Shown: positions 1 through 64,000 of the stretch, one piece after another
Layout: the number at the start of each line of letters is the position of its first letter
Numbering within the stretch: position 1 is the first letter of the stretch
Program-made: the position numbers and the translations under genes
The notes under the pieces: model-generated
The model's input: only the letters and a program-made list of their open reading frames with translations
Databases searched by the model: none
Told to the model about the DNA's origin: nothing
Origin: a virus
Length of the DNA stretch: 64,000 nt
Virus record (IMG/VR): IMGVR_UViG_3300017963_000231
Span: 22,829 to 86,828 of that record
Reading direction: 5' to 3' (one strand)

Positions 1-465
1 CGGTTTTGCATTGGATATCAACCCATTCTTTGGTATGTAAAGAATACTCGGGAGTACACATTTAATTATGGTGCTCAGCAACGGGTATCTACGGCGGCGC
101 TACCATGGGGCCGTCAAAATAACTCTCATTCTATAAAGGACATTTGGGATGATATTCCATTTATATCAGGAGGGTGCATGGCTTCAAAAGAGGCTATCCT
201 AGAGCCTGGAACGAAGAGAAAAGCCCATCCTGCTCAAATGCCGCTGGCGTTGGCAGAGCGGATGCTTCTTTATGCATCGAATGAAGGGGATGTGATACTG
301 GACCCGTTCATGGGGAGTGGGACGGTTCCTTTTGCTTGTAAGGTTTTAAGGAGAAGGTGTATTGGGGTTGAGAAATATCGTTCTTATTATGATTTGATTC
401 TAAGCCGTCTTGATGCCCTGGAGAATGAGATTAAGCGGTCTCCTGAAGAAGAGGTAGGGGAATGA
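1..465 (+). CDS. DNA methyltransferase (beta-type, N6-A or N4-C), C-terminal part
   Basis: The reading frame is open from the first base of the window, so the gene starts upstream and only its last 154 codons are visible. The stretch begins with a QPILWYVK motif and contains DPFMGSGTV (about 298-324), which is the S-adenosylmethionine-binding motif I. Motif I near the C-terminus is the order expected of beta-group amino-methyltransferases, whose catalytic DPPY motif would lie upstream of the window. The ATG at 178 is internal and is not the true start. The stop overlaps the next start (ATGA, 462-465), which suggests translational coupling with the helicase. The likely role is protection or marking of phage DNA. 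Target base and sequence are unknown. Confidence 0.85.
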   Translation, partial: RFCIGYQPILWYVKNTREYTFNYGAQQRVSTAALPWGRQNNSHSIKDIWDDIPFISGGCMASKEAILEPGTKRKAHPAQMPLALAERMLLYASNEGDVILDPFMGSGTVPFACKVLRRRCIGVEKYRSYYDLILSRLDALENEIKRSPEEEVGE

Positions 466-1907
466 AGCTAGGGTCATGGCTTGGGTTGAAGGTGGGGACG
501 GAGATTTCGGAAGATCAGGCCCGAGAAATCCGAGATAGCTTGACGTTCAAAATCTTTCAGTACATGGCTAAGGATGGTGATGATCCGGAAATTGTAGTGG
601 GGTTCAAGGAAGATGAGGATATGCTTTGGATTCCACGGATGGCGATGTGGGATAAGAAGTTGAGGGGTATTCTTAAGGATCTTCCTATGGCGATGCCTGA
701 TTCATCCACGGTGTTCACCTATCCCAAAATCCCGCCAGAACGGCTCCAGATTAATTCTGAGGCCCTGGAAGGCTTTCGGACAAGGGGTGAGCAAGTCAGG
801 CTCATAGAGGGGTTTCTGAAAAGCCCGTGTATCACGCAAAGCATGGGAGGGATACTGCAATCGCCGCCGGGATCGGGTAAGACGGTTATGGGTTCGGAGA
901 TCATAGCAAGACTCGGGATGCGGACGGTTATTCTTGTTCACAAGGAGTTCCTTTTTAGGCAGTGGATTCAGGCTCTTGCGTTGGTATGCCCGGACGTGAC
1001 TGTATCAGTAGTGCGGGGGGTGAAAAAGGTAAAAAAAGCCGATATCACAATTGCCATGATTCAGACGCTCATTTCCGAGAAGTTCCAACAACGGGCTCCG
1101 GATTGGTTTTGGAGGCATTATGGCGTGGTTGCTTGCGATGAAATCCATCGATACGGTGCGAGACGTTGGAGTGAGTGCCTTACCATGTTCGATGCTCCTC
1201 TGCGGATAGGGTTTACGGCTACTCCAAGGAGGAAGGACGGGACTACGAGAATTTTCAAGTGTCATATCGGCCCGGTGGTGGTTGAGGGTAAGAATTTGCT
1301 CTTGACTCCAAAGATCAAGAGGGTGCTTTATAACGGCTCATATCAGGTGCAACCTTGGATGAGAGAGAAAGGCCGGGATGGGAAATTGGGGAGGATCAAG
1401 AGGCCGTTTTTGGAGAAGCTGATTGTGGCTAAGAAAGATCGAGATGCCTTAATTGCTCGTCAGGTGGTATCGGCTTGGAAGGCTGGGCGTAAAGTGATGG
1501 TGATGACATCGAGGCGGGAGCATGCTGAAACGCTTAAGAAGATTACGGAGACGCTGGCCAAGGCTGAGGGGTGCGGGTCTCCCAAGGCGTATTTATATTA
1601 TGGGCAGATGAAGAAAAAGGAGTATGAGGAAGCCGAGGATCACGCGGATATTATTTTCGGGACGTACCAGATGGCACAGGAGGGGCTCGATGTTCCGAGA
1701 ATGGATGTTATGGTCTTGGCGATGCCGAGGTCTGATGTGGAACAAACGATTGGCAGAGTATTACGGGACCATCCGCATAAGCCAACTCCGGTGGTAGTGG
1801 ATGTGATCGATAGGAATATCTCTGATTGCATAGAGTTATTTAATGGTCCCCGGCGAGGAACGTACATTAAGTATAAAGCCAGTGTGGAGAGAGTAGAGAA
1901 AACTTGA
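462..1907 (+). CDS. SF2 DEAD/DEAH-type DNA helicase
   Basis: The 481-residue protein has the ordered motifs of a superfamily 2 helicase: Walker A SPPGSGKT (residues 134-141), DEIH box (226-229), motif III-like TAT (252-254) and motif VI QTIGRVLRD (428-436). Length and layout fit phage UvsW/RecG-like or DNA-repair (XPB/RadD-like) helicases, which unwind branched DNA in replication and recombination. It overlaps the methyltransferase by 4 nt and is followed by recombination genes. Its TGA stop (1905-1907) lies inside the -35 box of the next promoter, so this unit ends where a new transcript starts. Helicase identity is secure; the exact subfamily is not. Confidence 0.93.
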   Translation: MKLGSWLGLKVGTEISEDQAREIRDSLTFKIFQYMAKDGDDPEIVVGFKEDEDMLWIPRMAMWDKKLRGILKDLPMAMPDSSTVFTYPKIPPERLQINSEALEGFRTRGEQVRLIEGFLKSPCITQSMGGILQSPPGSGKTVMGSEIIARLGMRTVILVHKEFLFRQWIQALALVCPDVTVSVVRGVKKVKKADITIAMIQTLISEKFQQRAPDWFWRHYGVVACDEIHRYGARRWSECLTMFDAPLRIGFTATPRRKDGTTRIFKCHIGPVVVEGKNLLLTPKIKRVLYNGSYQVQPWMREKGRDGKLGRIKRPFLEKLIVAKKDRDALIARQVVSAWKAGRKVMVMTSRREHAETLKKITETLAKAEGCGSPKAYLYYGQMKKKEYEEAEDHADIIFGTYQMAQEGLDVPRMDVMVLAMPRSDVEQTIGRVLRDHPHKPTPVVVDVIDRNISDCIELFNGPRRGTYIKYKASVERVEKT

Positions 1908-1932
1908 CAAAGTTTTTTATATGTGTTATCTT
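1904..1932 (+). promoter_or_regulatory. Sigma70-like promoter P1
   Basis: TTGACA at 1904-1909 and TATCTT at 1927-1932 are separated by 17 nt. The spacer is T-rich with TTTTATATGTG just before the -10, matching the seven other members of the promoter family in this window. Transcription should begin near 1939 and drive the HTH gene at 1956. Confidence 0.75.
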
Positions 1933-1955
1933 TAATTGTCAAGGGGGTGATTGAT

Positions 1956-2426
1956 TTGAATAGTGAACGGAAGTATCAAAGAGACTATTACGAGAAAAAC
2001 AAAGAGGAAATTCTGCGGAAGCGGAGGGAAAAGTACCAAGGTGATGCGGAATATCGAGCGAAAGTAATGGAGCGGGCTAGGAAATATCGAAAAAAGCAAT
2101 GTCCTTTGACTGAGATTCGAGGTAGAAAAAAGGGTCCGCTTCCTCCGGTTCGAGTTAATGCTAAGTCGGGAAAGCTGGTACAAGCCTACTCTACTGGCTA
2201 TGTGGCCGATAAGTTGGGAATTACTATGCAGACTCTCCGGAAGTGGGTTCGGAAAGGGAAGATACCTGAAACTCCTTATTGGATTTCTACTGGACGGGTC
2301 TGGACTCAGCGAATGGTTAATGCAATGATAAAGGCTAAGGGTGCTTGCCGGAGTACGGGAGGCACGAGATCCAAGAACTACTTTTCTCAGGTAAGAGAAT
2401 CGTGGCCTTGGGATGAAATGAAATAA
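1956..2426 (+). CDS. Helix-turn-helix DNA-binding protein
   Basis: The 156-residue protein begins with a very basic, helix-prone segment rich in Arg, Lys and Tyr. A MerR/excisionase-type HTH follows around residues 75-105 (VADKLGITMQTLRKWVRKG), ending in a wing-like WISTGRVW. I chose the TTG at 1956 because AAGGGGGTGA (1941-1950) sits at good spacing, and because the upstream GTG at 1923 overlaps the promoter -10 box and could not be in the transcript. As the first gene after P1 and before the recombination operon it may be a regulator or replication-initiation accessory protein. The target is unknown. Confidence 0.75.
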   Translation: MNSERKYQRDYYEKNKEEILRKRREKYQGDAEYRAKVMERARKYRKKQCPLTEIRGRKKGPLPPVRVNAKSGKLVQAYSTGYVADKLGITMQTLRKWVRKGKIPETPYWISTGRVWTQRMVNAMIKAKGACRSTGGTRSKNYFSQVRESWPWDEMK

Positions 2427-2437
2427 GGAGGTCTAAG

Positions 2438-2767
2438 ATGGCTGAAACAAAGAAAAAGATCAAGGAGATGGGGAAAGTAACCGTTACTCGAACCATGCTT
2501 AAGGCGGGAGTAGAAGAGAAAACGCATGATAAGGAAGAGGAGATCGAAATCACGCCTTTTGTGACTGAGCCCGCGAAAATTGCCGTATCCAAGGGGTTGA
2601 CCTTGAATCTCGGGAATTACCGTTCGGCTCGTATCGATGTATCAGTGGCTATCCCTTGCTATGTGGAAGAGGTAGGGGAAGTTATTGAGCAAGTCAATAA
2701 CCTAGTTGAGGCTCGGGTGATCATGGAAAGGGATTCGGTTCTGAAGGCTGGAAAGAAAGATGCCTGA
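2438..2767 (+). CDS. Small phage protein of unknown function, near RecA-like gene
   Basis: The 109-residue protein is acidic and lysine-rich at the N-terminus. A conserved-looking core follows (LNLGNYRSARIDVSV about residues 56-70, then a proline-cysteine turn and a helix). From memory, similar small proteins with an LNLGNY-S-R-DV core are common in phage recombination regions, but no function is established that I can cite. AAGGAGG precedes the ATG, and the gene overlaps the RecA-like gene by 8 nt, so the two are probably co-translated. Confidence 0.7.
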   Translation: MAETKKKIKEMGKVTVTRTMLKAGVEEKTHDKEEEIEITPFVTEPAKIAVSKGLTLNLGNYRSARIDVSVAIPCYVEEVGEVIEQVNNLVEARVIMERDSVLKAGKKDA

Positions 2768-3917
2768 TGATCCCAAGCCAAAGACACTTTCGGAGGTTCT
2801 GACGGGTCTTAAGAAGCGGCATGGCGACGGGATTGTTTGTACTCCTTCAGAATCGAGAATATCTTCGCTCGTTCCCCGGTTGTCTACTGGCGTTTTCATG
2901 CTGGATTGGGCTACCGGGGGCGGGTTCCCTATTGGCCGGTTTGTTATGATCAAAGGCGATGAGGGGGCGGGGAAATCGACTATCGCCCTTCGGGTCATAA
3001 CGGCGGCTCAACAAACTTGCCGGTATTGTTACGCCACTTTTGATCCGGAAGCAAAAAGTTTTCCTCATGCATCAGATTGTGAGTGGGAGAAGCATGATGA
3101 TGAGAGTACCACTATGCGAGTGGTCTATGTGGATATTGAGGGGACATTTCTGAATTCTTGGGCTCAAACGGTGGGGGTCGATCTTGGAGACATGCATTTG
3201 AGCCAGCCTGAGATGGCAGAGCAAGCGATTGACATCATTCAGGAGCTTTTGGTTGAGGGTGTTGTTGATCTTGTGGTGCTGGATTCAGTGGCCAGTATGA
3301 GCAATCAAGCGGAACTTTCCAAGTCAGTTGAGGATACCATTGTCGGGAAGGGCGCGATGTTGATGAATCGAGCTTTCCGGGAGTGGGGAGCGGCAATGAA
3401 TCGTTCGGCGCTCGTTACCGGTCGAAAGCCCATGTTCATTTTCATTAATCAGGTTCGAGAGAAGCCGGGAGTTCTTTGGGGGTCTCCTGAAACAGTGCCC
3501 GGTGGGAAGCATCAACTTTTTGCGCCTTCTTTGATTGTCAGGATTCGCTCGAAAACGCCGGACATGAGTAAAGGGACTATACCAAGGCCCTTGCGGTGGA
3601 ATAATGCTTTTACGGTCGAGAAGAGTAAGGTGGGTCCGCCTAAATTGAAGGGAGAATATCAGACTGCGGCAGTGAGTTTTGATGGATTTATTCAGGGCGA
3701 TGTTCTGGATTTTGATACCGTTTTGAAATTTGCTAAGGAAACGGAAGTTTTGGTCCAGGATAAGAAAAAGTGGGTCTATACTCCATCAGGTCTTGTTGGC
3801 CTTAAAAAGGAGTATAGGGTTCAAGGTGATGCCGTAGAAGATTGGATTAAAGATAAAGCTCTTTATGACAAGGTGAAGCGGATTGTATTGAGGAGGGCAT
3901 TGCTTGCCTTATCGTGA
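2760..3917 (+). CDS. RecA/UvsX-like recombinase with zinc-finger insertion
   Basis: This 385-residue protein has a RecA-fold core: Walker A GDEGAGKST (66-74), Walker B LVVLD (171-175) and a loop-2 region starting NQVREKPGV and ending PGGK (about 230-250). It should form ATP-dependent filaments on single-stranded DNA for strand exchange or replication restart. Between the Walker A helix and the next strand is a segment with C87, C90, H103 and C107 that could bind zinc; this is not in classical bacterial RecA, though RadA- or Sak4-like proteins carry zinc fingers elsewhere. It lies between the small protein at 2438 and a nuclease, with overlaps on both sides. Confidence 0.88.
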   Translation: MPDDPKPKTLSEVLTGLKKRHGDGIVCTPSESRISSLVPRLSTGVFMLDWATGGGFPIGRFVMIKGDEGAGKSTIALRVITAAQQTCRYCYATFDPEAKSFPHASDCEWEKHDDESTTMRVVYVDIEGTFLNSWAQTVGVDLGDMHLSQPEMAEQAIDIIQELLVEGVVDLVVLDSVASMSNQAELSKSVEDTIVGKGAMLMNRAFREWGAAMNRSALVTGRKPMFIFINQVREKPGVLWGSPETVPGGKHQLFAPSLIVRIRSKTPDMSKGTIPRPLRWNNAFTVEKSKVGPPKLKGEYQTAAVSFDGFIQGDVLDFDTVLKFAKETEVLVQDKKKWVYTPSGLVGLKKEYRVQGDAVEDWIKDKALYDKVKRIVLRRALLALS

Positions 3918-4383
3918 CACATGGGGTCGTTCGAGACGGGCTTATGATCATCTCGGGATCGTGGTTGAATCCGAAGCTGAGTTGATAAAATTGCTTCTCA
4001 CGTATGAGGGCGAGGTTAATAGACGGTTCTCCGGCATTTATTCATCGGTTTTGAGTGAGTGCCCAAATGATGGGGAGTTTAAGTCTGATCTTTCTCATCG
4101 AGTAAGAAGCATGTGGGAGGCTAATTTTGCCCGTTGGATGCGGTTTCATCAGATACCTTATGACTATGAGTGTTTTCGATTCCGGCTCAATAATGGGATG
4201 AATTATGTTCCAGATTTTCGGGCATGTCCGTCTGGAATATGGATTGAGGTTAAGGGTATTTGGATGCAGGGGGCCAAAGAGAAGGTGCATCAGTTCATGG
4301 ATGAGTATCCTAATCATCGGATCATCGTATTGGATGAGGAGTATTACCGGATGCTGACTCCGGTTCCAGGATGGGGAAAATGA
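3904..4383 (+). CDS. PD-(D/E)XK nuclease (TnsA/resolvase-like fold)
   Basis: The 159-residue protein carries the split active-site signature YVPDF (about residues 101-105) then WIEVKG (about 113-118), the hallmark of PD-(D/E)XK endonucleases. A helix-rich N-terminal region with an ANFARWM motif precedes it. TTG at 3904 is taken as start because GAGGAGGG lies just upstream inside the end of the RecA-like gene. The role is inferred to be cleavage of DNA ends or branches in recombination. The exact family (TnsA-like, DUF1064-like or another) is undecided. Confidence 0.8.
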   Translation: MPYRDTWGRSRRAYDHLGIVVESEAELIKLLLTYEGEVNRRFSGIYSSVLSECPNDGEFKSDLSHRVRSMWEANFARWMRFHQIPYDYECFRFRLNNGMNYVPDFRACPSGIWIEVKGIWMQGAKEKVHQFMDEYPNHRIIVLDEEYYRMLTPVPGWGK

Positions 4384-4589
4384 AAAAAGAGTTGATTCAG
4401 GAGTTCATAGGTGGTAATATAGGCATGTGCAAATATTTGCGGCCTAGTTTTGAATGTGCTAATGATTGCGATGATGATTGTGATAGTTTGGGTATTTGCA
4501 GGGGGTTTGATGGGGTAGTGGTGTACCGTTGCGAGTATTACGGTTATACCATGATGTGTAGGTTTAATAGTTGTCCGTGTTTGAAGTGA
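4380..4589 (+). CDS. Cysteine-rich microprotein
   Basis: The 69-residue protein has ten cysteines in its last 55 residues, in patterns such as CANDCDDDCDSLGIC and CRFNSCPC, suggesting metal or disulfide binding. The start at 4380 forms an ATGA overlap with the nuclease stop; an alternative ATG lies at 4371. No family was recognised. It sits directly before the Cas4-like nuclease. Confidence 0.65.
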   Translation: MKKELIQEFIGGNIGMCKYLRPSFECANDCDDDCDSLGICRGFDGVVVYRCEYYGYTMMCRFNSCPCLK

Positions 4590-4602
4590 GGAGGGCTGAG
4601 TA

Positions 4603-5514
4603 ATGGCATTAGGCGATTTGGTAGCAGGGATGGATGTTGAGGAGGAAGAGGCTCCTCGTGATGTTGGTTCAATTTTTCTTTCCGATCTCACTAATTCAAT
4701 TCAAGTAGCTCAACCGTTGGGTCGGTTGGTCAATTACCATGTAACTGAGATTCGTGATATGTGCCCACGCCGGGCGGCTTGGGTCCGTTGGTTTTCGTCT
4801 CAAGGGGCGGCATGGAAGCGGCAGACTCCGGCGGCTTTGCGGGTGACTTTTGATATTGGTCATTTTGCCCATGATTGGGTGACAAGTAAGTATCTTCGGA
4901 ATATGAATTCTGAGCGGTTTTATTTTGATATTGATAATACGGAGGTTCCCGTTACGCTTGACGTGGAAGGGGTCACTTTGGCCGGAAGCATGGATGCGTT
5001 GATCCGAGATGTGAGAGAGGAAGAGACGATTGGGTTAGAATTGAAAACAATCAGTGTAGATCAATTTAATAAAATGAGGGTTGCCAAAATCGATCACCGG
5101 TTTCAGGTTTATCTTTACATGCTCATGACTGGCATTAGGAAGTTCTTAATACTTTATATCGCGAAGCAATATCCCAAGGAATCATCTCCATTTAAGGTGT
5201 TTACAATTGATTTGGAGGATCCAAAAATTCTGAAAGAGTACGAGCAAGCTAAAAGGGAGATGGAAACCAAGTTGTTTTCTATTGGCGAGTGGCTTTTGAG
5301 TTCGGTTACATTTCCTGATAAGAAGAAGCAATGCAAGGATGAGTTTTGCCATGAGGCCATAAATTGTTTTTTTCAGGACGTGTGTTACCGAAAGAAAAAT
5401 TTGGTTGGTTTGTGTGTGGAATCTAAGGCGGCTACTATGGAACTTAAGGCGAAAGATATTGATCTTAGCCAATATGTGGAGGGGGGAGGATGGCCTTTCT
5501 TGGATTGGATTTAA
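4603..5514 (+). CDS. Cas4/RecB-like PD-(D/E)XK exonuclease with likely Fe-S cluster
   Basis: The 303-residue protein shows the RecB-family nuclease core: GSMDAL (128-133), GLELK (144-148) and QVYLYML (168-174), which is motif QxxxY-like. One cysteine in an MCPRR motif (C54) and a C-terminal set C244, C249, C255, C261 match the one-plus-three arrangement of 4Fe-4S Cas4 and AddB nucleases, with one spare. It probably resects DNA ends to feed the RecA-like recombinase. GAGGAGGG precedes the ATG, and the end overlaps the RuvC-like gene by 25 nt. There are no CRISPR genes nearby, so a recombination role is more likely than spacer acquisition. Confidence 0.82.
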   Translation: MALGDLVAGMDVEEEEAPRDVGSIFLSDLTNSIQVAQPLGRLVNYHVTEIRDMCPRRAAWVRWFSSQGAAWKRQTPAALRVTFDIGHFAHDWVTSKYLRNMNSERFYFDIDNTEVPVTLDVEGVTLAGSMDALIRDVREEETIGLELKTISVDQFNKMRVAKIDHRFQVYLYMLMTGIRKFLILYIAKQYPKESSPFKVFTIDLEDPKILKEYEQAKREMETKLFSIGEWLLSSVTFPDKKKQCKDEFCHEAINCFFQDVCYRKKNLVGLCVESKAATMELKAKDIDLSQYVEGGGWPFLDWI

Positions 5515-6095
5515 GTCTCACGAGCACGGGAATTGTGATTCTCTCGAAGTCAGGGGCTCTTTTGCATAGTAGTGCTTATGGGTACGGGCTTAAGAAGGCC
5601 GGGACTGACGATGAGATTAAGCGACTCTTGGATATAACTAATCGAATTGAATCCGTTGTTTCTGAGTTTCCCATTGAGTGTGTAGGGATCGAGGATTATG
5701 CGTACCGGAGGGCGGGCAGTGGTTCTCAGATTACCCGTCAGGCTGAATTGACAGGCGTTGTCAAGACTACTCTTTATCAATACCGGCTCAAGATTTTCGT
5801 GGTCGGTATATCGCAAGGGAGGAAGATTACGTTTGAGTGCCCGGTTGGCGTGTCTAATGCCGAACGTAAAGAGGGCATGGACATAAAGACAAAAGTGATG
5901 GAGTTGGTTAAAACTAAATATGGGTTGGATTTTGAGACTACTGATGAAGCTGATGCTTTTGTTCTTGCGGAGGCAGTACGGAAGCTGATTGTTCCTGGAA
6001 ACCCGTCTCCAGAGGCATTGAAAGAGCTTCAGAAACTAGAGAGGCGGCAGAAGGGGGCTCCCATTATCAAGAAAGGAGGTAAGCGTGGCAAATAG
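5490..6095 (+). CDS. RuvC-like Holliday junction resolvase
   Basis: This 201-residue protein has an RNase H-fold with acidic residues where RuvC has its metal ligands: D7 in GLDLSLT, E68-D69 in GIEDYAY and D152/D155 in TDEADAF. It should cut four-way junctions or replication branches, completing the set of helicase, recombinase and nucleases. The ATG at 5490 has a long purine run (GAGGGGGGAGG) upstream inside the previous gene. A lysine-rich C-terminal tail may help DNA binding. Confidence 0.86.
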   Translation: MAFLGLDLSLTSTGIVILSKSGALLHSSAYGYGLKKAGTDDEIKRLLDITNRIESVVSEFPIECVGIEDYAYRRAGSGSQITRQAELTGVVKTTLYQYRLKIFVVGISQGRKITFECPVGVSNAERKEGMDIKTKVMELVKTKYGLDFETTDEADAFVLAEAVRKLIVPGNPSPEALKELQKLERRQKGAPIIKKGGKRGK

Positions 6096-6384
6096 CGTTA
6101 CGGTATCGGGGATGGTAGTAACTCCCGTTCATGAATTGAAAACTCTTTTTGATCATGACTATTTGAATTTCCGTGTAAAAGCGGATGCGGGAAAGGGGTC
6201 GGATATTTTTGTGACGGTCAATGTTTATAGTTATACGCAAATTAAGCTGGCTAAGGATCGAGGACTTAAAAAAGGAGATAGGGTGTGGGTTCAAGGTGAA
6301 CTCATGGCACGCATGACAAATGATTCCGGGCATGACGTAATTGAGGTCCGGGCATTGCAGTTGGATCCAGTTAAGGAGGTTTGA
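6085..6384 (+). CDS. Single-stranded DNA-binding (OB-fold) protein
   Basis: The 99-residue protein follows an OB-fold pattern: a first strand with a GMVV turn, an FRVKAD strand, an FVTVNVYS strand, then KKGDRVWVQGEL, the typical GDxVxVxGxL of SSB. It lacks the long acidic tail of bacterial SSB. The GTG at 6085 follows AGGAGGT with good spacing and overlaps the resolvase gene. It probably coats single strands during replication and recombination. Confidence 0.78.
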   Translation: MANSVTVSGMVVTPVHELKTLFDHDYLNFRVKADAGKGSDIFVTVNVYSYTQIKLAKDRGLKKGDRVWVQGELMARMTNDSGHDVIEVRALQLDPVKEV

Positions 6385-6385
6385 G

Positions 6386-7462
6386 ATGGTTGAAGGTCTT
6401 GAAGATTTTGAGGTAATGGAAAGCGATATTGATGATGCAATTATTGCTGAGGGGGCTGATGCTCTTGATTTTAAGACGGCAGTGATGGAGCTTACGGCTG
6501 AGGAAAAGGACGCTCTTCGGCAGGAAATCAAGGATATTGTGGAGGGAATTGATACCAATATCCTGAAGCTGGGGGGATGTCTCTATAAGGTTCTTGGGTC
6601 CAAATCTTTCCTGGATTGGGGGTTCGAGACTTTTGATGAGTACGCGGAATATGAGGTAAAGCGTAAACGGCGGTGGTGTGAATATATCATGGGGGTCTGG
6701 TATGCCATCACATTTAAGATTCAGAGCGATGAAATCAGGGATCGACTGATAGCGATGGGGACTTCCAAGGCTGGGAGACTCGCGCCTCATATTACCGAGG
6801 AGAATGCTCAAGAGCTTTTGGATGAGGTTGAGACTCTAACCGTGGCCGAAACGGAAGGCCATCTCAGGAAACGCCGCCGGAAAGAAAAGGGGCTACCGGA
6901 GGAGAAAGAAGAGCTTCGGAAGGTGCAACTAGAGTTAACTGTATCACAACGGGACGTGATGAAGTCCGCGTTGGAGGTGGCTCGGGCCGTGGCGGGGGTC
7001 AATGGGACCGGGGAGCAACTTTCGCTGATTTGTACTGAGTTCCTTTCTTCGCATTCGGCTCCTGGGTTGGCTAAAGAGGAGTTGATTGCGGCTCATGTAG
7101 ACGGACTCAAGACGCTTACGGGGTGTAATTACGAGCCTTCAGTTGGCGGGGATATCCTGGCGGTTCTCATGCAAGAGGGGATGAGTAATCCTGAAGGTAT
7201 TAGGTCGAAGATTAAATCGACCGTGAAAGGTCCGCTTACATTGAAAGAGTTTGTGATATTCATGGAAAGTGGAGAGTTTCCGTCCACCGTGGCGACAATG
7301 ACTCCACCGATACCGGCTCCGGATCCGGAGGCATGGGGCGATGAAGAAAGTGATTCGGCAAGTGAGGAGAGCCCGAACGAGGAGATTTCGGGCGATGGTG
7401 GTGAGGTCCAGGATGAGGAGATGGATGAAGAGGGAACTGATGGAGAACTAGAAGATGAGTAG
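6386..7462 (+). CDS. Unknown protein with acidic tail
   Basis: The 358-residue protein starts at ATG 6386 (AAGGAGG upstream) rather than further up in the SSB gene. A helical region with LGGCLYKVL and FDEYAEYEV around residues 55-85 resembles DUF3102/ParB-like phage proteins. A charged KRRRKEKG stretch follows at about 145-152, and the last 45 residues are almost all Asp, Glu, Ser and Gly. The acidic tail could recruit partners, as SSB tails do. No function can be assigned. It closes the recombination operon. Confidence 0.7.
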   Translation: MVEGLEDFEVMESDIDDAIIAEGADALDFKTAVMELTAEEKDALRQEIKDIVEGIDTNILKLGGCLYKVLGSKSFLDWGFETFDEYAEYEVKRKRRWCEYIMGVWYAITFKIQSDEIRDRLIAMGTSKAGRLAPHITEENAQELLDEVETLTVAETEGHLRKRRRKEKGLPEEKEELRKVQLELTVSQRDVMKSALEVARAVAGVNGTGEQLSLICTEFLSSHSAPGLAKEELIAAHVDGLKTLTGCNYEPSVGGDILAVLMQEGMSNPEGIRSKIKSTVKGPLTLKEFVIFMESGEFPSTVATMTPPIPAPDPEAWGDEESDSASEESPNEEISGDGGEVQDEEMDEEGTDGELEDE

Positions 7463-7655
7463 ATGGAAAGCCGGGTTTTACCAGTGGCTATCTTTTAGGT
7501 TGCCTCCTACTCTCGTGTATTTTACTGCGATTAGGCTAATGGCTCACGTAACTACGCATTAATACTCAACATATAATGTGAGTGATGCGCGTGCTTTGGA
7601 TGTTATACAATCTTGGGAGGATTTTTTTCAGATTTATGGTGAAAAAAGTTCTTGA
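7455..7655 (+). pseudogene. Small phage gene interrupted by an in-frame TAA
   Basis: ATG 7455 opens a 35-codon frame that stops at TAA 7560-7562. The same frame then continues without a stop for 30 more codons to TGA 7653-7655. The joined product has WLSFRLPPTLVYFTAIR before the stop and YNVSDARALDVIQSWEDF after it. From memory this matches small (about 60-65 residue) phage proteins with an LP-LVY-IR-TTGKYS-MDALKRW pattern. The TAA falls where that family has Lys, so AAA to TAA is the simplest change. Either the gene is dead, only the 35-residue part is made, or the stop is read through. TAA ends many other genes here, so code reassignment is unlikely. Confidence 0.55.
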
Positions 7656-7680
7656 CAAACGGGAATAGACCGGTTATAAT
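7652..7680 (+). promoter_or_regulatory. Perfect-consensus sigma70-like promoter P2
   Basis: TTGACA (7652-7657), 17-nt spacer and TATAAT (7675-7680). It is the only exact consensus of the eight related promoters and so probably the strongest. It is not followed by a gene for about 500 nt; the transcript would begin near 7687 and contain the structured region below. Confidence 0.85.
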
Positions 7681-7686
7681 GCGTTT

Positions 7687-8160
7687 AGTTCATTGAGGAC
7701 AAGGTTCATTGATAATTAGGTAGGCTTTCAATCGAGGGCGGTCATAAAAATGACCCGTGATGGAAACACAAGGCTAAGGCAGGTCCGACAAACCTTTGAT
7801 CCATCGAGATGAGAGACGGCCATCTCTCGTAGGGACCGTTGGAGAGGGATACTCCAAGGCCGCTTTCGATTGAAGGTCTACCTATAAGGTATTCAGATAG
7901 ATGGTCTAAGAAGGCCCTTATCCGGTTTCCCGATAACAAGGGTAGAAATTTATTCCGGATTTGTAGGAGGATTCAAGTTCCTTCAGTCTATTTGAATTAA
8001 CCATGATGACTTGGCTTTCCTGGCTCGGGAAAGTGGTAAGGGCCATTCGATCAGACCTTAAATTTCACGGAGCACTAAGTCATTCGCATGGACGGGTGAT
8101 TTAGGTGGATAACTAGGTTTGTGGTTGATAGTGAGGACCGGGAGTGGGAATCCCCGGCAA
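7687..8160 (+). ncRNA. Candidate large structured RNA or long structured leader
   Basis: No credible ORF lies between the promoter P2 and the ATG at 8189. The sequence can form many nested helices. Arms 7717-7735 and 7866-7884 pair over 19 bp (two G-U), enclosing hairpins 7740-7745/7750-7755, 7811-7816/7823-7828 and 7839-7844/7852-7857. Further helices are 7920-7925/7955-7960, 7970-7978/7990-7998, and a closed domain 8001-8014/8075-8091 that holds 8015-8020/8028-8033 and 8037-8041/8056-8060. A last helix is 8138-8142/8153-8157. I see no tRNA, tmRNA, RNase P or group I intron core. There is no clear terminator before 8189, so it may be a free RNA or a 5' leader of the downstream operon. Confidence 0.65.
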
Positions 8161-8188
8161 GTCAAGTGGTGAATGGAGGGAATTTTTT

Positions 8189-8377
8189 ATGGAATTCAAT
8201 AAGCACAACAATGACTTAGTACGTAGGTTAAAGGTTCGCAAGGAGGAGTTCGAGGAGGAGAAGGAGATGCTCCTGAATCATCCTGGCGTTACTGAGGAAG
8301 GGCTAAAAATCACTTTGGCTTGGTTGGATCCTATGCTTGAGGATCTGGAGAATAAAATCAGGGGGTTAGAGGGATGA
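8189..8377 (+). CDS. Small coiled-coil protein
   Basis: The 62-residue protein is mostly charged helix (heptad-like Leu/Ile spacing with Lys-Glu runs). The ATG at 8189 follows GGAGGG at 8175-8180; the upstream GTG at 8144 lies in the last RNA hairpin and has no ribosome binding site. It is the first gene downstream of the structured region and ends in an ATGA overlap with the next gene. Function unknown. Confidence 0.65.
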   Translation: MEFNKHNNDLVRRLKVRKEEFEEEKEMLLNHPGVTEEGLKITLAWLDPMLEDLENKIRGLEG

Positions 8378-8898
8378 CGGGTGGCGGTGTAGTCAAGGAA
8401 AAGGTTTTCATTGAAAAGGTTTTCATTGTTCACATGATTGGAAATCCTACTGATTTTCATGGGAATAAGACTAATTTTCTCAATCTTGTGGAACGGGTTA
8501 AGAAGATTGATGAGGTTAGAGGGTCTAGTTTTGCAGATATCGTGGAGCATTGCATCAAAGTGAAGCAAAGTCTTATCGAATCACGGCATGGAGTGCCCAT
8601 TAATGGAGTTACGGTGGTAATGGCTCCAGGAATGGAGCATTTTGCCATTTCGATTTGTAGTGGGATGGATCAGTTTAGCAGGAAAGTAGGCCGTCTCTTG
8701 GCTTTGAATCGGTTGGCGAATAAATTTGGAGTTCTGACCATGCGACCTAAGAAACGGGTGTATTATGAAGGATATCTGATCCTGATGCCTCCGAATAACT
8801 TCTTGGCCGATGAGGCTACCAAAAGAATCAAAATTCCCGATATTCGGGAGGAGTTGGCGTGGCTGGGGGTGTGGGATGGAGAAGAATCAGGCCGTTGA
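8374..8898 (+). CDS. Unknown protein
   Basis: This 174-residue mixed alpha/beta protein has no motif I recognise. Near the start a 15-nt tandem duplication (about 8399-8428) gives KVFIEKVFIVH. It is translationally coupled to the preceding coiled-coil gene through ATGA (8374-8377) and overlaps the following cysteine-rich gene by 23 nt. Confidence 0.65.
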   Translation: MTGGGVVKEKVFIEKVFIVHMIGNPTDFHGNKTNFLNLVERVKKIDEVRGSSFADIVEHCIKVKQSLIESRHGVPINGVTVVMAPGMEHFAISICSGMDQFSRKVGRLLALNRLANKFGVLTMRPKKRVYYEGYLILMPPNNFLADEATKRIKIPDIREELAWLGVWDGEESGR

Positions 8899-9082
8899 GA
8901 AGCAGTGTTGTTTTATTTGTGAGAAACCGTCGAATTGTCATTGGAAATGCGATTGGTTTGACGGTTATTTTGATTGCAGTGGTAAGGTTCCTTGTGGGTC
9001 GTGTCGAAAGTTTAAGCGGTGTGAACCTTTAATTAAGGTTTGTGTTGTAAGTGACGATAATAAGTCAGTTTTACCAATTTGA
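8876..9082 (+). CDS. Cysteine-rich microprotein
   Basis: The 68-residue product has ten cysteines, including CCFIC, a C-H-W-K-C turn, and CGSCRKFKRC. The spacing suggests one or two zinc sites. I chose ATG 8876 because a G-rich sequence precedes it and the protein-like part begins there; an upstream in-frame start at 8810 would only add residues encoded inside the preceding gene. Unknown function. Confidence 0.6.
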   Translation: MEKNQAVEKQCCFICEKPSNCHWKCDWFDGYFDCSGKVPCGSCRKFKRCEPLIKVCVVSDDNKSVLPI

Positions 9083-9099
9083 AAAAGGAGGTCTAAGGA

Positions 9100-9876
9100 A
9101 TGAAAGAGGCTAAGGTAGGAATGATCGATCTCGGAAATACCGGGATGGATGTAGGGTCTGAGCTTTATGATATTTGGCGGGTGAAGATCAAACTTCGGAA
9201 TGTGGTTTACGGCGGGGTGCCCAAGGATCCGAAAATAATTCAGAAGTGGATTGATGAGAAGATCAAGAAGGCCATTAAGGCCGGGCATGACATCACGCCG
9301 GAAATCGCGGAGGAAGAGCGGAAAAGGATCATGGAGACTCTGAATCTGGATGAGGACTCTAAGTGGTGCGGGTTCAAGGATATCTATCAGGGCGAAGAGG
9401 TTGGGCCGTATCTGGACGGCTACAATTTCAAGGCGATGATCCGAGAAGGGGCTACTCAAACCGGAGCCATGCTCCTTCGGTTCTCAAATAACCGGGGACT
9501 TCGCCAGCATTATCAGCATGGGATGCATGTCAAGGCAGGGGACGGCAAAAGCGATATTATCAGGTTGGGTAAGGTGGATGGTCAAGAAGAGTTTGTGGGC
9601 CATGTCAAGACTCCTCAAGGCGAAAAATCCATCCTTTCTCGGCATGATTATGTGGGATCGAGGGAACTTGAATTCCAGGTTTGGAGCCTCGCGGTAGGTA
9701 TCCTGGATGATGAATTGTTGGCCACCATCTTGAAGGCTACTCAGGAGATTGGACTTGGGGCTTGCCGGTCCAGGGAGTTGAGCAAGTTCGATCTTGTGGA
9801 GATGGAGCGGATTCAGGTAGGGAAGATCGACCATTTTCTCAAGATGAAGGCCAAGAAAGGGAAAAAAGACGCATAA
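9100..9876 (+). CDS. Unknown protein, possible RAMP-like C-terminal motif
   Basis: The 258-residue protein has a strong AAGGAGG site and typical phage codon use. It contains an early beta-strand segment (WRVKIKLRNVVYGG), a helical insert rich in Lys and Glu, and YLDGYNFKAMIREGA around residues 107-121. Near the end LGACRSRELSKFDLVEME resembles the glycine-rich loop and following strand of RAMP-superfamily (Cas5/6/7-like) RNA-binding proteins, but the loop lacks the usual run of glycines. That resemblance is weak and not an assignment. It is the last gene before the repeat-rich non-coding region. Confidence 0.65.
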   Translation: MKEAKVGMIDLGNTGMDVGSELYDIWRVKIKLRNVVYGGVPKDPKIIQKWIDEKIKKAIKAGHDITPEIAEEERKRIMETLNLDEDSKWCGFKDIYQGEEVGPYLDGYNFKAMIREGATQTGAMLLRFSNNRGLRQHYQHGMHVKAGDGKSDIIRLGKVDGQEEFVGHVKTPQGEKSILSRHDYVGSRELEFQVWSLAVGILDDELLATILKATQEIGLGACRSRELSKFDLVEMERIQVGKIDHFLKMKAKKGKKDA

Positions 9877-10356
9877 TGTGCGGAGATTTTCCCACAAGGA
9901 GTATGGTTTTTTCAGGCGGATGATTTTAACGCTTTCGGGATCATTTTAGCGTGAGGGGATTCATTTCCGATTTTTGTGGATGATTGGGCTTCTTGTGGGA
10001 AGTGGAGGGTCAACTTAGAGTTGACGGGAGTTATCGGCCCCTCCCGGCTGAGAATGACTTTGAAACGGCGGGGTTTCAGGGTAATTTGATCTTTGACAAT
10101 TCAGTGGGACAAGTCAGGCTAGATCAGTACAAATCATGGGGACTTATCTACTCTGTGCAATACTACTCAGTTCAAATCGAGAGGACTTTTCCTTGCGCTA
10201 CCTATCGGAACGGCAAGACTGATCCAGTCATCTCAACTTATATCAAATCGGAGCGACTTTGCGTTACCAGTCCACTCAGGTCGTTATGACTCATCGGATC
10301 ATCTCAACTCGTGTCTAGAGGACCAATCAGCTAGAGGCAAATCGGAACGTATCCAT

Positions 10357-10391
10357 GGGACTAATCTAATCAAATCTGTTCTGAGAGACTA
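10357..10391 (+). repeat. 35-nt direct repeat, copy 1
   Basis: This copy differs from copy 2 (10456-10490) at one base (position 7 of the unit). It contains TCTAATCAAATC and ends GAGAGACTA. The two copies start 99 nt apart. Confidence 0.8.
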
Positions 10392-10455
10392 CACTATACA
10401 ACGCACTACGAAACGGTATGACCACTCATGACGGAGCAAGGCGAAGCTATGCCCA

Positions 10456-10490
10456 GGGACTTATCTAATCAAATCTGTTCTGAGAGACTA
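10456..10490 (+). repeat. 35-nt direct repeat, copy 2
   Basis: Second copy of the 35-nt repeat. Its first 12 bases, GGGACTTATCTA, also occur at 10139-10150 at the start of the first degenerate unit. Confidence 0.8.
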
Positions 10491-10577
10491 GGCACTTCAT
10501 TACCTATCATTGTGACATATCAATTCGATTCCAGGGGACATATCAAACCGCTACTGATCGATACGGAGGGACAAAAT

Positions 10578-11165
10578 ATGAAATTAATGGTTTGCAATAA
10601 ATGCGGAGATGTGATTTTTCCTCGCGGGGAAGCGGGGATATGGAAGTGGTGTATTTGCGGAAACATTGGAGGCATGTACGAGGACGGGTTGAAGTTTCTT
10701 GTGGCGATTGACGATCCGGATTATGCTCGGGTTGTGGGGATCGATAACAATGTTCTCGTAGGGAACTGTGACTTAGGGGAGATATGGAAGCAAAAGCCGG
10801 GTGATCCAGCTTCCGGACGTAACCTGAAGGAGATATCCATTACCGAGGCCAGACGGGTTTACGGGTACTCTGGAGAGGCTTCGGATACTCTTGTGATCGA
10901 CTTGGCTAAGGTGGTAGGGGTAGTTCCATCTGATTCGAGCCCGTGCTTTTCGGAAATGGTGTTCCATCTTGTCATGAAGGCTGATCGTATTAATAGGGAG
11001 AGGCTCAGAGCTATCTTCCCTATTTATGTTCAAATGGTGGATAGATTCCAGCTTAAAGACGGGGTTATCGCTCATCCTCAGCATCCGGAGATGGGGTTTT
11101 ATGAGCCTTGCGGGGATAAGGGCTATCAGTGGCGATATCCTTTAGATACGGAGATAAGCAAGTAA
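10578..11165 (+). CDS. Unknown protein with N-terminal zinc ribbon
   Basis: The 195-residue protein starts with CNKCG and a second pair CIC about 20 residues later, a zinc-ribbon pattern. The remainder is mixed alpha/beta with no motif I know. ATG 10578 is chosen because GGAGGG lies just upstream (10566-10571); the longer frame back to 10428 would run through the repeat unit and is not convincing. A clear terminator follows, so this gene ends a transcription unit. Confidence 0.7.
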   Translation: MKLMVCNKCGDVIFPRGEAGIWKWCICGNIGGMYEDGLKFLVAIDDPDYARVVGIDNNVLVGNCDLGEIWKQKPGDPASGRNLKEISITEARRVYGYSGEASDTLVIDLAKVVGVVPSDSSPCFSEMVFHLVMKADRINRERLRAIFPIYVQMVDRFQLKDGVIAHPQHPEMGFYEPCGDKGYQWRYPLDTEISK

Positions 11166-11169
11166 AAAC

Positions 11170-11197
11170 GGGGGCTTCGGCCCCCTAAATTTTTTTC
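11170..11197 (+). terminator. Rho-independent terminator
   Basis: A 6-bp G/C stem (GGGGGC 11170-11175, GCCCCC 11180-11185) closed by a UUCG tetraloop is followed by TAAA and a T run interrupted once by CA. It starts 4 nt after the stop of the preceding gene and immediately precedes promoter P3. Confidence 0.92.
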
Positions 11198-11235
11198 ATT
11201 TTTTTCTTGACAAACGGTTTTATAGGTGTTATACT
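11187..11235 (+). promoter_or_regulatory. Promoter P3 with T-rich upstream block
   Basis: TTGACA (11207-11212), 17-nt spacer and TATACT (11230-11235). Bases 11187-11224, including the two T runs upstream, are identical over 38 nt to 63494-63531, so the whole cassette is duplicated in the genome. It drives the MoxR gene cluster. Confidence 0.85.
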
Positions 11236-11302
11236 AGATTTTACAATCGAATAACGGGAAACAAGCAAGGCAAGACGTTAAGGAAATAAGGAGGGGAGCA
11301 AA

Positions 11303-11473
11303 ATGAAAAGCATCAAGGAATTAGAGATAGACATCATCGAGGCGGAAGAGGCCATCGAGATGGAAAATAACCCTGAAATGATCCAGTTTTGGGAAGAGGA
11401 AATCAAAGACACAAAGGCGTTGATCGATGAGATCCAGTGGGCTCTTCACATGGTTCCGGCGGTCACAAAGTAA
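11303..11473 (+). CDS. Small acidic helical protein
   Basis: A 56-residue protein, too short for many gene callers, starts at ATG 11303 after AGGAGGGG and ends at TAA 11473. It is highly acidic with a helical hairpin look (two runs of Glu/Ile/Lys about 25 residues each). It is the first gene of the P3 transcript, directly before the AAA+ ATPase. Function unknown; an accessory or inhibitor role is only a guess. Confidence 0.65.
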   Translation: MKSIKELEIDIIEAEEAIEMENNPEMIQFWEEEIKDTKALIDEIQWALHMVPAVTK

Positions 11474-11487
11474 GGAGGGAAAGTAGG

Positions 11488-12330
11488 ATGGCTGAAGCTA
11501 AGGCAAGTGAGAAAAGGTTGGTTCCGGCCCTAATCGATGGGTATGTGGACTTTCCTTGGATGAAAATCCTGGATGATGGTATCGAGCATAATGATCGAGT
11601 TTTGCTCGTTGGCCATTGCGGGGTTGGAAAGACCAGTTCCGTTGAGCAATTGGCGGCTCGCGGGAATTATGAGTGCCGTCGGGTCAATCTGAATGGGCAA
11701 ACTACCATTTCTGATATGGTGGGCCAGTGGATTGCCAAGGACGGTGAGACGGTGTGGGTTGATGGGATCGTTCCTCAAGCGATGAAGAACGGCCAGTGGC
11801 TCATTCTGGATGAGATCGATTTCGCGATGCCGGAGATTCTGGCAGTGCTCCATTCCGTGCTGGAAGATGATGGATTCCTTGTTCTGGCGGAAAAAGATGC
11901 TGAGGTTGTACGGGCTCATAAGGATTTCAGGGTAATTGCTACTGCCAATAGCATTGGGGCCGATGCCGTGGATCGGGGCCTTTATCAGGGAACTCAGGTG
12001 ATGAATGAGGCGTTTCTTGATCGATGGTCTTGTGTACTCAAGATTGGATGGCCCCCGCAAGAGATTGAGGCTTCCATCCTGGAAAAGCGGGTCAAGGGGC
12101 TCCCTACTTCCGTGGCGGTCCTGATTGTCCGGATTGCTACGGACCTTCGAGGGGCTTTGGAGAAAAATGAGATCATGACCACGTTTTCTCCTCGAAAGTG
12201 CCTCCAGTTGGCGGAAAAGGCCGTGAGGTATGGGGAGGTCATGCGGGCGGCTCAGGTAACAATTTTCAATAAGCAACCCGATGAGGAACGCAAGGTTTTT
12301 GAGGCAGTGTTTCAGCGGTGGTTGGGATAA
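11488..12330 (+). CDS. MoxR/CobS-type AAA+ ATPase
   Basis: The 280-residue ATPase has Walker A GHCGVGKT (42-49), a following segment with LNGQTTISDMVGQ typical of MoxR/CobS proteins, and Walker B LILDEID (105-111). A sensor-1 ATAN motif occurs about residue 151-154. MoxR ATPases act as chaperones on partners with VWA domains, and the VWA protein two genes downstream is the expected partner. ATG 11488 follows GGAGGG at 8-nt spacing; the longer frame from 11437 would overlap the small upstream gene. CobS-like genes of unknown target are known from other phages. Confidence 0.88.
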   Translation: MAEAKASEKRLVPALIDGYVDFPWMKILDDGIEHNDRVLLVGHCGVGKTSSVEQLAARGNYECRRVNLNGQTTISDMVGQWIAKDGETVWVDGIVPQAMKNGQWLILDEIDFAMPEILAVLHSVLEDDGFLVLAEKDAEVVRAHKDFRVIATANSIGADAVDRGLYQGTQVMNEAFLDRWSCVLKIGWPPQEIEASILEKRVKGLPTSVAVLIVRIATDLRGALEKNEIMTTFSPRKCLQLAEKAVRYGEVMRAAQVTIFNKQPDEERKVFEAVFQRWLG

Positions 12331-12342
12331 GGAGGGGTGATC

Positions 12343-12792
12343 ATGACTACCAAGGTAATAGAGGATAAAGGTGTGGCCGTTTTGAGGCAAGGTAAAGAGA
12401 CTTACAAGGTTCTGATCGATCCAAATAACAATGAGGTCAAAGCGGTCCACATTTCCGGTCCCGGCATGGAAAAGACCTTCAGTAAAGGTACTCGGAGTGA
12501 TCTTTATTCGGCTATCAAACTGGCGAAAGACGTGGTGGCTGAGAAGGTTAAGGACGGATGGGTAAGTAAGGAAACCAATTTTGGTTCCCTTGTGGAAGAT
12601 GTCTACAATATGGGCCTTGATAACGTATCAAAAGCCTCTAAAAAGAAAGGTAAAAAAGGGAAATACGTTATCGAGGAAGTGAAAGACAATGTTCCTCCTC
12701 CCCCTCCCTCGATCAAGGATCTTTTCAAGATGACTCCAGTGGATATCAGTAAGCTGGCGAAAAGTGAGCTTGAAAAAGTGGCTCGGAAGTAA
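12343..12792 (+). CDS. Unknown protein between MoxR and VWA genes
   Basis: The 149-residue protein has an N-terminal beta-rich part, a lysine cluster (KKKGKKGK about residues 104-111), a run of six prolines near 122-127 and a helical C-terminus. ATG 12343 is at 5-nt spacing from GGAGGGG; GTG 12337 would sit inside that site. Its position between an ATPase and its likely VWA partner suggests an adaptor or substrate of the same complex. I do not recognise a family. Confidence 0.65.
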   Translation: MTTKVIEDKGVAVLRQGKETYKVLIDPNNNEVKAVHISGPGMEKTFSKGTRSDLYSAIKLAKDVVAEKVKDGWVSKETNFGSLVEDVYNMGLDNVSKASKKKGKKGKYVIEEVKDNVPPPPPSIKDLFKMTPVDISKLAKSELEKVARK

Positions 12793-12801
12793 GAAAAATT
12801 C

Positions 12802-12830
12802 TTGACAAACTATTTTATAGGTGCTATACT
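12802..12830 (+). promoter_or_regulatory. Promoter P4
   Basis: TTGACA (12802-12807), 17-nt spacer ending TTTTATAGGTGC and TATACT (12825-12830). It gives the VWA gene its own transcript besides readthrough from P3. The short leader contains a CGTTAAG element found after two related promoters. Confidence 0.82.
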
Positions 12831-12863
12831 AGGTTTTATCGTTAAGTCAAGGAGGGAAACAAA

Positions 12864-14786
12864 ATGGAATCGGCCTTAGCAAAAGTAGCGAAAATCATGG
12901 CAAGGGAATACGGGTTGAATGTCCGGTTCACCGGGTCCGGGGCTTGCGTTAACCTTAAAACCAAGGAGATGCAACTTCCGGCCCTGGATGATCCGGTCAT
13001 TTTTGAGACCATTTCCGGGTATTTGGACCATGAGGTTGCTCATGTAAGGTTTACGGATATCGTTCCGTCAATTAAGGATTCTCTGACCATGGATCTTTTC
13101 CGGGTGTTGGAGGATGTGAGGGTTGATCGGGATATGGGCAATCTTTACACCGGCTCCCATAAGAATATCGGGCGGACTCGGAAGGCCGTGTATGAGGCTC
13201 TTTTCACGGAAGCCAATGACCTAAATGAGATGTTCTGGATGGATATTCTGGAAATGACTTCGGGCCGGATGGAGTTCGATGAAATGGGTCCGATGGCTCA
13301 GGAAGCCGTTCTCAAAGCCCTTGATCTTTTCATGGGTCTGGATGAGATAAAGACCACGGCTGATTGTGTAAGCCTTTGCGAGAAGATTGCCAAGCGGTGG
13401 AGGGATACCGATGCCAATCCTACTCCTCAGCCGTCTCCTGGAGGCTCTGAGGAGGAGCAAGAGGGGGATAGTGATGGTTCCTCTGATTCTGGCGGTCAGG
13501 GGGATTCTGAGGGCGACTCAAAGGAAGGATCTAAGGGGGGATCAAAGAAAAAAGGCAAGAAGGGCTCGAAAAAAGAGGGAGAGGAAGATAAGGACGGTGA
13601 GGGCAAGAAAAAAGGCAAGGGAAAAAAGAAGGGCGAGGGCAAGAAAAAAGATAAGAAGGGCGATAAAACGGGAGATGTAGACTCTCCTGATGCGAATAGC
13701 AACAAGCATGCTCCGAAGGATGGAGGAACGGAAGCGGCGGGTATCCGGCGGGAGGATGTGGATATCGCCATTATTCGGGATTACGATAAACTGGATTTGA
13801 TCGATCCTGAAAAAGCGTTGGATCACGGGATCAATAAGATCATAAACGCTCAGGTCAAGAAGTGTGCGAATGATGTTCATATCCCTTTTACCACGGAATA
13901 TGATGTGGTTAAAGACGATTCAAAATCCCGGAACACGATAAAAGAGAAAGCCATAAGGGAGGAAGTTAAAAGTACCGTTGGAGTGTTGATCAGGCGGCTT
14001 CAGATGGTTCTTTTGGCTCGGGATCGGGCAAGGGATCGGTTTGAGCTTGATCGGGGTAGGATCGATTCGAGGAGGCTTCATCAGCTTATCCATAAAACGT
14101 CTAATCGAGTGTTTAAGACTCGGGTAGAGGCCGAAACCGAGAGTACCGCCGTTTATCTCTTAGTTGATTGCTCGGGTTCGATGGGAGGAAAGAAAATTAT
14201 AGCGGCTCAGAAGGCGGCTTGCGCGTTTTCAGCTTGTCTCGATCAGCTTGGGATTGTGCATGAAGTAGGTAGTTTTCAGTGTGTCAAGTCTGAGGAGATA
14301 AGAAATGCGTTCGAACAATACATTGAGGCTAACGGCATGGATTGTTATGATTCTCCGTTTAATAGGTATTATGAAATCCTTTCTCATAGCATTGTAAAGC
14401 GATTTGATCAGCCTTTTGCGCAAGGGGCTTTCGCGAATTTAATGGCGGGGTGTAACAATTGTGACGGTGAATCCGTGAGGGTAGCGGCTCGTCTTTTGGC
14501 TCAGAGGCCGGAAAAACGTAAGATTCTTATGGTGTTTTCGGACGGGATGCCTAGTTGTTATTCGGACCATGATTTGCTCCATAAGGATCTTAAAAAGGCC
14601 GTGAAGGAAATCATGGATGCCGGGATTGAGACTATTGGGGTCGGGATCAGGACCAGTGCTCCAAAGATGTTTTATCCTGATTGGATTCTGATCGATGATA
14701 TAACGACTCTTCCTACGGAAGTGATCAGTCAGCTTGAGAAGTTACTCTTTAATGGGATGATCGGGAAAAAGCGGAGGGTAGCGTGA
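12864..14786 (+). CDS. CobT-like VWA protein with HExxH motif
   Basis: This 640-residue protein has three parts. The N-terminus carries DHEVAH (H56, E57, H60), a zinc-metallopeptidase-type HExxH. A long, Gly/Ser/Lys/Asp-rich low-complexity linker spans about residues 190-280. The C-terminal VWA domain has a complete MIDAS start DCSGS (435-439) and a later DGMP turn. The arrangement resembles cobaltochelatase CobT-like proteins seen in phages, paired with CobS/MoxR ATPases. Real cobalt chelation is doubtful because no CobN or cobalamin genes are present. A MoxR-driven remodelling or proteolytic system is more likely. Confidence 0.85.
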   Translation: MESALAKVAKIMAREYGLNVRFTGSGACVNLKTKEMQLPALDDPVIFETISGYLDHEVAHVRFTDIVPSIKDSLTMDLFRVLEDVRVDRDMGNLYTGSHKNIGRTRKAVYEALFTEANDLNEMFWMDILEMTSGRMEFDEMGPMAQEAVLKALDLFMGLDEIKTTADCVSLCEKIAKRWRDTDANPTPQPSPGGSEEEQEGDSDGSSDSGGQGDSEGDSKEGSKGGSKKKGKKGSKKEGEEDKDGEGKKKGKGKKKGEGKKKDKKGDKTGDVDSPDANSNKHAPKDGGTEAAGIRREDVDIAIIRDYDKLDLIDPEKALDHGINKIINAQVKKCANDVHIPFTTEYDVVKDDSKSRNTIKEKAIREEVKSTVGVLIRRLQMVLLARDRARDRFELDRGRIDSRRLHQLIHKTSNRVFKTRVEAETESTAVYLLVDCSGSMGGKKIIAAQKAACAFSACLDQLGIVHEVGSFQCVKSEEIRNAFEQYIEANGMDCYDSPFNRYYEILSHSIVKRFDQPFAQGAFANLMAGCNNCDGESVRVAARLLAQRPEKRKILMVFSDGMPSCYSDHDLLHKDLKKAVKEIMDAGIETIGVGIRTSAPKMFYPDWILIDDITTLPTEVISQLEKLLFNGMIGKKRRVA

Positions 14787-15334
14787 AAGGAATTGAAGGA
14801 CATCCTTGGAAGAGGTCTGCTCCTTCAAAGCCTAAAGATGTTGATGACAAAATTGATTTCGGGGCGATGAAGGGGCGAAGGGTGAGTGATCTTACGGGTA
14901 GGGAAGCATGGTATGCTCGGAATGTGATCCTATCTAATCCGGAGCTTGAGCCTGAATGGGGAGATGCCGTCCGTAGCCACATGGAAGTTATCGGGGTAGA
15001 TCTTAGATGGCGTGAGGATACTCCCGTTGATGTACCGTTTGAGATTATTGATAAGTATTCTCTTAATTTTCTCGGGAGGTTCATCCAATATTATCGAAAG
15101 ACGATTGATAATGGGGATCCTCAAGGATTTGTAACTTTTATTGGGCTGGAGATTTGGCGGGCTTTTGAAAATTATCAGTCTTTAAAAAATCCGTTATTTA
15201 GTACGTTTAGGGCTAGATGTGAAGGGTTGATTTGGACTCTTCGATATACCGGGGCTATCATTGTACCTTATGATGTGGAGGATGGGTTTGCGTTGGGTCC
15301 GAATATTGAGGATGAAGAAGCAATTCTATTTTAG
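14783..15334 (+). CDS. Unknown protein
   Basis: The 183-residue protein starts at GTG 14783, overlapping the VWA stop as GTGA. It is mixed alpha/beta with an aromatic, helical centre (LNFLGRFIQYYRK) and an acidic C-terminus. No recognised motif. The coupling suggests it works with the MoxR/VWA pair. Confidence 0.68.
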   Translation: MKGIEGHPWKRSAPSKPKDVDDKIDFGAMKGRRVSDLTGREAWYARNVILSNPELEPEWGDAVRSHMEVIGVDLRWREDTPVDVPFEIIDKYSLNFLGRFIQYYRKTIDNGDPQGFVTFIGLEIWRAFENYQSLKNPLFSTFRARCEGLIWTLRYTGAIIVPYDVEDGFALGPNIEDEEAILF

Positions 15335-15580
15335 ATGAAAGGGAAAAAATATAAGGGTTTAACTGAGAAGCAATGGCGGACTCTTTTGCATCCAGGGATG
15401 CGAACGGGTAAGTTCCATCCTCAAGATTATAAGGAGAAAGCGACGTGCGGGCAATTGACCAAAAAGGGGTTGATTGAGTTTCGGGAGTGGAGGGATGGAA
15501 ATAATTACAAGAGGGATGGATATGCTTTGACGGTGGCCGGGTTAAATATGGTACTGGCTGAACTTATCCCAGGAAAGTAG
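15335..15580 (+). CDS. Small basic protein, winged-helix-like
   Basis: The 81-residue protein begins immediately after the preceding stop. The pattern TEKQWRTL, then QLTKKGLIEFREW and YALTVAGLNMV, with LTxxGLxMV at the end, is like the recognition helix and wing of small winged-helix proteins. DNA binding is inferred only. The ribosome binding site is weak, so translation probably depends on the upstream gene. Confidence 0.6.
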   Translation: MKGKKYKGLTEKQWRTLLHPGMRTGKFHPQDYKEKATCGQLTKKGLIEFREWRDGNNYKRDGYALTVAGLNMVLAELIPGK

Positions 15581-15583
15581 AGG

Positions 15584-15613
15584 TTGACAAGCGGTATAAA
15601 GGTGTGTCATAAT
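15584..15613 (+). promoter_or_regulatory. Promoter P5
   Basis: TTGACA (15584-15589) with spacer AAGGTGTG-type end and CATAAT at 15608-15613 (18-nt spacing) or TCATAA at 17-nt spacing. It shares the GCGGTATAAAGGTG core with the family but has a weaker -10. It drives the gene at 15633. Confidence 0.65.
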
Positions 15614-15632
15614 CTTACTGTGAGGATACGCC

Positions 15633-16697
15633 ATGGCGTTTGAGGTCGCGAGGATCAAAGAGAAGGAACGCTTGAGAATGACCGTCAAGGATCTTGAAGA
15701 TTCGGTACGGTGTCAGGGGTGCAAGATTTATCCAATTTGCGGGGGTTGGGGAGAGTTCGATGATTCGCGGTGGTGTACTCAAGAATGTGAGTGGTGCCGG
15801 GCTATATGTTGTCGATCTCCCAAGGCAAAAGAATCTATAAAGCAATTAAATGGACTCGGGATTCAAAATGTGAAGTGGGTTCCATTTGAGGTTGATCTTC
15901 CTCCTATTATTCCGCAACTTAATGCCCATTCTTTCGGGGTTTACCATCCAGCTTATGGGATATCAGCTAAAAAATTGTTCTATCCAACGACCGGGGGTTG
16001 GTCTAAGGAGAAGAATCTAAGGAAGCGATTTGGTATTCCTTCAGAGAGTAAGATTGTACTCTCGTTTTCCGTTAAAGATGTGATTTTAGATACTTGGGCT
16101 CATTTTCTTGATGAAGCGTGTGAACGTTTAGCTGAGTATGACATTGATTATGTAACGGCAATGAATTTTTCGATATATCGTAATTATCCTCCTCTTGATC
16201 GGCTTGTGAGTTTGAGAAGGAGGTTTTATACGATGGAACGTTTGCAGAATCATGGGATTAAGGTGATTCCAAGTATTGGTTGGGTTAGGGAAATTGATCT
16301 GAAGCGACAGGCTAGGTGGTGCCGTGAGAATAAGCCTTCGATGGTTTCTTATAACATGACCATGATTCGAGCCAGACCGGGAAATTCTGATTGGGAACCG
16401 GAGATGGATCAACTTCGCAAATTTCGCGAGTGGTGTGGGTATCCCGTCAAGTTTTTAATGACCGGAGCAAGCGGACCATCCAGAATTAAGGGACTTGTGA
16501 CTGATTTGGATGGAGTTATATTTTATGATACCAAGACATATCGATTTGCGGAGTTCCATCGTAAGGTATGGGACCTGGATTGGGATAAATCAGTCTCGGT
16601 AAAAGATATGTTTTCTCAGAACTTAGAGTATTCTAGTTGGGTTTATGATTTGACTTTGGAGGATAAAGAAGATCAACGGAGGGAAGCAAATGGGTGA
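15633..16697 (+). CDS. DUF4417-like protein with N-terminal cysteine cluster
   Basis: The 354-residue protein begins with eight cysteines within residues 27-60 (C27, C30, C36, C48, C52, C55, C59, C60), enough for an Fe-S or zinc centre. The body has AMNFSIYRNYP and, further on, HGIKVIPSIGW, which resemble the phage/mobile-element family DUF4417, probably TIM-barrel-like, of unknown activity. The cysteine cluster is the unusual part. It is the first gene after P5 and overlaps the first glycine-leader gene by 8 nt. Confidence 0.65.
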   Translation: MAFEVARIKEKERLRMTVKDLEDSVRCQGCKIYPICGGWGEFDDSRWCTQECEWCRAICCRSPKAKESIKQLNGLGIQNVKWVPFEVDLPPIIPQLNAHSFGVYHPAYGISAKKLFYPTTGGWSKEKNLRKRFGIPSESKIVLSFSVKDVILDTWAHFLDEACERLAEYDIDYVTAMNFSIYRNYPPLDRLVSLRRRFYTMERLQNHGIKVIPSIGWVREIDLKRQARWCRENKPSMVSYNMTMIRARPGNSDWEPEMDQLRKFREWCGYPVKFLMTGASGPSRIKGLVTDLDGVIFYDTKTYRFAEFHRKVWDLDWDKSVSVKDMFSQNLEYSSWVYDLTLEDKEDQRREANG

Positions 16698-17223
16698 TGC
16701 AAGGGCCGGTGGGGGAGGTGGCGGGGCCGGAGTGACTTCCGGACTCGTTATCACAAGTGGGGTTGTGGATGCCAGCATTCGAGACGTGAACAATCGATTT
16801 GGGTTCGAGCAACCGCGAGGAACGCGAGAATCAGATGAAGGTGTTTTAAGTCATGTTGGAGCGACTCAAGGAGCCTCTACTCAGTTCCAGAGGGTAAATC
16901 AGCCTAATGCTAGGGTAACAACTCGTTCGGAGCGAATAACGGCGGCTCAGGCCGAATCCGGGCAATCTTCAACTCGATTGACAACTAGGATCACGGGAAC
17001 ACGGGGGGATTCGGAAGTCACTATCAGGTCAGAGGGTCCACGGGCAGGGCAAGCGAACGGGCCTCGGGTTGATAGCGTGCGTGTTACAGCTCGGGCTCGT
17101 GGCCGAAACATGGATCCAATTACTCGAAGGCCCAATGAATCAGCCAATTCTTTTCGGGGGCGGGTGCGGAATGGCGTGAGCACTTTCTTTGATCGAACGG
17201 CGCTCAAAACCGTGGAGGATTAA
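16690..17223 (+). CDS. Glycine-leader protein 1
   Basis: The 177-residue protein starts MGDARAGGGGGGAG. The rest is Arg/Thr/Ser-rich, low in hydrophobic residues and full of RVTTR- or RLTTRITG-like short strands, suggesting a disordered or repetitive beta protein that could bind nucleic acid. Four other genes in the window (18014, 18370, 23250, 24409) share the MGD plus polyglycine start. AACGGAGGGAAG provides the ribosome binding site. Function unknown. Confidence 0.68.
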   Translation: MGDARAGGGGGGAGVTSGLVITSGVVDASIRDVNNRFGFEQPRGTRESDEGVLSHVGATQGASTQFQRVNQPNARVTTRSERITAAQAESGQSSTRLTTRITGTRGDSEVTIRSEGPRAGQANGPRVDSVRVTARARGRNMDPITRRPNESANSFRGRVRNGVSTFFDRTALKTVED

Positions 17224-17226
17224 ATA

Positions 17227-17739
17227 ATGGGTATGGTCAGGGATAGTTTCAATAATTGGCTCCGGAAAACGAAAGTGATGACTAAAAACCTTTCTAGAGG
17301 AATGGGTTTGGCTTGGCCTTACTATGATCCGGGTGAGATAAAATTTATGCGGGGGATCAGAAAGGTGGAAGAGGAAAAACGAGATGGTCTCTACGGGAGT
17401 TCGGTTCTCAGGTCCAAGGTTATAGCCTTAAATCCCAAGGTTCTCAGGAGAGATGGGCTTATGTGGGCAACGTCGGCTCTGCATGAGGCGGAACACGGGA
17501 TCAATGGGACTGATGAAGGCCCGGCTACTACCAGAGAGTTCAACTTTCTTGGAAAGGTCTATAAGGATTGTATGCGAAGGCGTGATAGGTCAGGGGCAAC
17601 CAAGGCGATGAAGGCCGCGATAATTGCCATGCGGCAACGGAAACGTATGTGCGAGCCTAAAGTGAAGAAGGATGACCACAATCTTTTGACGCGGTATGGG
17701 TTCTCGGATAAGGCCGCTTCGACCATAATGGAGGCGTAA
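17227..17739 (+). CDS. Putative zinc metallopeptidase-like protein
   Basis: The 170-residue protein contains HEAEHG (H86, E87, H90), the HExxH zinc motif, followed by a possible glutamate ligand about 10 residues later. The N-terminal part is basic; the C-terminus is also basic. No family recognised beyond the motif. It lies between two glycine-leader genes, which might be its substrates or partners; this is speculation. Confidence 0.6.
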   Translation: MGMVRDSFNNWLRKTKVMTKNLSRGMGLAWPYYDPGEIKFMRGIRKVEEEKRDGLYGSSVLRSKVIALNPKVLRRDGLMWATSALHEAEHGINGTDEGPATTREFNFLGKVYKDCMRRRDRSGATKAMKAAIIAMRQRKRMCEPKVKKDDHNLLTRYGFSDKAASTIMEA

Positions 17740-17740
17740 A

Positions 17741-17917
17741 ATGAAAGAGCACACTAAAATTTCACCGGAATTGGAGAAGGAAATTGGGGATATTGTGGAT
17801 GAGGACATCCAGAAGGTGATTGAGGAAGAGGGAACTATCGAAAAGGATGTATCTCTTTTTGGGCTCAAGATGAATAATATCTTGGGTCTTAAGTCGCGGA
17901 AAAGGAAACGGTTATGA
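17741..17917 (+). CDS. Small acidic/basic protein
   Basis: A 58-residue protein with an acidic helical N-terminal two thirds (Glu/Asp/Ile) and a C-terminal LKSRKRKRL tail. The start follows GGAGGCG, and the stop overlaps the next start as ATGA (17914-17917). Not recognised. Confidence 0.55.
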   Translation: MKEHTKISPELEKEIGDIVDEDIQKVIEEEGTIEKDVSLFGLKMNNILGLKSRKRKRL

Positions 17918-18012
17918 TCTTGAAACACTGTACCCGTTGCGGGTACGATACTTGGCATTCATTGGAAGGTGAATGTCAGATGTGCGAAAAACGGAAAAAA
18001 AGGAGGAAATAA
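17914..18012 (+). CDS. 32-residue zinc-finger microprotein
   Basis: The product has CTRCG and, 14 residues later, CQMC, a minimal CxxC-CxxC zinc knuckle, then a KRKKRRK tail. It starts in an ATGA overlap, and the AGGAGG of the next gene is in its last codons. The compact zinc knuckle plus basic tail suggests nucleic-acid binding. Confidence 0.5.
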   Translation: MILKHCTRCGYDTWHSLEGECQMCEKRKKRRK

Positions 18013-18013
18013 A

Positions 18014-18367
18014 ATGGGTGATGCAAGAGGAGGAGGCGGTGGAGGAGGCGGCGGTGCCGCTCGTGGCGCTACTTTTGGGGGTTCCGCGCAACTTGGAGCC
18101 GTGGCGGCAGGGCTTAATAGTGAAGTTCGACCGATGACCACTGCGCGAGTAACGAGGGATAATAATGTTCGGGTTGGTAACGGGGAACGGAGTATTCAGC
18201 TTTCCAGGGCCAATGAGGATGAGATGATTCGACGGGTTGGGGGGATGGGTCCGGGTGATACTCTTACCATTGCTAATCCTCAATCTCGGGTCTTTACGAG
18301 CATGAATGTTGGACAAGCTCAACGGGTACGCCGTTCAATTCTTGAGGCTCGGAGACGGCGAGGCTAA
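18014..18367 (+). CDS. Glycine-leader protein 2
   Basis: The 117-residue protein begins MGDARGGGGGGGGGAARG. After the leader come polar strands and an Arg-rich C-terminal helix (RRSILEARRRRG). ATG 18014 is preceded by AGGAGGAAATAAA, so the longer in-frame ORF from 17969 is not used. The leader is nearly identical to that of glycine-leader protein 1 although the bodies differ. Confidence 0.68.
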   Translation: MGDARGGGGGGGGGAARGATFGGSAQLGAVAAGLNSEVRPMTTARVTRDNNVRVGNGERSIQLSRANEDEMIRRVGGMGPGDTLTIANPQSRVFTSMNVGQAQRVRRSILEARRRRG

Positions 18368-18369
18368 TA

Positions 18370-18498
18370 ATGGGCGACGGTATTGGTGGTGGGGCCGGAG
18401 GAGGGGGTGCTCTTGTTGATCAAGGTACTCAAACCATTCCGATCTCGGAACTTTACGATGTGACTGAGAAGATTACGCCGAAAGCTCGCAACTGGTAA
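18370..18498 (+). CDS. Glycine-leader protein 3 (short)
   Basis: The 42-residue frame starts MGDGIGGGAGGGGALV and stops at TAA 18496-18498. The frame one base back continues with hydrophilic protein-like codons to a TAA at 18555-18557 that overlaps the next gene start, so the true product may be longer through a -1 frameshift near CCGAAAG (18478-18484), or the gene may be damaged. Confidence 0.5.
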   Translation: MGDGIGGGAGGGGALVDQGTQTIPISELYDVTEKITPKARNW

Positions 18499-18557
18499 AT
18501 GAACTCTTGGGTCGTCCTTCTCGCAAGGAATCAAGGGAAAAGAAAAGGAAAAAGTAA
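18468..18557 (+). other. Out-of-frame continuation after glycine-leader protein 3
   Basis: This stretch has no obvious start codon of its own but encodes a plausible basic tail (SSQLVNELLGRPSRK, then a lysine-rich end) and ends in TAATG with the FmdB-like gene. It would be reached by a -1 shift from the 18370 frame. Confidence 0.35.
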
Positions 18558-18826
18558 TGTTTGTCAATGATTTTGAATGCTCCAAGTGCGGGGTGATCTC
18601 CGAGATTATGACTAATTCTCGGGTAGATCAAGCGGAGTGTCCAGAGTGTGGCGGTGTAGCCTCTAAGATTTTTACCAAGGCCCCTGATTATCACATGAGT
18701 ATCGATACATTCATGGAGCATCAGAGGGGGCATCTCGGGCCAAAGATTAAGAAGTCGATGGAAAAGGAAGCCAGACTCAAGCAGGAGGTAGAGAGGGCAA
18801 GAAGGACTGTAAGAGGAGGGCAATGA
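18557..18826 (+). CDS. FmdB-type zinc-ribbon protein
   Basis: The 89-residue protein has CSKCG (C8, C11) and CPECG (C28, C31), with a spacing and FxCxxCG style typical of FmdB-family zinc ribbons, then a charged helical tail. Members are often regulatory, but their function is poorly known. It starts in a TAATG overlap with a preceding out-of-frame stop. Confidence 0.72.
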   Translation: MFVNDFECSKCGVISEIMTNSRVDQAECPECGGVASKIFTKAPDYHMSIDTFMEHQRGHLGPKIKKSMEKEARLKQEVERARRTVRGGQ

Positions 18827-18827
18827 C

Positions 18828-19442
18828 ATGAGTGCATTGGTCGATAGTGTTTTGAGTTTTATCGATAGTGTGGCATTGCCAAATGAGGATTGGCGTATCG
18901 ATGTTGAGCATGACAAGGCGGAAGGTTTCGTTGTACTCATGGCGGTAAGTGAGTTCGGGAAGGGGCAGTGCCTAACGTTTGCTTGCATGGAAGAGATAGT
19001 ATATTCGTACCCCGGTAAGGAAGCGGATTTCTGGAGTTATGCTTTAGAGAAGCTATACGATAACATCAGGGATGATAATTTGAATAGATTGCGGGAAAAG
19101 TACGATATTTTTATTGGACCGGAGATTGCTCGGGAGCTTCATGCTATGAGGAGTACGGCTCGGTATCAGGAATTGTTAACTCCTCTTGATGGGGTTGAAC
19201 CCATTTTGGCATTCGGGGATGGTGTTGGGGATCAGGAAATGATGGAGGCTTACAATTTTAATCTTGCTAATGGCGGTAGCCTTGCTGATTTTATTTGGAT
19301 TGTAGATAAAGGTAAGCAATTGACAATTTCTTTGGTTTATAAGCCATTTGAGTTGATTGTTCTTCATCTGGATGATGTGGTTGATAAGAGATCATGGGAG
19401 GTGCTTGAGCCTGAGTACACTTCCCTGAAAGTACACTATTAG
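18828..19442 (+). CDS. Unknown protein
   Basis: The 204-residue acidic mixed alpha/beta protein shows no motif I recognise. GAGGAGGGC precedes it inside the FmdB-like gene end, with 1 nt between stop and start. Codon use resembles neighbours. Confidence 0.68.
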   Translation: MSALVDSVLSFIDSVALPNEDWRIDVEHDKAEGFVVLMAVSEFGKGQCLTFACMEEIVYSYPGKEADFWSYALEKLYDNIRDDNLNRLREKYDIFIGPEIARELHAMRSTARYQELLTPLDGVEPILAFGDGVGDQEMMEAYNFNLANGGSLADFIWIVDKGKQLTISLVYKPFELIVLHLDDVVDKRSWEVLEPEYTSLKVHY

Positions 19443-19455
19443 CAAGAGGAAGTGG

Positions 19456-19605
19456 ATGAAATTAGATAAATCAGAGGCCAAGGTTGTAGCGGAACTTCTT
19501 GACGCATGCCGAGCCTCAGGGGCCTGTAACTCTTGCGTTAATCGCAAGGAATGCAACTCGATCAAAAAGAAGTTGATCGAGGGTGAGACTCAAACGGGGG
19601 AATGA
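19456..19605 (+). CDS. Small cysteine-motif protein
   Basis: A 49-residue protein with four cysteines (ACRASGACNSCVNRKEC arrangement), able to bind one metal. AAGAGGAAGTGG serves as ribosome binding site, and the stop is 3 nt before the next start. Not recognised. Confidence 0.55.
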   Translation: MKLDKSEAKVVAELLDACRASGACNSCVNRKECNSIKKKLIEGETQTGE

Positions 19606-19608
19606 GTT

Positions 19609-20325
19609 ATGGAGTATAAGAAATTTTTAATTCCGGTGAGCATAGAGGCCGATTTTTTGGATGAGGCGTGGTTTTTGGCTCTTCAATCCATGTTTATAGA
19701 TGGTCGGGTGTATCAGATAGATCAAGGGTCATTTGAGGGCCATCGGCGGTTGGAACTTGATTTTGTGACGATCAATATCAAGCATCCTGGGGAAGGCAAT
19801 CTTATTCCGGTGATTCCGGAGGGCATGGCTAGGGTGACGGCTCCCGCTTCTCCGGAGCATGTCAATTCTTACTATTCTTACCTAATGTCAGCCGATAAAG
19901 CTGAGTATGAGCAATATACTTACGGTGAGCGGATTGTAGGCGGGGTGAATCAGGTAGAAAAGATAATTGAGCGGTTCCGTAAGTACGGAGAGGGGACCAA
20001 TCAGTGTTGCATGGCAGTAGCGAGGCCGGAAGATATTGAATTGACAGACCCGCCTTGCCTTCGGATGATCGATTGCCGAATGATGTATGGCCAACTCCAT
20101 TTCATCGTTTATTTCCGCTCTTGGGATTTATGGGGAGGTCTCCCGTCGAATTTGGCGGGTATCCAGACCCTCAAGGCCATTATGGCAGACTCAATTGGAT
20201 GTGGGGACGGGGAGATCATCGCTTGCTCGAAAGGGCTCCATCTCTATGACATGGCTTGGGAGCAAGCCGCGATTCGGACCTATAAGATCGAGCAATACAA
20301 CCATTTGATGAAGTTTTTGGGGTAA
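19609..20325 (+). CDS. Thymidylate synthase-like pyrimidine C5 methyl/hydroxymethyl transferase
   Basis: The C-terminal half of this 238-residue protein follows the thymidylate synthase pattern. It has the catalytic cysteine in DPPC (C150), phosphate-binding FRSWD (R170, S171, D173), GLPSN with the asparagine (N181) that selects a uracil base, and the HLY turn (H211-Y213). Enzymes of this fold add a methyl or hydroxymethyl group to dUMP or dCMP; Asn at 181 favours dUMP. It is short and lacks the classical N-terminal arginine loop, like archaeal-type TS. It sits 2 nt before a DNA methyltransferase. Activity (dTMP or hmdUMP) is undecided. Confidence 0.78.
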   Translation: MEYKKFLIPVSIEADFLDEAWFLALQSMFIDGRVYQIDQGSFEGHRRLELDFVTINIKHPGEGNLIPVIPEGMARVTAPASPEHVNSYYSYLMSADKAEYEQYTYGERIVGGVNQVEKIIERFRKYGEGTNQCCMAVARPEDIELTDPPCLRMIDCRMMYGQLHFIVYFRSWDLWGGLPSNLAGIQTLKAIMADSIGCGDGEIIACSKGLHLYDMAWEQAAIRTYKIEQYNHLMKFLG

Positions 20326-20327
20326 TC

Positions 20328-21122
20328 ATGATTCATTTTGGTAGTTATAAGGACGTGATTTCGGAGTTAGATGACTCCAGCGTGGATTTGATTCTTACTG
20401 ATCCACCTTATGGGACTACTGATTTAAGTTTTGATGACGGGACAACGGAGGGATGGTTCCTTGATTGTGAACGGGTGCTCAAAGATACTGGGTATCTAAT
20501 CAGTTTCGGGCCGGAAGATCTTTTAATGGAGATCGGAATTCATTTTCAGAGCCGGTTCCGCGTATCTTGGGTGAAAAGCCTTCCTTTTATGCAACTGAAG
20601 GGGGCGAAAAAACCTAGTTCTCATCACGAATTGATAGGTGTTTTTTGTAAAAAAGAGGCAAAAGTAAAGGATTTGCCGTGGAATGTAGTGAAACGTAAAG
20701 GTGATCCTTACCTAAAGAAGCAGAATAGCCGTAAGTCCAAAAGGGAGGGAAAGGATCAAATTGATCGGAGAGGGTTTAACACTGCTAATTTTATATCTGA
20801 AAACGCCGGGTATCGCCTTCAGACGGATGTAATTAAGGCTCCGAATAAGCCAACCATGAAGCATGTTGAGCGAACTCCCCATCCGACTCAGAAGCCCTTG
20901 ACGCTACTGATACCATTGATTGCTTGGGTGACCAATCCGGGTGACGTGGTACTCGATCCATTTTGCGGATCGGGTGGAACGGGAATAGCATCGAAACTGT
21001 TATCTAGGGAGTTCATTGGAATTGAACTCGATCCATTTTATGTCGGGCTGGCCGAAGCTAGAATAAAAGACTATGAAAGATTCAGTTACGCACTGGAGGA
21101 TTACATATTAGATGAAAGCTAA
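20328..21122 (+). CDS. DNA methyltransferase (beta-group, N6-A/N4-C)
   Basis: The complete 264-residue enzyme has the catalytic DPPY (25-28) near the N-terminus and the SAM-binding DPFCGSGGTG (210-219) near the C-terminus, the beta-group order. HPTQKP (185-190) is the usual motif before it. DPPY suggests adenine-N6 more than cytosine-N4. Between the motifs is a Lys/Arg-rich target-recognition stretch around 110-150. It is a second, different methyltransferase from the one at the left edge. No restriction enzyme is adjacent, so it is probably a solitary phage enzyme protecting or marking its DNA. Confidence 0.9.
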   Translation: MIHFGSYKDVISELDDSSVDLILTDPPYGTTDLSFDDGTTEGWFLDCERVLKDTGYLISFGPEDLLMEIGIHFQSRFRVSWVKSLPFMQLKGAKKPSSHHELIGVFCKKEAKVKDLPWNVVKRKGDPYLKKQNSRKSKREGKDQIDRRGFNTANFISENAGYRLQTDVIKAPNKPTMKHVERTPHPTQKPLTLLIPLIAWVTNPGDVVLDPFCGSGGTGIASKLLSREFIGIELDPFYVGLAEARIKDYERFSYALEDYILDES

Positions 21123-21408
21123 GAGAGTTACGCTGGATATTTGGATACCATTCATCCCAATTCCGGGGAGATGGGATGATCGAATGGTGAACTATGTTTG
21201 TTACGGGTCGTTTGATGGGTTCCGACGGTGGTTTCCTACGGTGTTCCAGTATCTTTACATCAGGTCTAAGTGGTTTCGTGATCAGATAGCCAGGGGGATG
21301 GATACTCGGGCTTCTATCGCGGAAATCAGGGGGAATGAGAATAAGGCCATTCCGGCGTTGGATGAATTTTGGGGGAAGTCATGCGAAGAGGACTCAGATT
21401 TAAATTAA
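21112..21408 (+). CDS. Unknown protein
   Basis: The 98-residue aromatic-rich protein (several Trp, Phe and Tyr) overlaps the methyltransferase by 11 nt and the esterase by 28 nt. No family recognised. Confidence 0.62.
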   Translation: MKAKRVTLDIWIPFIPIPGRWDDRMVNYVCYGSFDGFRRWFPTVFQYLYIRSKWFRDQIARGMDTRASIAEIRGNENKAIPALDEFWGKSCEEDSDLN

Positions 21409-21989
21409 TGAGGGTAGCAGTTTTGGGGTATGCAGTATTGCAGGGGGCGTGTGCTCCATCGGAAAGTGCGAATGATGAGTATATTCCCGGTATCTATCAA
21501 GTGTCTGTTCCTGGGGATGAGCCTGGAGTTCTTCTCATAGGGCAGTCCAATTGTGTTGGGTTTGATTTGGCATGGGATGGGCCAGAGCGGTTTGATATTT
21601 TTGCATTGCCGGGGTCTAAGATCGAGAAATGGGATCCGCCGGATACGGCTTTGTTTCGGGAAGTCGATCATCTTCTTGCGGAGAGGCCCTACAAGGCCGT
21701 GATTTGGTTCCAGGGCGAGAGTGATGGGGTAGATATCCAATCGGCTCGGCTTTACCATGATCGGCTTGAGGAGCTACTCTCGCATATCTTGATCCATAGT
21801 CCGGTGATCCTCGTGACAACTCACGGGACACCATATTCGGATATGGTTAACGGGGCGAAGGGTGAACTTAGTAAGGAGTATGAAGGGGTTTACATGGTGG
21901 ATTCATCGGATTTGCCTCGAAGGGATAGTATGCATCTGACGATTGATGGAAAACTTGAACTGGTAGATAGGTTTAGGTTATACTATTAA
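21381..21989 (+). CDS. SGNH-type esterase lipoprotein
   Basis: The 202-residue protein has a signal peptide with a lipobox LQGAC (C24), so it should be exported and lipidated. The mature part has GQSN (54-57, nucleophile S56), WFQGESDG (109-116) and D182-x-x-H185, matching SGNH/sialate-O-acetylesterase (DUF303-like) enzymes that remove acetyl groups from sugars. ATG 21381 follows GGGGGAAG; ATG 21408 also keeps the lipobox. A surface-anchored acetylesterase made by a phage may alter host polysaccharide receptors or be a lysogenic-conversion trait. It is not in the tail gene block, so it is probably not a virion part. Confidence 0.75.
   Translation: MRRGLRFKLMRVAVLGYAVLQGACAPSESANDEYIPGIYQVSVPGDEPGVLLIGQSNCVGFDLAWDGPERFDIFALPGSKIEKWDPPDTALFREVDHLLAERPYKAVIWFQGESDGVDIQSARLYHDRLEELLSHILIHSPVILVTTHGTPYSDMVNGAKGELSKEYEGVYMVDSSDLPRRDSMHLTIDGKLELVDRFRLYY
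21955..21984 (+). promoter_or_regulatory. Possible promoter within end of esterase gene
   Basis: TTGAAC (21955-21960), 18-nt spacer and TATACT (21979-21984) lie in the last codons of the esterase gene, about 100 nt before the next gene. It is weaker than the main family and lacks its TTTTATAGGTG core. Confidence 0.35.
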
Positions 21990-22085
21990 AGTAGGTCGTG
22001 AGGTTTAAGATGCATAATTATGCGTGTAGTTGTCGGATAATAGAATATTAGGGGGCGAATTTGTCTTACCTAGAGGGGGTAGGTT

Positions 22086-22949
22086 GTGAGTGGTCGGATA
22101 CGATTAACGGAAGGTTTTCGGAGGTTGCGGCGGTCAAGGAGATTCCATGATATCCATGCTCTTATAGTGGCCGGGGTAGCATGTAATGAAATCGCGAGGA
22201 AGATTCAGATGGAGTGGCGGGAGATGAACACGGTATCCCAAGCAACGTTGGCAAAGCAACTGGAGAGGTATCGTAAGTCCCTGGAGGTAGGGGGGTTGGC
22301 TCCCCATGAGATTCCGGAAGAGGCCCGAAAGGCCAGGGGGGGTATCCTGGGTTCGGCGCTGGAAAAAGGGGGGTGGGCAGTATATGATGCGGAAACGTCC
22401 TCATCTAAGGTGGATGAAGATCCGTACAAAGGTCGGACTAAGGCAGAGATCGAGCAAGCATCTTCAGGTGATTTGGCGAGGATGGTTGAAAAAGAGAAGG
22501 CAATCCCTACTGACGGGGCGGTAGATGTAAAGGAGGGGCTATCCAAGCTACTCGATATTCAGATGGCTCGAATCGCGATGGAGGTAAAGAATGAAGAGAG
22601 TATAGGGAAGCTCATGCCGGGGACGGGGTTAGAAATCAACGTAGCCAAGGATATACTCAAGTCTCTCCATGTGGTGCAGGGGGATCTAGGGTTGACTCAC
22701 AAGGAACCTGATCAGCTATCAGTAGGTATAGGGATCGGTCCTTCCAAGGATTTGACGGAAGCATTGTCTAAGTCTGGATTATTAAAGACTATTTCTGACA
22801 AAAACTCCCGAAAACGTATTTTAAAAGCGCTTCAGGGGGAGACCCCTCTAGGGGGGCAGACATTTTTGCCTGAAATGTCGGAAAATGCGGAAAATGAGGA
22901 TGATGTGGTCCAAGTAGTTGAAAATAAAGGAGGAAATGGGGATGGATAA
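22086..22949 (+). CDS. HTH protein, possible small terminase subunit
   Basis: The 287-residue protein has a basic N-terminus and a helix-turn-helix-like segment (LIVAGVACNEIARKIQ, about residues 26-41), helical middle parts and an acidic C-terminus. HTH plus oligomerisation region and location upstream of the large terminase fit a small terminase, but several genes intervene and no clear family signature is present. GTG 22086 follows GAGGGGGTAGG. Alternative: a transcription regulator. Confidence 0.5.
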   Translation: MSGRIRLTEGFRRLRRSRRFHDIHALIVAGVACNEIARKIQMEWREMNTVSQATLAKQLERYRKSLEVGGLAPHEIPEEARKARGGILGSALEKGGWAVYDAETSSSKVDEDPYKGRTKAEIEQASSGDLARMVEKEKAIPTDGAVDVKEGLSKLLDIQMARIAMEVKNEESIGKLMPGTGLEINVAKDILKSLHVVQGDLGLTHKEPDQLSVGIGIGPSKDLTEALSKSGLLKTISDKNSRKRILKALQGETPLGGQTFLPEMSENAENEDDVVQVVENKGGNGDG

Positions 22950-23169
22950 GAGTTGCATAAACTGCGATTTTAATTATAGTTGTGATGCTAGGTTAAAAGG
23001 GAAGTTTGAGCCTTCCTTTTGCCAGGAGTTCTCTATCAATATCGATCAGGATGATGAAAAAGGGAATCGGGAGCGGGCAGAGCAATGCAAGTTCTTTGTC
23101 CCAAGGGGAGGGGACCGGAGTAAGGTGCCGGATCGGGAGCGGTGGTATGAGAAAGATAGTATCGCATAA
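22942..23169 (+). CDS. Cysteine-containing small protein
   Basis: A 75-residue product with CINCDFNYSC at the start and two further cysteines (C27, C49), likely a metal site. ATG 22942 is chosen at proper spacing from AAAGGAGG (22926-22933); ATG 22936 is too close. It overlaps the preceding gene by 8 nt. Unknown function. Confidence 0.6.
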   Translation: MDKSCINCDFNYSCDARLKGKFEPSFCQEFSINIDQDDEKGNRERAEQCKFFVPRGGDRSKVPDRERWYEKDSIA

Positions 23170-23248
23170 ATGTGCGAAGCTCTTGAGTAAGGATATGGAG
23201 CGGTGCATTGCTGAAAAGGTCGGGGATGAGAGTAAGGGAGAAAAGTAA
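23147..23248 (+). CDS. 33-residue peptide with paired cysteines
   Basis: A short frame, start 23147 after GGGAGCGG, stop 23248, directly before glycine-leader protein 4. It has two cysteines (HKC and ERC) in a lysine-rich helix. It overlaps the previous gene by 23 nt. Weak evidence beyond position. Confidence 0.4.
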   Translation: MRKIVSHKCAKLLSKDMERCIAEKVGDESKGEK

Positions 23249-23249
23249 A

Positions 23250-23729
23250 ATGGGAGATGGGAAAGGCGCAGGTGGTGGTGGAGGTCAAATAATGAATGTT
23301 ACCGGTAAATCCGGGGATGTTGTTAGAGAGGAGGTATCACAATTTATACGTCGCAATACCGAAATAGATAATCCATACATGACAACGCAAGGACTTGGGA
23401 CTGGCGTTAATTCTGGGTTGACGGCGGATTTTTTGCAAAGTCAACTTGATCCTGGGGCTAAGGTGACAGTCACTACTCGCAGTGTGGATTCGGCTATCGG
23501 TAAGAATGGAAAGTTATCTGGTCCTGGAAAGTCTTTTGTGACTACTATCAGTGGGGGCGGGGTAGATGTCAGTGTGATAACATCTCAAGCCGGGCAAATT
23601 CGATCTAGTCGGATTAAACGAGTTCCTCGTTTGTATACAAGAGTCGAAGGAGGGGAGGGCGGAGGAAAATCTTTTCTCGGGTTCCCTGCCACGAGTATTT
23701 TTCAGACGGTTACTGGTAAACTCAACTAG
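23250..23729 (+). CDS. Glycine-leader protein 4
   Basis: The 159-residue protein begins MGDGKGAGGGGGQ. The body has valine- and threonine-rich strands (TVTTRS, SFVTTISGGG, VSVITS) and an SRIKRVPRLY basic patch. A second polyglycine tract (EGGEGGGK) lies about 20 residues before the end. GGGAG at 5-6 nt further upstream serves as ribosome binding site. Same family of leaders as the genes at 16690, 18014, 18370 and 24409. Confidence 0.68.
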   Translation: MGDGKGAGGGGGQIMNVTGKSGDVVREEVSQFIRRNTEIDNPYMTTQGLGTGVNSGLTADFLQSQLDPGAKVTVTTRSVDSAIGKNGKLSGPGKSFVTTISGGGVDVSVITSQAGQIRSSRIKRVPRLYTRVEGGEGGGKSFLGFPATSIFQTVTGKLN

Positions 23730-23762
23730 AGGGAATAATGAACACCAAAAATAAAAAGGGGA

Positions 23763-24020
23763 ATGATGGTGAAACTTCAGAGTAAGGACAGGGAACGCCA
23801 TGCCGAAACAATCATGACGGTAGAGAAAAGGGCGGTTGCTTGCTATGATTGTGTGAAACTCACTTTGCTGAAAGACCTATGCTCACCGGCGGGTAGTCTG
23901 GATTTGACCTGCCCGGATTGCACGAAAAAGCGAGAGGCCGGGAAGATTGTCCTTTTTCTTATTTCGATGCTTGGGATCATGAGAATTGTACGCAAGGATG
24001 GGCGGTGCAAGATGATATGA
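23763..24020 (+). CDS. Zinc-ribbon protein, zero-frame reading of a likely frameshifted gene
   Basis: The first 56 residues hold CYDC and CPDC, a zinc-ribbon layout. After AAAAAG at 23925-23930 the zero frame turns into a hydrophobic stretch that looks like a shadow, whereas the -1 frame stays Cys-rich and protein-like to a stop placed just before the next gene. Either AAAAAG is a programmed -1 slip site or a frameshift mutation is present. ATG 23763 and 23766 are both possible starts after AAGGGGA. Confidence 0.5.
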   Translation: MMVKLQSKDRERHAETIMTVEKRAVACYDCVKLTLLKDLCSPAGSLDLTCPDCTKKREAGKIVLFLISMLGIMRIVRKDGRCKMI

Positions 24021-24109
24021 TGTGGTGTTATCCGGGTAGTTCGGCATGTCCACGGTTCGATGAGGGGGCTTTATCTGGCGGGATTCGTGATCTTCTAGGT
24101 AGGGAGTAG
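23918..24109 (+). CDS. Cysteine-rich continuation in the -1 frame
   Basis: This frame encodes REDCPFSYFDAWDHENC, then a second pair of cysteines (WCYPGSSAC) and an LLGRE end, with protein-like composition. Its only start would be TTG 23918 with a poor site, so it is probably translated as the C-terminal part of the 23763 gene by a -1 shift. The stop is 4 nt before the next ATG. Confidence 0.5.
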   Translation: MHEKARGREDCPFSYFDAWDHENCTQGWAVQDDMMWCYPGSSACPRFDEGALSGGIRDLLGRE

Positions 24110-24113
24110 GGCG

Positions 24114-24308
24114 ATGATAGCTGATGTGATATGCGAGAATGATCTTTGTTTACATAACAATGGTCATGGTGGATGCCGGGCATTGGGGATCAAGTTGGAA
24201 GTGAAAATGGTGGGGAAAAATAATTGTGTTTTGGCGTGTTCTAAGTACAAACTTGACCCACGGGATGAAGGTAAATTGAGTGATGGGAAAGATGATGAAA
24301 AACAATAA
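24114..24308 (+). CDS. Cysteine-rich small protein
   Basis: A 64-residue protein with CENDLC, a GGC and CVLAC, five cysteines and two histidines suggesting one metal site, and a charged C-terminal tail. GGGAGTAGGGCG lies before the ATG. From memory small phage proteins with CENxxCxH patterns are common, without known role. Confidence 0.6.
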   Translation: MIADVICENDLCLHNNGHGGCRALGIKLEVKMVGKNNCVLACSKYKLDPRDEGKLSDGKDDEKQ

Positions 24309-24359
24309 GTTATATACCGCATATATAGTGAAAATTAATGTGTAATGCATATCTATGCA

Positions 24360-24394
24360 GGGAAAATTACCGCATTGTGTGCGTAATTTTTCCC
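24360..24394 (+). promoter_or_regulatory. Hairpin just upstream of a ribosome binding site
   Basis: Left arm GGGAAAATTA plus CGCA pairs with TGCG plus TAATTTTTCCC around a 5-nt loop, about 14 bp with one or two bulges. The GAGGAGGG site of glycine-leader protein 5 starts 1 nt later. There is no T run after it, so it is not an obvious terminator. It may expose the ribosome binding site or protect the mRNA 5' end after processing. Confidence 0.5.
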
Positions 24395-24408
24395 GAGGAG
24401 GGTTGAAA

Positions 24409-24957
24409 ATGGGTGACGGGAAGGGAGGCGGCGCTGGCGGTGGAGGTACTGCGGCGGCAGTTGGCGGGAAAGAGGGACTCCGGGAACTGGATCAGGTTCT
24501 TCGAGGGGCGGAATCTTATTCAGGGACGATCTTGGCCGAGCAGGAAAGTCAGTATTTAGGTGGTTTCGGTCCGGTCCGGCGGTCAGGTCCGGCTCCTTGG
24601 GATCGGTTTAATTTCAGGTCTCAACCGAACGGCAATTTGGGCGGGATCCGGAGAAATGACCGGATTGTGATCACGGGCCAGGGTTTCGGCAGTAGGAGGG
24701 ATCCGCCAAGTCGATGGGTAACCGGTCCGGCTCGTGTCACTTCGGTTCGAGGGCGTGGGGATGGTCGAACGGTGACGGTTTCACCTATCGGGAATTGGTC
24801 TCGCCATCGGTCGATTACCCTGAATACGGCTCCTGCCAGGGCTCCGGGGCAGAGATTTACCACTTCTCCCCAATCGAGTGAGGTCAGGACTAGTCCAAAT
24901 ACTCCGGCTCGAAGGAGAGGGGTGACGGTGATGACGGTAACGGGGAGGGCTGAGTGA
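24409..24957 (+). CDS. Glycine-leader protein 5
   Basis: The 182-residue protein begins MGDGKGGGAGGGGTAAA, then an acidic helical part and a long Arg/Pro/Ser/Thr-rich disordered C-terminal half with many RVT or VTV strands. Net charge of the body is strongly positive. It directly precedes the large terminase and overlaps it by 4 nt (GTGA), so it may be a DNA-associated packaging or internal head protein; this is inference from position and composition. Confidence 0.68.
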   Translation: MGDGKGGGAGGGGTAAAVGGKEGLRELDQVLRGAESYSGTILAEQESQYLGGFGPVRRSGPAPWDRFNFRSQPNGNLGGIRRNDRIVITGQGFGSRRDPPSRWVTGPARVTSVRGRGDGRTVTVSPIGNWSRHRSITLNTAPARAPGQRFTTSPQSSEVRTSPNTPARRRGVTVMTVTGRAE

Positions 24958-26744
24958 GTTTATCCAGTGAGGAGCAAGAACTTTTACGCCAGATTGTGGA
25001 GGAGTTCGACGATCACGGTGAGAGTTCTACGCTCGAACTCCTGCTTGGGATGGATTTTGATTACATCCTTCCCGATATGGAGACGTTCCTTCTTGACCCT
25101 TATTACATGGGACAGACCGGAAAATCCATATACCCAAAGCTCCTGGATGATTTAATTGAAATCTTTGAGGACGGCCCATTCATTGAGATCCATCTGACTG
25201 GAGGCATTGGATGGGGAAAGAGCACGATTGCTGAATTTATCATGGCTCGGATGATTGCGGAGTGCTGGGTTTATAAAGATCCGGCTACTGCATTCGGGCT
25301 CATGCCAGGGTCTACGATCTCATTTATGAATATTTCCGTGAGTGAGGGCCAAGCCCGGAGGGTCATTTTCAAGGGGTTATACCAAAAACTTACCAGATCT
25401 CCCTTTTTTCAGGAGTGTTGTCGTCCGGATCCGAAAGTTGTGACGGAACTTCGGTTCCCCAAGAATCTTTGGATGGCTCCTTTGGCTTCGACGGATAATT
25501 CTGCTTTAGGACTCGATATTTGGGGCGGGATCATGGATGAGGCCAATTTTATGGCCGTGGTGGAGAAATCCAAAGCCGCCGGACGGGGGAATAAGCGGTT
25601 TGATCTTGCGGAGAACATCTATTATACCATCCAGCGACGGATGAAGTCTCGATTTATGGAGGCTGGCACTATTCCAGGGAAGCTCGTGATTGTTTCATCC
25701 AAGAATTATCCCAATACTTTCATGGAAAGGCGGATGAAGGAGGTAAGGGATATGGAGGAACAGGGGGTTTTTATACGTGATTATGCCACTTGGGAGCCCA
25801 AACCTTCGAGAATTTATTGTGGGGATACTTTCCCAGTGGAAGTTGGAGATGTGGCCAATGTTTCTCGTATTTTGACCCTGGAGCAAGCGGAAAAGGCCCA
25901 TGGAAAGGTTATTGATGTACCAGTGGAGTTCCGGAAAGACTTCGAGAAGGATATCGATCAGGCTATTCGGGATTTGGCTGGGGTTGCGACGGCTACAATT
26001 AACCCATATTTCAAGGATTTTCGGAAGATTACTACTGCGATTGACTCTCGGAGACATCCATTTACGGCTGAAAGCACTAATTTGCAGGATGGGGCGGGGT
26101 TTATTCAAGATTCGCTTGTGGAAATGGACCCAAGAACCAAGAAAACTATCCCTCGAATATCCCCGACTGAGCCCCGATGGGTGCATGTGGACCCGTCTTT
26201 GTCAGGGGATGCTACGGGAATTGCGATGGGGCATGTGGCCGGTCTTGTGGAGATCGAGAGGAAAGATGACGATACGGAGCGGTGGACTATTGAAGAGGCT
26301 CCGTTGATTTGCATTGATTTTATGCTCCGGGTTGTCCCACCGGTTGGCGGTGAGATTCAGTTTCGGAATGTGAGGCAGTTGGTTTATTCTCTTACTGAGA
26401 TGGGTTTTTTGATCAAGGGGGTATCGGCTGATAGTTATCAATCAGCGGAATCAATGCAACATTACCAGTATCGAGGATATCAGACGGCTCGATTTAGCGT
26501 AGAGCGTGAGGATGCCTATAAATTGCTCAAGGATGCGTTTTACGAAGGTCGGGTGAAGATGTATGAATATCCACCGGTGATCGGTGAATTAAGGCAGTTG
26601 GAGTTTGATAAATCTTCGGGTAAAATTGATCACCCGGCTGGCGGGACAAAGGATGTTTCTGATGCCGTTTGCGGTGTGGTGGTGGGATTGATGAGGTATA
26701 TGGTCGTGAAAAGTAAAACTAACTTTGGGGTACAGGTGTTTTGA
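24954..26744 (+). CDS. Terminase large subunit
   Basis: The 596-residue protein has a packaging-ATPase Walker A GGIGWGKST (83-91) and Walker B with catalytic acid GGIMDEAN (191-198). A C-terminal RNase H-like nuclease domain starts at HVDPSLSGDATG (D413) and ends with a KDVSDA motif near residue 575. It translocates DNA into proheads and cuts concatemers. GTG 24954 overlaps the stop of glycine-leader protein 5. The portal gene follows after one small zinc protein, the usual order. Confidence 0.94.
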   Translation: MSLSSEEQELLRQIVEEFDDHGESSTLELLLGMDFDYILPDMETFLLDPYYMGQTGKSIYPKLLDDLIEIFEDGPFIEIHLTGGIGWGKSTIAEFIMARMIAECWVYKDPATAFGLMPGSTISFMNISVSEGQARRVIFKGLYQKLTRSPFFQECCRPDPKVVTELRFPKNLWMAPLASTDNSALGLDIWGGIMDEANFMAVVEKSKAAGRGNKRFDLAENIYYTIQRRMKSRFMEAGTIPGKLVIVSSKNYPNTFMERRMKEVRDMEEQGVFIRDYATWEPKPSRIYCGDTFPVEVGDVANVSRILTLEQAEKAHGKVIDVPVEFRKDFEKDIDQAIRDLAGVATATINPYFKDFRKITTAIDSRRHPFTAESTNLQDGAGFIQDSLVEMDPRTKKTIPRISPTEPRWVHVDPSLSGDATGIAMGHVAGLVEIERKDDDTERWTIEEAPLICIDFMLRVVPPVGGEIQFRNVRQLVYSLTEMGFLIKGVSADSYQSAESMQHYQYRGYQTARFSVEREDAYKLLKDAFYEGRVKMYEYPPVIGELRQLEFDKSSGKIDHPAGGTKDVSDAVCGVVVGLMRYMVVKSKTNFGVQVF

Positions 26745-27046
26745 TGCCTACTTGGGAAGATGAAATAAAGTCTAGAAATCTGGCCCGGAAACTTCGGGAG
26801 CAAGAGGAGGCTCGAAAAGAGGCTCTTGAGGAGACCCGGAAATGCGGCAATTGTGGGGCAGACGTTAAAATGGGGGATAATTTTTGCTGGAAATGTGGCA
26901 ATTCCCTTGAAGGATCCTGGATTAAGGAATGTAAGGGTTGCCATCGGCTTTTCAAAACTATCCGGCCCAAGGATCGGGAGTATTGTAATCGATGTGAAGG
27001 GGAAGCTCGGAAGAAGGCTAATTCAGGTGGGCTTATTCGGTATTAG
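26744..27046 (+). CDS. Double zinc-ribbon protein
   Basis: The 100-residue protein has a charged coiled N-terminus, then CGNCG...CWKCG and CKGC...CNRC, two complete zinc ribbons. The start shares its first base with the terminase stop. Between terminase and portal genes, it may assist packaging, but no role is known. Confidence 0.7.
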   Translation: MPTWEDEIKSRNLARKLREQEEARKEALEETRKCGNCGADVKMGDNFCWKCGNSLEGSWIKECKGCHRLFKTIRPKDREYCNRCEGEARKKANSGGLIRY

Positions 27047-27055
27047 GAGGCAATT

Positions 27056-28726
27056 ATGGCTGATAAAAAAACAAGACGTGGTTCGAGGGGCGGAAAAAAG
27101 ATCAAAGAGCAGCGGGTTGTGAATCAAGAAGAGGGCGTGGTGGTAAAAGTCCTTGAGTTCGGGGGTGATGACGCTTTGCCGGATCGTGGGGAATCAAAGC
27201 AGTTAACTCCTGATGTGTTCGAGGTAGTCATAAAAGATGGTCAGGCTATTCGACCACTTTATGATCCCCTTCTTTGGGCGACGCTTCTGGAGCAGGATGT
27301 TCGCCTTTTCCGGTGCGTGACGGCCATGGCATTGAATACTGTGGGGTCCGGATGGGAGCTTTCGGCTCGATATGATTCAAAGGAATTTGTGGAGGAGAAC
27401 AAGGAAAACATCAAAAAAGAGCGGGCGGAAATCATGCCTTTGTTCAAGTATCCGAATTCAGAGTATTCCTTTGAGGAAATGATGCAGATGATCAAGACTG
27501 ATGAGGAGGCCGAAGGTCAAGGTTACATGGAGGTGTCTCGGGACAATAAAGGTCAGATCGATGGTCTTTATCATGCTCCCGGTCACACAATCAGGGTTTT
27601 GGCCGAGAAAAAGGGATTTTTGCAGATGAGGACCAATCTCGGGTCGGATTCCTATGTTTTTTCTCCGGGGAAAACGGCTGAGGATAGTATTCAAAAGGTG
27701 TATTTTAAGAATTTCGGGGATAAACGAGCGATTGATAATCGCACGGGGGGTGAAGCTAAGGGCGCTCTTGCTCCGGAATTTCGGGCAAATGAACTCATTC
27801 AGTTCAAAATTTATACTCCTCGGAGCTCATTTTATGGGATTCCGAGAGTAGTAGCGGCGGCTCCTGCCATATCCGGTAATCGACTGGCTCAGTTGCGGAA
27901 TGTTTCGTTCTTTGAGAATGATGCTACTCCCCGGTTGGCAGTTATTGTAGAAGGTGGAAATTTGGATACATCTTCCGTCAAGATGATAGAGAACTTTATT
28001 GAAGCTCGTGGGAAAGGCCCAATGAATTTTGGCAGAGTAATGGTCCTTCAACCGCAATCACAAGAGGCCGTTCCTGGGGCTGAGAGTAAGGCTAAAATCA
28101 CACTGATGCCGCTAACTGTGGGTGTAACGGAGGATGCGAGTTTTACCCGATATCTAGTTTTGAATTCGGAGATGGTTCGTGAGGCATTTGGGATTGGCAA
28201 GATTTTCTTGGGGACGGCTGATGATGTGAATCGAGCTACTGCTTTGACGATGAAGCAAGTGACCATGGAGCAAGTATTTGAGCCTGAAATCAAGAGGTAC
28301 GAGCATAGATTGGATATTACCGTTATGCGTGATCTTGGAGCGAAGTACACGCAACTCAGATTTACCCGGCCCAAGATGACGGACCTTTCTTCGGATGCTC
28401 AGGCTTACGGGGTTCTTGCGGCGGCTGGGGGAATTACGCCTAATGACATCAAGGAACTTCTTGGCCAGGATCCATTTGCGGCAGAGTGGGGTAATACTCC
28501 AATTCCTCTTATTAAGATGGGTCTTTTGGAAGGCCGCGAAGTTCCGGCTGATTTCGCGGATGGTCCTGATAGTGGTGGGGAGGGTAATGCCTCAATCGAG
28601 CAAGAAATTGCACGAGCTACCAAGTTGTTTGGGGAAGCTACGGGGTTTTCCGGAACTTTGGATCTAATAGCTAATGGTGATCCTCAAGAAGTGGTGCATA
28701 AGTTACGGGCATTAGTGGAAAAGTAG
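27056..28726 (+). CDS. Portal protein
   Basis: The 556-residue protein has the order and features of HK97/PBSX-type portals: a disordered basic N-terminus, a wing with RLFRCVTAMA, the clip/stem region with FKIYTPRSSFYGIPR (about 245-259) and a C-terminal crown segment with TPNDIKELLG. Location after the terminase and before the protease and capsid genes agrees. It forms the dodecameric DNA gate in the head vertex. AGGAGGC precedes the ATG. Confidence 0.85.
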   Translation: MADKKTRRGSRGGKKIKEQRVVNQEEGVVVKVLEFGGDDALPDRGESKQLTPDVFEVVIKDGQAIRPLYDPLLWATLLEQDVRLFRCVTAMALNTVGSGWELSARYDSKEFVEENKENIKKERAEIMPLFKYPNSEYSFEEMMQMIKTDEEAEGQGYMEVSRDNKGQIDGLYHAPGHTIRVLAEKKGFLQMRTNLGSDSYVFSPGKTAEDSIQKVYFKNFGDKRAIDNRTGGEAKGALAPEFRANELIQFKIYTPRSSFYGIPRVVAAAPAISGNRLAQLRNVSFFENDATPRLAVIVEGGNLDTSSVKMIENFIEARGKGPMNFGRVMVLQPQSQEAVPGAESKAKITLMPLTVGVTEDASFTRYLVLNSEMVREAFGIGKIFLGTADDVNRATALTMKQVTMEQVFEPEIKRYEHRLDITVMRDLGAKYTQLRFTRPKMTDLSSDAQAYGVLAAAGGITPNDIKELLGQDPFAAEWGNTPIPLIKMGLLEGREVPADFADGPDSGGEGNASIEQEIARATKLFGEATGFSGTLDLIANGDPQEVVHKLRALVEK

Positions 28727-28729
28727 CAC

Positions 28730-28758
28730 TTGACAAGTCGGTATATTTATGTTTTACT
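28730..28758 (+). promoter_or_regulatory. Promoter P6
   Basis: TTGACA (28730-28735), 17-nt spacer and TTTACT (28753-28758), 3 nt after the portal stop. Weaker -10 than its relatives. It drives two small genes that end at a strong terminator, so this is a separate short transcription unit inside the head module. Confidence 0.65.
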
Positions 28759-28806
28759 CAATAATGAAAGGTTGAAGGGCCTTTCCAACCAAAGGAGGAT
28801 AAAGAC

Positions 28807-28980
28807 ATGGCAAAGAATCAAGCGGGATTGACTGGACCAATCGGTGGGACTGCCAAGCGGACTTCTGCGGTGATCGACACTGGAAAGCAGAATAACGATC
28901 CGATGGCTTCTCCGGATTCCAAATCCAGCATGAAAACTCCCAATCTGACTGCTCGCAAGCAACGCCGGATGGCAGAGTAA
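28807..28980 (+). CDS. Small basic, disordered protein
   Basis: A 57-residue protein rich in Lys, Ser, Thr, Asn and Pro with few hydrophobic residues, probably disordered. AAAGGAGG precedes the ATG; a small hairpin (28768-28788) lies in its leader. Expressed from its own promoter P6 between portal and protease genes. Not recognised. Confidence 0.6.
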   Translation: MAKNQAGLTGPIGGTAKRTSAVIDTGKQNNDPMASPDSKSSMKTPNLTARKQRRMAE

Positions 28981-28993
28981 GGGGGGCGGGGCC

Positions 28994-29191
28994 ATGGCCC
29001 GTAGGAATGATAAGTTCCTGCGTCAAGCAACGGAAGCTATTGCTTCTAATGCCAAACCGGGTTTCCATGGCGAAGTCACCGTCCAGGTGAAAATTCAGAA
29101 TGGGGTTATCCAGAGTGGTCATGTAGAGAAGTCTACTCGGGTGTCCCGGCAAGGGAACACTACGTTAGTAGAAAAGATCAAACTGGATTGA
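28994..29191 (+). CDS. Small protein, DUF2292-like
   Basis: The 65-residue protein has a basic helical start, then GEVTVQVKIQNGVIQSGHVEKS, a beta-hairpin pattern like the small DUF2292/YezD family (GSVEIxVxDGxxVxIxxxEK). The function of that family is unknown. Second gene of the P6 unit. Confidence 0.6.
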   Translation: MARRNDKFLRQATEAIASNAKPGFHGEVTVQVKIQNGVIQSGHVEKSTRVSRQGNTTLVEKIKLD

Positions 29192-29228
29192 GCTAGTCGG
29201 TATTAGCCGGGCCTCATGGTATCAGGCA

Positions 29229-29267
29229 AGCCGCTAAGGGGTTATTATGCCCTTTAGCGGCTTTTTT
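29229..29267 (+). terminator. Rho-independent terminator
   Basis: AGCCGCTAAGGG (29229-29240) pairs with CCCTTTAGCGGCT (29250-29262) with one bulge, followed by TTTTTT. It ends the P6 transcript 38 nt after the second small gene. Confidence 0.92.
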
Positions 29268-29281
29268 ATTTGGGGGTCAAT

Positions 29282-32200
29282 ATGGAGCTTGATAAATCCT
29301 TTGAATTCGGGTTAACGGTTTGTAAGGCCCGGAGGGATGAAGAGGGCCGGATGATTGTTACGGGTTATGGTTCTGATACCATGACTGATGGGCATAAAGA
29401 GAAGTTTGATACTCACGCCATTAAGGGAATGCTGGATGCAGTTCGGAACGGCGTTCCTCTCATGACTTCACACAAGGATTCGTTTGGGTTTGGAGAATCG
29501 TTCGATGGTCGGATTGTTCCCCTGGATAGCGGGGAGGTCGGGCTTGAGGTTGATTTTCTTTTGAAAGAGAAGTACCCGCAAGCGACGGATCTTTTTGAGG
29601 CTATTCAAAGCGGAAAGTGTGATCAGCAACTTTCCGTTGGCGGGAAATTGAATATGTCCAATCCTCGGGCCGCTTACCTTCTTAGGGACGGTACTAAGGT
29701 ACTTCATGATTTTGATTTGGATCATTTTTGCACGACTCGGCCTAAAAAGGCGGCGAATCCTCGAACTCATTTTAAGGCCGCAATGTTTGAATCCCTGGAA
29801 AAGGATGGGATGACCGATGAGGTCTGGAAAACATTGGAGGTAGATGATTCTGAGGCTGAAAGGCTGGCTCAGGTGGGGGGAAGCATCGAGAAATTTCTGA
29901 TGCTCAGTCCTTCCATGGATTCGCCTATGACGGGGAGTGTTAATCGGGAAGATGATCCGCTTGGCGGTAATGACAGGTCTTTTGAGGATTTGCCGTCGTT
30001 TAAGCAAATGCGTGATGCTGGGTACAATGCTTACCACGTTCCGCTTTATTGGGAGGGTCATCCCGTTCAACTGGCGATGCGTGATGTTCGGATGGATCGG
30101 AAAAAGTGCTTGGAGAATGTCGGGCGGTATAAATTCGATGAGATTGAACCGATGGTACGAGCCAGTGGGGTAAAAAACCCGGTGGTAGATAGTAAAGGGA
30201 TGATTTCTCTTTACGGCGATTATAGTAATGTCGGGAATATGGATGATCGACCGGTCGGTAAAGATCCTACGGGAAAACGGGCCGTTCGGTATTATCGAAT
30301 GTTCCCGTCGGCAATAAACAATGACGGTGAACTGGAATATGATGATCTTGGGCGACTGAAAGGTGGCGGATTCTTGTTCATGAAGGATGGGCGAAAAGTC
30401 CCCGGTGAGGATGATTACTCCCCCTTCTGGAGAGTTCCTTCCATGACGGAAGCACAAGTCTTGATCCCGGATGCCGTGGCCAAATTGGCGGAAACCACTG
30501 AAAAGTCTGATCTTGAGGATACGGTGGAGAAGAGCATTAATCTTACCCGAACTTTGCTTATGCCCTTGTCCCTGCGGAAAATCAAGCTCAGGACTAAACC
30601 CACGGATGACCATTCTCATGAGTTGAGGCTTTTCCTTGATTCCTCTGGCAAGGTAGTTGACGGATATACCTTTGACGGCGGATCATCCTTTGCTCATGGC
30701 CGGAGGGCTCAGGCTACTCAGGATATGAATGACCGTGAATCGTTCCGGCTTCGCCATGACCACGTTCATATCGTAGTGTTTACGGGAGGCAAGGCCGTTC
30801 TTGCCGAAGCCTTGGGGCATACTCATGAGTACGAGTTGCCTGAAATGGAAAAGGAGACAAGCGAAATGGAGTTTCACAAAGAGAAGGTACGGCATAGGAC
30901 CGTGAATAGCGGCGGCTACTTTGCCGTGGGCGAGAAGGGCATTGGAGCGGAGGTCTATGAGGAAGCTCCTAAATCCGCTGATCTTACTCAGACGGGTCAA
31001 AGTTCCTATGCACTTCTCTTGGAGAGTGAACACGGACAGCACATTCGCCAGCTTGGGAAGATTTCCAGGGCAGAGGCTCAGAAGATGGCTCTTGGGGCCG
31101 TCAAGCCTGAAGGTGGGAAAGTGGTAGTTGGTCGGTCGATTGGCCGTCTCAATAATCGCAATCTCTACCGGATGCTTTCAGAGTTCTCTCCGGCGGACGG
31201 GAAAGAGGAGGCTGAAAAGGCGGTGCCTTTCCGGTCTTACCCACTTTCGGGTAACCGGCGGTGGTCTTTTACGGCGAATGAAGGGAATGCGATTCTCAAT
31301 CAGTTCGGCGGTGAGGATTCAGAAAGAGCGTGGAAGGCTTACGAGAATGCTCATGCGTGGTACAACTCGGATGCTGGTAATGGTACTCCTCGAACTAAGG
31401 GAGCCTATGCTTTGCCTCATCACAAGCTGGAAGATGGTTCTATGCGAACCTTCCCCGGCGGTGTGATTGCGGCTATGGCGGCTTTGAATGGTGCGAGAGG
31501 CGGTGTTACTCGCATTCCGGCGAATGAGAGGCAAGGGGTTTATAACCATCTTTCTCAGCACTATCGTCAAATGGATATGACTCCCCCGGATTTGCGGGGA
31601 GCCAAGGAAGGTTATAAGGAAGATATCGGGGTTGGCGAGACTGACTCTGAGTATCTGGATCAATTCATCAATTTCCATAAGGAGCAAGGAGTAGATCTTG
31701 ATTGGCTTCCTGCTTTTATGGATGAGTTTTCAAAAAGTGAAGAGGAGGTAGACAAGATGGGCGGTGAGGAAAAGAAAAAGGATGAGACCACTGCTCCTCC
31801 CGTAGAGGAGACTGCGGTGGACGAAACTACGGATGATAAGGAAACTGAGGCTCCGAAAGAGGAAGCCAAGCAAGAGGAAACCGTGGAAACCAAGACTGAT
31901 ACCGGACTTCTGGAGAAGTTTATGGTGGGTCTTGGGCTGAAAAAGGCTCCCAATCCGAAGGTTGAGCGCACACTGACTCTGATGGAATCGGCTCAAGATG
32001 CTCTTGAGGGCGTGGAAATCGGGGAAGATGATGCCGCTCCCTTGATCGGACAAATGGCCAAGCTCGTTTCCATGGTCAAGGCCGGGGTAGAGGCGGGAAA
32101 GATCGACCTGGATGATCTTCCTGCTCGCGATGCTCGGTTGCTCAAGGCGTTCCTGGATGGGAATCCGGTGGAGGCTCCGAAAGAGGCTCCGAAACCTACT

Positions 32201-32653
32201 CCCAAAGAAGAGGAGCCCGAAGAAACCGATGAGAAAGCGGAATCTGCGGAGATCGATTACGATAAATTGGCCGATAAATTGGCTGAGAAGTTCGATCTCA
32301 AGCCGAAAGAAGCGGGTGAGGATGCCGGTGATGCTCCCAAGGAAGAGGAAGCTCCCGAGGATTCTCAAGATGAGGATAAAGAGGAGGAGACGGATACCAA
32401 AGAGAAGTCCGCTCCGGAAGATACTGGAACAGTTGAGAAATCTGAGCAGGACGATGCTCTTGCCCAAATACTCAACGGTCTCAATGATCTTTCGAGCCGG
32501 ATTGAGAAGGTTGAGAATGTCTCCGGTGTGAGCAAGTCTTTGGACGGCCAGGAAGGTGGCAAAAAGAAACCCGGTAAGGGTATCTTCTCAGGAGCCATCC
32601 CCCACGTTCACAAGGCTCGCCAGATTCAGGAAGCCAAAAAGCAGGGCAAGTAA
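29282..32653 (+). CDS. Giant capsid maturation protease-scaffold polyprotein
   Basis: This 1123-residue protein is much longer than usual prohead proteases (about 200 residues). Residues 1-180 match an S78-type protease (TSH with H64, and the QLSVGG nucleophile S118). A middle segment (about 440-530) is His/Asp-rich with DDHSHELRL and LGHTHEYE. Another (about 690-770) has HAWYN, ALPHHK, MAALNGARGG and YNHLSQHYRQ, a module common in phage capsid protease proteins. The last 270 residues are a very acidic Lys/Glu/Pro-rich scaffold-like tail. It should guide capsid assembly and then cleave itself and the capsid protein. ATG 29282 follows GGGGGTC; the TTG at 29270 is less likely. Confidence 0.85.
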   Translation: MELDKSFEFGLTVCKARRDEEGRMIVTGYGSDTMTDGHKEKFDTHAIKGMLDAVRNGVPLMTSHKDSFGFGESFDGRIVPLDSGEVGLEVDFLLKEKYPQATDLFEAIQSGKCDQQLSVGGKLNMSNPRAAYLLRDGTKVLHDFDLDHFCTTRPKKAANPRTHFKAAMFESLEKDGMTDEVWKTLEVDDSEAERLAQVGGSIEKFLMLSPSMDSPMTGSVNREDDPLGGNDRSFEDLPSFKQMRDAGYNAYHVPLYWEGHPVQLAMRDVRMDRKKCLENVGRYKFDEIEPMVRASGVKNPVVDSKGMISLYGDYSNVGNMDDRPVGKDPTGKRAVRYYRMFPSAINNDGELEYDDLGRLKGGGFLFMKDGRKVPGEDDYSPFWRVPSMTEAQVLIPDAVAKLAETTEKSDLEDTVEKSINLTRTLLMPLSLRKIKLRTKPTDDHSHELRLFLDSSGKVVDGYTFDGGSSFAHGRRAQATQDMNDRESFRLRHDHVHIVVFTGGKAVLAEALGHTHEYELPEMEKETSEMEFHKEKVRHRTVNSGGYFAVGEKGIGAEVYEEAPKSADLTQTGQSSYALLLESEHGQHIRQLGKISRAEAQKMALGAVKPEGGKVVVGRSIGRLNNRNLYRMLSEFSPADGKEEAEKAVPFRSYPLSGNRRWSFTANEGNAILNQFGGEDSERAWKAYENAHAWYNSDAGNGTPRTKGAYALPHHKLEDGSMRTFPGGVIAAMAALNGARGGVTRIPANERQGVYNHLSQHYRQMDMTPPDLRGAKEGYKEDIGVGETDSEYLDQFINFHKEQGVDLDWLPAFMDEFSKSEEEVDKMGGEEKKKDETTAPPVEETAVDETTDDKETEAPKEEAKQEETVETKTDTGLLEKFMVGLGLKKAPNPKVERTLTLMESAQDALEGVEIGEDDAAPLIGQMAKLVSMVKAGVEAGKIDLDDLPARDARLLKAFLDGNPVEAPKEAPKPTPKEEEPEETDEKAESAEIDYDKLADKLAEKFDLKPKEAGEDAGDAPKEEEAPEDSQDEDKEEETDTKEKSAPEDTGTVEKSEQDDALAQILNGLNDLSSRIEKVENVSGVSKSLDGQEGGKKKPGKGIFSGAIPHVHKARQIQEAKKQGK

Positions 32654-32684
32654 CCCTGGACAAATAAAGTAGGAGGAAAAAATC

Positions 32685-33986
32685 ATGTCGATTAACGAAG
32701 AACTCATTGAAAAAACTCTTGAAAGCGGCGATTTTTTTGCCGGTGGGGAGATTAACCCTACTCAGCAAGCGGAATTCGTTCGGCTGGTCAAGGATTTTTC
32801 GGTAATGTTGAGCATGGTCCGTTTTGTGGATATGCCGACTAAACGTTATCTCATTGACAAGATCCATCTTGGGGAGCCCATCACGCGGGGTATTGCGGAG
32901 AATACCAATGCGATGACCAACCTGATTTCCCCGAAGATGAATCAGATCGAGCTTACCACGAGCAAGATCAAGACTGCTTATGCCATCACCACTGAGGCCC
33001 TTCAGGTTGCCCTTAATCAGGAGGATCTTGAGGATACTGTGCTGGAAATGGTGACTAAGCGGTATTCAACTGACGTGGAGATTCTCGCCATTTCGGGCGA
33101 TGACACCGTGACCGGTACTACTCCTTACGATGAACTGATCAAGGTTCTCGATGGATGGGACAAGATCACTGATGACGCTCAGGTGGTGGATGCCGCTGGC
33201 GCAACCATTTCCAAGGCGGTGTTCACTGAGGCTCTGCGGACCATGCCTCAGCAATATCTCCAGGATCCTGATCTTCGGTTCCTGATGTCCAGGATGACCA
33301 ATATCGATTGGATGGATGAGATTGCGGATCGGGAAACGTCCTTGGGTGATGCGGCTTACCGGGGTGACGCGGCTGGTATGATGGGTGTTCCGGCTTCCAT
33401 CGTTCCTCTGATCCCCTCGAACAAGCCCGTTGCCGTGGCGGCGGCTACTCCAGCTATCGTGGTCGGCGCTCAGTATGGTCCTTTTGAGATTGTCACTGGA
33501 TCGAATGATCTGATCAACCTGGATATCGACAATGCCGGTGCCCACGAAGTTACCCTGACTCAAGGGGTGTGGGAGGCTATCCGGATTGCGGCCCAACTCA
33601 ACGCGGATGCTACTTTTGCGGCTAATGGCCTTGTGGCTTCTGACAATGATGGGCGGCTTCAACTGGCCTCTTCGACTACGGGTGCGACTTCGGAGATTGA
33701 TATCCAGGCGACTTCAACTCCGGGACAGTCGGCTTATGCCGCGCTCGGTTTGACCATTGCCGCTACTACGGGTGCCGCCGCTGGTTCGGGTTCTCTTAAT
33801 GAGGGAACTCTCATTTGGCTGGCCAACCCGATGAACTTCATCTTCGGGATGCTGGATTCGACTCGCGTATTCTCCGAGTTCAACAAGGATTATGATCGTG
33901 TTGAGGTCGTGATGTATAACGAGGTTGCGGTACAAGTGGAAAATCTGGAATCCATCGTGAAGGTCACGAATATCGCCCGCAAGTAA
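32685..33986 (+). CDS. Major capsid protein (HK97 fold) with inserted domain
   Basis: The 433-residue protein follows the protease-scaffold gene, has AGGAGG, highly optimised codons, and the MCP-like pattern of an N-terminal arm, a long spine helix region (residues 100-140), and a P-domain ending in VEVVMYNEVAVQVENLESIV. A segment about 248-371 is rich in Thr, Ala, Gly and Ser with DLINLDIDNAG and LQLASSTTGATSEI, which looks like a surface-exposed beta domain inserted before the C-terminal A-domain strand. Such modules occur in other phage structural proteins. Confidence 0.88.
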   Translation: MSINEELIEKTLESGDFFAGGEINPTQQAEFVRLVKDFSVMLSMVRFVDMPTKRYLIDKIHLGEPITRGIAENTNAMTNLISPKMNQIELTTSKIKTAYAITTEALQVALNQEDLEDTVLEMVTKRYSTDVEILAISGDDTVTGTTPYDELIKVLDGWDKITDDAQVVDAAGATISKAVFTEALRTMPQQYLQDPDLRFLMSRMTNIDWMDEIADRETSLGDAAYRGDAAGMMGVPASIVPLIPSNKPVAVAAATPAIVVGAQYGPFEIVTGSNDLINLDIDNAGAHEVTLTQGVWEAIRIAAQLNADATFAANGLVASDNDGRLQLASSTTGATSEIDIQATSTPGQSAYAALGLTIAATTGAAAGSGSLNEGTLIWLANPMNFIFGMLDSTRVFSEFNKDYDRVEVVMYNEVAVQVENLESIVKVTNIARK

Positions 33987-34010
33987 GCGGACGATGATTA
34001 GGGGGTAGTC

Positions 34011-34466
34011 ATGGCGAAATTTGATCTAGTGATGGATCAGAGCAAACGAGTGGCTTGCCCGTCCGGTCGAAAGTATTACTTTGTCGCCGGGTATCCGCTG
34101 GATATTCTGGACGATGGGGATAAGGAATTTTTGAGAGGCCAACCGGATTTTTTTCTGGAAGTGGCTGATCAAGGTAAAGTTCCGGCTACACCGGATAAGG
34201 AGGAGGGGTCTCCCCCGCAATCGGCCCCTCCTCCTGCCCCTAAAAAGGGGAAGGCGGCTAAACCCAAAAAGAAAAAGAGGACTTATGACCTGGATAAGCT
34301 GGATGCTGATCGGGTTATCGAAGATGAACTTCTAGCGAAGAATTCTGATGGTCCTTGGAATTGCCCGATCTGCGGACGCAAGAATATCAAGACTAAAAGT
34401 GGGTTGCGGGCTCATGTAGGGTCTACTAAATGTGTGGAAGCGGCGAGGGAAAAGCTAAGTGAGTAA
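34011..34466 (+). CDS. Head-region protein with C-terminal zinc finger
   Basis: The 151-residue protein has a beta-rich N-terminus, a Pro/Ala/Lys linker (SAPPPAPKKGK) and CPICG...HVGSTKC (about 122-145), a C2H-C zinc finger. Located directly after the capsid gene. It may be a decoration or head-completion protein; the zinc finger is unusual there. Confidence 0.68.
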   Translation: MAKFDLVMDQSKRVACPSGRKYYFVAGYPLDILDDGDKEFLRGQPDFFLEVADQGKVPATPDKEEGSPPQSAPPPAPKKGKAAKPKKKKRTYDLDKLDADRVIEDELLAKNSDGPWNCPICGRKNIKTKSGLRAHVGSTKCVEAAREKLSE

Positions 34467-35415
34467 GTACATGACATTGGCGAGACTCCGGGGGTTGGGT
34501 ATTACGGTTGCCCAACTCTCGGATGCTCTTGCTTTAGAGCTTATCAAGAATGTGTCGGATTCTCTTGATGCGCTTACTCAGCAAGTTTTCTCTCCTCAGC
34601 TTGAGATTCATCGGACAGATGGGAATAAAAGCCGGTTGACCCATCATCGTAGCTTGCTTCCGATATTGAAGGTGTTTTCGCTCAATGTGGATGTGGATAA
34701 GAATCGATCTAACTATTGGGATGAACATAGGTACATTTTCGGAAGGAATCTGCAAAACGGTAGTTATGACTTGACGCGGTATGAAATATCTTCGGATACC
34801 AAGTATCGGCTTCTTTCACTTTTGGCGGGAGAGTTTCCGCTTGGGGTTGAGAATGTTCTTATTAATGGGGTATTCGGGTTTCTCGAAAATCGGAAGGCAT
34901 TTCAGACCGAATTAAGTGCGGAATTGGCGATGGGGGATACGGTAGTGTCAGTGGCGGAAACGTCTAATAGCACTGGACGTATCGAGGTTGGCGATTTTGT
35001 ATTGGTTGAGATTGAGGCGGCTACGGGTGAGGCTCCGGCTCTTACCTATGTCGATATTGTTCAATCTATATCTGCAACTAACCTGACCGTTGATGCCGTG
35101 CAAGATCAGGCCGGTCTCCCCGTAGCCGTGGGAGTAAAAGTCTACTCATTCGGGGCTTTTCCAGGTCCGTTGGTAGAGGTAATGGATGCTTTACTACTTC
35201 GGGCTTGGGATGATTCACCTTGGAATCCAAATGGTTCGGGAAGTACAGATAAACGATTGCTGAGTGAAAAAGTCGATAATTATAGCTATCAACTGGAATC
35301 GGAATCAGTAGCGGCAAGTCGGGCCGGGGGTTACGGTCTAATAACTGGTAGTGTGAGGTTGGATAAAGTGCTCCAACAATATTGCCGTCCTGGGGGGTTT
35401 GTGGGGTATGTCTAG
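34459..35415 (+). CDS. Head-tail connector/adaptor with beta insertion
   Basis: The 318-residue protein starts with a helical part like gp6-type connectors (LSDALALELIKNVSDSLDALTQ). Residues 154-232 form a beta-module with RIEVGDFVLVEI that resembles modules in the tail sheath and fibre. The helical part resumes around 236-250. Gene order after the capsid gene supports an adaptor under the portal. GTG 34459 overlaps the previous gene by 8 nt. Confidence 0.7.
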   Translation: MSKYMTLARLRGLGITVAQLSDALALELIKNVSDSLDALTQQVFSPQLEIHRTDGNKSRLTHHRSLLPILKVFSLNVDVDKNRSNYWDEHRYIFGRNLQNGSYDLTRYEISSDTKYRLLSLLAGEFPLGVENVLINGVFGFLENRKAFQTELSAELAMGDTVVSVAETSNSTGRIEVGDFVLVEIEAATGEAPALTYVDIVQSISATNLTVDAVQDQAGLPVAVGVKVYSFGAFPGPLVEVMDALLLRAWDDSPWNPNGSGSTDKRLLSEKVDNYSYQLESESVAASRAGGYGLITGSVRLDKVLQQYCRPGGFVGYV

Positions 35416-35869
35416 ACGGCCTCTTAGATGGAACCCAATGCCCGTTCGGATCAAGGTACTTTCGGACGGATCTGCCGGGGGTGCCGCCGGAGATAAGATT
35501 ATCGATGAGGTATTTGGAGAGGTTTTAGGAGGGGCCAGAACACCATTCGATTCAACTTTGGATCTTCAGGCTCAAGTGGTTTACAAGGCTCATGATAAGC
35601 GTGATCCAGTTATTGCCGGGGATCAGGATGTTGGAGACGGTCATCTTTGCTTTATTTTGGAGTACCTGGAAAGTGTAGGTCTTGATCCGCTTGGGAGTGG
35701 AGACAAGATTAAAAAAGGGGATCGAATCATTGAAATCGCTGGGGAAACGACGGATTACCGTATTATTGAGATGCGACCGGCTGGGCATATAAAAACGGCT
35801 GATATCAAGCCGATGCTTTGGCTGGCGTATTTTGAGTTTCCAGCGGATGTTCATTCAAGGGTGGTTTAA
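35408..35869 (+). CDS. Head-closure or connector-like protein
   Basis: The 153-residue protein is beta-rich with a KKGDRIIEIAG strand-turn typical of head-tail stopper (gp16/HCP-like) barrel proteins. ATG 35408 is preceded by a G-rich stretch and overlaps the adaptor gene. Assignment rests mainly on position. Confidence 0.6.
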   Translation: MSRRPLRWNPMPVRIKVLSDGSAGGAAGDKIIDEVFGEVLGGARTPFDSTLDLQAQVVYKAHDKRDPVIAGDQDVGDGHLCFILEYLESVGLDPLGSGDKIKKGDRIIEIAGETTDYRIIEMRPAGHIKTADIKPMLWLAYFEFPADVHSRVV

Positions 35870-35870
35870 G

Positions 35871-36170
35871 ATGGCGATACAAAGAAAGCATGTGGCGGCT
35901 GGAAGCCAATTTAACGATGTGTTTGATTTTCAGTCCGGGTCTGATGTGGAGGTCAAGAGGGTATCTCTTCAAATGGGGAGTGAATCCAAGAATGTGACCG
36001 TGACTATCGTGGATAAGTACGGAGCACAATTCGCGAAACTCTACGAGAAGTTGGCCATGACGAATTTAACTGTGGATCTGATAGGGAGCATTCCTTTGGG
36101 TCCGGATGAGAAGATAAAGGTGGTGACAACTGGAGCCACGTCGGAAATGTTCGCTACCGTGATTTTTTAA
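35871..36170 (+). CDS. Small beta-rich structural protein
   Basis: A 99-residue all-beta protein (strands VEVKRVSLQM, NVTVTIVDK, NLTVDLIG, IKVVTTG). The Thr/Val-rich strands suggest a virion surface or decoration protein. One nt separates it from the previous gene. Confidence 0.62.
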   Translation: MAIQRKHVAAGSQFNDVFDFQSGSDVEVKRVSLQMGSESKNVTVTIVDKYGAQFAKLYEKLAMTNLTVDLIGSIPLGPDEKIKVVTTGATSEMFATVIF

Positions 36171-36179
36171 GGTGACGCT

Positions 36180-37883
36180 ATGGAAGGCTTTTTCAATTAC
36201 ATAGTGATCGAGGACGGGGTTCCAGTAGCCATTGGTTCCGGTGGTGGGTCTGGCGGAATTGAGTTCCGCGATGAAGGTATCAGCCAAGGCTCGGCGGCGA
36301 TTATGAATGTTGTGGGTGCCGGAGCCGGGGTTAGTATTTCAGGTGGTGTTGCTACTCTTAATGTGGGTGGTGCCTCTGGAACTATTGAAGTGCAGAATGA
36401 TGGGGTTAAAGACGGCGATGCCTCCATTCTTGACTTTATTGGAAATGGTGTCAAAACGGCGTTTGCCGCTGGGAAATCTTCATTGGAGTTTCCGGAAATC
36501 CCGTTGGATGTTTTGATGGTTCATCCTAGTTTTACGGATGATAATGATTTGCAACAATATTCGACCGTGGAGGCGGCGATAACCCGAGCTAAGGCTATTA
36601 GGAATCCAGGATCGAGAGAGGTTTTGATTTGGGTTCGAACGGCTATTTATCAGCCTACTGCAAGATGGGATTTACATGATGGCTATGGGATGGTGTTCGA
36701 TCCTATGGTGTCTTTTGATTTTTCGTCCTGGGCCGGGGGCACTACTTTTATCCAGTTTGCGGGGAACACGACTCTTAAGGGAGTGGATTTAACTTACGGA
36801 GCGATTGGTTCTCATCCATTTACTGGAGGAAATCATGTTGAGTGCCTAAGGGCTGATCCCGTAACGGGAAGCCCTACAATTGGATGGCTGGAAAATACTT
36901 GGATATGGGATACTCAGGGAGGAGCTACTTATGGAATTCGGCTTACTTCCGGGGGCGGTTCATTGCCCTTTACTCCCGTATTAGTGGCGCGGAATAACTT
37001 AGTAAGCGTGATTACTTCGGTTGGCGGATTAGTTCAAGAAGGTGATTGGGAGGTGAGGGTTGAAGGAGGAGCCTCAATATTCACTACGGTAGGGGCTTCT
37101 GCCATCAAGCAAGTTGATGTGGGTTCTGATTATCCTGATACTTCCATTAGTATTATGCGGATTCAGGCTTTAGGTGGTGCGGGTGTTTATGATTTTGAGA
37201 AAAGTACCAATGGAACTATCGAGATGAATGGTTCCATTTTAAGGCTTGCGAATACAAATATAAATTGGTTGACTGATATCGCCGGTACTGCTGATGGACC
37301 AATCAACTCAGAGCAAATTCTTCAGTTCGAGTATCCGGATCCTTCTCTTTCCGTTTCTGAGAGGTATTCTCTTAAGTCGGCATTGAATCTGATCGATCAG
37401 GATATTCATGATACTACTCAGGGCCATGATCATGATGGAGTGGGGAGCAAGAGAGTTGATTATGACGATCTAGTAAATCAACCTGAATTCGGAACGGAGT
37501 ATGATAGTGCTGAGGATGATACCGAATCCAATACAACTTCAACTACATTCCAGCAAAAGCTCATTTTGACTACGGGTTCATTGCCCGTAGGAACGTATAG
37601 GATTGGCTATTATTGTGAATTTAAGTCTGACGATGGGGATAATGATGGTGCTGAGGCTCAAGTTGATTTGGATGCAGGGACAATTATAGCGCAAGCGGAT
37701 GTTCAAAATGCACGTCCTTCTTTTTTGGGTACTGCTCAAGGTATGTGGACCGTTTTAGGGGGTGTAAAGGAAGTGACCTTCGGGTCTGCAACTACGCATA
37801 CTATTGAAATAGATTATCGTCAGACGAATTCTAACACTGCAAGGATAAGGCGCGCAAGGATAGAGATCTGGAGGATCAGCTAA
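36180..37883 (+). CDS. Fibre-like virion protein (beta-helix type)
   Basis: The 567-residue protein is Gly/Ala/Thr/Val-rich with repeating short strands from about residue 40 to 360, a collar-like HDHDGVGSKRVDYDDL segment near 420, and a C-terminal jelly-roll-like part (TTFQQKLILTTGSLPVGTYRI). Fibre proteins placed between connectors and sheath genes are often head or neck fibres. No catalytic motif seen. Confidence 0.65.
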   Translation: MEGFFNYIVIEDGVPVAIGSGGGSGGIEFRDEGISQGSAAIMNVVGAGAGVSISGGVATLNVGGASGTIEVQNDGVKDGDASILDFIGNGVKTAFAAGKSSLEFPEIPLDVLMVHPSFTDDNDLQQYSTVEAAITRAKAIRNPGSREVLIWVRTAIYQPTARWDLHDGYGMVFDPMVSFDFSSWAGGTTFIQFAGNTTLKGVDLTYGAIGSHPFTGGNHVECLRADPVTGSPTIGWLENTWIWDTQGGATYGIRLTSGGGSLPFTPVLVARNNLVSVITSVGGLVQEGDWEVRVEGGASIFTTVGASAIKQVDVGSDYPDTSISIMRIQALGGAGVYDFEKSTNGTIEMNGSILRLANTNINWLTDIAGTADGPINSEQILQFEYPDPSLSVSERYSLKSALNLIDQDIHDTTQGHDHDGVGSKRVDYDDLVNQPEFGTEYDSAEDDTESNTTSTTFQQKLILTTGSLPVGTYRIGYYCEFKSDDGDNDGAEAQVDLDAGTIIAQADVQNARPSFLGTAQGMWTVLGGVKEVTFGSATTHTIEIDYRQTNSNTARIRRARIEIWRIS

Positions 37884-38551
37884 TGGCTCAGTATGATTAC
37901 TCTAAAGCGACTGTGAATGTAACTGCTCTGGAGTGGGAAATTCAGAATGATGAGGCTATTTCTAAGGCTCTGGAGAAAGTAAATTGGACGGCTCCTGATT
38001 CTTTGAGCGTGTTTTTTGAAGAAGCCCTTTCCGGTGGAGAAGAAACTGCTCTTGATGCTTTAGTGGCGGCTCATACTGGCGAAGCCCTGAATGTCTACGA
38101 TTGTTGGGATGTAGATAATCAGCGATTCATTGTTGTTAAGGCTAAAACAAAGCCTACTGAATCTCCTGAAGGAGGACCTATTCTGGTAAAGCAGGTGATT
38201 CCTACTATCGATAGAATATCGGTATTGACCATGCCGGCTAATACTGATGAATCCTCTCCCGTTGTTAAATCAAGGGTTGTCATGGATTCAGGGAATTTTA
38301 GGGATGATTCTTGGCTGAAAGTTCTGATGGTAGGCCGTAAGGCCGGTGGGGGATCAGGATATATCAGATTCTATAACTACTCGAAAGCGGTAGAGTTGGC
38401 CGTTGTTGAATTTGATTCGGGCAGTCCAGAAATCAAGGAAGTTATTTTGACCGGATGCCCTGGAACTGATAAATGCATCCTTGAATGTCAGATTTATACC
38501 GATGGAACGGGGACAATGCATGCGTACTCTCTTAGTTTGGAGGCGTTCTAA
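37883..38551 (+). CDS. Virion-associated protein, unknown
   Basis: The 222-residue protein has a helical N-terminus and a beta-rich C-terminal domain (SVLTMPANTDES, LTGCPGTDKCILECQIYTDG). It overlaps the fibre-like gene as TAATG and the next gene by 1 nt. Probably part of the same fibre or neck structure. Confidence 0.6.
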   Translation: MAQYDYSKATVNVTALEWEIQNDEAISKALEKVNWTAPDSLSVFFEEALSGGEETALDALVAAHTGEALNVYDCWDVDNQRFIVVKAKTKPTESPEGGPILVKQVIPTIDRISVLTMPANTDESSPVVKSRVVMDSGNFRDDSWLKVLMVGRKAGGGSGYIRFYNYSKAVELAVVEFDSGSPEIKEVILTGCPGTDKCILECQIYTDGTGTMHAYSLSLEAF

Positions 38552-38709
38552 TGGCGAAAAATTATAGGGTCAGGGTTTATTGTGAGACGGAAGAGGAATG
38601 GAAGTTTGATGATCAGACTGATTTGACACTTGATCCTGATTTTGTTCCGTCTGGATGCGAAGGCCATACGTTGAGAGACTTCACAATTGATGATGAGGAG
38701 GAAGTTTAA
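38551..38709 (+). CDS. Small acidic protein
   Basis: A 52-residue acidic protein (YRVRVYCETEEEW start, DDEEEV end). Start and stop both share a base with the neighbouring genes (TAATG), so it is co-translated. Unknown function. Confidence 0.6.
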   Translation: MAKNYRVRVYCETEEEWKFDDQTDLTLDPDFVPSGCEGHTLRDFTIDDEEEV

Positions 38710-39143
38710 TGGCCGTTGAGCAAATAGTAAAAGAGCGGGAATTGATCGATAATAAATGGGTCGTTTCAGAGCGTAAGCTAAATGAGGAATCTGATGCTCC
38801 ATTGGTTTTTAAGACCATTGTATTGGAATCAGGTGGTGGAGAGTTGCAAGCAGTTTTGAAACTGGATGATGACGGGGTTCTCAAACTGGAGCAAGGTGCT
38901 AACACTTATAGGATTTTGGTAACTGGAATTAATTCTCAAAGCGGAGAAGTGGTGTTTGATAATTCGCGGTCGGTTAGGGTCGATTTTCCAAGGAGGTTTA
39001 AGCATTGGCCCGCGATTACATTGACTTTAGCAGATGTGAATAACGCTCCTCCTTATAGGCTTTGGCCAGGGAAAACCGGGTTTACGGTCAGGTTTAAGCA
39101 GAGGTTCACTGGAGTTGTGTGCTGGGTTGCTACGGAGGCATAA
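38709..39143 (+). CDS. Beta-rich virion protein, H-type or receptor-like fold
   Basis: The 144-residue protein has LESGGGELQAVLKLDDDGVLKL, then FPRRFKHWPAITLTLADVN and a C-terminal FKQRFTGVVCWVATEA. The FPRRFKxxPxI pattern with the W-V-A ending resembles small H-type lectin-like domains found at the end of phage fibres, known from memory only. It probably binds a surface sugar or forms a fibre tip. Confidence 0.55.
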   Translation: MAVEQIVKERELIDNKWVVSERKLNEESDAPLVFKTIVLESGGGELQAVLKLDDDGVLKLEQGANTYRILVTGINSQSGEVVFDNSRSVRVDFPRRFKHWPAITLTLADVNNAPPYRLWPGKTGFTVRFKQRFTGVVCWVATEA

Positions 39144-39144
39144 G

Positions 39145-39345
39145 ATGTCTTTAGAAATAGTTATAGAAGTCTTGGATGATGAGGATTATGACGGCAATAG
39201 CATTCAGATTAAGAGGGTGATAGTTAATTTGGATGGTGTAAGGGTTCCCATATATTATTCTTTTGAGGTGGATAAATCCGATGCGGAGATAGAAGCGGAG
39301 GTCGAATCAGACCTGAGTGCAAGAGGTTACTCTTGGGGAGAGTAA
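39145..39345 (+). CDS. Small acidic beta protein
   Basis: A 66-residue acidic protein with a beta start (LEIVIEVLDDEDYDG) and helical end. GGAGG lies 8 nt before ATG 39145. Unknown function. Confidence 0.58.
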   Translation: MSLEIVIEVLDDEDYDGNSIQIKRVIVNLDGVRVPIYYSFEVDKSDAEIEAEVESDLSARGYSWGE

Positions 39346-39347
39346 AA

Positions 39348-39734
39348 GTGGAACGACGTATTTTTATTGTTGTTGGGGCCGTTTGTACCACTACGTTGAT
39401 GTTAACTTGTTCGGGCGGTGGGGGTGTTCCGACTCCGGATAGTATTATTTCAGAGAATCTTGAGATAATCCTTAATTACGGCGGTATCCCGGCAGTAATT
39501 CTTCTTTTTGGCTATCTTTATCTTAGGAGCCTCATGAAAGAGTACGGGAGGCAACTCCGGCAAATGCAGGAGCAATTGAATAATCAACAGGTGGCAATGA
39601 ATGTCTTGATTCAAAACAACACGAAAGCACTGACAAGGTTGGGAACGGCTATGATGATGGGTTGCCCTTTCATTAAAAGCCAGATTGATCCCAATGCTAT
39701 CGATTGTGGGGATGGTGATGGGGGAGAAGGGTAA
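39348..39734 (+). CDS. Lipoprotein-like membrane protein with coiled coil
   Basis: The 128-residue protein has an N-terminal hydrophobic signal ending in MLTC, a lipobox-like site. A transmembrane stretch follows (IPAVILLFGYLYL about 47-59), then a long polar coiled coil (about 62-95) and an acidic tail. The TM plus coiled coil resembles BhlA/UviB holin-like proteins. Start GTG 39348 follows GGGGAGAG. It sits inside the virion block, not with the lysis genes. Alternatives are a superinfection-exclusion or a second holin-like protein. Confidence 0.5.
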   Translation: MERRIFIVVGAVCTTTLMLTCSGGGGVPTPDSIISENLEIILNYGGIPAVILLFGYLYLRSLMKEYGRQLRQMQEQLNNQQVAMNVLIQNNTKALTRLGTAMMMGCPFIKSQIDPNAIDCGDGDGGEG

Positions 39735-39981
39735 AAAGAGTGGTATCCATCAGGAGACACATGAATTAGTGACGCAAAATTGTGATGCGATGGATATTTT
39801 TGATAGTTTACCGATGGCGAAAGATGCTCCTGATTTAGAGGAGATGATTTGTGGAGAAGAGGCCCCGTTTCCGTCATCAATCACGGAAATTGACGATACT
39901 GATGAGGTCATGCGTTCTGAAAACGGGAGCCGATTTATAAAGGCGCTTAAATGGTGGAGAAGGGATGGGAGTAACGATTAA
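39718..39981 (+). CDS. Small acidic protein
   Basis: The 87-residue acidic protein overlaps both neighbours (17 nt each). ATG 39718 and 39712 are both possible. C-terminal IKALKWWRRDG is basic and aromatic. Not recognised. Confidence 0.55.
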   Translation: MGEKGKKSGIHQETHELVTQNCDAMDIFDSLPMAKDAPDLEEMICGEEAPFPSSITEIDDTDEVMRSENGSRFIKALKWWRRDGSND

Positions 39982-40435
39982 AAAGTTCGGGCCGTGGGCT
40001 CGATTCACTAATTTCCCTTTGAGGTTGGCGAGGGAGCTTCCGAAGATTGCCGAAATCGGTATTAATCGGGAGGCTCAAGGATTGGCTGATGCCCTTAAAG
40101 CTACCGTTGAAGGGGGTAAGGCCGGTGGTCCTCGTTTGAGTGCCGAGACGGTGGCTCGTAAAGGATCATCCGTCAAACTCGTAGATTCGCATGCTCTGGC
40201 TAATTCATTTACGGTGGAGGGAGTGAAGGCCGGGGGAACGGGTTTTGTGGGGATTAAGGAGGGTACAGGCCATCCGTCGGGGATATCGATGACTGCTTTG
40301 GCGATGATTCATGAATTCGGAACTGCCACAATTCCAGCCAGACCATTTTTGGAGCCCACTTTGAGGAGTGCTGGGCCGAAAATGCTTAACGGCGTAGTGA
40401 AATATTGGCAGAAAGAAGCAAAGAGGGTGTGGTAA
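39965..40435 (+). CDS. HK97 gp10-like tail completion protein
   Basis: The 156-residue protein ends with the motif MIHEFGTATIPARPFLEPTL, typical of HK97 gp10-like or virion-morphogenesis proteins that form the neck or tail terminator interface (EYGT...RPFL). A basic helical N-terminus precedes it. The position before the sheath gene fits. GAAGGG precedes ATG 39965. Confidence 0.78.
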   Translation: MGVTIKKFGPWARFTNFPLRLARELPKIAEIGINREAQGLADALKATVEGGKAGGPRLSAETVARKGSSVKLVDSHALANSFTVEGVKAGGTGFVGIKEGTGHPSGISMTALAMIHEFGTATIPARPFLEPTLRSAGPKMLNGVVKYWQKEAKRVW

Positions 40436-41664
40436 TGCCTACTTTCACTTGGAGCCCTGATGATCCTGGCGTGGTCCTGGAAAATATGGCCGTGGTGAAT
40501 GGGAAGGCTCGCCTTCTGGCTCAAACGCCGGATGGAGAATATGATTTTCCTGAGCTTAATCCAGACGCTAGTTATCTTCCGATTGGGACCATTGAAATGC
40601 GGAATTTAACTTGGGGTAATATCCAAGATTTCCCTTGGGGCTCGGAGATGGAGTATTCTCAGCCTAATGGATCGACCATTAGGGTGTATTTCTCGATTGA
40701 TGGAGGAGCCACTTATCCTGGGTCTACCACAAGTATCGATACTCTTTATCAATTTTTCTTGGGGTCATTCGAGATGTCGAATCAGTTGAGGTTGAAAGTA
40801 GAGATTACGCCTTCGACTGATGGGAAGGAGACTCCGGAAATCGGACGTATTTTTATGTACGGGGATGCGGAGTACGATGTAGTAGAGGATGCGGTACGGA
40901 CGTTGAGTAAAGTTATCAAAGAAAACGCCAATCCTTATATTCAGTGGTATTTTGCACATACTGGAGGAAGTTCGTTTACGCTTTTGTCTCGATTTGATCC
41001 GACGAATTTGGGCGTTTTTGATGCGAATCGAATGGGAGCGACTCAGAATCTAGTTTCGAGTTATGATCCGGGGACGGGTCTTGTTACGCTTACAACTTCG
41101 GTCCCGGCTGGAACGGAGCTTTTGGTAAGAGGAAGGTTGGCATGGGCCTCAGATATCCAAGAAGAGGGGAAACTTCGAGTGATGGTGAGGCCGGAGCCTG
41201 ATTATGTTAAGTCTCATGCTCCAATGTATGTGATTCGGCATTTGAATAGCTCGAATTATGGGGACGGGGCATTGGCCGGGGATGAGGAGGAGAAGCGGTT
41301 CGGGGTTGGGGAGTTGGCCGGAAGGTTGATTGAGAGGCCGACTCCGGTGGATTTGGTCATTGCCGTCGATTGCGTAGCCTCTCGGGAACAGGAGGCTTAT
41401 GCGATGGCAAGGCAAGTCAGGGATCTTTTCATGCGTGATGATGTGGAGGGTCTCTGGCAGTCTCTCGGGATGGGTTATTACTTTGATATTGTGAACGTGG
41501 TGCCGATTACGGACGTATCCATTCCAGAAGATGAAATCCATGATTTTCAAGTTCGGGCGGTGTTTGGGGGCAAAGAATATCCGTCAACTATTCGTGAAGC
41601 TCCCTTGGCCGAAACAATACAAATTGATGTCAATAACGATGAATTAGTGGAGGTGGAAGGATGA
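40435..41664 (+). CDS. Large tail-region structural protein, unknown
   Basis: The 409-residue protein has a beta-rich N-terminal two thirds with repeated WGNIQDFPWG and IRVYFSIDGG motifs. A C-terminal part with helix REQEAYAMARQVRDLF followed by a strand and GGKEYPST is similar in style to tail terminator proteins. TAATG overlap with the gp10-like gene. The precise role is uncertain; it may combine a tail terminator with a decoration domain. Confidence 0.6.
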   Translation: MPTFTWSPDDPGVVLENMAVVNGKARLLAQTPDGEYDFPELNPDASYLPIGTIEMRNLTWGNIQDFPWGSEMEYSQPNGSTIRVYFSIDGGATYPGSTTSIDTLYQFFLGSFEMSNQLRLKVEITPSTDGKETPEIGRIFMYGDAEYDVVEDAVRTLSKVIKENANPYIQWYFAHTGGSSFTLLSRFDPTNLGVFDANRMGATQNLVSSYDPGTGLVTLTTSVPAGTELLVRGRLAWASDIQEEGKLRVMVRPEPDYVKSHAPMYVIRHLNSSNYGDGALAGDEEEKRFGVGELAGRLIERPTPVDLVIAVDCVASREQEAYAMARQVRDLFMRDDVEGLWQSLGMGYYFDIVNVVPITDVSIPEDEIHDFQVRAVFGGKEYPSTIREAPLAETIQIDVNNDELVEVEG

Positions 41665-41918
41665 GTGTCATTCAGAACCGGTCGAAAATGCTTTTGGCCG
41701 TGAATCTTGGCAAAGGAAAAGCGGTCCATCTTCGGCCAAAGGAGACGGCGGAAGTAACGGATAAGCAACTTTCATTCTCTGAGGTTCGCAAGCATCTTGC
41801 TAAGGGGAGACTGGAAGTTGTGGCGATGGCGAAAGTAAAGTCGCCTTCTAAAAAGAAAGTGGCTCCGGCTCCTCCTGCCGAGGAGAAAAAGCCTTTGGAA
41901 ACAAAGGACAAGGAATAA
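41661..41918 (+). CDS. Small basic protein
   Basis: The 85-residue protein has a beta/helical N-terminus (RPKETAEVTDKQL) and a Lys/Pro/Ala/Glu-rich disordered tail. ATGA overlap with the preceding gene. The N-terminal pattern MLLAVNLGKGKAVHLRPKETAEVTD resembles small tail-region proteins seen before sheath genes in other myophages, from memory. Confidence 0.58.
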   Translation: MSVIQNRSKMLLAVNLGKGKAVHLRPKETAEVTDKQLSFSEVRKHLAKGRLEVVAMAKVKSPSKKKVAPAPPAEEKKPLETKDKE

Positions 41919-41932
41919 GGAGGTAAGGCAAA

Positions 41933-43897
41933 ATGGCTAATGCTCCTGGCGTAAGCATCCGTGAAGTGGATGTTTTTAGGACGGTGGAGGGTGTTCCCGT
42001 TGATGTTGCCGCCGCGTTCGGCATTACTCAAAGGGGACCAGATGATGAGTTGAGGCTTGTGATCAGTCTCGATGACTTCATAAACAAGTATGGTGGATTC
42101 TATGCAGGGTCTTACCTTCCGTATCTAGTGAGAGGCTTTTTTGAGCAAGGCGGAACTGCTCTATACATCGGAAGGTGTGTCGGGTCCGGTGCCGCGAAGG
42201 CTACCGGAGATGCCCTGGCTCAAGGTGGATTGCTGAAAACTGTGGATATCGACGGTAGGCATTTCGGAGAGTACGCCAATTCGATTCTTGTGGACTTTAC
42301 TCGGGTGACAACTGCCCTTTCCACGGCTACTGCCGCCATTGATACGTCTATCGTGGTGGATAGCATTGGGCAGTTCGAGCTTGGGGATGTGATCTACATT
42401 GATGACGGAACCAACACTTACCAAGGGATCGTGGTGGGGCTCGATGCTGGAACCAAGACTATTGATCTTTCCTTGGCCGTGGGGGCGATTTTCGCTATTG
42501 GAGTGGAAGTAAAAACCGCATCCTCCCACCGGGCCAAGACGGCTACCACGTCGGTATTCGCGGCGGCTTCAACTTCCGTCCAGTTTACCGTGTCCAATGC
42601 CTTGAACATCCGGATCGGAGATCTTGTGATGGTCATGGATGGGGATTTGGGCGGTAACTATATGTTTACCGAACTCAAGGTAACTGGCGTGAATGGGTCC
42701 ACAATCTTTGCTGATGTGGAGAATGAGGCGGTATCTGGACTTACCGAGATGCCTATTGGCGCTCCGGTGATTGTCCAGAATTTCAATGTCTATGTTTCCT
42801 ATGAAGGGGCCGTAAAGACGTATTTCCATGTTTCTCTGGAATCGGAGAATCAGGTGGATTATGTTGATGAACGTCTTGGCGGTGATCGGAATGAATCGGA
42901 TCTGATCGAGATGGTGGATTCGGGTAATACCGAGACCGTTGCTTGGAGAGTGCTCCAGTACCCTGCCCCGGTGGGGGTTGGATTGACAGGTGGTGCGGAT
43001 GGTGCGGCTCCTGCGGACATCGACTACCTTGGGACCAATCCGGCCAAGACGTATAAGCACGGCATTCAACTGATGGATGAGAATTACCAGATTGCGACTT
43101 TCGCTATTCCTGGCGTTACCACGGCGGCGACAATTACGGGGGCCGACTCGTATGCCAAGGGGAAGAAGCTGGATTTCGTGGGAGACTGCCCGTTGGCGGC
43201 TGATACTCTCGATGAACTGCTTGAGTTCCGCAATCTGACTCTTGGGATTGATTCTTCCTACTCTGCGATTTATGCTCCGTGGATCAATGAGGAGAATCCT
43301 CTCATTCCTGGGGCTCTTGTGAGCCTTCCCCCGTCGTGCCGTCAGCTTGGGGTACATAGCTCGGTTTCGGCCCGTGAGGGTGTCCATAAGGCTCCGGCGA
43401 ACTATGTTTACTTGAACGTTGTTTCGCTCCAGGCCGATTTCTCGGAGACTGAGCATGGAATCCTGAATGAGGCCGGGGTGAACCTGATTCGGATCTTCCC
43501 TGGGCGTGGTATTCGGGTGTACGGTGCGCGAACTCTCTATTCCGGTAGGGATGGAAAGCAGTTCATCAACGTGCGGAGACTGGCAAACTATGTAGAACGG
43601 TCGATCTCGAATCTGGCGTTTGATTTCACGTTCGACACTATCACGGAAGTTCTTTGGGCGAAGCTCCAGGGCTCTATTGACAGGTTCTTACGCGGACTCT
43701 GGAAAGCTGGGATGCTTTATCCTCGGAATGATTCGACAAAGGCGTTCATGGTGATCATCAATGAGGGTCTGAATCCTCCTGACGTGATCCGTGAGGGTCG
43801 GGTTCGAGGCAAGGTGGCGTTCTCTCCGGCTCCTCCAGCGGAGCGGATTGAGCTTGATGTTGCTCTTTGGGCGGGCAATTCGGAAATCATTGAATAA
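41933..43897 (+). CDS. Tail sheath protein
   Basis: The 654-residue protein has the sheath start PGVSIREVDV, a GTALYIGRCVG strand and the conserved C-terminal domain (FINVRRLANYVERSI; FTFDTITEVLWAKLQGSIDRFLRGLWKAG; PPDVIREGRVRGKVAFSPAPPAERI). Two beta-modules around residues 137-194 and 211-285 are inserted in the variable middle. It forms the contractile cylinder. AGGAGG and well-adapted codons indicate strong expression. Confidence 0.95.
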   Translation: MANAPGVSIREVDVFRTVEGVPVDVAAAFGITQRGPDDELRLVISLDDFINKYGGFYAGSYLPYLVRGFFEQGGTALYIGRCVGSGAAKATGDALAQGGLLKTVDIDGRHFGEYANSILVDFTRVTTALSTATAAIDTSIVVDSIGQFELGDVIYIDDGTNTYQGIVVGLDAGTKTIDLSLAVGAIFAIGVEVKTASSHRAKTATTSVFAAASTSVQFTVSNALNIRIGDLVMVMDGDLGGNYMFTELKVTGVNGSTIFADVENEAVSGLTEMPIGAPVIVQNFNVYVSYEGAVKTYFHVSLESENQVDYVDERLGGDRNESDLIEMVDSGNTETVAWRVLQYPAPVGVGLTGGADGAAPADIDYLGTNPAKTYKHGIQLMDENYQIATFAIPGVTTAATITGADSYAKGKKLDFVGDCPLAADTLDELLEFRNLTLGIDSSYSAIYAPWINEENPLIPGALVSLPPSCRQLGVHSSVSAREGVHKAPANYVYLNVVSLQADFSETEHGILNEAGVNLIRIFPGRGIRVYGARTLYSGRDGKQFINVRRLANYVERSISNLAFDFTFDTITEVLWAKLQGSIDRFLRGLWKAGMLYPRNDSTKAFMVIINEGLNPPDVIREGRVRGKVAFSPAPPAERIELDVALWAGNSEIIE

Positions 43898-43910
43898 GGA
43901 GGCGTGACTT

Positions 43911-44423
43911 ATGGCTGATTACCTATATGGTAAACGAGTAGATCCGTATCGCGGGTTCCGGTTTCGGGTACTGGATGTATCCGGGGCTGAACTCGGCGGG
44001 TTCACCACGATCAGCGGCCTACGGGATGAGACTGAAGTTGTGGAATACCGGGAAGGAAATGACGGCGTGACTGCCCGTAAACTCCCCGGATTCACTTCGG
44101 CGGATAATATCGTCCTGGAGCGCGGACTCAGTGTGAACGAAGAGCTTCAAGACTGGCGGAATCAAGTGTGGAATGCTCAACAAGATGATACTCTTGTGGC
44201 TGATGATGAATTCCGTCGGGATGTGATCGTTCAATTGCTTGATCAGCGGGGAGACGTTGTGAAGCAGTGGAAGATTATTGAGGCTTGGCCCGCCATTTAC
44301 GAAATCGATACGCTGGATGCCATGAATTCGGACGTTCTGATTGAGCGTGTGGAACTGGCAAATGAAGGTCATTACCTGATCCCGACTGCGAACGGATTGG
44401 GTCTGACCACACCGGCTGGATAA
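43911..44423 (+). CDS. Tail tube protein (T4 gp19/XkdM-like family)
   Basis: The 170-residue protein has the tube pattern: YRGFRFRVLDVSG, GGFTTISGLRDETEVVEYREG, KLPGFTSADNIVLERG and a final VELANEGHY. Length and position directly after the sheath gene confirm it. It polymerises as hexameric rings into the inner tube. A terminator follows. Confidence 0.93.
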   Translation: MADYLYGKRVDPYRGFRFRVLDVSGAELGGFTTISGLRDETEVVEYREGNDGVTARKLPGFTSADNIVLERGLSVNEELQDWRNQVWNAQQDDTLVADDEFRRDVIVQLLDQRGDVVKQWKIIEAWPAIYEIDTLDAMNSDVLIERVELANEGHYLIPTANGLGLTTPAG

Positions 44424-44432
44424 GGGAAAGGT

Positions 44433-44455
44433 GCCGCATACTATGCGGCCTTTTT
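44433..44455 (+). terminator. Rho-independent terminator
   Basis: GCCGCAT (44433-44439), loop ACT, ATGCGGC (44443-44449), then CTTTTT. It lies 10 nt after the tail tube stop and probably limits readthrough from the abundant structural genes. Confidence 0.88.
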
Positions 44456-44527
44456 CTCACGACCACCTTAATTATTGAGCCTTGGCTTGAGGGATTGAGC
44501 ACATTGGCGATAAGTGAGGACAGATGA

Positions 44528-45343
44528 ATGGAAAATAAAGAAAAACAACCTATTAACGTAGATCCGTCCGGAGTGCAACTCTACAAAATGCCCGTAGGGG
44601 AGAGTGAAATAACCCTCCCCTGCGGGTTGCTTATTGAAGGGGAGATTGAGAAATCCGTTAAGATTTCGCCAATGACTGGTAAAGATCGGAAAGACATGGC
44701 GGATCCGGCTCTTCGGAATAATCCTGCGAAGATCATCACGAAAATCCTGAAAAATCGGCTCATCCAGATAGGGGATTTCAAGTTTCCTAGCATTCCGGAT
44801 AAGTTGATTCGGTCACTTTTGGCTGGGGATCGAGATTACCTTTTGATGAAGATTCATCAACTTGGGAATAAAGAGCGGGAGTTTAAGGCCAATATCACTT
44901 GCGAAAAGTGCGGAGAAACTTTTGAGATTCTGATGGATTACGATGAAATTCCCGTCCGGGAGATGGATGAGGATGCTCAAAAGATGATCGATCACGGCAA
45001 GAAGGTCCGGTATTGGGAGTTCATCGATGAGGATTGGGGGATAAACGCTAAATTCCGGTACATTGATGGGACTATCCAAGAATCCGTGGCTCCGAAACTC
45101 CGGCAGAATATTGTGGAAGGGGAGTACATGATATTCGCCAAGATGATTATTGAGTGGAATGGCCTTACCAGTTTGACCGTTAAGCAAATCGAGGATTTCC
45201 CTCGGGTTCTTGTGGAGATGATCGAGAATGTGATGAAGGAACATAAGTTTGGGCCTTCATTTGATACTCAGGCTTTTGTTTGTCCGATGTGCGGGGCGAA
45301 CACGGAAGGGGGTATCGATTTTACATCGTTCTTGTTTCGATAG
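44528..45343 (+). CDS. Tail assembly chaperone, zinc-finger type
   Basis: The 271-residue protein has a beta N-terminus, TGKDRKDMADP (about residues 50-60), CEKCG (about 125-129) and a C-terminal CPMCG. It resembles gp26/gpE-like chaperones of contractile tails with zinc-binding cysteines. It lies between tube and tape-measure genes. Its end TTT CGA TAG (45335-45343) coincides with the beginning of a +1-frame extension, a likely programmed frameshift. Confidence 0.78.
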   Translation: MENKEKQPINVDPSGVQLYKMPVGESEITLPCGLLIEGEIEKSVKISPMTGKDRKDMADPALRNNPAKIITKILKNRLIQIGDFKFPSIPDKLIRSLLAGDRDYLLMKIHQLGNKEREFKANITCEKCGETFEILMDYDEIPVREMDEDAQKMIDHGKKVRYWEFIDEDWGINAKFRYIDGTIQESVAPKLRQNIVEGEYMIFAKMIIEWNGLTSLTVKQIEDFPRVLVEMIENVMKEHKFGPSFDTQAFVCPMCGANTEGGIDFTSFLFR

Positions 45344-45353
45344 GACAAGCGAT

Positions 45354-45572
45354 GTGGAGTGGGAAGAGATTATTGATAATGTCATTTTTGTCTTGGCTAG
45401 TGAGCTTGGATGGTCCTGGGAGGAACTTTTGAATATGCCTTTACGAGAGTTATTTAACTTTTTCAACATATTCAAAAAGAAGAAAGAGATGGAGCGTGAT
45501 GCAATAGAGGCGGCGAAGCAGAAGAGGGCTTCAAAGGGATCATCCCCACGTCCTTCGCGTGGTAGGAGGTAA
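45354..45572 (+). CDS. Tail chaperone extension (GpE'-like), +1 frame
   Basis: This frame is open from inside the previous gene and encodes VEWEEIIDNV, then LASELGWSWEELLNMPLRELF, close to the GpE/GpE' pattern of P2-like tails (GWxxxELxxMPLxEL), then a basic tail. It could begin at GTG 45354 (AGGA upstream) giving 72 residues, or be made as a fusion by +1 frameshift at TTTCGATAG. It ends 2 nt before the tape-measure gene. Confidence 0.72.
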   Translation: MEWEEIIDNVIFVLASELGWSWEELLNMPLRELFNFFNIFKKKKEMERDAIEAAKQKRASKGSSPRPSRGRR

Positions 45573-45574
45573 GC

Positions 45575-48500
45575 ATGGCATTCGGCGGCGGTGGAATGGC
45601 TGGATCGGTCGGTCTTGGGTTTGTGATGAGCCTGAAAGACAATGTGACCGGCCCGGCTATGAAAATCCACAAGTCAGTTCTTGCGCTTCAAACGGGTCTA
45701 TCGAGACTGTCCATGGGGTTCGGCCTTCTCGGAGGTGCGATGGCCGGGATGGGCGGTGGAATTGCAATGGGGTTAGCCGGAGGTGTCAAAGCGGCTACGC
45801 GATTTGAAGGGACATTGAAAACTATCCAAGGAATCACGGGGGCGGCATTTGACGATAAGCAATTGGATGCTTTAGGGAGTAGGATTGACCAGATTACATC
45901 TACTCTTCCGATGTCCTCTCAGCAAATGGCAGACGCGATGCAACAAGCCGCTCAACAAGGTCTTGTGTTTGGTAAGACCGGAGAAGAGGCGGCAAAGACT
46001 CTTGAGAGGATCGGTTTTGAGGCCGCTCAGTTATCGGCTATTACGGGAGATATGACGGCGGCAGAAGCTCTTGGCGGAATGGGTGCGACTCTCAAGCAGT
46101 TCAATTTGGATATCTCGGAAAATGCCGGGGCCTTGTCGGATTCGATGGTCATGGTGCGAAATTCAACTAGGGCCACCGTTCCCTGGCTCATGGAAGTCAA
46201 TTCACGGGCGGCGGGTACTGCCAAGACGTTTGGATTGACGGCGGCTGAATTCCAAGGAGTTTCCGGTGTGGTTGCGGACGTTGTGAAGCAACCGCAAGGT
46301 GCCGCGTCCGGTTTGACTATGATTTTCAACTCGATACTCAAGAAATCGGGGAAATTCGCCAAGCTGATGGGGATGGATGTCAAGAGTTTCCAGGCCGCGA
46401 TGATGGAGGAAGGTGGTCCATCGGCAATGTTCCAGGGCATTGTAGGACAACTCAGTAAACTGGATAAATTCCAAAAGGCGGCGATATTTAAGGAACTCGG
46501 GATTGGCGGTCGATTCGCGACTCGGGTAATGAACTCTCTTATCGCGGCGAATGATAAGATGATTGACGGGCAAACTAACCTATCGCTCGTTATTGGTCAG
46601 GCGAATGCGGCATGGTTGGCCGGGATGAGGCGGGGAAATAATCCCAATGCGTTTTATGAGAGGATGAGCAAAACTGCGGGGGCTCTTTTTGCGACTTTCC
46701 AAGGTAACATCGAGAACATCAAAAAGCAGTTGGGAAAAGAACTACTTGTGGCAGTGAAGCCTCTACTGAATGCTTTGATTGGGATTCAGACGGCATTTCT
46801 CGCGATTGAACCCGCTCAGAAGAGGCTTCTTGTGGTTATACTCGGGATTGTCTCTGCGATTCTGACTCTTTCCGGGATGTTGACATTGGTAATTGCGGGA
46901 TTCATGATGTTTGGGACGGTGCTTATTCCGGCGCTTCTTGTGGCGATTCCATTGGTTTTGGGAGTTGCGGCGGCAATCGGAGCAGTAGTCGGAGCACTGT
47001 ACGTGTTCAAAGGTGAAGGGAAATCGGCATTTCAGTTCCTCGGAGATGGTTTCAATTCTTTGATGCTCGGGGCATCTGATTTTATTGGCGGTTTCATTAA
47101 TGCGTGGCGTGGAATGGGAAAGGCTTTTATGGGTCCATGGAAAGAGGCCGGGAGTGCGATATCGAGTGTGATCAATGAGCTTCTTTATACGTTGGGCATT
47201 ACTGGAGAATGGGGTGATACTCTTAAAGACCTTGGGACTATTCTCGGTATAAAAGTAGGGAATGCCATAAAAAGGATAGGGCAAAAATTCAATAAATTTG
47301 TTCAAAAATGGTATCCCTTTATGACGGGATTTGTGTCGAGGATGGAGAAAGCCCGGAAGCCGATTAAGGCTATTGGGATGGCGCTTTTTGATATTTTTGA
47401 GGCTATCGGAAGTCTTGGAAAGCGTGTCCTCGAATTCTTTGGTCTTTGGTCTGATGATGGGCAAGATGCAATGGGTGACATTGCGGGAGGTATTGCCAAA
47501 GGCGAAGCGGCGGCAGATAGGTTCGTTGCTTCTTTGGAGAAGATTGCCGGACGGCTTGAAAAAATAGATGAAAAAATAGATGCAATTGATGTTGAAGGAG
47601 TTTTTAAGGGTGCCGAAGAGGGATTTAAGAAAGGCATTGAACCGTTACGGAAGTTATCCGTCGGGCTTGAAGGGGTGTTCTCTAGTTTGAGTAGGTCGAT
47701 TCAGAGAATCGGGACTCTTTTGGATACGGATATAGGTAAAGGCGTTACGGTAATGGATGGCTTAAACGCCGTGACTTTTGCATTGAATGTGCAATTCGGA
47801 TTGATGGCTCTTGCTTTGAATCAGGTCGCTTTAGCGATTGAGTTGATCGTTATCCATTTGACTTCTATGGGTCAGATTGTGAAAGGAGCGGCTCAATTAT
47901 GGTGGGCGGTTTTTGGTACTGCTTTACCCGCATCCCTACATATTCTGGCTTTAACGGTAAAGCAGATATTTAACAATATTTTAGGGACAGTGGGATCTAT
48001 TTTGCAGGAAGTTGGCGGATTAATTAATAAATTTACGAGTGACCATCCGAAGTTGGCTAAGATGCTTGGGGTTGATCCAAGTGTGGGACAAGGACTTGTT
48101 CTTTGGGGAGAAAGTCTACAAGAAGGTGCAATGGATACGGAGGGGACGGAAAAGAAAATTGCCGCGCTTAAGAAGGAAATCACAGGGGCTTTCGATCCGG
48201 CGATAGAGAGTTTCAAGGAAGCCGGGAAATCCCATCAGTACATGGGGGATGCGTTTAACGATTGGTCTAAGAGAACGGCAGATATTTTGGGGATGAAAGA
48301 ACATAAACCACCTATGGATAAGGTGCCAGGACGGGGAGAATTATTTGGTCCTCCGGCCCCTGCTCCGATGGTGGAGCCTCCTGGATTTGCTAATCTTATG
48401 GATTTCTACAAAGATGCGATGGCCCCGCCAGGGCAAGTTTCCGGTGGGATAAGTGCTGATATGTCGGGAGAGGCGTTGAAATCAGCAATCGCGGCAGTGA

Positions 48501-48667
48501 CCGTCGAACCGGAGGTGGATAATACGGTTAATTTGACAACAACTCAGAATTTCACCGTGCCGATTACTGCCCATCTTCCCGGCGTGGCAGATGCAATTAA
48601 GGGTATGGCCAAGGCAAATAATGTGAGTAAGCGTGAGCAAGTTACTCAGAGTTCGGAGGGGAGCTAA
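45575..48667 (+). CDS. Tail tape measure protein
   Basis: The 1030-residue protein starts with an MAFGGGGMAGSVG leader and an Ala/Gly/Met-rich region. A TP901-type core follows (FEGTLKTIQGITGA; MADAMQQAAQQGLVFGKTGEEA; AKTFGLTAAEFQGVSG), then a hydrophobic segment about 410-480 (VVILGIVSAILTLSGML; ALLVAIPLVLGVAAAIGAVVGALYVF). The rest is helical. Its length sets the tail length, roughly 150 nm at 1.5 Angstrom per residue. AGGAGG precedes the ATG. Confidence 0.93.
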   Translation: MAFGGGGMAGSVGLGFVMSLKDNVTGPAMKIHKSVLALQTGLSRLSMGFGLLGGAMAGMGGGIAMGLAGGVKAATRFEGTLKTIQGITGAAFDDKQLDALGSRIDQITSTLPMSSQQMADAMQQAAQQGLVFGKTGEEAAKTLERIGFEAAQLSAITGDMTAAEALGGMGATLKQFNLDISENAGALSDSMVMVRNSTRATVPWLMEVNSRAAGTAKTFGLTAAEFQGVSGVVADVVKQPQGAASGLTMIFNSILKKSGKFAKLMGMDVKSFQAAMMEEGGPSAMFQGIVGQLSKLDKFQKAAIFKELGIGGRFATRVMNSLIAANDKMIDGQTNLSLVIGQANAAWLAGMRRGNNPNAFYERMSKTAGALFATFQGNIENIKKQLGKELLVAVKPLLNALIGIQTAFLAIEPAQKRLLVVILGIVSAILTLSGMLTLVIAGFMMFGTVLIPALLVAIPLVLGVAAAIGAVVGALYVFKGEGKSAFQFLGDGFNSLMLGASDFIGGFINAWRGMGKAFMGPWKEAGSAISSVINELLYTLGITGEWGDTLKDLGTILGIKVGNAIKRIGQKFNKFVQKWYPFMTGFVSRMEKARKPIKAIGMALFDIFEAIGSLGKRVLEFFGLWSDDGQDAMGDIAGGIAKGEAAADRFVASLEKIAGRLEKIDEKIDAIDVEGVFKGAEEGFKKGIEPLRKLSVGLEGVFSSLSRSIQRIGTLLDTDIGKGVTVMDGLNAVTFALNVQFGLMALALNQVALAIELIVIHLTSMGQIVKGAAQLWWAVFGTALPASLHILALTVKQIFNNILGTVGSILQEVGGLINKFTSDHPKLAKMLGVDPSVGQGLVLWGESLQEGAMDTEGTEKKIAALKKEITGAFDPAIESFKEAGKSHQYMGDAFNDWSKRTADILGMKEHKPPMDKVPGRGELFGPPAPAPMVEPPGFANLMDFYKDAMAPPGQVSGGISADMSGEALKSAIAAVTVEPEVDNTVNLTTTQNFTVPITAHLPGVADAIKGMAKANNVSKREQVTQSSEGS

Positions 48668-49167
48668 TGGCTGATGCAGATTGGTGGAACAATCCACTAA
48701 AAATTCGGTTCCTGAATCTTCGGACTCGAACGACTCTGACGGGAATTTATAATCCGGAGACTCTAAGGGTATCGGAGCAAGCTGAGTACGCTGAAATTAA
48801 AATTCCGGGGGGTCCGGATTCGTACTATCAGTGGATTAATGGTGGGGCGATGTCTATTCCCTTGACTCTTTTTTTGAATGAGTACGGAGAGGGCATTCAG
48901 AATAGAAGAGGGTATGTGGATGAGGCAATTACGTTCTTTCGGGATGCCATGTCCCCAAAGCCCGTGACGTATGGGGGGCGAATCGTAAAGACTGCTCCAG
49001 ATGTACTCAGGCTCTTTTGGGGGCAAATGACTTTTGGGGAACCCGCTCCGGGACTCAACGTGATTATTGCCGCGATGGATACTGAAATTGTAATGGCGGA
49101 TAAATTTACGATCAAGCCCGTGAGGGCCTTTGTGGATCTCGAATTAAAGAGATTTACGTTTATCTAG
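48667..49167 (+). CDS. Baseplate/tube-initiator-like protein (CIS-tube type)
   Basis: The 166-residue protein has TGIYNPETLRVSEQAEYAEIKIPGG, then WINGGAMSIPLTLFLNEYG, as in CIS-tube or T4 gp48/54-like tube-initiation proteins. It precedes a LysM-like gene, the standard order in contractile injection systems. TAATG overlap with the tape-measure gene. Confidence 0.75.
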   Translation: MADADWWNNPLKIRFLNLRTRTTLTGIYNPETLRVSEQAEYAEIKIPGGPDSYYQWINGGAMSIPLTLFLNEYGEGIQNRRGYVDEAITFFRDAMSPKPVTYGGRIVKTAPDVLRLFWGQMTFGEPAPGLNVIIAAMDTEIVMADKFTIKPVRAFVDLELKRFTFI

Positions 49168-49177
49168 GAGTGGAATC

Positions 49178-49492
49178 ATGCCGGTTTACACGGGATCAAG
49201 ATATCGACTAAGCCGAGTGATCAAGTTTATTCTTGAGGGAAATCTAACGAAGAGGCTTTTGATTAGGTACAACATGCTCAAATCGAGCGTGTTTGAAAAC
49301 GGGAGAGTGGAATTCCTTGATTATGTGGTACAAGAGGGGGATCGTTTTGATAGTCTGGCGGCTACTTACGCCGGGGATGCGACAAAATGGTGGGTCATCG
49401 CAGAGGTGAACGATTTTGTGGGCTTTCCTTTGGATTTGGAGCCAGGGACTAGATTAAGGATTCCTCCGCAGTCCTATTTCGAGGAGGTATAA
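49178..49492 (+). CDS. LysM-domain baseplate protein (gpX/gp53-like)
   Basis: The 104-residue protein ends in a LysM-type domain (VVQEGDRFDSLAATYAGDATKWWVIAEVND, then PGTRLRIP). GpX/gp53-type LysM proteins bind between tube and baseplate or attach to peptidoglycan. GGAGTGG precedes the ATG. Confidence 0.82.
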   Translation: MPVYTGSRYRLSRVIKFILEGNLTKRLLIRYNMLKSSVFENGRVEFLDYVVQEGDRFDSLAATYAGDATKWWVIAEVNDFVGFPLDLEPGTRLRIPPQSYFEEV

Positions 49493-49493
49493 G

Positions 49494-50294
49494 ATGGCTT
49501 TATTTCGTGAGCAAGTAGATGATACGGGTGAAAATCCAGAAATGGAAAATTTCAATGCTCTTGGAACGCCGGATGAGGAGTTTACGGTGATTAAGGACGT
49601 GAACTCTCCGATCTGCTTCCTGGACTTGAAATTGGACGGTGAGTGGGTTCCGATGGAAGAAATCGGGATTCGGAGACTCGTGACTGAAGTGGAGATAAAT
49701 GATTGTACTGACTGCAAAAAGAAAGAAGGACAGTTGAATTTTTATGATCCGGACGGGAGTTTGATTGAATCAGAACTTCTTTCTGAGGGCCTTGAACTTC
49801 GGATAGGGATGGGCTTTCTTGGGGATGTCAGGAACTTCGGATCATGGGTTGTCAATGAGGTAAATCCGATTATTGGTCCGACTGACTTTCGGCTTGAAAT
49901 GAAATTGCAGTGCCTTTCGTGTTTTATGGATCGGACGGCTGATCTTGCTCGGTATGAAAATATCACGGCGGGGGAGATTGCCAAGCTAGTTGCGGCTAAA
50001 TATGGTTTGGAACCGAGTGTGGCCGATCCAGGAGATGTCATTCCGGAGTTTTCTCAGGCGTATGAATCGGATTGGTCAGTAATGGATAAGCTGGCTCAGT
50101 CTTATGGGTATCATTGGTATGTAGAGGATGATCAGTTGATTTTTCGTCCTCCAGAATCGAAAACTGCAAATTTTGAACTCAACTTCTGGCCCAAGCCAGT
50201 AGAGGGGCAAAATCCGCGCTCGTTCCGTTTTGGGAATCTGGCTTCGGCCCGGTATTCCTGCAAAAAGGATTCTGAGTGCGGGAAATCCTCTTGA
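49494..50294 (+). CDS. Baseplate hub protein (gpD/gp27-like), N-terminal part
   Basis: The 266-residue product ends at TGA 50292-50294, but the same reading frame remains open after this codon to 50870, where the expected second half of a gpD-like hub is found. The first half shows VTEVEINDCTDCKKKEGQLNFYD, GDVRNFGSWVVNEVNP, ITAGEIAKLVAAKYGL and DWSVMDKLAQSYGYHWYVEDDQLIF, all typical of gpD-like late control proteins. A CKKDSECGKSS stretch precedes the TGA. A hairpin (50309-50322) lies downstream of it. Readthrough, selenocysteine, or a nonsense mutation would explain the split. Confidence 0.85.
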   Translation: MALFREQVDDTGENPEMENFNALGTPDEEFTVIKDVNSPICFLDLKLDGEWVPMEEIGIRRLVTEVEINDCTDCKKKEGQLNFYDPDGSLIESELLSEGLELRIGMGFLGDVRNFGSWVVNEVNPIIGPTDFRLEMKLQCLSCFMDRTADLARYENITAGEIAKLVAAKYGLEPSVADPGDVIPEFSQAYESDWSVMDKLAQSYGYHWYVEDDQLIFRPPESKTANFELNFWPKPVEGQNPRSFRFGNLASARYSCKKDSECGKSS

Positions 50295-50322
50295 AATCAG
50301 AAGTGTGACTCCCAGGTGGGAG
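50292..50322 (+). promoter_or_regulatory. In-frame TGA followed by hairpin (possible recoding site)
   Basis: The TGA at 50292-50294 is followed 14 nt later by CTCCC (50309-50313), loop AGGT and GGGAG (50318-50322). The first loop G lies 21 nt after the TGA. That distance and a loop guanine at the start agree with the loose consensus for bacterial SECIS elements, but the stem is only 5 bp and no SelA/SelB/tRNA-Sec gene is in the window. Confidence 0.3.
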
Positions 50323-50870
50323 CAAGAATTTTCGCAAAAAGCGATGTGTTGAATGACCCGTTTGTCCGGGCTCAGTATGAGTATTTTTCGGAGAACGGTC
50401 AGGATCCTCTCGGATTAGAGGAGTTCTATGGGTATGTGAATCGGGAGACCGGGGAGAATGTGCCTTTTTCTTACTACATGAACTCCATCGATCTTTCGGC
50501 AGGAGGGGCGGCGATATTCTCTACCCGTCTTACTAGTTCCGAACGGCAGTGTAAAGATGGGTGTGGGATTGACGGTGAGTGTTCTTATGGCATTACTCAT
50601 CTTCAGGCCGGGTTGATGATTCCCGTTCTTGGGATTGGGACCAAATATTCTGGTCTTTACGAGCTTTCCAAAGTGCGTCATCGATATGATAGCAATGGAT
50701 ACCATACGTCGTTCGAGGGTAAATGTATAACGCGGGCCAGGGGTAAAGCGGAGTGTGATCCATGTGATCCATGTTGTGGCCCAAGCTACTCGAATAACAC
50801 GCGGTCACAACGGACAGGCCAAAAGTGGAGGACTTCTAAGTTGAGTGTGGATCAGGAGGTCGATGGATGA
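50316..50870 (+). CDS. Baseplate hub protein, C-terminal part
   Basis: This 184-residue piece has the gpD-like end GLYELSKVRHRYDSNGYHTSF (minus a few residues) near the middle of its second half and an unusual cysteine block (RQCKDGCGIDGEC; CDPCDPCCG). A GTG at 50316 is the first possible start, but no ribosome binding site precedes it, so it is more likely the rest of the upstream hub protein after a read-through TGA. The sum, about 459 residues, matches a full gpD-like hub plus inserts. Confidence 0.75.
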   Translation: MGARIFAKSDVLNDPFVRAQYEYFSENGQDPLGLEEFYGYVNRETGENVPFSYYMNSIDLSAGGAAIFSTRLTSSERQCKDGCGIDGECSYGITHLQAGLMIPVLGIGTKYSGLYELSKVRHRYDSNGYHTSFEGKCITRARGKAECDPCDPCCGPSYSNNTRSQRTGQKWRTSKLSVDQEVDG

Positions 50871-52045
50871 GAATTTATACTGGAGAGAAGGTCAGATACG
50901 TAGGAAAGTATCGAGGCTTTGTTACAAATATCGAGGATCCAGATCAGCAATTCAGGATTAAGGCTATTGTTCCGCAAGTGTTGGGAGAGGTAGAATGTAA
51001 TTGGGCATTGCCGATGCTCCCCGGAGGGCAGAATGATCCAAAGTTACCTGAATTAGATGAGATGGTCTGGATCGAATTCGAGGATGGAGACCCGAATTTC
51101 CCGACGTGGCGAGGGGGGTTTCCGAGTACGGCTCAAGGAGAGAAACCCGTGCCGAGTGAGGCAAGGGGCGAAGATGGGGATACGGTTCTTCCGCCGAGAG
51201 GAACATCTACCAGAACGCTCGCAGATGGAACGGAGCTTGCGGAACCGGCAGTAGCCTATGCAGGGGCCTATGGTGTTGAATCTCGCAAGACTCGGGGCGG
51301 TCAAAGGATCGAGATTGATCCAACTCCGGATGCTCGTAGAATGGCCGTCATGAACGAAGGCAACAACTTTTCGATGGAGTGTAATGAGCAGGGGTGTTAC
51401 CGGCAGAGGGTAAGCCGGTGTGATACGGTGTGTTCCGGGAGTAACTGCCAGACTAATTGTGGATCGTGCCGGTGTGTGAATTGTGGCCCATGTTACACGG
51501 AAAGCCGGAAAGACTGCAATACCGTTTGTAAGGGCAAATCGGGGTTTACCTATAATGGCGATGTTCGAGTGGTGCTTGGAGGAGGGGAAAACCAAGTAAT
51601 CTGTAACGGAGTTTTGGAGATCACCGGATCAGGGCAGTTGAAGCTATCTCTCGGGAGTGCCGTAGGCCAAGCCGTGGCCGGGAATCTTCAGCACGGGGTT
51701 ATGGGAGCCCAAGAGAATGTCATTCTGGAGAACAAGCAGGAAGTTATCGGGAACGCTTCGGCTCGGGCAATCGGGAAATCCGTAGATGTTTTGACCGGTA
51801 AGTATCAGATGAAAGCCTCAACCAATGAAATGAACATGGATGGACTTGCGGTGAGGTTGGGGGATGAGCTTTTGGCTCTAAGTCCATTGCTCAAAGGAAC
51901 GGAAGTCTTGACTCTTTTGAATGCTTTTATTCAGTGGGCAATGACTCATACCCATCCATCTGATGGGGCTCCGGCTACTCCTCCTTGGACGGGAGGACTT
52001 TTAACGCCGGGAGTGCATACATCAAATAAGGTGTTTACGGAATGA
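50867..52045 (+). CDS. Baseplate spike protein (gpV/VgrG-like OB) with 12-cysteine block
   Basis: The 392-residue protein begins with an OB-fold as in gpV/gp5 (YRGFVTNIEDPDQQFRIKAIVPQVLG; VWIEFEDGDPNFPTW). Residues 172-221 contain 12 cysteines (172, 177, 185, 189, 194, 198, 201, 203, 206, 209, 217, 221), which is far from usual for spike proteins. A beta-helix-like segment (NVILENKQEVIGNASARAIG) and HTHPSDG (metal-binding-like) follow near the end. It punctures the outer membrane. ATGA overlaps on both sides. Confidence 0.85.
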   Translation: MRIYTGEKVRYVGKYRGFVTNIEDPDQQFRIKAIVPQVLGEVECNWALPMLPGGQNDPKLPELDEMVWIEFEDGDPNFPTWRGGFPSTAQGEKPVPSEARGEDGDTVLPPRGTSTRTLADGTELAEPAVAYAGAYGVESRKTRGGQRIEIDPTPDARRMAVMNEGNNFSMECNEQGCYRQRVSRCDTVCSGSNCQTNCGSCRCVNCGPCYTESRKDCNTVCKGKSGFTYNGDVRVVLGGGENQVICNGVLEITGSGQLKLSLGSAVGQAVAGNLQHGVMGAQENVILENKQEVIGNASARAIGKSVDVLTGKYQMKASTNEMNMDGLAVRLGDELLALSPLLKGTEVLTLLNAFIQWAMTHTHPSDGAPATPPWTGGLLTPGVHTSNKVFTE

Positions 52046-52203
52046 GCGAAAAACGATCAATGCCACCTATGGTAGCCCGTCTCCGGAAGATCGAGGGGAT
52101 GGTAAAAGAATTGGGTGTCCTTTACAAGCAAGAGGCCGAAAAGAAATTGGCGACTATTGCTAAGATAGAGGAGGTTCGTCGTGGGCGAATGGAAAAAGGT
52201 TGA
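52042..52203 (+). CDS. Small helical basic protein
   Basis: A 53-residue basic helical protein (MVARLRKIEGMVKELGVLYKQ). ATGA overlap with the spike gene. Its last 23 nt overlap the next gene if GTG 52181 is that gene's start. Unknown; possibly a baseplate assembly factor. Confidence 0.55.
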   Translation: MSEKRSMPPMVARLRKIEGMVKELGVLYKQEAEKKLATIAKIEEVRRGRMEKG

Positions 52204-53113
52204 TATGGCTGACTTTTATCCCTCCGGGGATATTCAAAGTCTTGCAACGTCAGTGTCCGATGTGGCGGATGATGTAGCGGATGCGTTTAATATCGCGGCT
52301 GATGCGGTTGAGCTTCTGGCTAATTTTTTCGTGGATGAGATTGATCCTATTGCGGCATTGACGGATGTTATTATCGATGAGATTACCAATTTTATTGGAG
52401 ATCTTCGGACGGCGAGTGCTTCCATTTTACCCGTGGTCCCGCAGGATAGGTTTTATCGAGGAGGTATCGAGGGGTTCATTGGGGCCGTGTCTCGATCTTT
52501 CGATGACCGGGCTGATTCGGAGAGGCCCATTCTCTCGCCATCATCTGATACCGTGGGGTACGTCTTTGCTTACGGGGCAACGGATCTAAAAGAACTGTAC
52601 GATGATTTTTTGGGGAGTGCGATTTCGCTTTTCGACCTTGGAGCCCTGGAGGATTGGAAGTTTGCGGCGGATCCTGACTCGGTTCCAAGTCGGGCCGTGA
52701 GGCAAAGCAGTGGTGTTCCTCCGGATTGGGAATCTATCCGGGTGAGTGACGTATTTCCACCTTACGATGACCTTCTCGGGGAACTGGAGAAGGCGGCGAA
52801 GATATTTGGCCGGGGTGATTCAACTCAGGATTTCGTGAGGGATATGGCGGCAACTATTCGAGCGAAGGCTCAGACGTTGGATGCTCTGGCAAGCTACATA
52901 ACATTCTTTGCGAATCAAGTAGAGAACTTGTTTCAGTTGGAGAATATCTGGTATTTGAAGGTCGGTCCTACTCAAGGGATCGAGAATTGGCGACAAGAGC
53001 TTTTGACGGCTTCCAATCGTCCTCCTTACAAAGGGGAGCTATTTTACGTGGCCGGTCTGGCCGTGTTTGCCGGGGGAGCAGATGTTGCTACATTAGAGGA
53101 GTTGCTAGGATGA
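52181..53113 (+). CDS. Baseplate-region protein, unknown
   Basis: The 310-residue acidic protein has a helical N-terminus rich in Asp, Ala and Val, aromatic middle parts and a helical C-terminus (YITFFANQVENLFQLENIWYLK). GTG 52181 follows AGAGGAGG at 7-nt spacing; ATG 52205 is an alternative. It lies between spike and gp25-like genes, so it is probably a baseplate component. No family recognised. Confidence 0.62.
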   Translation: MGEWKKVDMADFYPSGDIQSLATSVSDVADDVADAFNIAADAVELLANFFVDEIDPIAALTDVIIDEITNFIGDLRTASASILPVVPQDRFYRGGIEGFIGAVSRSFDDRADSERPILSPSSDTVGYVFAYGATDLKELYDDFLGSAISLFDLGALEDWKFAADPDSVPSRAVRQSSGVPPDWESIRVSDVFPPYDDLLGELEKAAKIFGRGDSTQDFVRDMAATIRAKAQTLDALASYITFFANQVENLFQLENIWYLKVGPTQGIENWRQELLTASNRPPYKGELFYVAGLAVFAGGADVATLEELLG

Positions 53114-53496
53114 AAGGTGTAGATCAGGATATATTGCATCAAGTGATCACGGAATTGATGGAAGATGCATCTCCGGACAAGGAGGAGAGGATAGTACAGG
53201 CTATTCGGGATGTGAAGAAAGACTTGTCCTCGAAGCAACGGAATTTCCGGAGCCTGACATCAAAACTGGAGAAGATCGAGGGATTGATTAAGTCGCTTTC
53301 ATCGAACGGCAGTGACGCATCTACCAAGTTGATCATAGAGTTGTTGAAAAAGCGGCGAATATCTCTGGAATCGGATTTGGAAAGTATAAATCTCTCGAAG
53401 ATGGTGAAGAAGCTGGGGTATCTGGAGCAGGAATTGGAATCCGTCAAGGTCAATCAGGACATCATTGAGCAGATAAGGGAGAATTTACATGGCTGA
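53110..53496 (+). CDS. Coiled-coil baseplate-region protein
   Basis: The 128-residue protein is highly charged and helical, with heptad patterning throughout (SKLEKIEGLIKSL; ISLESDLESINLSK; YLEQELESV). ATGA overlaps link it to its neighbours. Unknown; perhaps a structural rod or assembly factor. Confidence 0.6.
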   Translation: MKGVDQDILHQVITELMEDASPDKEERIVQAIRDVKKDLSSKQRNFRSLTSKLEKIEGLIKSLSSNGSDASTKLIIELLKKRRISLESDLESINLSKMVKKLGYLEQELESVKVNQDIIEQIRENLHG

Positions 53497-53899
53497 TGTT
53501 ATCGGTATAGGTTGGGATTTTCCTTTTAATTTCGATGACAACGGGAGAGTATCTAAGAGTTCGGATCAACCTGATGGTACTTCTTCGCCTTCGGCCTCGA
53601 AGCAACACCTTTATGAGGGACTTTACCAGTTGATTCAAACGGCGATTGGGGAAAGGTTGATGCGGACGAATCTCGGGTGTGGGATTCATGATTTTGTGTT
53701 TGAGGTAAATGATGAGACATTACTTTCGCTCATTCTTTACTATGTTTCGGATGCTATCGCTCGATGGGATTACCGGGTAGATATCATCGGGATTGACGGG
53801 ATAGTGGATCAGGGAACGTTGAAGGCTACTTTGAGTTTCAAAGTGCGGAATACTCAGGAAGTCAACAATTTAGTCATTCCGCTTGTGGAGGGTGTGTAA
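53489..53899 (+). CDS. Baseplate wedge protein (gp25/gpW-like)
   Basis: The 136-residue protein has the gp25/gpW fold pattern: GIGWDFPFNFDDNGR, then HLYEGLYQLIQTAIGERLMRTNLGCGIHDFVFE, which includes the conserved GERxMRxxxGxxL-like motif. It forms part of the baseplate wedge and starts the sheath platform. Confidence 0.9.
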   Translation: MADVIGIGWDFPFNFDDNGRVSKSSDQPDGTSSPSASKQHLYEGLYQLIQTAIGERLMRTNLGCGIHDFVFEVNDETLLSLILYYVSDAIARWDYRVDIIGIDGIVDQGTLKATLSFKVRNTQEVNNLVIPLVEGV

Positions 53900-53900
53900 A

Positions 53901-55589
53901 ATGGCGACAAATTTTGTGGAACCGAAAATTGACTACACAAGCAGGGACTTTCCTGCAATTCGGGATGATGCGATAAATTCCATCGCTCAGTTCACTTCGG
54001 AATGGACGGACCATAACCCTGATGATTTTGGGATCGTGCTTGTTGAGCTTTTCGCGGCAATGGGGGATATGCTCAATTGGTACGCGGATAGGCTGACGAA
54101 TGAGAATTACCTTGATTCGGCGGTTTCGCGTCCTTCAGTTTCCAAGCTGATCGCTTTGCTTGGGGAATCGTTTCGAGGTATTCAGTCTGCTATTACAACG
54201 GTACAATTTTCTATCACAACTCCTTTGGGGTATGATTTGACCATTCCGGTCGGGACAAGGATTCGCTCATCTTCCCTAACCAACCCCATTGATTTCGAGA
54301 CGGATGAGGAGACGGTGATTCTAACCGGAAACCTTCTTTCAGGGCTTGTGTCGGCTACTCAGGGGGTAACGTACAATTTGGCTCTTGGAACGGCTGATGG
54401 GTCGCAATTCCAGTCTTACTTAGTTAATCTGGATGACATTCTTGAGGACGATATTGATGTTTACGTGGATGGCATTTTGTGGCCTCGAACTGAATCATTG
54501 GTCCTTCTCGGTGCGACTGAGAGGGGTTGGCAACTTTACAAGGATCCAAACGATGATCTTTATATTCAATTTGGAGATGGGATCAACGGAGCCATTCCTC
54601 CGGCTACCGTAGCCGTGGCGGCTGATGTGCGGCAAAGCGTTGGGTCACAAGGAAACTTAGGAGTTGGGGCAATTACCGTGGTGGTATCGACTTTCCCGGT
54701 TACAGTGGGAGTGACGAATACCGAGCTTGCTTCTGGAGGAGGACCGGCAGAAACGATTGCGGCGGCAAAACGTAGGGCTCCCGCATCATTTCGGACCTTG
54801 GGCCGGGCAGTGTCTTTGGATGATTACTCAACCCTGGCTTTGAACGTGAGTGGGGTAGGGAAAGCCAAGGCGGCTTACGGGGGTGTGGCCCGGATCGATA
54901 TTTACATTGCTCCGGTGGGCGGGGGTGCGGCTTCTCAAGCCCTTTTGGACAACGTAGAGGAGTATTTGGATACCGTTCGAATGGCGGGGGATGGAATCAG
55001 TACCTACTCCGCTACTTATGTGGATATCAACATGACCGGGACCGTAACCGTCCTTTCGGCCTATCGGCAGGAGAGTGTGGAAGAGGAAGTGCTCGCGGCG
55101 ATTAGCGATTATTTTGCGGTGGAGAATCGAGAATTTGGGGACGCGACAACTCCTGAAGGTGATATTCGGATATCTGACGTGTTCAATTTGATCGAGACGG
55201 TGGATGGGGTTGACTTTGTGGAGCTTACTCTTTTAACCCGCGTGGCTGATCCTGAATGGCTATTCGCTTCGGGGGATGCGACGTTCGGGGTAGTCTCGAT
55301 CTCCTCCAACACGATTGAGGAAACTTGGACAGTTGTTTTGAATTCGGCTACAACTTTTACCGTTCGAGGGTCAGTTTCGGGGCTTCAATTGGCTACCGGA
55401 GTTTTCGGTTCGGCTTATACGAGTGATAACGGGGAAGTCACATTTACGATTACTGCGGGAGGTACTCCAATGGCTCCTGGAGATCGAGCGGAATTTAAGG
55501 TTTCTCCTCTTGTGGGTTCCGTGGATATCGATGAAACGGAAATCGCGGCAGAGGGGTCAGTCTCACTTACTTTCACGGGCGGTATCTAA
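53901..55589 (+). CDS. Baseplate J-like wedge protein (gpJ/gp6-like)
   Basis: The 562-residue protein has the start VEPKIDYTSRDFPAIRDD, then VELFAAMGDMLNWYADRLTNENYLDSA, a later QFGDGINGAIPPATV (about residues 225-240), and ETIAAAKRRAPASFRTLGRAVSLDDYSTLAL, standard for baseplate J family. A C-terminal Thr/Gly/Ser-rich beta extension is additional. It forms the wedge core. ATG 53901 follows GGAGGG. Confidence 0.92.
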   Translation: MATNFVEPKIDYTSRDFPAIRDDAINSIAQFTSEWTDHNPDDFGIVLVELFAAMGDMLNWYADRLTNENYLDSAVSRPSVSKLIALLGESFRGIQSAITTVQFSITTPLGYDLTIPVGTRIRSSSLTNPIDFETDEETVILTGNLLSGLVSATQGVTYNLALGTADGSQFQSYLVNLDDILEDDIDVYVDGILWPRTESLVLLGATERGWQLYKDPNDDLYIQFGDGINGAIPPATVAVAADVRQSVGSQGNLGVGAITVVVSTFPVTVGVTNTELASGGGPAETIAAAKRRAPASFRTLGRAVSLDDYSTLALNVSGVGKAKAAYGGVARIDIYIAPVGGGAASQALLDNVEEYLDTVRMAGDGISTYSATYVDINMTGTVTVLSAYRQESVEEEVLAAISDYFAVENREFGDATTPEGDIRISDVFNLIETVDGVDFVELTLLTRVADPEWLFASGDATFGVVSISSNTIEETWTVVLNSATTFTVRGSVSGLQLATGVFGSAYTSDNGEVTFTITAGGTPMAPGDRAEFKVSPLVGSVDIDETEIAAEGSVSLTFTGGI

Positions 55590-57211
55590 TGGGTGTTTAT
55601 GCAACTGACGTTATAATTCGGCGGGGGATGGAAGGCCCTCAATTGGTACTCTCGTGGACCAATTCTGACGATGCTGGCCTTACGGCAGTGCAAATTCGGA
55701 GAGGTACAAACGGTTACCCTGAATCCATTACGGACGGGATTCAGGTCTATCTTGATAGTTCTCCGGTGGTGAGCGGGGACGATTCTTATGCTGATGTAGC
55801 CGTATCGGGGCAAGTAACGTATTACTATACAATTTTCACGCAAGTTACGGGGGTCTGGTATCATAAGTTTAGTACGCAAAAAAGGGAGTTCCCTCTTGAT
55901 GGTCGGGATTTTCATCTCCGTCTTTGGGAAAGCCTCCCGGCCATCTATCGAAAGCAGGATGAAACTACCAATCAACAAACTCTGACTACTCAGATGGTGG
56001 ATGATGAGTGGTGGAACTATTGGGAAGATCAACTGAAACAATATGGACAGTTGTATCGGTTTCTTAAGATATTTGGTATTCAGTTCGGGGGGATAAGGGA
56101 ACTAATCAAGTATTTTACGGTGTTTTATGATGTGTATAATGTTCGAGATGACCTTCTTCCTTACCTTGCCAATCTGATTGGGGCGAAGATTCTCAGAGGA
56201 GTGTCTCTTCAGAGGCAGAGGTTCCTTATCGCGAATGCGGTAGAGCTTTTTAAGATTCGAGGGACCATTGCCGGGATCGAGCGTTTTGCCGAGGGTAATT
56301 TTCAAACGGAAGTTCTCATTCAGGAATTCGCTTATGATATACTTGAATCCAATCGTGTGGATCGAACTTCCGTAGCCGATGATGACATAGTTCTGAATAA
56401 CTGGAATAGCCCTTGGAACACAATTGATTATGTAGTGGATGGGAGGCAAGGGGAGCAGTGGAGCTATCGAACTATCGGGCTTTATTTTGATGATTGTCTT
56501 GATACTGACATTACTCAGGATATGCTTGATCTTGCCGAGGAGTTCTTTTCAGACTTTTTACCGGGGACCGGGGCATGGTATGCCTTTACTCATTGGGATT
56601 CTCTTTGGTCGGATGAGTTTGTGAATTTCTCCAACTGGACGGAAACGGATCCATCCTCTTCACTTAATGTTGTATCGGAGCAAGCGGTTTTTCTTGTGGC
56701 TAATGGGGCTGGCCCGGCGACTTCTTCTTTGAATCGTGCTCCTGGAATCACGGGGGCAAATGAGTTTGCCCTTGACCTTCCTTTGATGGATTTGATATGG
56801 CCAACAACGGTGACGGGCAGTGATGCTTATGTTGAGATTCGAGCTTCTTGGGGTATTCATTATGTCGCTATTCGACTTTCTTTGATGACTACTGGAGAGA
56901 ATCGCTATTCAGTGATTTACTCTAATTCTGGCGGATCAGGGACGGTGGACTTGGATTTGAGCAGTGCGCCGGATACGGCTCGTTTGAGACTTGAGAGGGG
57001 GCCAAACGGTTTGATTCGAGGTCTTGGGGATGTTGATGAAATAAGAACTATCGTACATCAACTTATTCATTCGGATTATACAAGTGCTCCTACCGATGTT
57101 AAACTGGAATGGAGCGTAGGGACCAACTCAGGTAACTTCCAAGCGAAGTCAGATTGGTTCAAACAATGGGAAGCCCTTGCAGGAGCAACTTGGGTACAAG
57201 TCTATCCGTAG
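55589..57211 (+). CDS. Tail protein gpI-like with extra domains
   Basis: The 540-residue protein begins with a fibronectin-III-like beta domain, then the gpI-type segment LPAIYRKQDE, YRFLKIFGIQFGGI, YDVYNVRDDLLPYLANLIGA and IANAVELFKIRGTIAGIE (about residues 115-235). A beta-rich C-terminal domain (about 330-540) follows. The gpI-like part links baseplate and fibres. TAATG overlap with the J-like gene. Confidence 0.8.
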   Translation: MGVYATDVIIRRGMEGPQLVLSWTNSDDAGLTAVQIRRGTNGYPESITDGIQVYLDSSPVVSGDDSYADVAVSGQVTYYYTIFTQVTGVWYHKFSTQKREFPLDGRDFHLRLWESLPAIYRKQDETTNQQTLTTQMVDDEWWNYWEDQLKQYGQLYRFLKIFGIQFGGIRELIKYFTVFYDVYNVRDDLLPYLANLIGAKILRGVSLQRQRFLIANAVELFKIRGTIAGIERFAEGNFQTEVLIQEFAYDILESNRVDRTSVADDDIVLNNWNSPWNTIDYVVDGRQGEQWSYRTIGLYFDDCLDTDITQDMLDLAEEFFSDFLPGTGAWYAFTHWDSLWSDEFVNFSNWTETDPSSSLNVVSEQAVFLVANGAGPATSSLNRAPGITGANEFALDLPLMDLIWPTTVTGSDAYVEIRASWGIHYVAIRLSLMTTGENRYSVIYSNSGGSGTVDLDLSSAPDTARLRLERGPNGLIRGLGDVDEIRTIVHQLIHSDYTSAPTDVKLEWSVGTNSGNFQAKSDWFKQWEALAGATWVQVYP

Positions 57212-57220
57212 GAGGATGTC

Positions 57221-60190
57221 ATGGCTGGAAGAACTGGAAGTTATTTTGTCAATATTTTCGCTGAGTCGAAGAGGTATCTCGGGAATTTACTTCAACAAGG
57301 AAAGCCTCTTGTGGACGGGGATTGGAACGATCAATCCGAGAATGAGCAGAAACTCACGCAACGTCCTTTCCAGAAGATGGGGGATCGATTTTATAGTGAT
57401 TCTTTCAAGATTCTCGGGCAAGGGTCCGGTAGTTATTCTGGACCTGACACTTTTAAGATCGATGGCCTCAGTGGGTCTATCGGAGATCCGGAAACATGGG
57501 GCTGGGGATGGATCGGCGGATTACCTGTACGTCTAACCGATGACTGGCTTTATTGGAATGATGCAACGGGTTCATCGTTTGTGGCTTATACCGATCAACA
57601 CCTTGATGAGATGTTCCATCGCTCGTACAATTTGCAGGATTTGGGGAGTAATATTTGGAGGGTGACGGATACATCAGTAGCCTATAAGGCCGGGGAGCTT
57701 GTGGGAAGGACGATCTATCCGAATGCTAAGGATAACTCAGTGAGTGGTGCGCCGGATGGCTACACGATTGTTGCGAATACTGCGAACACCATTGATTTTG
57801 ACACAACTACGGGAGCATCCACAACTCCTCCGGCTTCGGCAGGAGACTATTACATCATTGGGTTAACAACTCCGGCTCCTACTACAACTCGGGATGACGA
57901 AATCTATTTGGATATTCATATTGAGGAATGGAATGGGACGGAAGATTCTGATTTGATCATGCCTATCGGCCCTGGAATTGAGTGTATGAGGCGATTGAAG
58001 CTGGTACAACTTGTTCATGTGATTGAGGACGTTTCAACTCACGGCTCGATGCCAGCGAATTACGTGGATGTTGATGGGAATCAGCATTATACCGTTCTCT
58101 TGGCTTCAATGACGCGAGATGACACCGGAAATATTCCGGACTCTATTTTGACAGATGAACGAGATCCGTGGTTTGGGTCCGGACCTGAAGTGGAAACTGC
58201 AAGGGGGTTGATGAATCAGCTTGAGGAGAGGATTTACCGGACCTACGATCCTGGAACGGGGCTTCCAGTGACGGATGGAGTGATCTTGCCGGACGGTACT
58301 TTGAATCCGCTTGCCGTCGGGGCGGCGATTGACCACGATGATCTTGCGGATATGCCTGATACGGCGGGGTCTCCGGCATTGGCCAACTCTGACCATGATG
58401 CTCGGTATGGTGATGTGACCTATTCGAGTGGACCGGCGGGAGGGCCGAATGATTCAGTGGTTGACGCGGAATCTCATCGTGATGCTATCAACCGCCTTGA
58501 TCAGAATAAGGCTCGGTTACACGGACAGTTGCAGGATGCCGCTTGGAACGCGGTGACTGATCATGATGCTCGATATGGGGGTCTTACTTATTCCGGTGAG
58601 ACTCCAAGTGCCGCGTCTCCTGGAAATGATGTGGTAGCAGATAACGATTCTCATGGGGAAGCCATCAAGGCTTTGGATAGTGCCGTTGGGGATCTTCAAG
58701 AAAATAATCGTCCTAATTTCGTTTCAGCTTTTGAGCAACTTTTTGGGGATGCAGGAGCAGGGAATCTCGTGGTCTCTTCGGATACTGATCTTGGGGCAGT
58801 GCAAGCCGTAGAATATGATAACCTGACCATTAATTCAGGGTTCGAGCTTACGGCTGATGGTCCATGGCTTCATATCGCGGTCAAAGATACTCTGACTATT
58901 CAAACGGGTGGTAGAATTCATCTTCGAGGGGCTGATGGAGGAGATGGCCCGGCAGGGGCTACTCCCGGTGCCGGAGCTATTGGAAAAGGATCGGATGGGG
59001 GCGATGGGGCAGGAGGTGGATTGCAATCAAAAGGCGGTCTTTCCGAATCTCCTTTTGGGAAAGCCGGTAACGATGCTGATGGTACTACTGCGATAGGGAA
59101 CGGTGGAAGTGCTTTTGGGTATGGGTTGGTATTTTCCGGTGGCGGGGGGTCGGGGGGATCAGATAACTCGGCTTCCGGCGGCGGTGGTGCTGGGGGAGGT
59201 GCCGGTGCGAATGGTATTACGGGAGGAGTAGACCTGGACGGGCTTGATGGTGAAAGTGCATTAGGTACTGACTTTGAGACTACAACCCCTATTTTCGATA
59301 AGACTACGGGAAGGGTGATTGCATCGAAGCAGTTTCGTGATACTACCGTAGCGTCTTTTCCGTTAACCGTGAATAAGGGAGATATCCTTTGGGTTATAGG
59401 TAATGCTAATGCTGGATACTACACCGTTGATTATGCTACTGGAAATGATGTTTATATCAATGAAACTTTCCCTTCGACGGGGACAACGGGGGAGCGTTAT
59501 TTGATTTTCCGTCGTTCTCAGGAAATGACTCTCACACAACTCAAGGGGTTACATCGTTTTGTGATTTCCGGCGGACATCTTGGAATAGGTGGCGGTGGTT
59601 CCGGGGGAGCTAGTTCTTTACCGGGTAATGGTTGTGGAGGTGGTGGTGCTGGAGGAGGTGGAATTTACATCGAGGCGAAAAATGTGGTATTTCCCACGGG
59701 TTATTTATTGACGGGATCGACGGGAAGTTGCTTGGCAAACGCTATTTTTCAGGATTTATCTGCCACTTTCCAGACGAATAAGGTGAAAAGAGGAGATATT
59801 TTAGAGATATACACGGCTTCTCCGGCTGATGACAATGTAGCGAAGTATCGAGTTATCGATGTTGTCAGTGAGACACAACTTTTTGTGGAATGTGATTTCA
59901 AGACGGTGACATCTGGAGTTGAGGATTGGCGTATCATTCCAATGGCGATTGACGCTTCCGGTGGTAACGGTGGAGATGGATTTCCCACCGTTCCGGGTAA
60001 TTTCGGCGGTGGTGGCGGTGGGGGCGGCGGAACCGTGTTCATTGTGGCTGACTCTCTGACTACCGTTGATGCTGAGAGGGTAGGCGTATTTGGGGGTGCA
60101 TCTAAAACCCGAGTAGCGGCTGATGTTATTGGGGGATATGGGGGGAATGGTATGAAAGCTATTCTCGATCTCTCGAATTATGATGGGTAA
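57221..60190 (+). CDS. Tail fibre/DUF6519-like protein with polyglycine regions
   Basis: The 989-residue protein starts with ESKRYLGNLLQQGKPLVDGDWNDQSENEQKL, a start like DUF6519-type proteins attached to contractile tails (LQQGxPLxDxDWNE). Two similar HDARYG repeats occur around residues 390 and 450. From about residue 560 on, several polyglycine tracts (for example GGGGSGG, GGGGAGGGAG, GGGGAGGGG and nine consecutive Gly) alternate with ordered beta-modules. Such patterns can form polyglycine-II tips as in gp38-type adhesins. It is a probable receptor-binding fibre. AGGAGG precedes the ATG. Confidence 0.75.
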   Translation: MAGRTGSYFVNIFAESKRYLGNLLQQGKPLVDGDWNDQSENEQKLTQRPFQKMGDRFYSDSFKILGQGSGSYSGPDTFKIDGLSGSIGDPETWGWGWIGGLPVRLTDDWLYWNDATGSSFVAYTDQHLDEMFHRSYNLQDLGSNIWRVTDTSVAYKAGELVGRTIYPNAKDNSVSGAPDGYTIVANTANTIDFDTTTGASTTPPASAGDYYIIGLTTPAPTTTRDDEIYLDIHIEEWNGTEDSDLIMPIGPGIECMRRLKLVQLVHVIEDVSTHGSMPANYVDVDGNQHYTVLLASMTRDDTGNIPDSILTDERDPWFGSGPEVETARGLMNQLEERIYRTYDPGTGLPVTDGVILPDGTLNPLAVGAAIDHDDLADMPDTAGSPALANSDHDARYGDVTYSSGPAGGPNDSVVDAESHRDAINRLDQNKARLHGQLQDAAWNAVTDHDARYGGLTYSGETPSAASPGNDVVADNDSHGEAIKALDSAVGDLQENNRPNFVSAFEQLFGDAGAGNLVVSSDTDLGAVQAVEYDNLTINSGFELTADGPWLHIAVKDTLTIQTGGRIHLRGADGGDGPAGATPGAGAIGKGSDGGDGAGGGLQSKGGLSESPFGKAGNDADGTTAIGNGGSAFGYGLVFSGGGGSGGSDNSASGGGGAGGGAGANGITGGVDLDGLDGESALGTDFETTTPIFDKTTGRVIASKQFRDTTVASFPLTVNKGDILWVIGNANAGYYTVDYATGNDVYINETFPSTGTTGERYLIFRRSQEMTLTQLKGLHRFVISGGHLGIGGGGSGGASSLPGNGCGGGGAGGGGIYIEAKNVVFPTGYLLTGSTGSCLANAIFQDLSATFQTNKVKRGDILEIYTASPADDNVAKYRVIDVVSETQLFVECDFKTVTSGVEDWRIIPMAIDASGGNGGDGFPTVPGNFGGGGGGGGGTVFIVADSLTTVDAERVGVFGGASKTRVAADVIGGYGGNGMKAILDLSNYDG

Positions 60191-60195
60191 TTCCC

Positions 60196-61113
60196 ATGAA
60201 TTTTCTGATGCAGTTATTGAAACGGTGGTTGGGTGAGCCCCAACCTATTGGGACAGTTGAGAAATTTGCGCAAGAAAAGGGGGATATGAAGATGCTGAAA
60301 AAAGGAGACTCCGGATCTGATGTGGTTGAACTTCAGAAAAAACTCAAAGCTCAGGGATGGTATTTTGATGGAGATACGGGCGGGAACTATGGGCCGCTTA
60401 CGGAGAATGCCGTAGAGGATTTTCAGTTTACTCACATGGGGCCTAAAGGGGAGTGGCTTGATGTTGATGGGATTGCCGGTCCCGATACCTTATGGGCTTT
60501 GGATAATCCTTCAGGCAATGCTCAACGGCATTTTATCGAGGCGATGGTTCCGGAAGGGCTGGAGGGTGCTCGTAAGGATACCCTGGAGGAGGCCCTGAAA
60601 TATTGGCGTGAGGGTGTTCATGAAGTTCCTGACGGGGCTAACTCAGGGGATGGGGTAGACCAATTCATTAAGGGCTACGGAGCCGTCCCGTGGTGCGCTC
60701 TTTTTGTATCCCATGTTGATCGGAAAGCGAACGGATCTTATGCCATCGGGAGACGTGAGGCGGGTACGGCGAACTTTTTCCGAGAAGCTAAGAAACTCGG
60801 GATATTCTTTAAGAAAGGGTCTTATCATCCCATTCCCGGTGATATGTTCATCATGCAGAATAAAGATGCGAACGGGAACTATAAGGGAACGGGACATATC
60901 GGTTTCGTCTTGGCCGTTTCGACCGATGGGAAAACTTATCAGACGATAGAAGGGAATGCTGGAAACCGGGTGAAGGTAGCGGAACGGAGTATTGATGATC
61001 CGAAATTGGAAGGTTGGATCAGGCGATACGGTGATACTCAGAATCCTCCGGCGTTCATTTGGGGGCTTTGCGGAAGGTCTGCCGGAAATATCGATAAAGG
61101 AGGAACTCGATGA
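60196..61113 (+). CDS. Endolysin: peptidoglycan-binding domain plus CHAP-like domain
   Basis: Residues 31-105 form a PG-binding type 1 domain (KGDSGSDVVELQKKL; AVEDFQFTHMG; DGIAGPDTLWAL). Residues 150-280 form a CHAP/NlpC-like amidase with C167 in VPWCALFVSH, H234 in TGHIGFV and E252/N254. It should cut peptidoglycan at the end of infection. ATG 60196 adds an amphipathic 30-residue N-terminus; an internal ATG at 60286 or 60292 after AAAAGGGGG would give a shorter form starting right at the PG-binding domain. Confidence 0.88.
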   Translation: MNFLMQLLKRWLGEPQPIGTVEKFAQEKGDMKMLKKGDSGSDVVELQKKLKAQGWYFDGDTGGNYGPLTENAVEDFQFTHMGPKGEWLDVDGIAGPDTLWALDNPSGNAQRHFIEAMVPEGLEGARKDTLEEALKYWREGVHEVPDGANSGDGVDQFIKGYGAVPWCALFVSHVDRKANGSYAIGRREAGTANFFREAKKLGIFFKKGSYHPIPGDMFIMQNKDANGNYKGTGHIGFVLAVSTDGKTYQTIEGNAGNRVKVAERSIDDPKLEGWIRRYGDTQNPPAFIWGLCGRSAGNIDKGGTR

Positions 61114-61529
61114 ACAACCACGGGTTAAGGGTAACTGTGCATAAGTGGAGGGAGTTCGTTCAAGCATGGATGCAAAAGCTCCTGGCCACCATTATATCCG
61201 CGAAAGTGATGATCACCATTGTTGTGATCGTGGTATCCTATCAATTGGCGGTGACAAAGCATACTTATGAGATCGTTCTGCAAGGGGACATGGGGCAGAG
61301 TGTGGGAAAGATTACTGCCCCTTACCTTTCCGGGGCCGATTGGGCGAACTTGATAGCTACGGTGATTGTGGCGTTCATCGGGGCTCGGGTCATGCCTCAG
61401 CTTTTGGAATCTATTGGAAATGGCGTTGGCAACGTGTTAAACTCAAATAATGGTAAGGTTAGTAGCAGTGGGGCGAAAACCCCGGAACAAGCTCGGGATA
61501 TCACTATTCCCGAAGAAGATGAGGCATAG
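61110..61529 (+). CDS. Holin candidate with two membrane segments
   Basis: The 139-residue protein has TM segments near residues 33-48 and 79-96 and a charged C-terminal tail. The ATGA overlap with the endolysin gene and the place in the lysis cluster make it the best holin candidate. No sequence family recognised. Confidence 0.68.
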   Translation: MNNHGLRVTVHKWREFVQAWMQKLLATIISAKVMITIVVIVVSYQLAVTKHTYEIVLQGDMGQSVGKITAPYLSGADWANLIATVIVAFIGARVMPQLLESIGNGVGNVLNSNNGKVSSSGAKTPEQARDITIPEEDEA

Positions 61530-61541
61530 GAGGAAAGAACA

Positions 61542-61862
61542 ATGCCAGAGGACATGGAACTTCAACAATGGTTGGTAGGGTTGGCGGAAGCTCTTGGGGC
61601 CGCTAATCAAAGTGAGGGGCAGAAGGCTCTTATCGACATGGTGGGGGCTGATGGAAACGGTGGAATCGCCCAGGTGATTGCTGATTATTCCAAGGAGAAC
61701 GGCCTTTCCATGGAAGCTCCCGAGATTCATTTTCTCGTGACCGAGGAAGTGGACGGGGTGCCTGTATCCAAGCGGGTAGGGGTCAAGATCGATGAGCATC
61801 CAATTGTGCTCGGAGTGATCTTCGGAGCAATGCTCACGCTCAGTCTCGGGATCAGTAGCTAA
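61542..61862 (+). CDS. Single-TM protein of the lysis cluster
   Basis: The 106-residue protein is soluble and acidic until a C-terminal hydrophobic segment (PIVLGVIFGAMLTLSLGI). It could be a tail-anchored antiholin or spanin-related protein; no family recognised. AGGAGG precedes the ATG. Confidence 0.62.
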   Translation: MPEDMELQQWLVGLAEALGAANQSEGQKALIDMVGADGNGGIAQVIADYSKENGLSMEAPEIHFLVTEEVDGVPVSKRVGVKIDEHPIVLGVIFGAMLTLSLGISS

Positions 61863-61922
61863 CTCGTGGTGGGGCAGTGGTGGGAAAAACCTATCACTGC
61901 CCCTCTATTCGAGGAGGGTAAA

Positions 61923-62813
61923 ATGGATTACTTGATTATTGGCGGGGTATCAATAGGGGTTGTAGTAATTCTCTCAGCTATCGGGGCTTTTATCGTAGCC
62001 AAGGGGAATCCTGGCGTGGCGTTTAAGGTTTGGTTTACATGGGTAAAGAAGTATGGACAGTACGGTCTTATCTTGGCGGCTGGGATATTTGCTGGGTTGA
62101 TATCCGTAGCCTCGAAAAAAGAGATCGATGAGCAAGTGGAAGCTCGTGCTGGGGTAAATGTGAAAGCCGACTCTATCAAAGGTCAAATTGTGGAGGCCAA
62201 TGCGACGGCAAAAGCTGAAATCGCAGTAGCCAAAGCCAAGGATGAAAACAAGAAAAAGGAACTCGAAGAGATTAAAAAGATCGAGGATCCGATGGAACGG
62301 CGGAAACGTCTTACGGAAATGCTTATTCTGGCTCTTGTGGTGGGCATTTTCGTGGGTTGCGCGGCAAAGCAAGCTCAGGAGTACATATCCGCTATCCCCA
62401 AGCCTCTGGACGTATCTGAGTACGTTTCGGCGGCTGAAAAAGCCCCTGAGTTCTTTATTCCGGTGGAAGGGGGGTGTACCTTTGAGAAGCTACCTCTTCC
62501 GGCAGGGCTTTTGACTACGGAAATCGGGCAGAAGATCCAAATTTCAGGGGGTATCTTGATATCAGACTGCAAAGCCGAGCAACTGATTCTTTACCGCCAA
62601 GCGGCTGAGAAGTTTTATGTTGAACGGAATAATGTGGCTCTTGTCTATCAATCCCTGGATCAAGGATGCCGGAATATCGAAACGCTTTATCAGGAACAGT
62701 TGGAAATGGAGACCAATCCCGATTTATGGGAAAGTATCGATTTTGAGGCGGGGTTTGCGGCGGGGGCCGCTACTTGTATTGGGATTACTTACGCGGTGAA
62801 CGACGGGGAGTAA
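61923..62813 (+). CDS. Spanin-like protein with internal lipobox
   Basis: The 296-residue protein has two TM segments (4-25, 45-62), a Lys/Glu/Ala coiled coil (about 65-120), then a second signal-like stretch MERRKRLTEMLILALVVGIF with lipobox VGCA (C146). The rest is periplasm-like with further cysteines. An in-frame ATG at 62292 with GAGG at the right distance could make the second half separately as an outer-membrane lipoprotein. The combination is as expected for inner- and outer-membrane spanin parts in one gene. ATG 61923 follows GAGGAGGG; the longer frame from 61866 would lack a site. Confidence 0.7.
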   Translation: MDYLIIGGVSIGVVVILSAIGAFIVAKGNPGVAFKVWFTWVKKYGQYGLILAAGIFAGLISVASKKEIDEQVEARAGVNVKADSIKGQIVEANATAKAEIAVAKAKDENKKKELEEIKKIEDPMERRKRLTEMLILALVVGIFVGCAAKQAQEYISAIPKPLDVSEYVSAAEKAPEFFIPVEGGCTFEKLPLPAGLLTTEIGQKIQISGGILISDCKAEQLILYRQAAEKFYVERNNVALVYQSLDQGCRNIETLYQEQLEMETNPDLWESIDFEAGFAAGAATCIGITYAVNDGE

Positions 62814-62856
62814 CAAAACGAGCCGGTTTGTTAACATAACACCTCCCCGTCTTTAG

Positions 62857-62900
62857 TTTTCCCCTTGTAATTCATTGAAAAGCAAGGGGAAAATTTTTTT
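62857..62900 (+). terminator. Rho-independent terminator after lysis genes
   Basis: TTTTCCCCTTG (62857-62867) pairs perfectly over 11 bp with CAAGGGGAAAA (62883-62893), and a T7 run follows. It closes the late/lysis unit. Confidence 0.93.
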
Positions 62901-62939
62901 CATTTTTTCCTTGACAAACGGCTTTATAGGTGGTATTCT
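62891..62939 (+). promoter_or_regulatory. Promoter P7 with T-rich upstream block
   Basis: TTGACA (62911-62916), 17-nt spacer and TATTCT (62934-62939). It shares the AAATTTTTTTCA upstream block with P3 and P8, and its leader contains CAAGGCAAACGTTAAG, almost as downstream of P3. Confidence 0.82.
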
Positions 62940-63000
62940 ATATATCAAGATGGGAAATCAACACAAGGCAAACGTTAAGTTAGAAACGGAGGGAAACAAG

Positions 63001-63153
63001 ATGAAAAATAGTGATAAAGTGGTTATCGAGATTCTGGAAGGGCTCATCAAGGCGGCTGAGGAAGATACTCCTATCACGGAGTTCGGGAAAGAGTTCAAGG
63101 AAGGCAAAATCCAGGGCATGCAGACCGCTATCACGATTCTGAAGGGGGAGTAA
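63001..63153 (+). CDS. Small acidic helical protein
   Basis: A 50-residue protein (VVIEILEGLIKAAEEDT...) that starts after ACGGAGGG in the P7 leader. Compact helical composition. Probably an early protein of unknown function. Stop is 1 nt before the next ATG. Confidence 0.62.
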   Translation: MKNSDKVVIEILEGLIKAAEEDTPITEFGKEFKEGKIQGMQTAITILKGE

Positions 63154-63154
63154 G

Positions 63155-63337
63155 ATGAAAAAAGCTGATGTAGAGAAACTGAAACTGCGGATGGGGACCT
63201 ATCTGAAACACTACAAAGCGTCATGCGATGAGTACGGAACGGAAGCGGAAAAAAGCGATAACGAACGTCGGAAAGCCGGGGCCAGTGCGATGTATAAGTT
63301 TTTCGTGGAAACTATCAAGGAATTGGAGACGAAATGA
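63155..63337 (+). CDS. Small helical protein
   Basis: A 60-residue, Lys/Glu-rich helical protein. GGGGGAG precedes the ATG within the preceding gene's end, and the stop overlaps the next start (ATGA 63334-63337). Unknown. Confidence 0.62.
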   Translation: MKKADVEKLKLRMGTYLKHYKASCDEYGTEAEKSDNERRKAGASAMYKFFVETIKELETK

Positions 63338-63495
63338 GTGATCCTTCTATTGAGGCCCTTCAACGGGCTTGCCGATTCGCCGGGGAAGAGGCTAAAAGGC
63401 ATCGGGAGAAAGGTCGATATATGTTCGAGGCCAAGTCCCTGGACTTAAAATTACGGGCTCGAATCGCTCTTAAGATAGCTTACAAGCTAGGTTAA
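63334..63495 (+). CDS. Small basic helical protein
   Basis: A 53-residue, Arg/Ala/Lys-rich helical protein (EALQRACRFAGEEAKRHREKGRYMFEAK). Third gene of the P7 unit, ATGA overlap upstream. A weak hairpin TAGCT/AGCTA (63476-63489) before the T run of P8 might act as terminator. Confidence 0.6.
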   Translation: MSDPSIEALQRACRFAGEEAKRHREKGRYMFEAKSLDLKLRARIALKIAYKLG

Positions 63496-63542
63496 ATTTT
63501 TTTCATTTTTTTCTTGACAAACGGTTTTATACCTGCTATACT
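63494..63542 (+). promoter_or_regulatory. Promoter P8 with T-rich upstream block
   Basis: TTGACA (63514-63519), 17-nt spacer and TATACT (63537-63542). The first 38 nt (63494-63531) are identical to those at 11187-11224. The leader contains ACAAGGCAAAC as at P3 and P7. Confidence 0.85.
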
Positions 63543-63600
63543 AGTTTTCAAGATGGAAGGAACATACAAAAACAAGGCAAACACAAAGAAGGAGAATAAA

Positions 63601-63999
63601 ATGAAAGACGAAATCAAAAAGGCAATCGAGATCACGGTGGAAAAGAAGGTTGAGTGGCTCCACAAGCGGGCGGAAAAGGCCATGACTCTCGGGACTCCGA
63701 TCTGGCTCAATAAGACCACGGCGATGGTCCCGACCGCGAATGAGGATGAGGAGCATTTTTACAAAGTGAACGTAACTCCGGGTCATGAGCATTGCGGATG
63801 CAAGGACTGGAAGTACCGGGGATCGGTGAACGGGATTCCTTGCAAGCATCTGATGCGGGCGATGGCCGAACGGATGGTCAAGGATCAGGAGGCTCAGGCC
63901 GAGAAGCATACTGCGGAGATCATGGCCGAGGCGGATCAGGCGGTGGAAAACGGGGAACTTCCGGCCCATATTCCGGAACATCACGAGATCAACTACTAA
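63601..63999 (+). CDS. SWIM zinc-finger protein
   Basis: The complete 132-residue protein has HCGCKDWKYRG and, 10 residues later, CKHLMRAM, the CxCx(n)CxH of a SWIM zinc finger, which binds DNA or protein partners. The C-terminal part is an acidic helix rich in Ala, Glu and Gln. SWIM proteins of phages and recombination systems are known, though the role of this small one is unclear. It is under strong early-type promoter P8. The stop is the second-last codon position of the window. Confidence 0.78.
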   Translation: MKDEIKKAIEITVEKKVEWLHKRAEKAMTLGTPIWLNKTTAMVPTANEDEEHFYKVNVTPGHEHCGCKDWKYRGSVNGIPCKHLMRAMAERMVKDQEAQAEKHTAEIMAEADQAVENGELPAHIPEHHEINY

Positions 64000-64000
64000 G

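Follow-up and report, generated by a model that had tools for sequence, protein, structure and literature searches.

A predicted large RNA with three multi-branched domains ahead of a protein operon in an uncultured tailed phage

Few classes of large ornate phage RNAs exist, and the functions of GOLLD and ROOL have not been established. Both are phage RNAs that form RNA-only cages; GOLLD RNAs are often longer than 800 nt and are found close to tRNA islands, and in OLE the intermolecular dimer contact uses a GGCC-type palindromic loop (PMC12286853). The RNA described here shares its position between a promoter and an operon, and the predicted possession of mutually exclusive folds, with long structured 5' leaders such as riboswitches and put-type antiterminators. 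Put and typical riboswitches are much smaller than this RNA.

The RNA segment lies in a window of 64,000 nt (the whole stretch of DNA that was analyzed), which corresponds to bases 22829-86828 of the 86.8-kb linear IMG/VR record IMGVR_UViG_3300017963_000231. The record comes from an uncultured tailed phage with almost all genes on the + strand. The segment follows a recombination block and is followed by small genes with unknown products. The features of the region are as follows (window positions):

Upstream, recombination block in the order helicase-like gene, RecA/UvsX-like recombinase, endonuclease, exonuclease-like gene, RuvC-like resolvase, SSB-like gene, 6341-7462
7618-7652, no strand assigned, A/T-rich inverted repeat (AGGATTTTTTTCA / TGAAAAAAGTTCT) immediately 5' of the promoter, not terminator-like on the + strand
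7652-7680, + strand, sigma70-type promoter TTGACA-17-TATAAT, transcription start expected near 7687
7688-7719, + strand, direct repeat, two copies of GTTCATTGA, where the transcript is expected to begin
8175-8180, + strand, Shine-Dalgarno sequence GGAGGG, beginning 4 nt past Domain 3 (see below), with the ATG at 8189
8189-8377, + strand, opening ORF of the unit, starting at the ATG at 8189 and encoding 62 aa, without a family match, coding-like score 0.22
8374-8898, + strand, second ORF, 174 aa, without a family match
9100-9876, + strand, third listed ORF, 258 aa, distantly related to a hypothetical protein of Microcystis phage Mae-JY09 (28% identity, E 3e-14)
11170-11193, + strand, intrinsic terminator GGGGGCTTCGGCCCCC followed by a T-run, the first clear terminator downstream, with the next promoter at 11207

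The promoter at 7652-7680 is the sole 12/12 match to TTGACA-17-TATAAT in the window, as the original prediction had stated, and one further match is present in the record at genome position 19524, outside the window. The same prediction had placed the structured segment at 7652-8188; this includes the promoter, and the RNA proper should begin near 7687. At 11 of the 14 phage promoters examined, the leaders measure 13-69 nt, being mostly short and largely unstructured (for two of the three exceptions, the requirement for a ribosome-binding site may have produced an artefact), and the longest leader, of ~500 nt, belongs to the 7652 promoter. Promoters of a recurrent form, TTGACAAAC-(T-rich spacer with TTTTATA)-TATA[AC]T, lie at window positions 11207, 12802, 62911 and 63514 and at record positions 1519, 4196 and 6127, and the leaders behind them are mostly short and unstructured. 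These near-identical TTGACAAAC...TATAxT promoters likely represent the host-type sigma70 promoter set of the phage.

A protein-coding reading of 7687-8188 was ruled out by six-frame coding scores and stop counts: no frame reached the score of any in-frame 501-nt coding chunk of the phage (best + frame -0.47, coding minimum +0.06), and each of the six frames contained 7-16 stops. The claim that the promoter is followed by about 500 nt without a gene thus holds, and the encoding of a conserved protein, which had been named as evidence that would count against the structured RNA, was not borne out.

The next question is whether the segment folds better than its composition predicts. Its minimum free energy is -184 kcal/mol, compared with -147 +/- 6.5 kcal/mol in dinucleotide shuffles (z -5.7; none of 100 shuffles was as stable), a high z that is not specific by itself, as two unrelated phage intergenic stretches reach -7.4 (L049:14173-14579) and -11.8 (L072:19132-19760). 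These two stretches lack an Rfam match and consist partly of long simple hairpins. In a comparison of 217 + strand windows of 490 nt from the whole 86.8-kb record, none of the others outdid its shuffles by as much as the segment did (-36.5; mean -5.4, sd 9.0). Its stability is spread across many helices, unlike that of the runner-up, the window at 28773, whose excess is partly due to a strong terminator hairpin at 29228-29267. This hairpin illustrates the strong terminators used elsewhere in the phage; it ends a pair of short uncharacterized ORFs (57 and 65 aa; window 28727-29267), both of which carry ribosome-binding sites.

Strand comparison of the segment favored the + strand (z -5.8 versus -4.2 on the - strand; 0/60 shuffles as stable). 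Moreover, one state had a probability above 0.9 at 74% of positions, compared with 30 +/- 12% in 60 shuffles (maximum 63%). Three tight junctions, each with at least four arms, were also found in 14 of 300 shuffles and are only moderately unusual. These single-sequence statistics support the original prediction that a strong promoter drives a large structured RNA, and in our view 7687-8188 is likely to correspond to a real structured RNA.

The predicted fold, a strong single-sequence prediction, comprises three self-contained multi-branched domains:

7717-7884, + strand, Domain 1 (D1), five-way junction with 2 unpaired nt, closed by the 23-bp stem 7717-7739/7862-7884
7740-7755, 7756-7808, 7809-7830 and 7833-7861, + strand, predicted branches of D1
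7782-7786, + strand, GGTCC, located in the second branch of D1 within its large loop, candidate pseudoknot with GGACC at 7833-7837 or 8135-8139
7817-7822, + strand, hairpin loop CGGCCA with the palindrome GGCC, possibly a self-kissing loop
7891-7997, + strand, Domain 2 (D2), cloverleaf-like four-way junction, closed by the 12-bp stem 7891-7902/7986-7997
7903-7916, 7920-7960 and 7966-7984, + strand, predicted branches of D2
7966-7984, + strand, T-loop-like hairpin inside D2 with the 7-nt loop UUCAAGU
8000-8170, + strand, Domain 3 (D3), five-way junction, closed by a stem in two parts, 8000-8004/8166-8170 and 8007-8013/8158-8164
8014-8034, 8035-8044, 8047-8128 and 8138-8157, + strand, predicted branches of D3

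All three domains persist once the downstream ORF is added to the fold. The D1 stem has a mean pair probability of 0.99, and values of 0.87-1.0 when the downstream sequence is folded along. A pairing between the 5' end and the Shine-Dalgarno sequence, seen if the fold stops at 8188, is gone with the downstream sequence included and was rejected. The GGTCC and GGACC segments proposed originally are present in the sequence (7782 and 7833, with another GGACC at 8135), and their pairing is a candidate pseudoknot, a type of contact outside the reach of a nested-fold program.

The helices proposed originally are only partly recovered in this model. The 19-bp helix 7717-7735/7866-7884 is present but extends to 23 bp, and it encloses four branches, not three hairpins. 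In the proposed middle domain, 7920-7925/7955-7960 belongs to the minimum-energy fold, whereas 7970-7978/7990-7998 is replaced by the hairpin 7966-7984 within the stem 7891-7902/7986-7997. A closed domain formed by 8001-8014/8075-8091 is abandoned, as it is 16 kcal/mol worse than closing by 8000-8013/8158-8170.

D2 resembles a tRNA cloverleaf in its four-way junction, its T-loop-like hairpin and a 5-nt "variable" linker; the loop UUCAAGU fits UUCRANN, the tRNA T-loop consensus. It differs from tRNA in its 12-bp closing stem and in a 4-nt "D-loop" without GG. A tRNA identity for D2 was rejected, as ARAGORN called none and no tRNA model matched up to E 5. The window contains no tRNA, and the only tRNA of the record is a tRNA-Gln ~21 kb away.

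Does the RNA belong to a described family? A cmscan with all 4227 Rfam families, which detected tRNAs and one tmRNA in other phage loci as a control, gave no match in the window at gathering thresholds and none credible in the segment at permissive thresholds. GOLLD, group I/II introns and other catalogued ribozymes are thus among the models without a match. The ROOL covariance model (RF03087) run directly on the phage's own record gave no match even at E<=10; the control genomes held no ROOL, and the sensitivity of this search rests on Rfam cut-offs. These searches place the window RNA outside ROOL, GOLLD and all other Rfam families, in line with the initial reading of the sequence, in which neither GOLLD nor ROOL was recognized and neither a tRNA nor a group I intron core was seen.

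The likeness to ROOL consists in being phage-encoded, ~500-660 nt long and multi-branched, with probable pseudoknots and no encoded protein. The RNA gives no sequence or structure match to ROOL and differs from it in the ribosome-binding site of a protein gene beginning 4 nt past the fold; moreover, ROOL often lies near tRNA islands, whereas the window RNA is not beside tRNA genes. With GOLLD it shares the character of a large ornate phage RNA without a known function, but it is ~480 nt long and, again, not adjacent to a tRNA island. OLE is likewise a large self-contained bacterial RNA, and a GGCC loop is present here as well (7817-7822); the window RNA gives no Rfam match to it.

Homologues were sought by several routes. 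With the segment as a BLASTN query, phages and plasmids yielded only chance 20-40-nt matches, and searches of viral and genome collections for exact 16-mers from the three domains returned only short chance matches; those of a D1-branch 16-mer, examined in context, had nothing in common beyond the motif. IMG/VR and GTDB probes found no homologue of the RNA. Single-sequence covariance models of D1 and D3, run on the fetched loci and ~60 whole related viral records, yielded no credible match outside the window, the weak matches being at chance level (D1 at E 0.25 and 2.8, D3 at E 0.13). The neighboring proteins led to a single fragment from this virus itself (L002/L091, 100% identical), which ends before the RNA, and to relatives of ~25-50% identity, which have no comparable intergenic RNA. 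Since the phage lineage is sparsely sampled, the lack of homologues says little about function.

Parts of D2 and D3 can also pair with each other:

7913-8044, + strand, inter-domain helices 7913-7920/8037-8044 (GGCCCTTA/TAAGGGCC) and 7926-7933/8025-8032 (TTTCCCGA/TCGGGAAA)

These are two perfect 8-bp helices in register, and such a double helix occurred in 2 of 2000 shuffles, a figure obtained after the feature had been spotted. In transcripts ending at 8060-8100, the D2-D3 fold comes to within 0.1-0.4 kcal/mol of the optimum; with 8158-8170 present, the three-domain fold is favored by about 8 kcal/mol. This balance is a predicted bistability, which suggests a possible switch during transcription but is no evidence of one.

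The initial reading had left two options, a separate non-coding RNA or a leader, and the anatomy favors the leader. The RNA lies between the promoter and the first ribosome-binding site, no intrinsic terminator was found between the end of D3 (8170) and the ORF at 8189, the ribosome-binding site begins 4 nt past D3, and the first clear terminator comes only at 11170; therefore, the simplest view is that the RNA forms the 5' portion of a message of ~7687-11190. We tentatively suggest, as the likeliest reading, a cis-acting role for it as a structured 5' leader of the operon message. We infer that the RNA is made and that the fold forms in the following way. The phage would transcribe the message (about 7687-11190) from about 7687, and the first ~480 nt would fold into a stable three-domain module ending 4 nt short of the first ribosome-binding site. 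The nascent RNA might pass through, or be held in, the competing D2-D3 fold, and the synthesis of 8158-8170 would drive it into the three-domain fold. The leader might then set the fate of the message through 5' end protection or elongation control.

The leader differs from riboswitches and put-type antiterminators in its expression platform, as neither an attenuator (terminator scan) nor start-site sequestration (fold prediction) was seen. The predicted accessibility of the Shine-Dalgarno sequence and start site hardly differs with and without the leader (0.69 versus 0.74), which argues against a classical riboswitch, and by the tests made, the RNA does not appear to work like one. A cis-acting leader of this kind would count as one of the more elaborate in phages. 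Its size and self-containment are unusual for a leader and speak against this reading, as they could equally indicate a separate RNA; that the searches returned no homologue in which helices could be seen to covary also counts against it.

Such a separate RNA would work like GOLLD or ROOL: the module would be cut from the operon transcript, be abundant and perhaps self-assemble by loop-loop contacts. This is a real but less probable possibility. The ~480-nt length with three tightly packed multi-branched domains, a downstream gene that is not part of the fold, the lack of an expression platform, and the phage setting, as for ROOL and GOLLD (PMC12286853), are all consistent with it. The proposed contacts are the palindromic loops CGGCCA and CATGGA and the GGTCC/GGACC pair; however, palindromic loops are weak evidence, ROOL and all other Rfam families are without a match, no terminator or other 3' boundary precedes the ORF, and the only tRNA of the record is ~21 kb away. 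The cis-acting leader is slightly preferred over a separately processed ornate RNA. Alternatively, the stability might be incidental, in non-coding DNA that is functionless or in decay, such as a former gene or an inactive mobile intron; this would agree with the absence of homologues in every collection searched, but it is improbable given that none of the 100 and 60 shuffles folded as well, that definedness exceeded all 60 shuffles, that no Rfam intron or ribozyme matched, and that a perfect promoter is aimed into the segment in a compact phage genome. Replication can proceed via an R-loop or primer RNA, as in ColE1 RNA II and T4 origins. A comparable role for a transcript from the recombination/replication block is even less probable: RecA-like, RuvC-like and SSB-like genes are nearby, and the A/T-rich inverted repeat (7618-7652) and direct repeats lie at the promoter, yet GC skew is positive across the whole record with no turning point at the segment, no iteron array is present, and nothing specific ties the fold to priming.

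It is conceivable, albeit doubtful, that the RNA represents a novel class among the large RNAs of phages, characterized by its three multi-branched domains, by the lack of a relationship to GOLLD, ROOL and OLE, by its location directly ahead of a protein operon and by the ability to switch to the D2-D3 cross-paired fold. If confirmed, an unrelated ornate-type RNA in the leader of an identifiable operon would be tied to specific phage genes, which would make its role testable.

The neighborhood offered several further observations. Window positions 11437-14786 encode a pair consisting of a CobS-like AAA ATPase and a CobT-like VWA protein, as in cyanophages and some other phages. In related phages, RecA and helicase genes (L039:7700-10744, L039:3406-6006; L021:1-2175) contain large in-frame insertions resembling inteins, and an HNH-like stretch is present in one of these. 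Directly upstream of RecA, window positions 2438-2767 encode an uncharacterized protein of ~109 aa with the motif GLTLNLGNYxSARxDV plus PCY, and the same protein is present in ~40 IMG/VR loci (L091-L132) from many divergent phages that share the helicase/RecA order.

Follow-up and report, generated by a model that had tools for sequence, protein, structure and literature searches.

How do five small genes of one phage come to begin with the same short glycine-rich leader, and what does this leader do ahead of largely dissimilar bodies? The question was raised by a 64-kb stretch of DNA (the window), which represents bases 22829-86828 of an 86,828-base virus record. From its tail sheath, tail tube, tape measure and baseplate genes, the virus is identified as a contractile-tailed phage. 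The window's own tape measure protein begins MAFGGGGMAGS, a Gly-rich start on a larger phage protein. The large terminase subunit (TerL) shows about 35% identity to its counterparts in cultured Vibrio and Rhizobium phages and falls in a diverse IMG/VR group, and the only PHROG match of the probable small subunit (TerS) is a phrog of unknown function. Downstream of the portal gene, one product is likely a head-maturation protease joined to an acidic scaffold-like tail: the head maturation protease profile phrog_80 matched at E=7.7e-4 for the homologue in a relative (L011) and at 0.044 for the window copy, and the C-terminal region (298 aa) has a pI of 4.5 and a net charge of -34. A HEAEH motif was noted by direct reading of the sequence. 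The coordinates of these features are collected in Table 1.

Table 1. Leader genes, their leaders and the packaging, head and tail genes of the window.
Feature	Position	Strand	Basis and properties
MGD-polyGly gene 1	16690..17223	+	RBS, coding codon usage; 177 aa, pI 11.5
Leader of gene 1, MGDARAGGGGGGAG	16690..16731	+	direct reading
MGD-polyGly gene 2	18014..18367	+	ORF, coding codon usage; 117 aa, pI 11.9
Leader of gene 2, MGDARGGGGGGGGG	18014..18055	+	direct reading
MGD-polyGly gene 3	18370..18498	+	ORF, coding codon usage; 42 aa, pI 4.4
Leader of gene 3, MGDGIGGGAGGGGA	18370..18411	+	direct reading
Probable terminase small subunit (TerS)	22086..22949	+	position; 40% identity to L010 counterpart
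MGD-polyGly gene 4	23250..23729	+	ORF, coding codon usage; 159 aa, pI 9.9
Leader of gene 4, MGDGKGAGGGGG	23250..23285	+	direct reading
MGD-polyGly gene 5	24409..24957	+	ORF, coding codon usage; 182 aa, pI 11.8
Leader of gene 5, MGDGKGGGAGGGG	24409..24447	+	direct reading
Terminase large subunit (TerL)	24954..26744	+	phrog_2; phage TerL matches, about 35% identity
Portal protein	27056..28726	+	phrog_12, E=2e-43
Likely head-maturation protease fused to acidic scaffold-like C-terminal region	29285..32653	+	phrog_80, charge
Tail sheath	41933..43897	+	phrog_23, E=1e-48; marks contractile tail

The first-pass annotation had placed five genes with a common MGD-Gly leader in this region, and all five open reading frames were found at those starts with coding codon usage. 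Their synonymous codon usage fits that of the window's known genes in the annotated frame only, the other five frames being mostly negative, and a purine-rich ribosome-binding region lies upstream of each, weakest at gene 3. These data demonstrate that the five ORFs are real coding genes; the automatic caller recovered three of them, and the remaining two were placed by hand. Gene 3 starts 3 nt past the stop of gene 2, and gene 5 overlaps the start of TerL by 4 nt. The neighbours include a DNA methyltransferase, a thymidylate synthase-like protein, a SASA esterase and zinc ribbons, and this gene context bears out the setting that had been described, near the packaging genes and amid microproteins that are Cys-rich or of the zinc-ribbon type.

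The N-termini of genes 1 to 5 (MGDARAGGGGGGAG, MGDARGGGGGGGGG, MGDGIGGGAGGGGA, MGDGKGAGGGGGQI and MGDGKGGGAGGGGT, respectively) have in common MGD[A/G][R/K/I] and, after it, a run of Gly and Ala, with M-G-D in all five and R or K at residue 5 in four. The leader had been described as polyglycine; it is Gly-rich in all five, but Ala interrupts the run in several copies. The leader boundaries were set by direct reading, by which the T4-type cleavage motif [IL]xE was also found to be absent from all five leaders, with no other common site definable. Where two leaders have the same residue, their codons were identical in 21 of 84 comparisons (0.25), whereas 0.28 would be expected from a random draw of the leaders' Gly codons. 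The leaders of genes 3 and 5 differ at a single one of the first 13 residues, yet only 2 of their 11 compared codons are identical. In addition, GGG makes up 6 of the 44 leader Gly codons, below its usage of 0.35. The synonymous sites of the leaders are saturated and the peptide is retained, which is purifying selection on the protein. Because the synonymous codons are randomised and GGG is under-used, what is under selection is the leader peptide rather than a DNA repeat or G-tract. The comparison of third codon positions had been proposed as a way to see whether the leaders spread by recombination; the randomised synonymous codons rule out any recent DNA-level spread.

The leader is rare elsewhere. 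No further copy occurs in the remaining 22.8 kb of the 86.8-kb contig, and a relaxed leader pattern gave no match in 30 related whole records. Across 79 TerL-relative loci, a loose Gly-start filter retained 4 of 1285 called genes bearing a ribosome-binding site, and only one of the four (at 3741 in L010) is clearly leader-like, whereas the own contig holds five leader genes among about 117 called genes. Because the leader is absent from the rest of the contig and the 30 records, and so infrequent in the relative loci, the clustering of the five genes is not due to chance. Leader pattern scans of IMG/VR and 84,980 genomes recovered three loci (L002, L006 and L110) that represent the same virus, 99.97% identical over 17.9 kb; outside it, real-looking MGD-type starts were present only in L089 and L093/L101, and the other hits were internal Gly-rich stretches or out of frame. 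A portal search likewise returned as relatives only the same virus and L010. The five-gene group is thus nearly private to its own virus. According to the first-pass annotation, the lack of any other genome with several such genes would refute its proposal; this objection stands in part, as no second genome of this kind was found, though the relatives are few and the closest ones fragments.

Broader M[GA]xxx-polyGly starts were scanned in IMG/VR alongside the MGD type, and such starts occur on unrelated phage genes. The podophages L089 and L101 carry small genes between TerL and portal with a true or likely MGDG-polyGly start. Like the window genes, these have a basic C-terminal region and adjoin TerL and portal; they differ in that there is one gene per contig and in their bodies, which have no detectable homology to those of the window. 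The C-terminal region of the L101 protein (L093/L101) matches phrog_831 at 3e-7, a profile that none of the five window proteins matched; nor do they contain the motif RGRSKGTILTS...KTLLG of that region. When the L101 C-terminal peptide was used as a tblastn query against phage records, no match was returned. A resemblance of the window C-termini to a podophage RGRxSTILTG motif was judged by eye, had no statistical support and was dropped. Real-looking Gly-rich starts are also present in the podophage virion regions of L113 and L117, on a transglycosylase-like protein (L115) and on a long tape-measure-like protein (L140); L113, L117 and L140 were identified by neighbourhood and appearance, as their proteins have no PHROG match.

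Two explanations would deny the leader any specific role as a shared peptide. If the leaders were convergent low-complexity starts of a kind that arises often in phages, without a single origin or a function beyond flexibility, the M[GA]xxx-polyGly starts on unrelated phage genes would be their natural counterpart. However, the constancy of M-G-D and the R or K at residue 5 of four leaders are difficult to reconcile with convergence, as are the one-residue difference between two leaders of which 9 of 11 codons differ and the rarity of such starts in relatives, so that this reading is partly refuted and we regard it as improbable. Alternatively, the leader might be a DNA or RNA element, for instance a translational operator common to the genes or a tract rich in G at the start codon, with the peptide incidental. 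Each copy does lie exactly at the start codon, and genes 1 and 2 have ATGGGTGATGCAAG in common, but the third codon positions vary freely, the upstream sequences of the five genes are not conserved and GGG is under-used. A G-quadruplex or translational operator was rejected on account of the variable third positions and the GGG under-use; the reading is largely refuted, and its probability is very low.

Concerning the bodies behind the leader, the five proteins are mostly small and basic, with little hydrophobic core. Cys is absent from all five, and Arg nearly excludes Lys in three of them (25 R and 1 K in gene 1, 18 R and no K in gene 2, and 25/2 in a third). The claim that the bodies are alike in composition applies to the four basic proteins (pI 9.9-11.9), but not to the short, acidic gene 3 product. 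The further claim that the bodies are unrelated is supported for most pairs, which could not be aligned, but genes 1 and 4 gave a collinear alignment that covers most of the two proteins (local z 2.4-3.6; p 0.002-0.023, according to the matrix and shuffle used), a similarity that is marginal since ten to fifteen pairs were tested. These two proteins look like distant paralogues at this marginal level. A profile search of the five proteins against Pfam and PHROGs gave no significant match (best E 0.043, below the curated cut-off), and tblastn of genes 1 and 5 against 50,697 phage records returned none or chance matches only. AlphaFold models of the gene 4 and gene 5 products, made without an alignment, were largely disordered, with a mean pLDDT of 38-39 and no usable fold, and a Foldseek search with them gave nothing significant and identified no fold. 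The strand pattern, a helix followed by four strands in gene 4 and a helix followed by strands in gene 5, both predicted at low confidence, would at most hint at a small beta-barrel body in these two proteins.

The nearest relative, L010, is 72% identical in TerL, 68% in portal, 63% in the protease/scaffold product, 55% in a zinc-ribbon protein and 40% in TerS. Nothing in L010 matches the window within the interval from TerS to TerL. Its gene directly before TerL starts MAKVRGGAGGGG (also given as MAKVRGGAGGGGAVAGGAG), and the body behind this leader is basic and has no similarity to that of gene 5. In L011, the gene before TerL encodes a different, leaderless protein, and the leader slot is empty. 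Most other relatives were too distant, or their sequence upstream of TerL was too short. The leader kept with a changed body once and absent once is suggestive, not proof, of body turnover in the slot before TerL.

Based on this evidence, we tentatively propose that the five genes form one set of small accessory proteins, in which the leader may serve as an assembly or sorting tag for exchangeable internal or virion-associated bodies. With similar caution, the leader, not the bodies, would be the constrained functional part of the proteins. It could be a flexible N-terminal arm recognised by a component of head assembly, such as the acidic scaffold, the portal or the prohead; the tag would take different small proteins into the particle, possibly to be delivered with the DNA, and the bodies would be a variable payload that diverged or was swapped. 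The acidic scaffold-like region described above is an obvious candidate partner for basic proteins. We infer the binding to scaffold or prohead, the packaging and the delivery from the shared leader, the selection at the protein level, the basic bodies, the location by the packaging genes, the body turnover in the L010 slot, and the likely prohead protease with its acidic region. The podophage genes with Gly-rich starts, which lie between TerL and portal in L089 and L101 and in virion regions in L113 and L117, are in keeping with this proposal. The reading in the first-pass annotation, a targeting, self-assembly or processing tag on proteins packaged with the DNA or used against the host, is supported in part: a leader under selection as a peptide does precede mostly dissimilar, mostly basic bodies, and any targeting, cleavage, self-assembly, presence in virions or action on the host would be a further proposal. 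Counting against a sorting tag are the leaders without [IL]xE, the tiny and acidic gene 3 product, the nearly private occurrence of the group and the poor AlphaFold models; moreover, the Gly-rich starts on larger phage proteins could be plain flexible linkers.

The first-pass annotation knew of no described family of this type, which holds for the leader sequence but not for the design, as the internal proteins of phage T4 share it. These are basic and poorly conserved, and their N-terminal targeting propeptides of 10-19 residues bind the core and direct dissimilar basic proteins into it, with bodies that vary between related phages (PMC9026906). The window genes resemble T4 IPI, IPII and IPIII in that several small proteins with dissimilar bodies carry one short N-terminal leader, in the poor conservation of the bodies between relatives (the L010 slot keeps the leader only, and that of L011 is empty) and in the contractile-tailed host phage. 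Four of the five proteins are basic, and a head protease with a scaffold would be a further parallel if the weak phrog_80 match and the acidic region are so read. They differ in their Gly/Ala-rich MGD[AG][RK] leader, which is unlike T4's, in the one acidic member of 42 aa, and in a head location that is only proposed, whereas T4-type internal proteins occur inside the capsid and are ejected with the DNA. Because the leader has no T4 cleavage motif, we regard this as an analogy and not as membership. In phage P1, the first 30 residues of DarB direct a reporter into the head (PMC9024508). The Dar proteins are comparable in that up to 30 N-terminal residues act as the signal which sends an accessory protein to the head of a contractile phage (PMC9024508), but they have no common N-terminal consensus, and DarB is 250 kDa. 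It is possible, at a somewhat lower confidence than the sorting role itself, that the window encodes a previously undescribed MGD[AG][RK]-poly(Gly/Ala) tag, unrelated to the capsid-targeting sequence of T4, by which small basic proteins that can replace one another would be co-packaged or docked to one partner, the bodies being swapped between relatives and the tag kept.

The five products might instead be minor structural proteins of the virion rather than cargo, namely disordered basic connectors of portal, core and DNA in which the Gly leader is a flexible arm and the bodies diverge fast since only charge and flexibility matter. Their small size, basicity, scant hydrophobic core and largely disordered, low-confidence models would suit such connectors, as would the position adjoining TerL and portal and the podophage MGD-Gly-start genes between TerL and portal, one of which has a phrog_831-type basic tail. 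T7 gp6.7 and gp7.3, which are small proteins of the virion located at its portal, core and tail channel, offer a precedent, and gp6.7 was resolved largely as loops (PMC11784390). However, T7 is a podophage whose proteins are set beside those of the window by description and have no known common Gly leader, it would be unusual for a contractile-tailed phage to have five copies that share one leader, and genes 1-3 sit 6-8 kb from TerL among non-structural genes; we therefore consider this explanation rather unlikely. A slightly lower probability is given to unpackaged proteins that act inside the cell, in host takeover or anti-defence; the leader would then dock them to a partner that all five share, or stabilise them, and the bodies would be variable effectors. 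The genes are patchy and fast-changing accessory genes, with nothing conserved in L010 between TerS and TerL, and the methyltransferase, thymidylate synthase-like, esterase and zinc-ribbon neighbours would fit such a role. Two of the five genes (4 and 5) fall between TerS and TerL, which argues against it, as does the lack of any Pfam or PHROGs match, and no effector family with a Gly leader of this kind is known to us.

The data show that selection has maintained the leader long past the divergence of the bodies that follow it. Should the leader serve in packaging or docking, as we tentatively propose, it would add to those of T4 and P1 a further compact signal by which diverse proteins are loaded into the phage head. 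Rapidly changing cargo or effector genes of uncultivated phages, which otherwise escape notice, could then also be spotted by this sequence.

The gene of the MGD-polyglycine type found between the terminase large subunit (TerL) and portal genes in the podophage loci L093 and L101 encodes a product with acidic Gly/Asp repeats, whose N-terminus reads MGDGGGGGGGGGG and whose C-terminus corresponds to phrog_831 (RGRSKGTILTS...KTLLG).

In the window, the gene following the first MGD gene encodes a product with no Pfam match, in which an HEAEH motif, similar to the active site of zinc metalloproteases, was noted by reading. Small Cys-rich proteins are scattered among the MGD genes, and those starting at 18557 and 26741 resemble zinc ribbons. 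The putative ATPase/VWA pair has, by reading, a MoxR/CobT-like arrangement. The thymidylate synthase-like and methyltransferase genes are possibly DNA-modification genes; the esterase gene lies between the methyltransferase and probable terminase small subunit (TerS) genes, and its product carries a putative lipoprotein-like signal, again by reading.

Features of the window and of related loci
Feature	Location	Remarks
AAA ATPase, then VWA-domain protein	window 11437-14786	by reading
HEAEH-motif gene	window 17227-17739	directly 3' of first MGD gene
Small Cys-rich proteins	window 17914-18012, 18557-18826, 23763-24020, 24114-24308, 26741-27046	
Thymidylate synthase-like protein, then N6/N4 DNA methyltransferase	window 19609-21122	Pfam 3e-11; 2e-32
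SASA-type carbohydrate esterase	window 21384-21989	1e-14
TerL with intein-like insert	L011:1284-4226	Pfam Hint 5e-4, below cut-off
272-aa ORF nested in TerL insert	L011:2194-3012	frame differs from continuous TerL ORF
Portal with intein-like insert	L011:4538-7312	Pfam Intein_splicing 4e-4, below cut-off
Podophage MGD-type gene	L093:2069 and L101:209	flanked by short ORF and head-tail connector

In the relative L011, TerL and portal alike contain intein-like inserts, as indicated by Pfam matches that all fall under the Pfam cut-offs. The ORF nested in the TerL insert has Pfam-type matches to both NUMOD3 (1e-13) and, at 1.5e-7, a TnsA-like endonuclease domain; it may encode a homing endonuclease that sits inside an intein, out of frame.

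What the first reader, a model, noticed from the sequence alone, without database searches (positions are those of the whole stretch)
49494..50870. Baseplate hub gene interrupted by an in-frame TGA, with a downstream hairpin at SECIS-like distance
The gpD-like hub is split by a single TGA at 50292; the frame stays open before and after, and the two parts carry the N- and C-terminal hub motifs. No ribosome binding site precedes the first possible restart (GTG 50316). The TGA lies in a cysteine-rich stretch (C at -5 and +4 codons), so a Cys or Trp codon could be the ancestral one. The hairpin 50309-50322 with AGGT loop has its guanine 21 nt after the TGA. Readthrough, selenocysteine insertion and simple mutation all need consideration.
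Basis: partly seen in the sequence, partly recalled or inferred. Interest (0 to 1): 0.75.

Follow-up and report, generated by a model that had tools for sequence, protein, structure and literature searches.

The report
Phage hub gene with lineage-specific stop
A tail-baseplate gene of an uncultured virus carries one genuine in-frame stop codon in a floppy, unconserved loop; relatives have none, and the hairpin that suggested selenocysteine is of a kind found after about a third of this virus's codons, so it is most likely an ordinary, possibly leaky, stop.

Summary
In detail: one continuous frame (49494-50870) encodes a gp27/gp44/VgrG-type baseplate hub, broken by a single TGA at 50292-50294, with a 5-bp hairpin 19 nt downstream. 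It is not a one-off sequencing error: a second IMG/VR contig of the same virus, differing at 11 sites in 18.9 kb, has the same TGA. The selenocysteine reading is not supported. Eight distinct relatives have an uninterrupted hub and none has Cys or Trp at the aligned position (Ser in the closest). The flanking cysteines are not shared, and the position lies in a variable loop predicted to be disordered. The published four-point bacterial SECIS model is met after 31% of sampled codons of this virus's own genes and by several of its ordinary TGA terminators. TGA is a normal stop here (17 of 52 genes), and the 86.8-kb record has no suppressor or Sec tRNA. The part after the TGA is as conserved as the part before it, and no other tail gene with a homologue is broken. 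Most likely this is a recent, lineage-specific stop in a tolerant loop, with enough full-length hub (about three copies per virion) made by low-level UGA readthrough. A two-chain hub by re-initiation and a defective lineage remain open.

The parts
49494..50870 (+). Baseplate hub frame (gp27/gp44/VgrG type), 458 codons around one internal TGA
49494..50294 (+). First part, 266 residues, ending at the TGA; ribosome binding site AGGAGGT upstream
   Evidence: Phage_GPD below the Pfam cut-off, PHROG_52 E 2e-14
50292..50294 (+). In-frame TGA followed by A (TGAA); codon 267, in a loop predicted to be disordered (258-287)
   Evidence: shared by a second contig of the same virus
50295..50870 (+). Second part, 191 codons, as conserved as the first; in-frame GTG 50316, GTG 50346 and TTG 50349 have no ribosome binding site
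50309..50322 (+). Hairpin CTCCC-AGGT-GGGAG; fits the bacterial SECIS consensus formally, at a rate expected by chance in this genome
50867..52045 (+). Next gene, spike-like, with its own AGGAGGT site; start overlaps the hub's final stop
   Evidence: weak PHROG matches to hub/lysozyme families

Best explanation
A real, lineage-specific substitution has put a TGA in the middle of an otherwise intact baseplate hub gene, in a flexible loop whose sequence is not conserved. TGA is a normal stop for this virus, so most ribosomes should end there and give a 266-residue fragment. Enough full-length hub is most likely made by low-level, unprogrammed misreading of UGA by near-cognate Trp or Cys tRNAs, helped by the UGAA context and a strong ribosome binding site, and sufficient because a virion needs only about three hub chains. 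Shown: the TGA, its presence in two strains, its absence in relatives, the loop position, the conserved downstream part, the lack of a restart signal. Inferred: that the virus is viable and that readthrough is the route.
For: Same TGA in two contigs that differ at 11 sites in 18.9 kb. Uninterrupted hubs in eight distinct relatives, gap-free alignment to the closest across the codon. The loop 258-287 has pLDDT under 50. No ribosome binding site at any restart candidate. C part as conserved as N part with no excess of window-only changes. No other tail gene with a homologue is broken. Readthrough of UGA, including at a UGAA site, without a SECIS is documented in E. coli K-12 and attributed to near-cognate Cys and Trp tRNAs (PMC5373646). 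The copy number of about three is general knowledge of gp27-type hubs.
Against: No direct evidence of any read-through product. Bacterial readthrough is usually low, and UGAA ends translation quickly with the more active RF2 variant. The host and its release factors are unknown. No dedicated stimulator was identified. A very recent harmful mutation would look the same.
Confidence: 0.45

Rival explanations
1. Two-chain hub. Translation stops at the TGA and re-initiates on the same message at GTG 50316, GTG 50346 or TTG 50349; the two chains fold together because the break is in a disordered loop.
For: The break is in a loop predicted to be disordered, so little of the fold would be lost. GTG 50316 lies 22 nt after the TGA, near enough for coupled re-initiation. 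The C part is conserved.
Against: No ribosome binding site at any candidate, although this virus uses strong ones. GTG 50316 is inside the hairpin. No homologue is split.
Confidence: 0.2
2. Plain loss of function. The hub is broken and these copies are defective, complemented, or a minor form of the population.
For: A lone stop in an unconserved position with no recoding signal above background is what a recent nonsense mutation looks like.
Against: Two strains share it, all other tail genes with homologues are intact, and the downstream part shows no decay. A hub is expected to be essential.
Confidence: 0.27
3. Selenocysteine insertion directed by the hairpin as a bacterial SECIS element.
For: The hairpin meets the formal SECIS model. 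Cysteines lie nearby, and the hub and spike of this lineage have gained many cysteines.
Against: No Cys at the position in eight distinct relatives. The same test is passed after 31% of sampled codons and by ordinary TGA terminators. A structural hub has no known redox role. No Sec tRNA on the record; the host is unknown.
Confidence: 0.03
4. Genetic-code reassignment or a suppressor host that reads TGA as an amino acid.
For: One in-frame TGA in a conserved gene.
Against: TGA ends 17 of 52 genes. The strains exchange TAA and TGA at the tail-tube stop. No suppressor tRNA on the record.
Confidence: 0.02
5. Sequencing or assembly error.
For: Both copies are metagenome assemblies and might share reads; this could not be checked.
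Against: Two contigs that differ at 11 sites elsewhere share the codon. It is a substitution, not an indel, and not in a homopolymer.
Confidence: 0.03

Closest known systems
Mu gp44 / T4 gp27 / P2 gpD / VgrG baseplate hub proteins
   Same: Fold over residues 34-414 and gene order in the tail module
   Different: The frame is interrupted by a TGA; sequence identity to solved hubs is only about 10-17%
Leaky UGA of the phage Q-beta coat gene
   Same: An in-frame UGA in a phage structural gene, with a continuous frame behind it (Q-beta readthrough cited in PMC8310308)
   Different: There the longer protein is an established product; here no product is shown and no relative has the stop
UGA readthrough at pheL and nudL in E. 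coli K-12 (PMC5373646)
   Same: UGA read by near-cognate tRNAs without a SECIS; pheL has the same UGAA context
   Different: Those are host genes with short extensions and measured products
Bacterial selenoproteins with a SECIS downstream of UGA
   Same: A UGA with a hairpin in the allowed distance range
   Different: No Cys homologues, no redox enzyme, hairpin not above background

Membership tests
gp27/gp44/VgrG-type baseplate hub | Hub fold across both halves | tested here: met
   Z 17-23 to many hubs over residues 34-414; model mean pLDDT 65, so loops are uncertain
gp27/gp44/VgrG-type baseplate hub | Position between tape measure and spike/baseplate J genes | tested here: met
Bacterial selenoprotein | Sec position aligned with Cys in homologues (at least two Cys homologues and over half TGA/Cys pairs in PMC1088965) | tested here: not met
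   None of eight distinct relatives has Cys there
Bacterial selenoprotein | SECIS hairpin: loop 3-9 nt, stem 4-16 bp, G in the first two loop positions, 16-37 nt from UGA, energy at most -7.5 kcal/mol | tested here: met
   Met formally, but also after 31% of sampled codons, so not diagnostic
Bacterial selenoprotein | Host with selA, selB, selC, selD | not testable with these tools
   Host unknown; no relative found in bacterial genomes
TGA-recoded virus | TGA rare as a stop and frequent inside genes | tested here: not met
   TGA ends 17 of 52 genes; one internal case only
Programmed stop-codon readthrough | Stop conserved among relatives | tested here: not met
   Only in two near-identical strains; absent from eight relatives
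Programmed stop-codon readthrough | Full-length product made | not testable with these tools
   Needs proteomics or a reporter

The most novel reading that the evidence does not exclude
The hub of this virus contains selenocysteine within a Cys-rich loop that only this lineage has, which would make it a selenoprotein in a phage virion.
Probability: 0.03. Interest if true: 0.85.

Novelty: new member of a known kind. Interest (0 to 1): 0.2.

Why it matters
If readthrough is confirmed, it shows that a low-copy, probably essential virion protein tolerates a leaky stop, which gene callers would report as two truncated genes. It also shows how weak a TGA plus a hairpin is as evidence for selenocysteine: in this genome about one codon in three passes the structural test.

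Tried and rejected
Genetic-code reassignment: rejected, because TGA ends 17 of 52 genes and the two strains exchange TAA and TGA at the tail-tube stop.

Frameshift or indel: rejected, because the alignment to L005 has no gap across the codon and the frame is the same before and after.

A second readthrough gene at TGA 1905: rejected, because a distinct HTH gene follows, with relatives that are separate genes in most phage records.

Rfam near the TGA: only a chance lncRNA match far below its threshold.

Suppressor or Sec tRNA: none, only a tRNA-Gln on the record.

More copies of the hub: no match in phage DNA records, only weak partial protein matches, none in two bacterial genome scans, and a DNA pattern with the codon left open found only the second contig.

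dN/dS between window and L005 was not usable because synonymous sites are saturated.

Literature: no phage selenoprotein or tail-gene stop readthrough was found in the papers listed.

Full report
What is there. The window is bases 22829-86828 of an 86,828-base virus record. Its tail module runs sheath (41933), tube (43911), tape measure (45575), small proteins (48667, 49178), hub (49494), spike-like gene (50867) and baseplate J (53883). The hub frame 49494-50870 is open apart from TGA at 50292-50294. PHROG_52 matches both pieces in order, the second only weakly. A model of the read-through protein, built with eight relatives (mean pLDDT 65), matches Mu gp44, the MuSo2 43-kDa protein, T4 gp27 and VgrG/eCIS hubs over residues 34-414. 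The two pieces are therefore halves of one ordinary hub.

Is the TGA real? Contig IMGVR_UViG_3300017971_000447 is the same virus. Over 18.9 kb it differs at 11 sites, and its hub gene is identical, TGA included. A search with the codon left open found no other copy. One of the 11 differences swaps the stop of the tail-tube gene between TAA and TGA; readthrough there would add 15 codons. Whether the two assemblies come from independent reads could not be checked.

Relatives. Diverged relatives were found mainly through the baseplate J gene. Their hubs are L005 (52% identical), L010, L012, L013 and L015 (18-28%), and L014, L016 and L018 (17-19%); L011 and L017 duplicate L012 and L016. All are uninterrupted. 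Against L005 the alignment around the TGA has no gaps, and the aligned codon is TCC, Ser. In the others the position falls in a variable, mostly charged stretch, and none has Cys or Trp there. In L005 the cysteine at -5 aligns with Ser and the one at +4 with Ile. The model gives the loop 258-287 a pLDDT under 50.

The hairpin. CTCCC-AGGT-GGGAG fits the bacterial SECIS model given in PMC13188914: loop of 4 nt, G second, 19 nt from the UGA. As a control the four-point test was applied to 1,919 sampled codons of this virus's genes: 31% pass and 15% have a hairpin at least as stable. A cruder count by G-C pairs gave 6.6%, and the 54-nt folding energy is matched at 26% of positions. Ordinary TGA terminators pass too, for example those ending at 14786, 16697 and 50870. 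The hairpin therefore carries almost no information. The Sargasso Sea selenoproteome study required at least two Cys homologues and more than half TGA/Cys pairs (PMC1088965); here there are none.

Genetic code and tRNAs. TGA ends 17 of the 52 genes counted. In the list of in-frame stops with long open stretches on both sides, the other + strand cases are boundaries between genes with their own start codons; 1905, the only other TGA, was checked and separates a helicase gene from a distinct HTH gene. Comparison with proteins of nine relative loci shows no other + strand tail gene with an internal stop; the stops seen in matches starting at 44504 and ending at 45352 lie outside the gene. No suppressor or Sec tRNA is on the record.

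Restart or readthrough. The hub and the next gene have AGGAGGT ribosome binding sites; GTG 50316, GTG 50346 and TTG 50349 have none, and GTG 50316 is inside the hairpin. The C part is as conserved as the N part (55% identity for residues 268-411, 53% for 40-255), and the relative-rate count for 268-411 is even, 12 window-only and 12 L005-only changes. Full-length use, or a very recent stop, predicts this. Readthrough at UGA without a SECIS is documented in E. coli K-12, including at UGAA, and attributed to near-cognate Cys and Trp tRNAs (PMC5373646). From general knowledge of gp27-type hubs a virion needs one trimer, so a small readthrough fraction could suffice; that step is inference.

Verdict. 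The feature is real and of an ordinary kind. Selenocysteine and code reassignment are not supported. Most likely it is a recent stop codon in a tolerant loop, bypassed by leaky reading. Re-initiation and a defective lineage remain possible, and sequence alone cannot decide between them.

Noticed in passing
window 49494-50870 and 50867-52045: Hub and following spike-like protein are far richer in cysteine (16 and 14) than those of relatives (0-5 and 0-3), with 12 of the spike's cysteines packed between residues 172 and 221; metal binding or disulfides in this lineage's hub-spike complex are possible.
   Followed up: partly
window 44422: The two strains differ in the stop codon of the tail-tube gene, TAA in the window and TGA in the other contig.
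   Followed up: yes
L019:9372-9445 (virus record, left of the window): The only tRNA found on the record is a tRNA-Gln with anticodon TTG.
   Followed up: no
window 47165-47249 and 62387-62400: Seven of the 11 strain differences sit in two tight clusters, one in the tape measure gene, one near the end of the second contig; recombination or assembly-edge effects.
   Followed up: no
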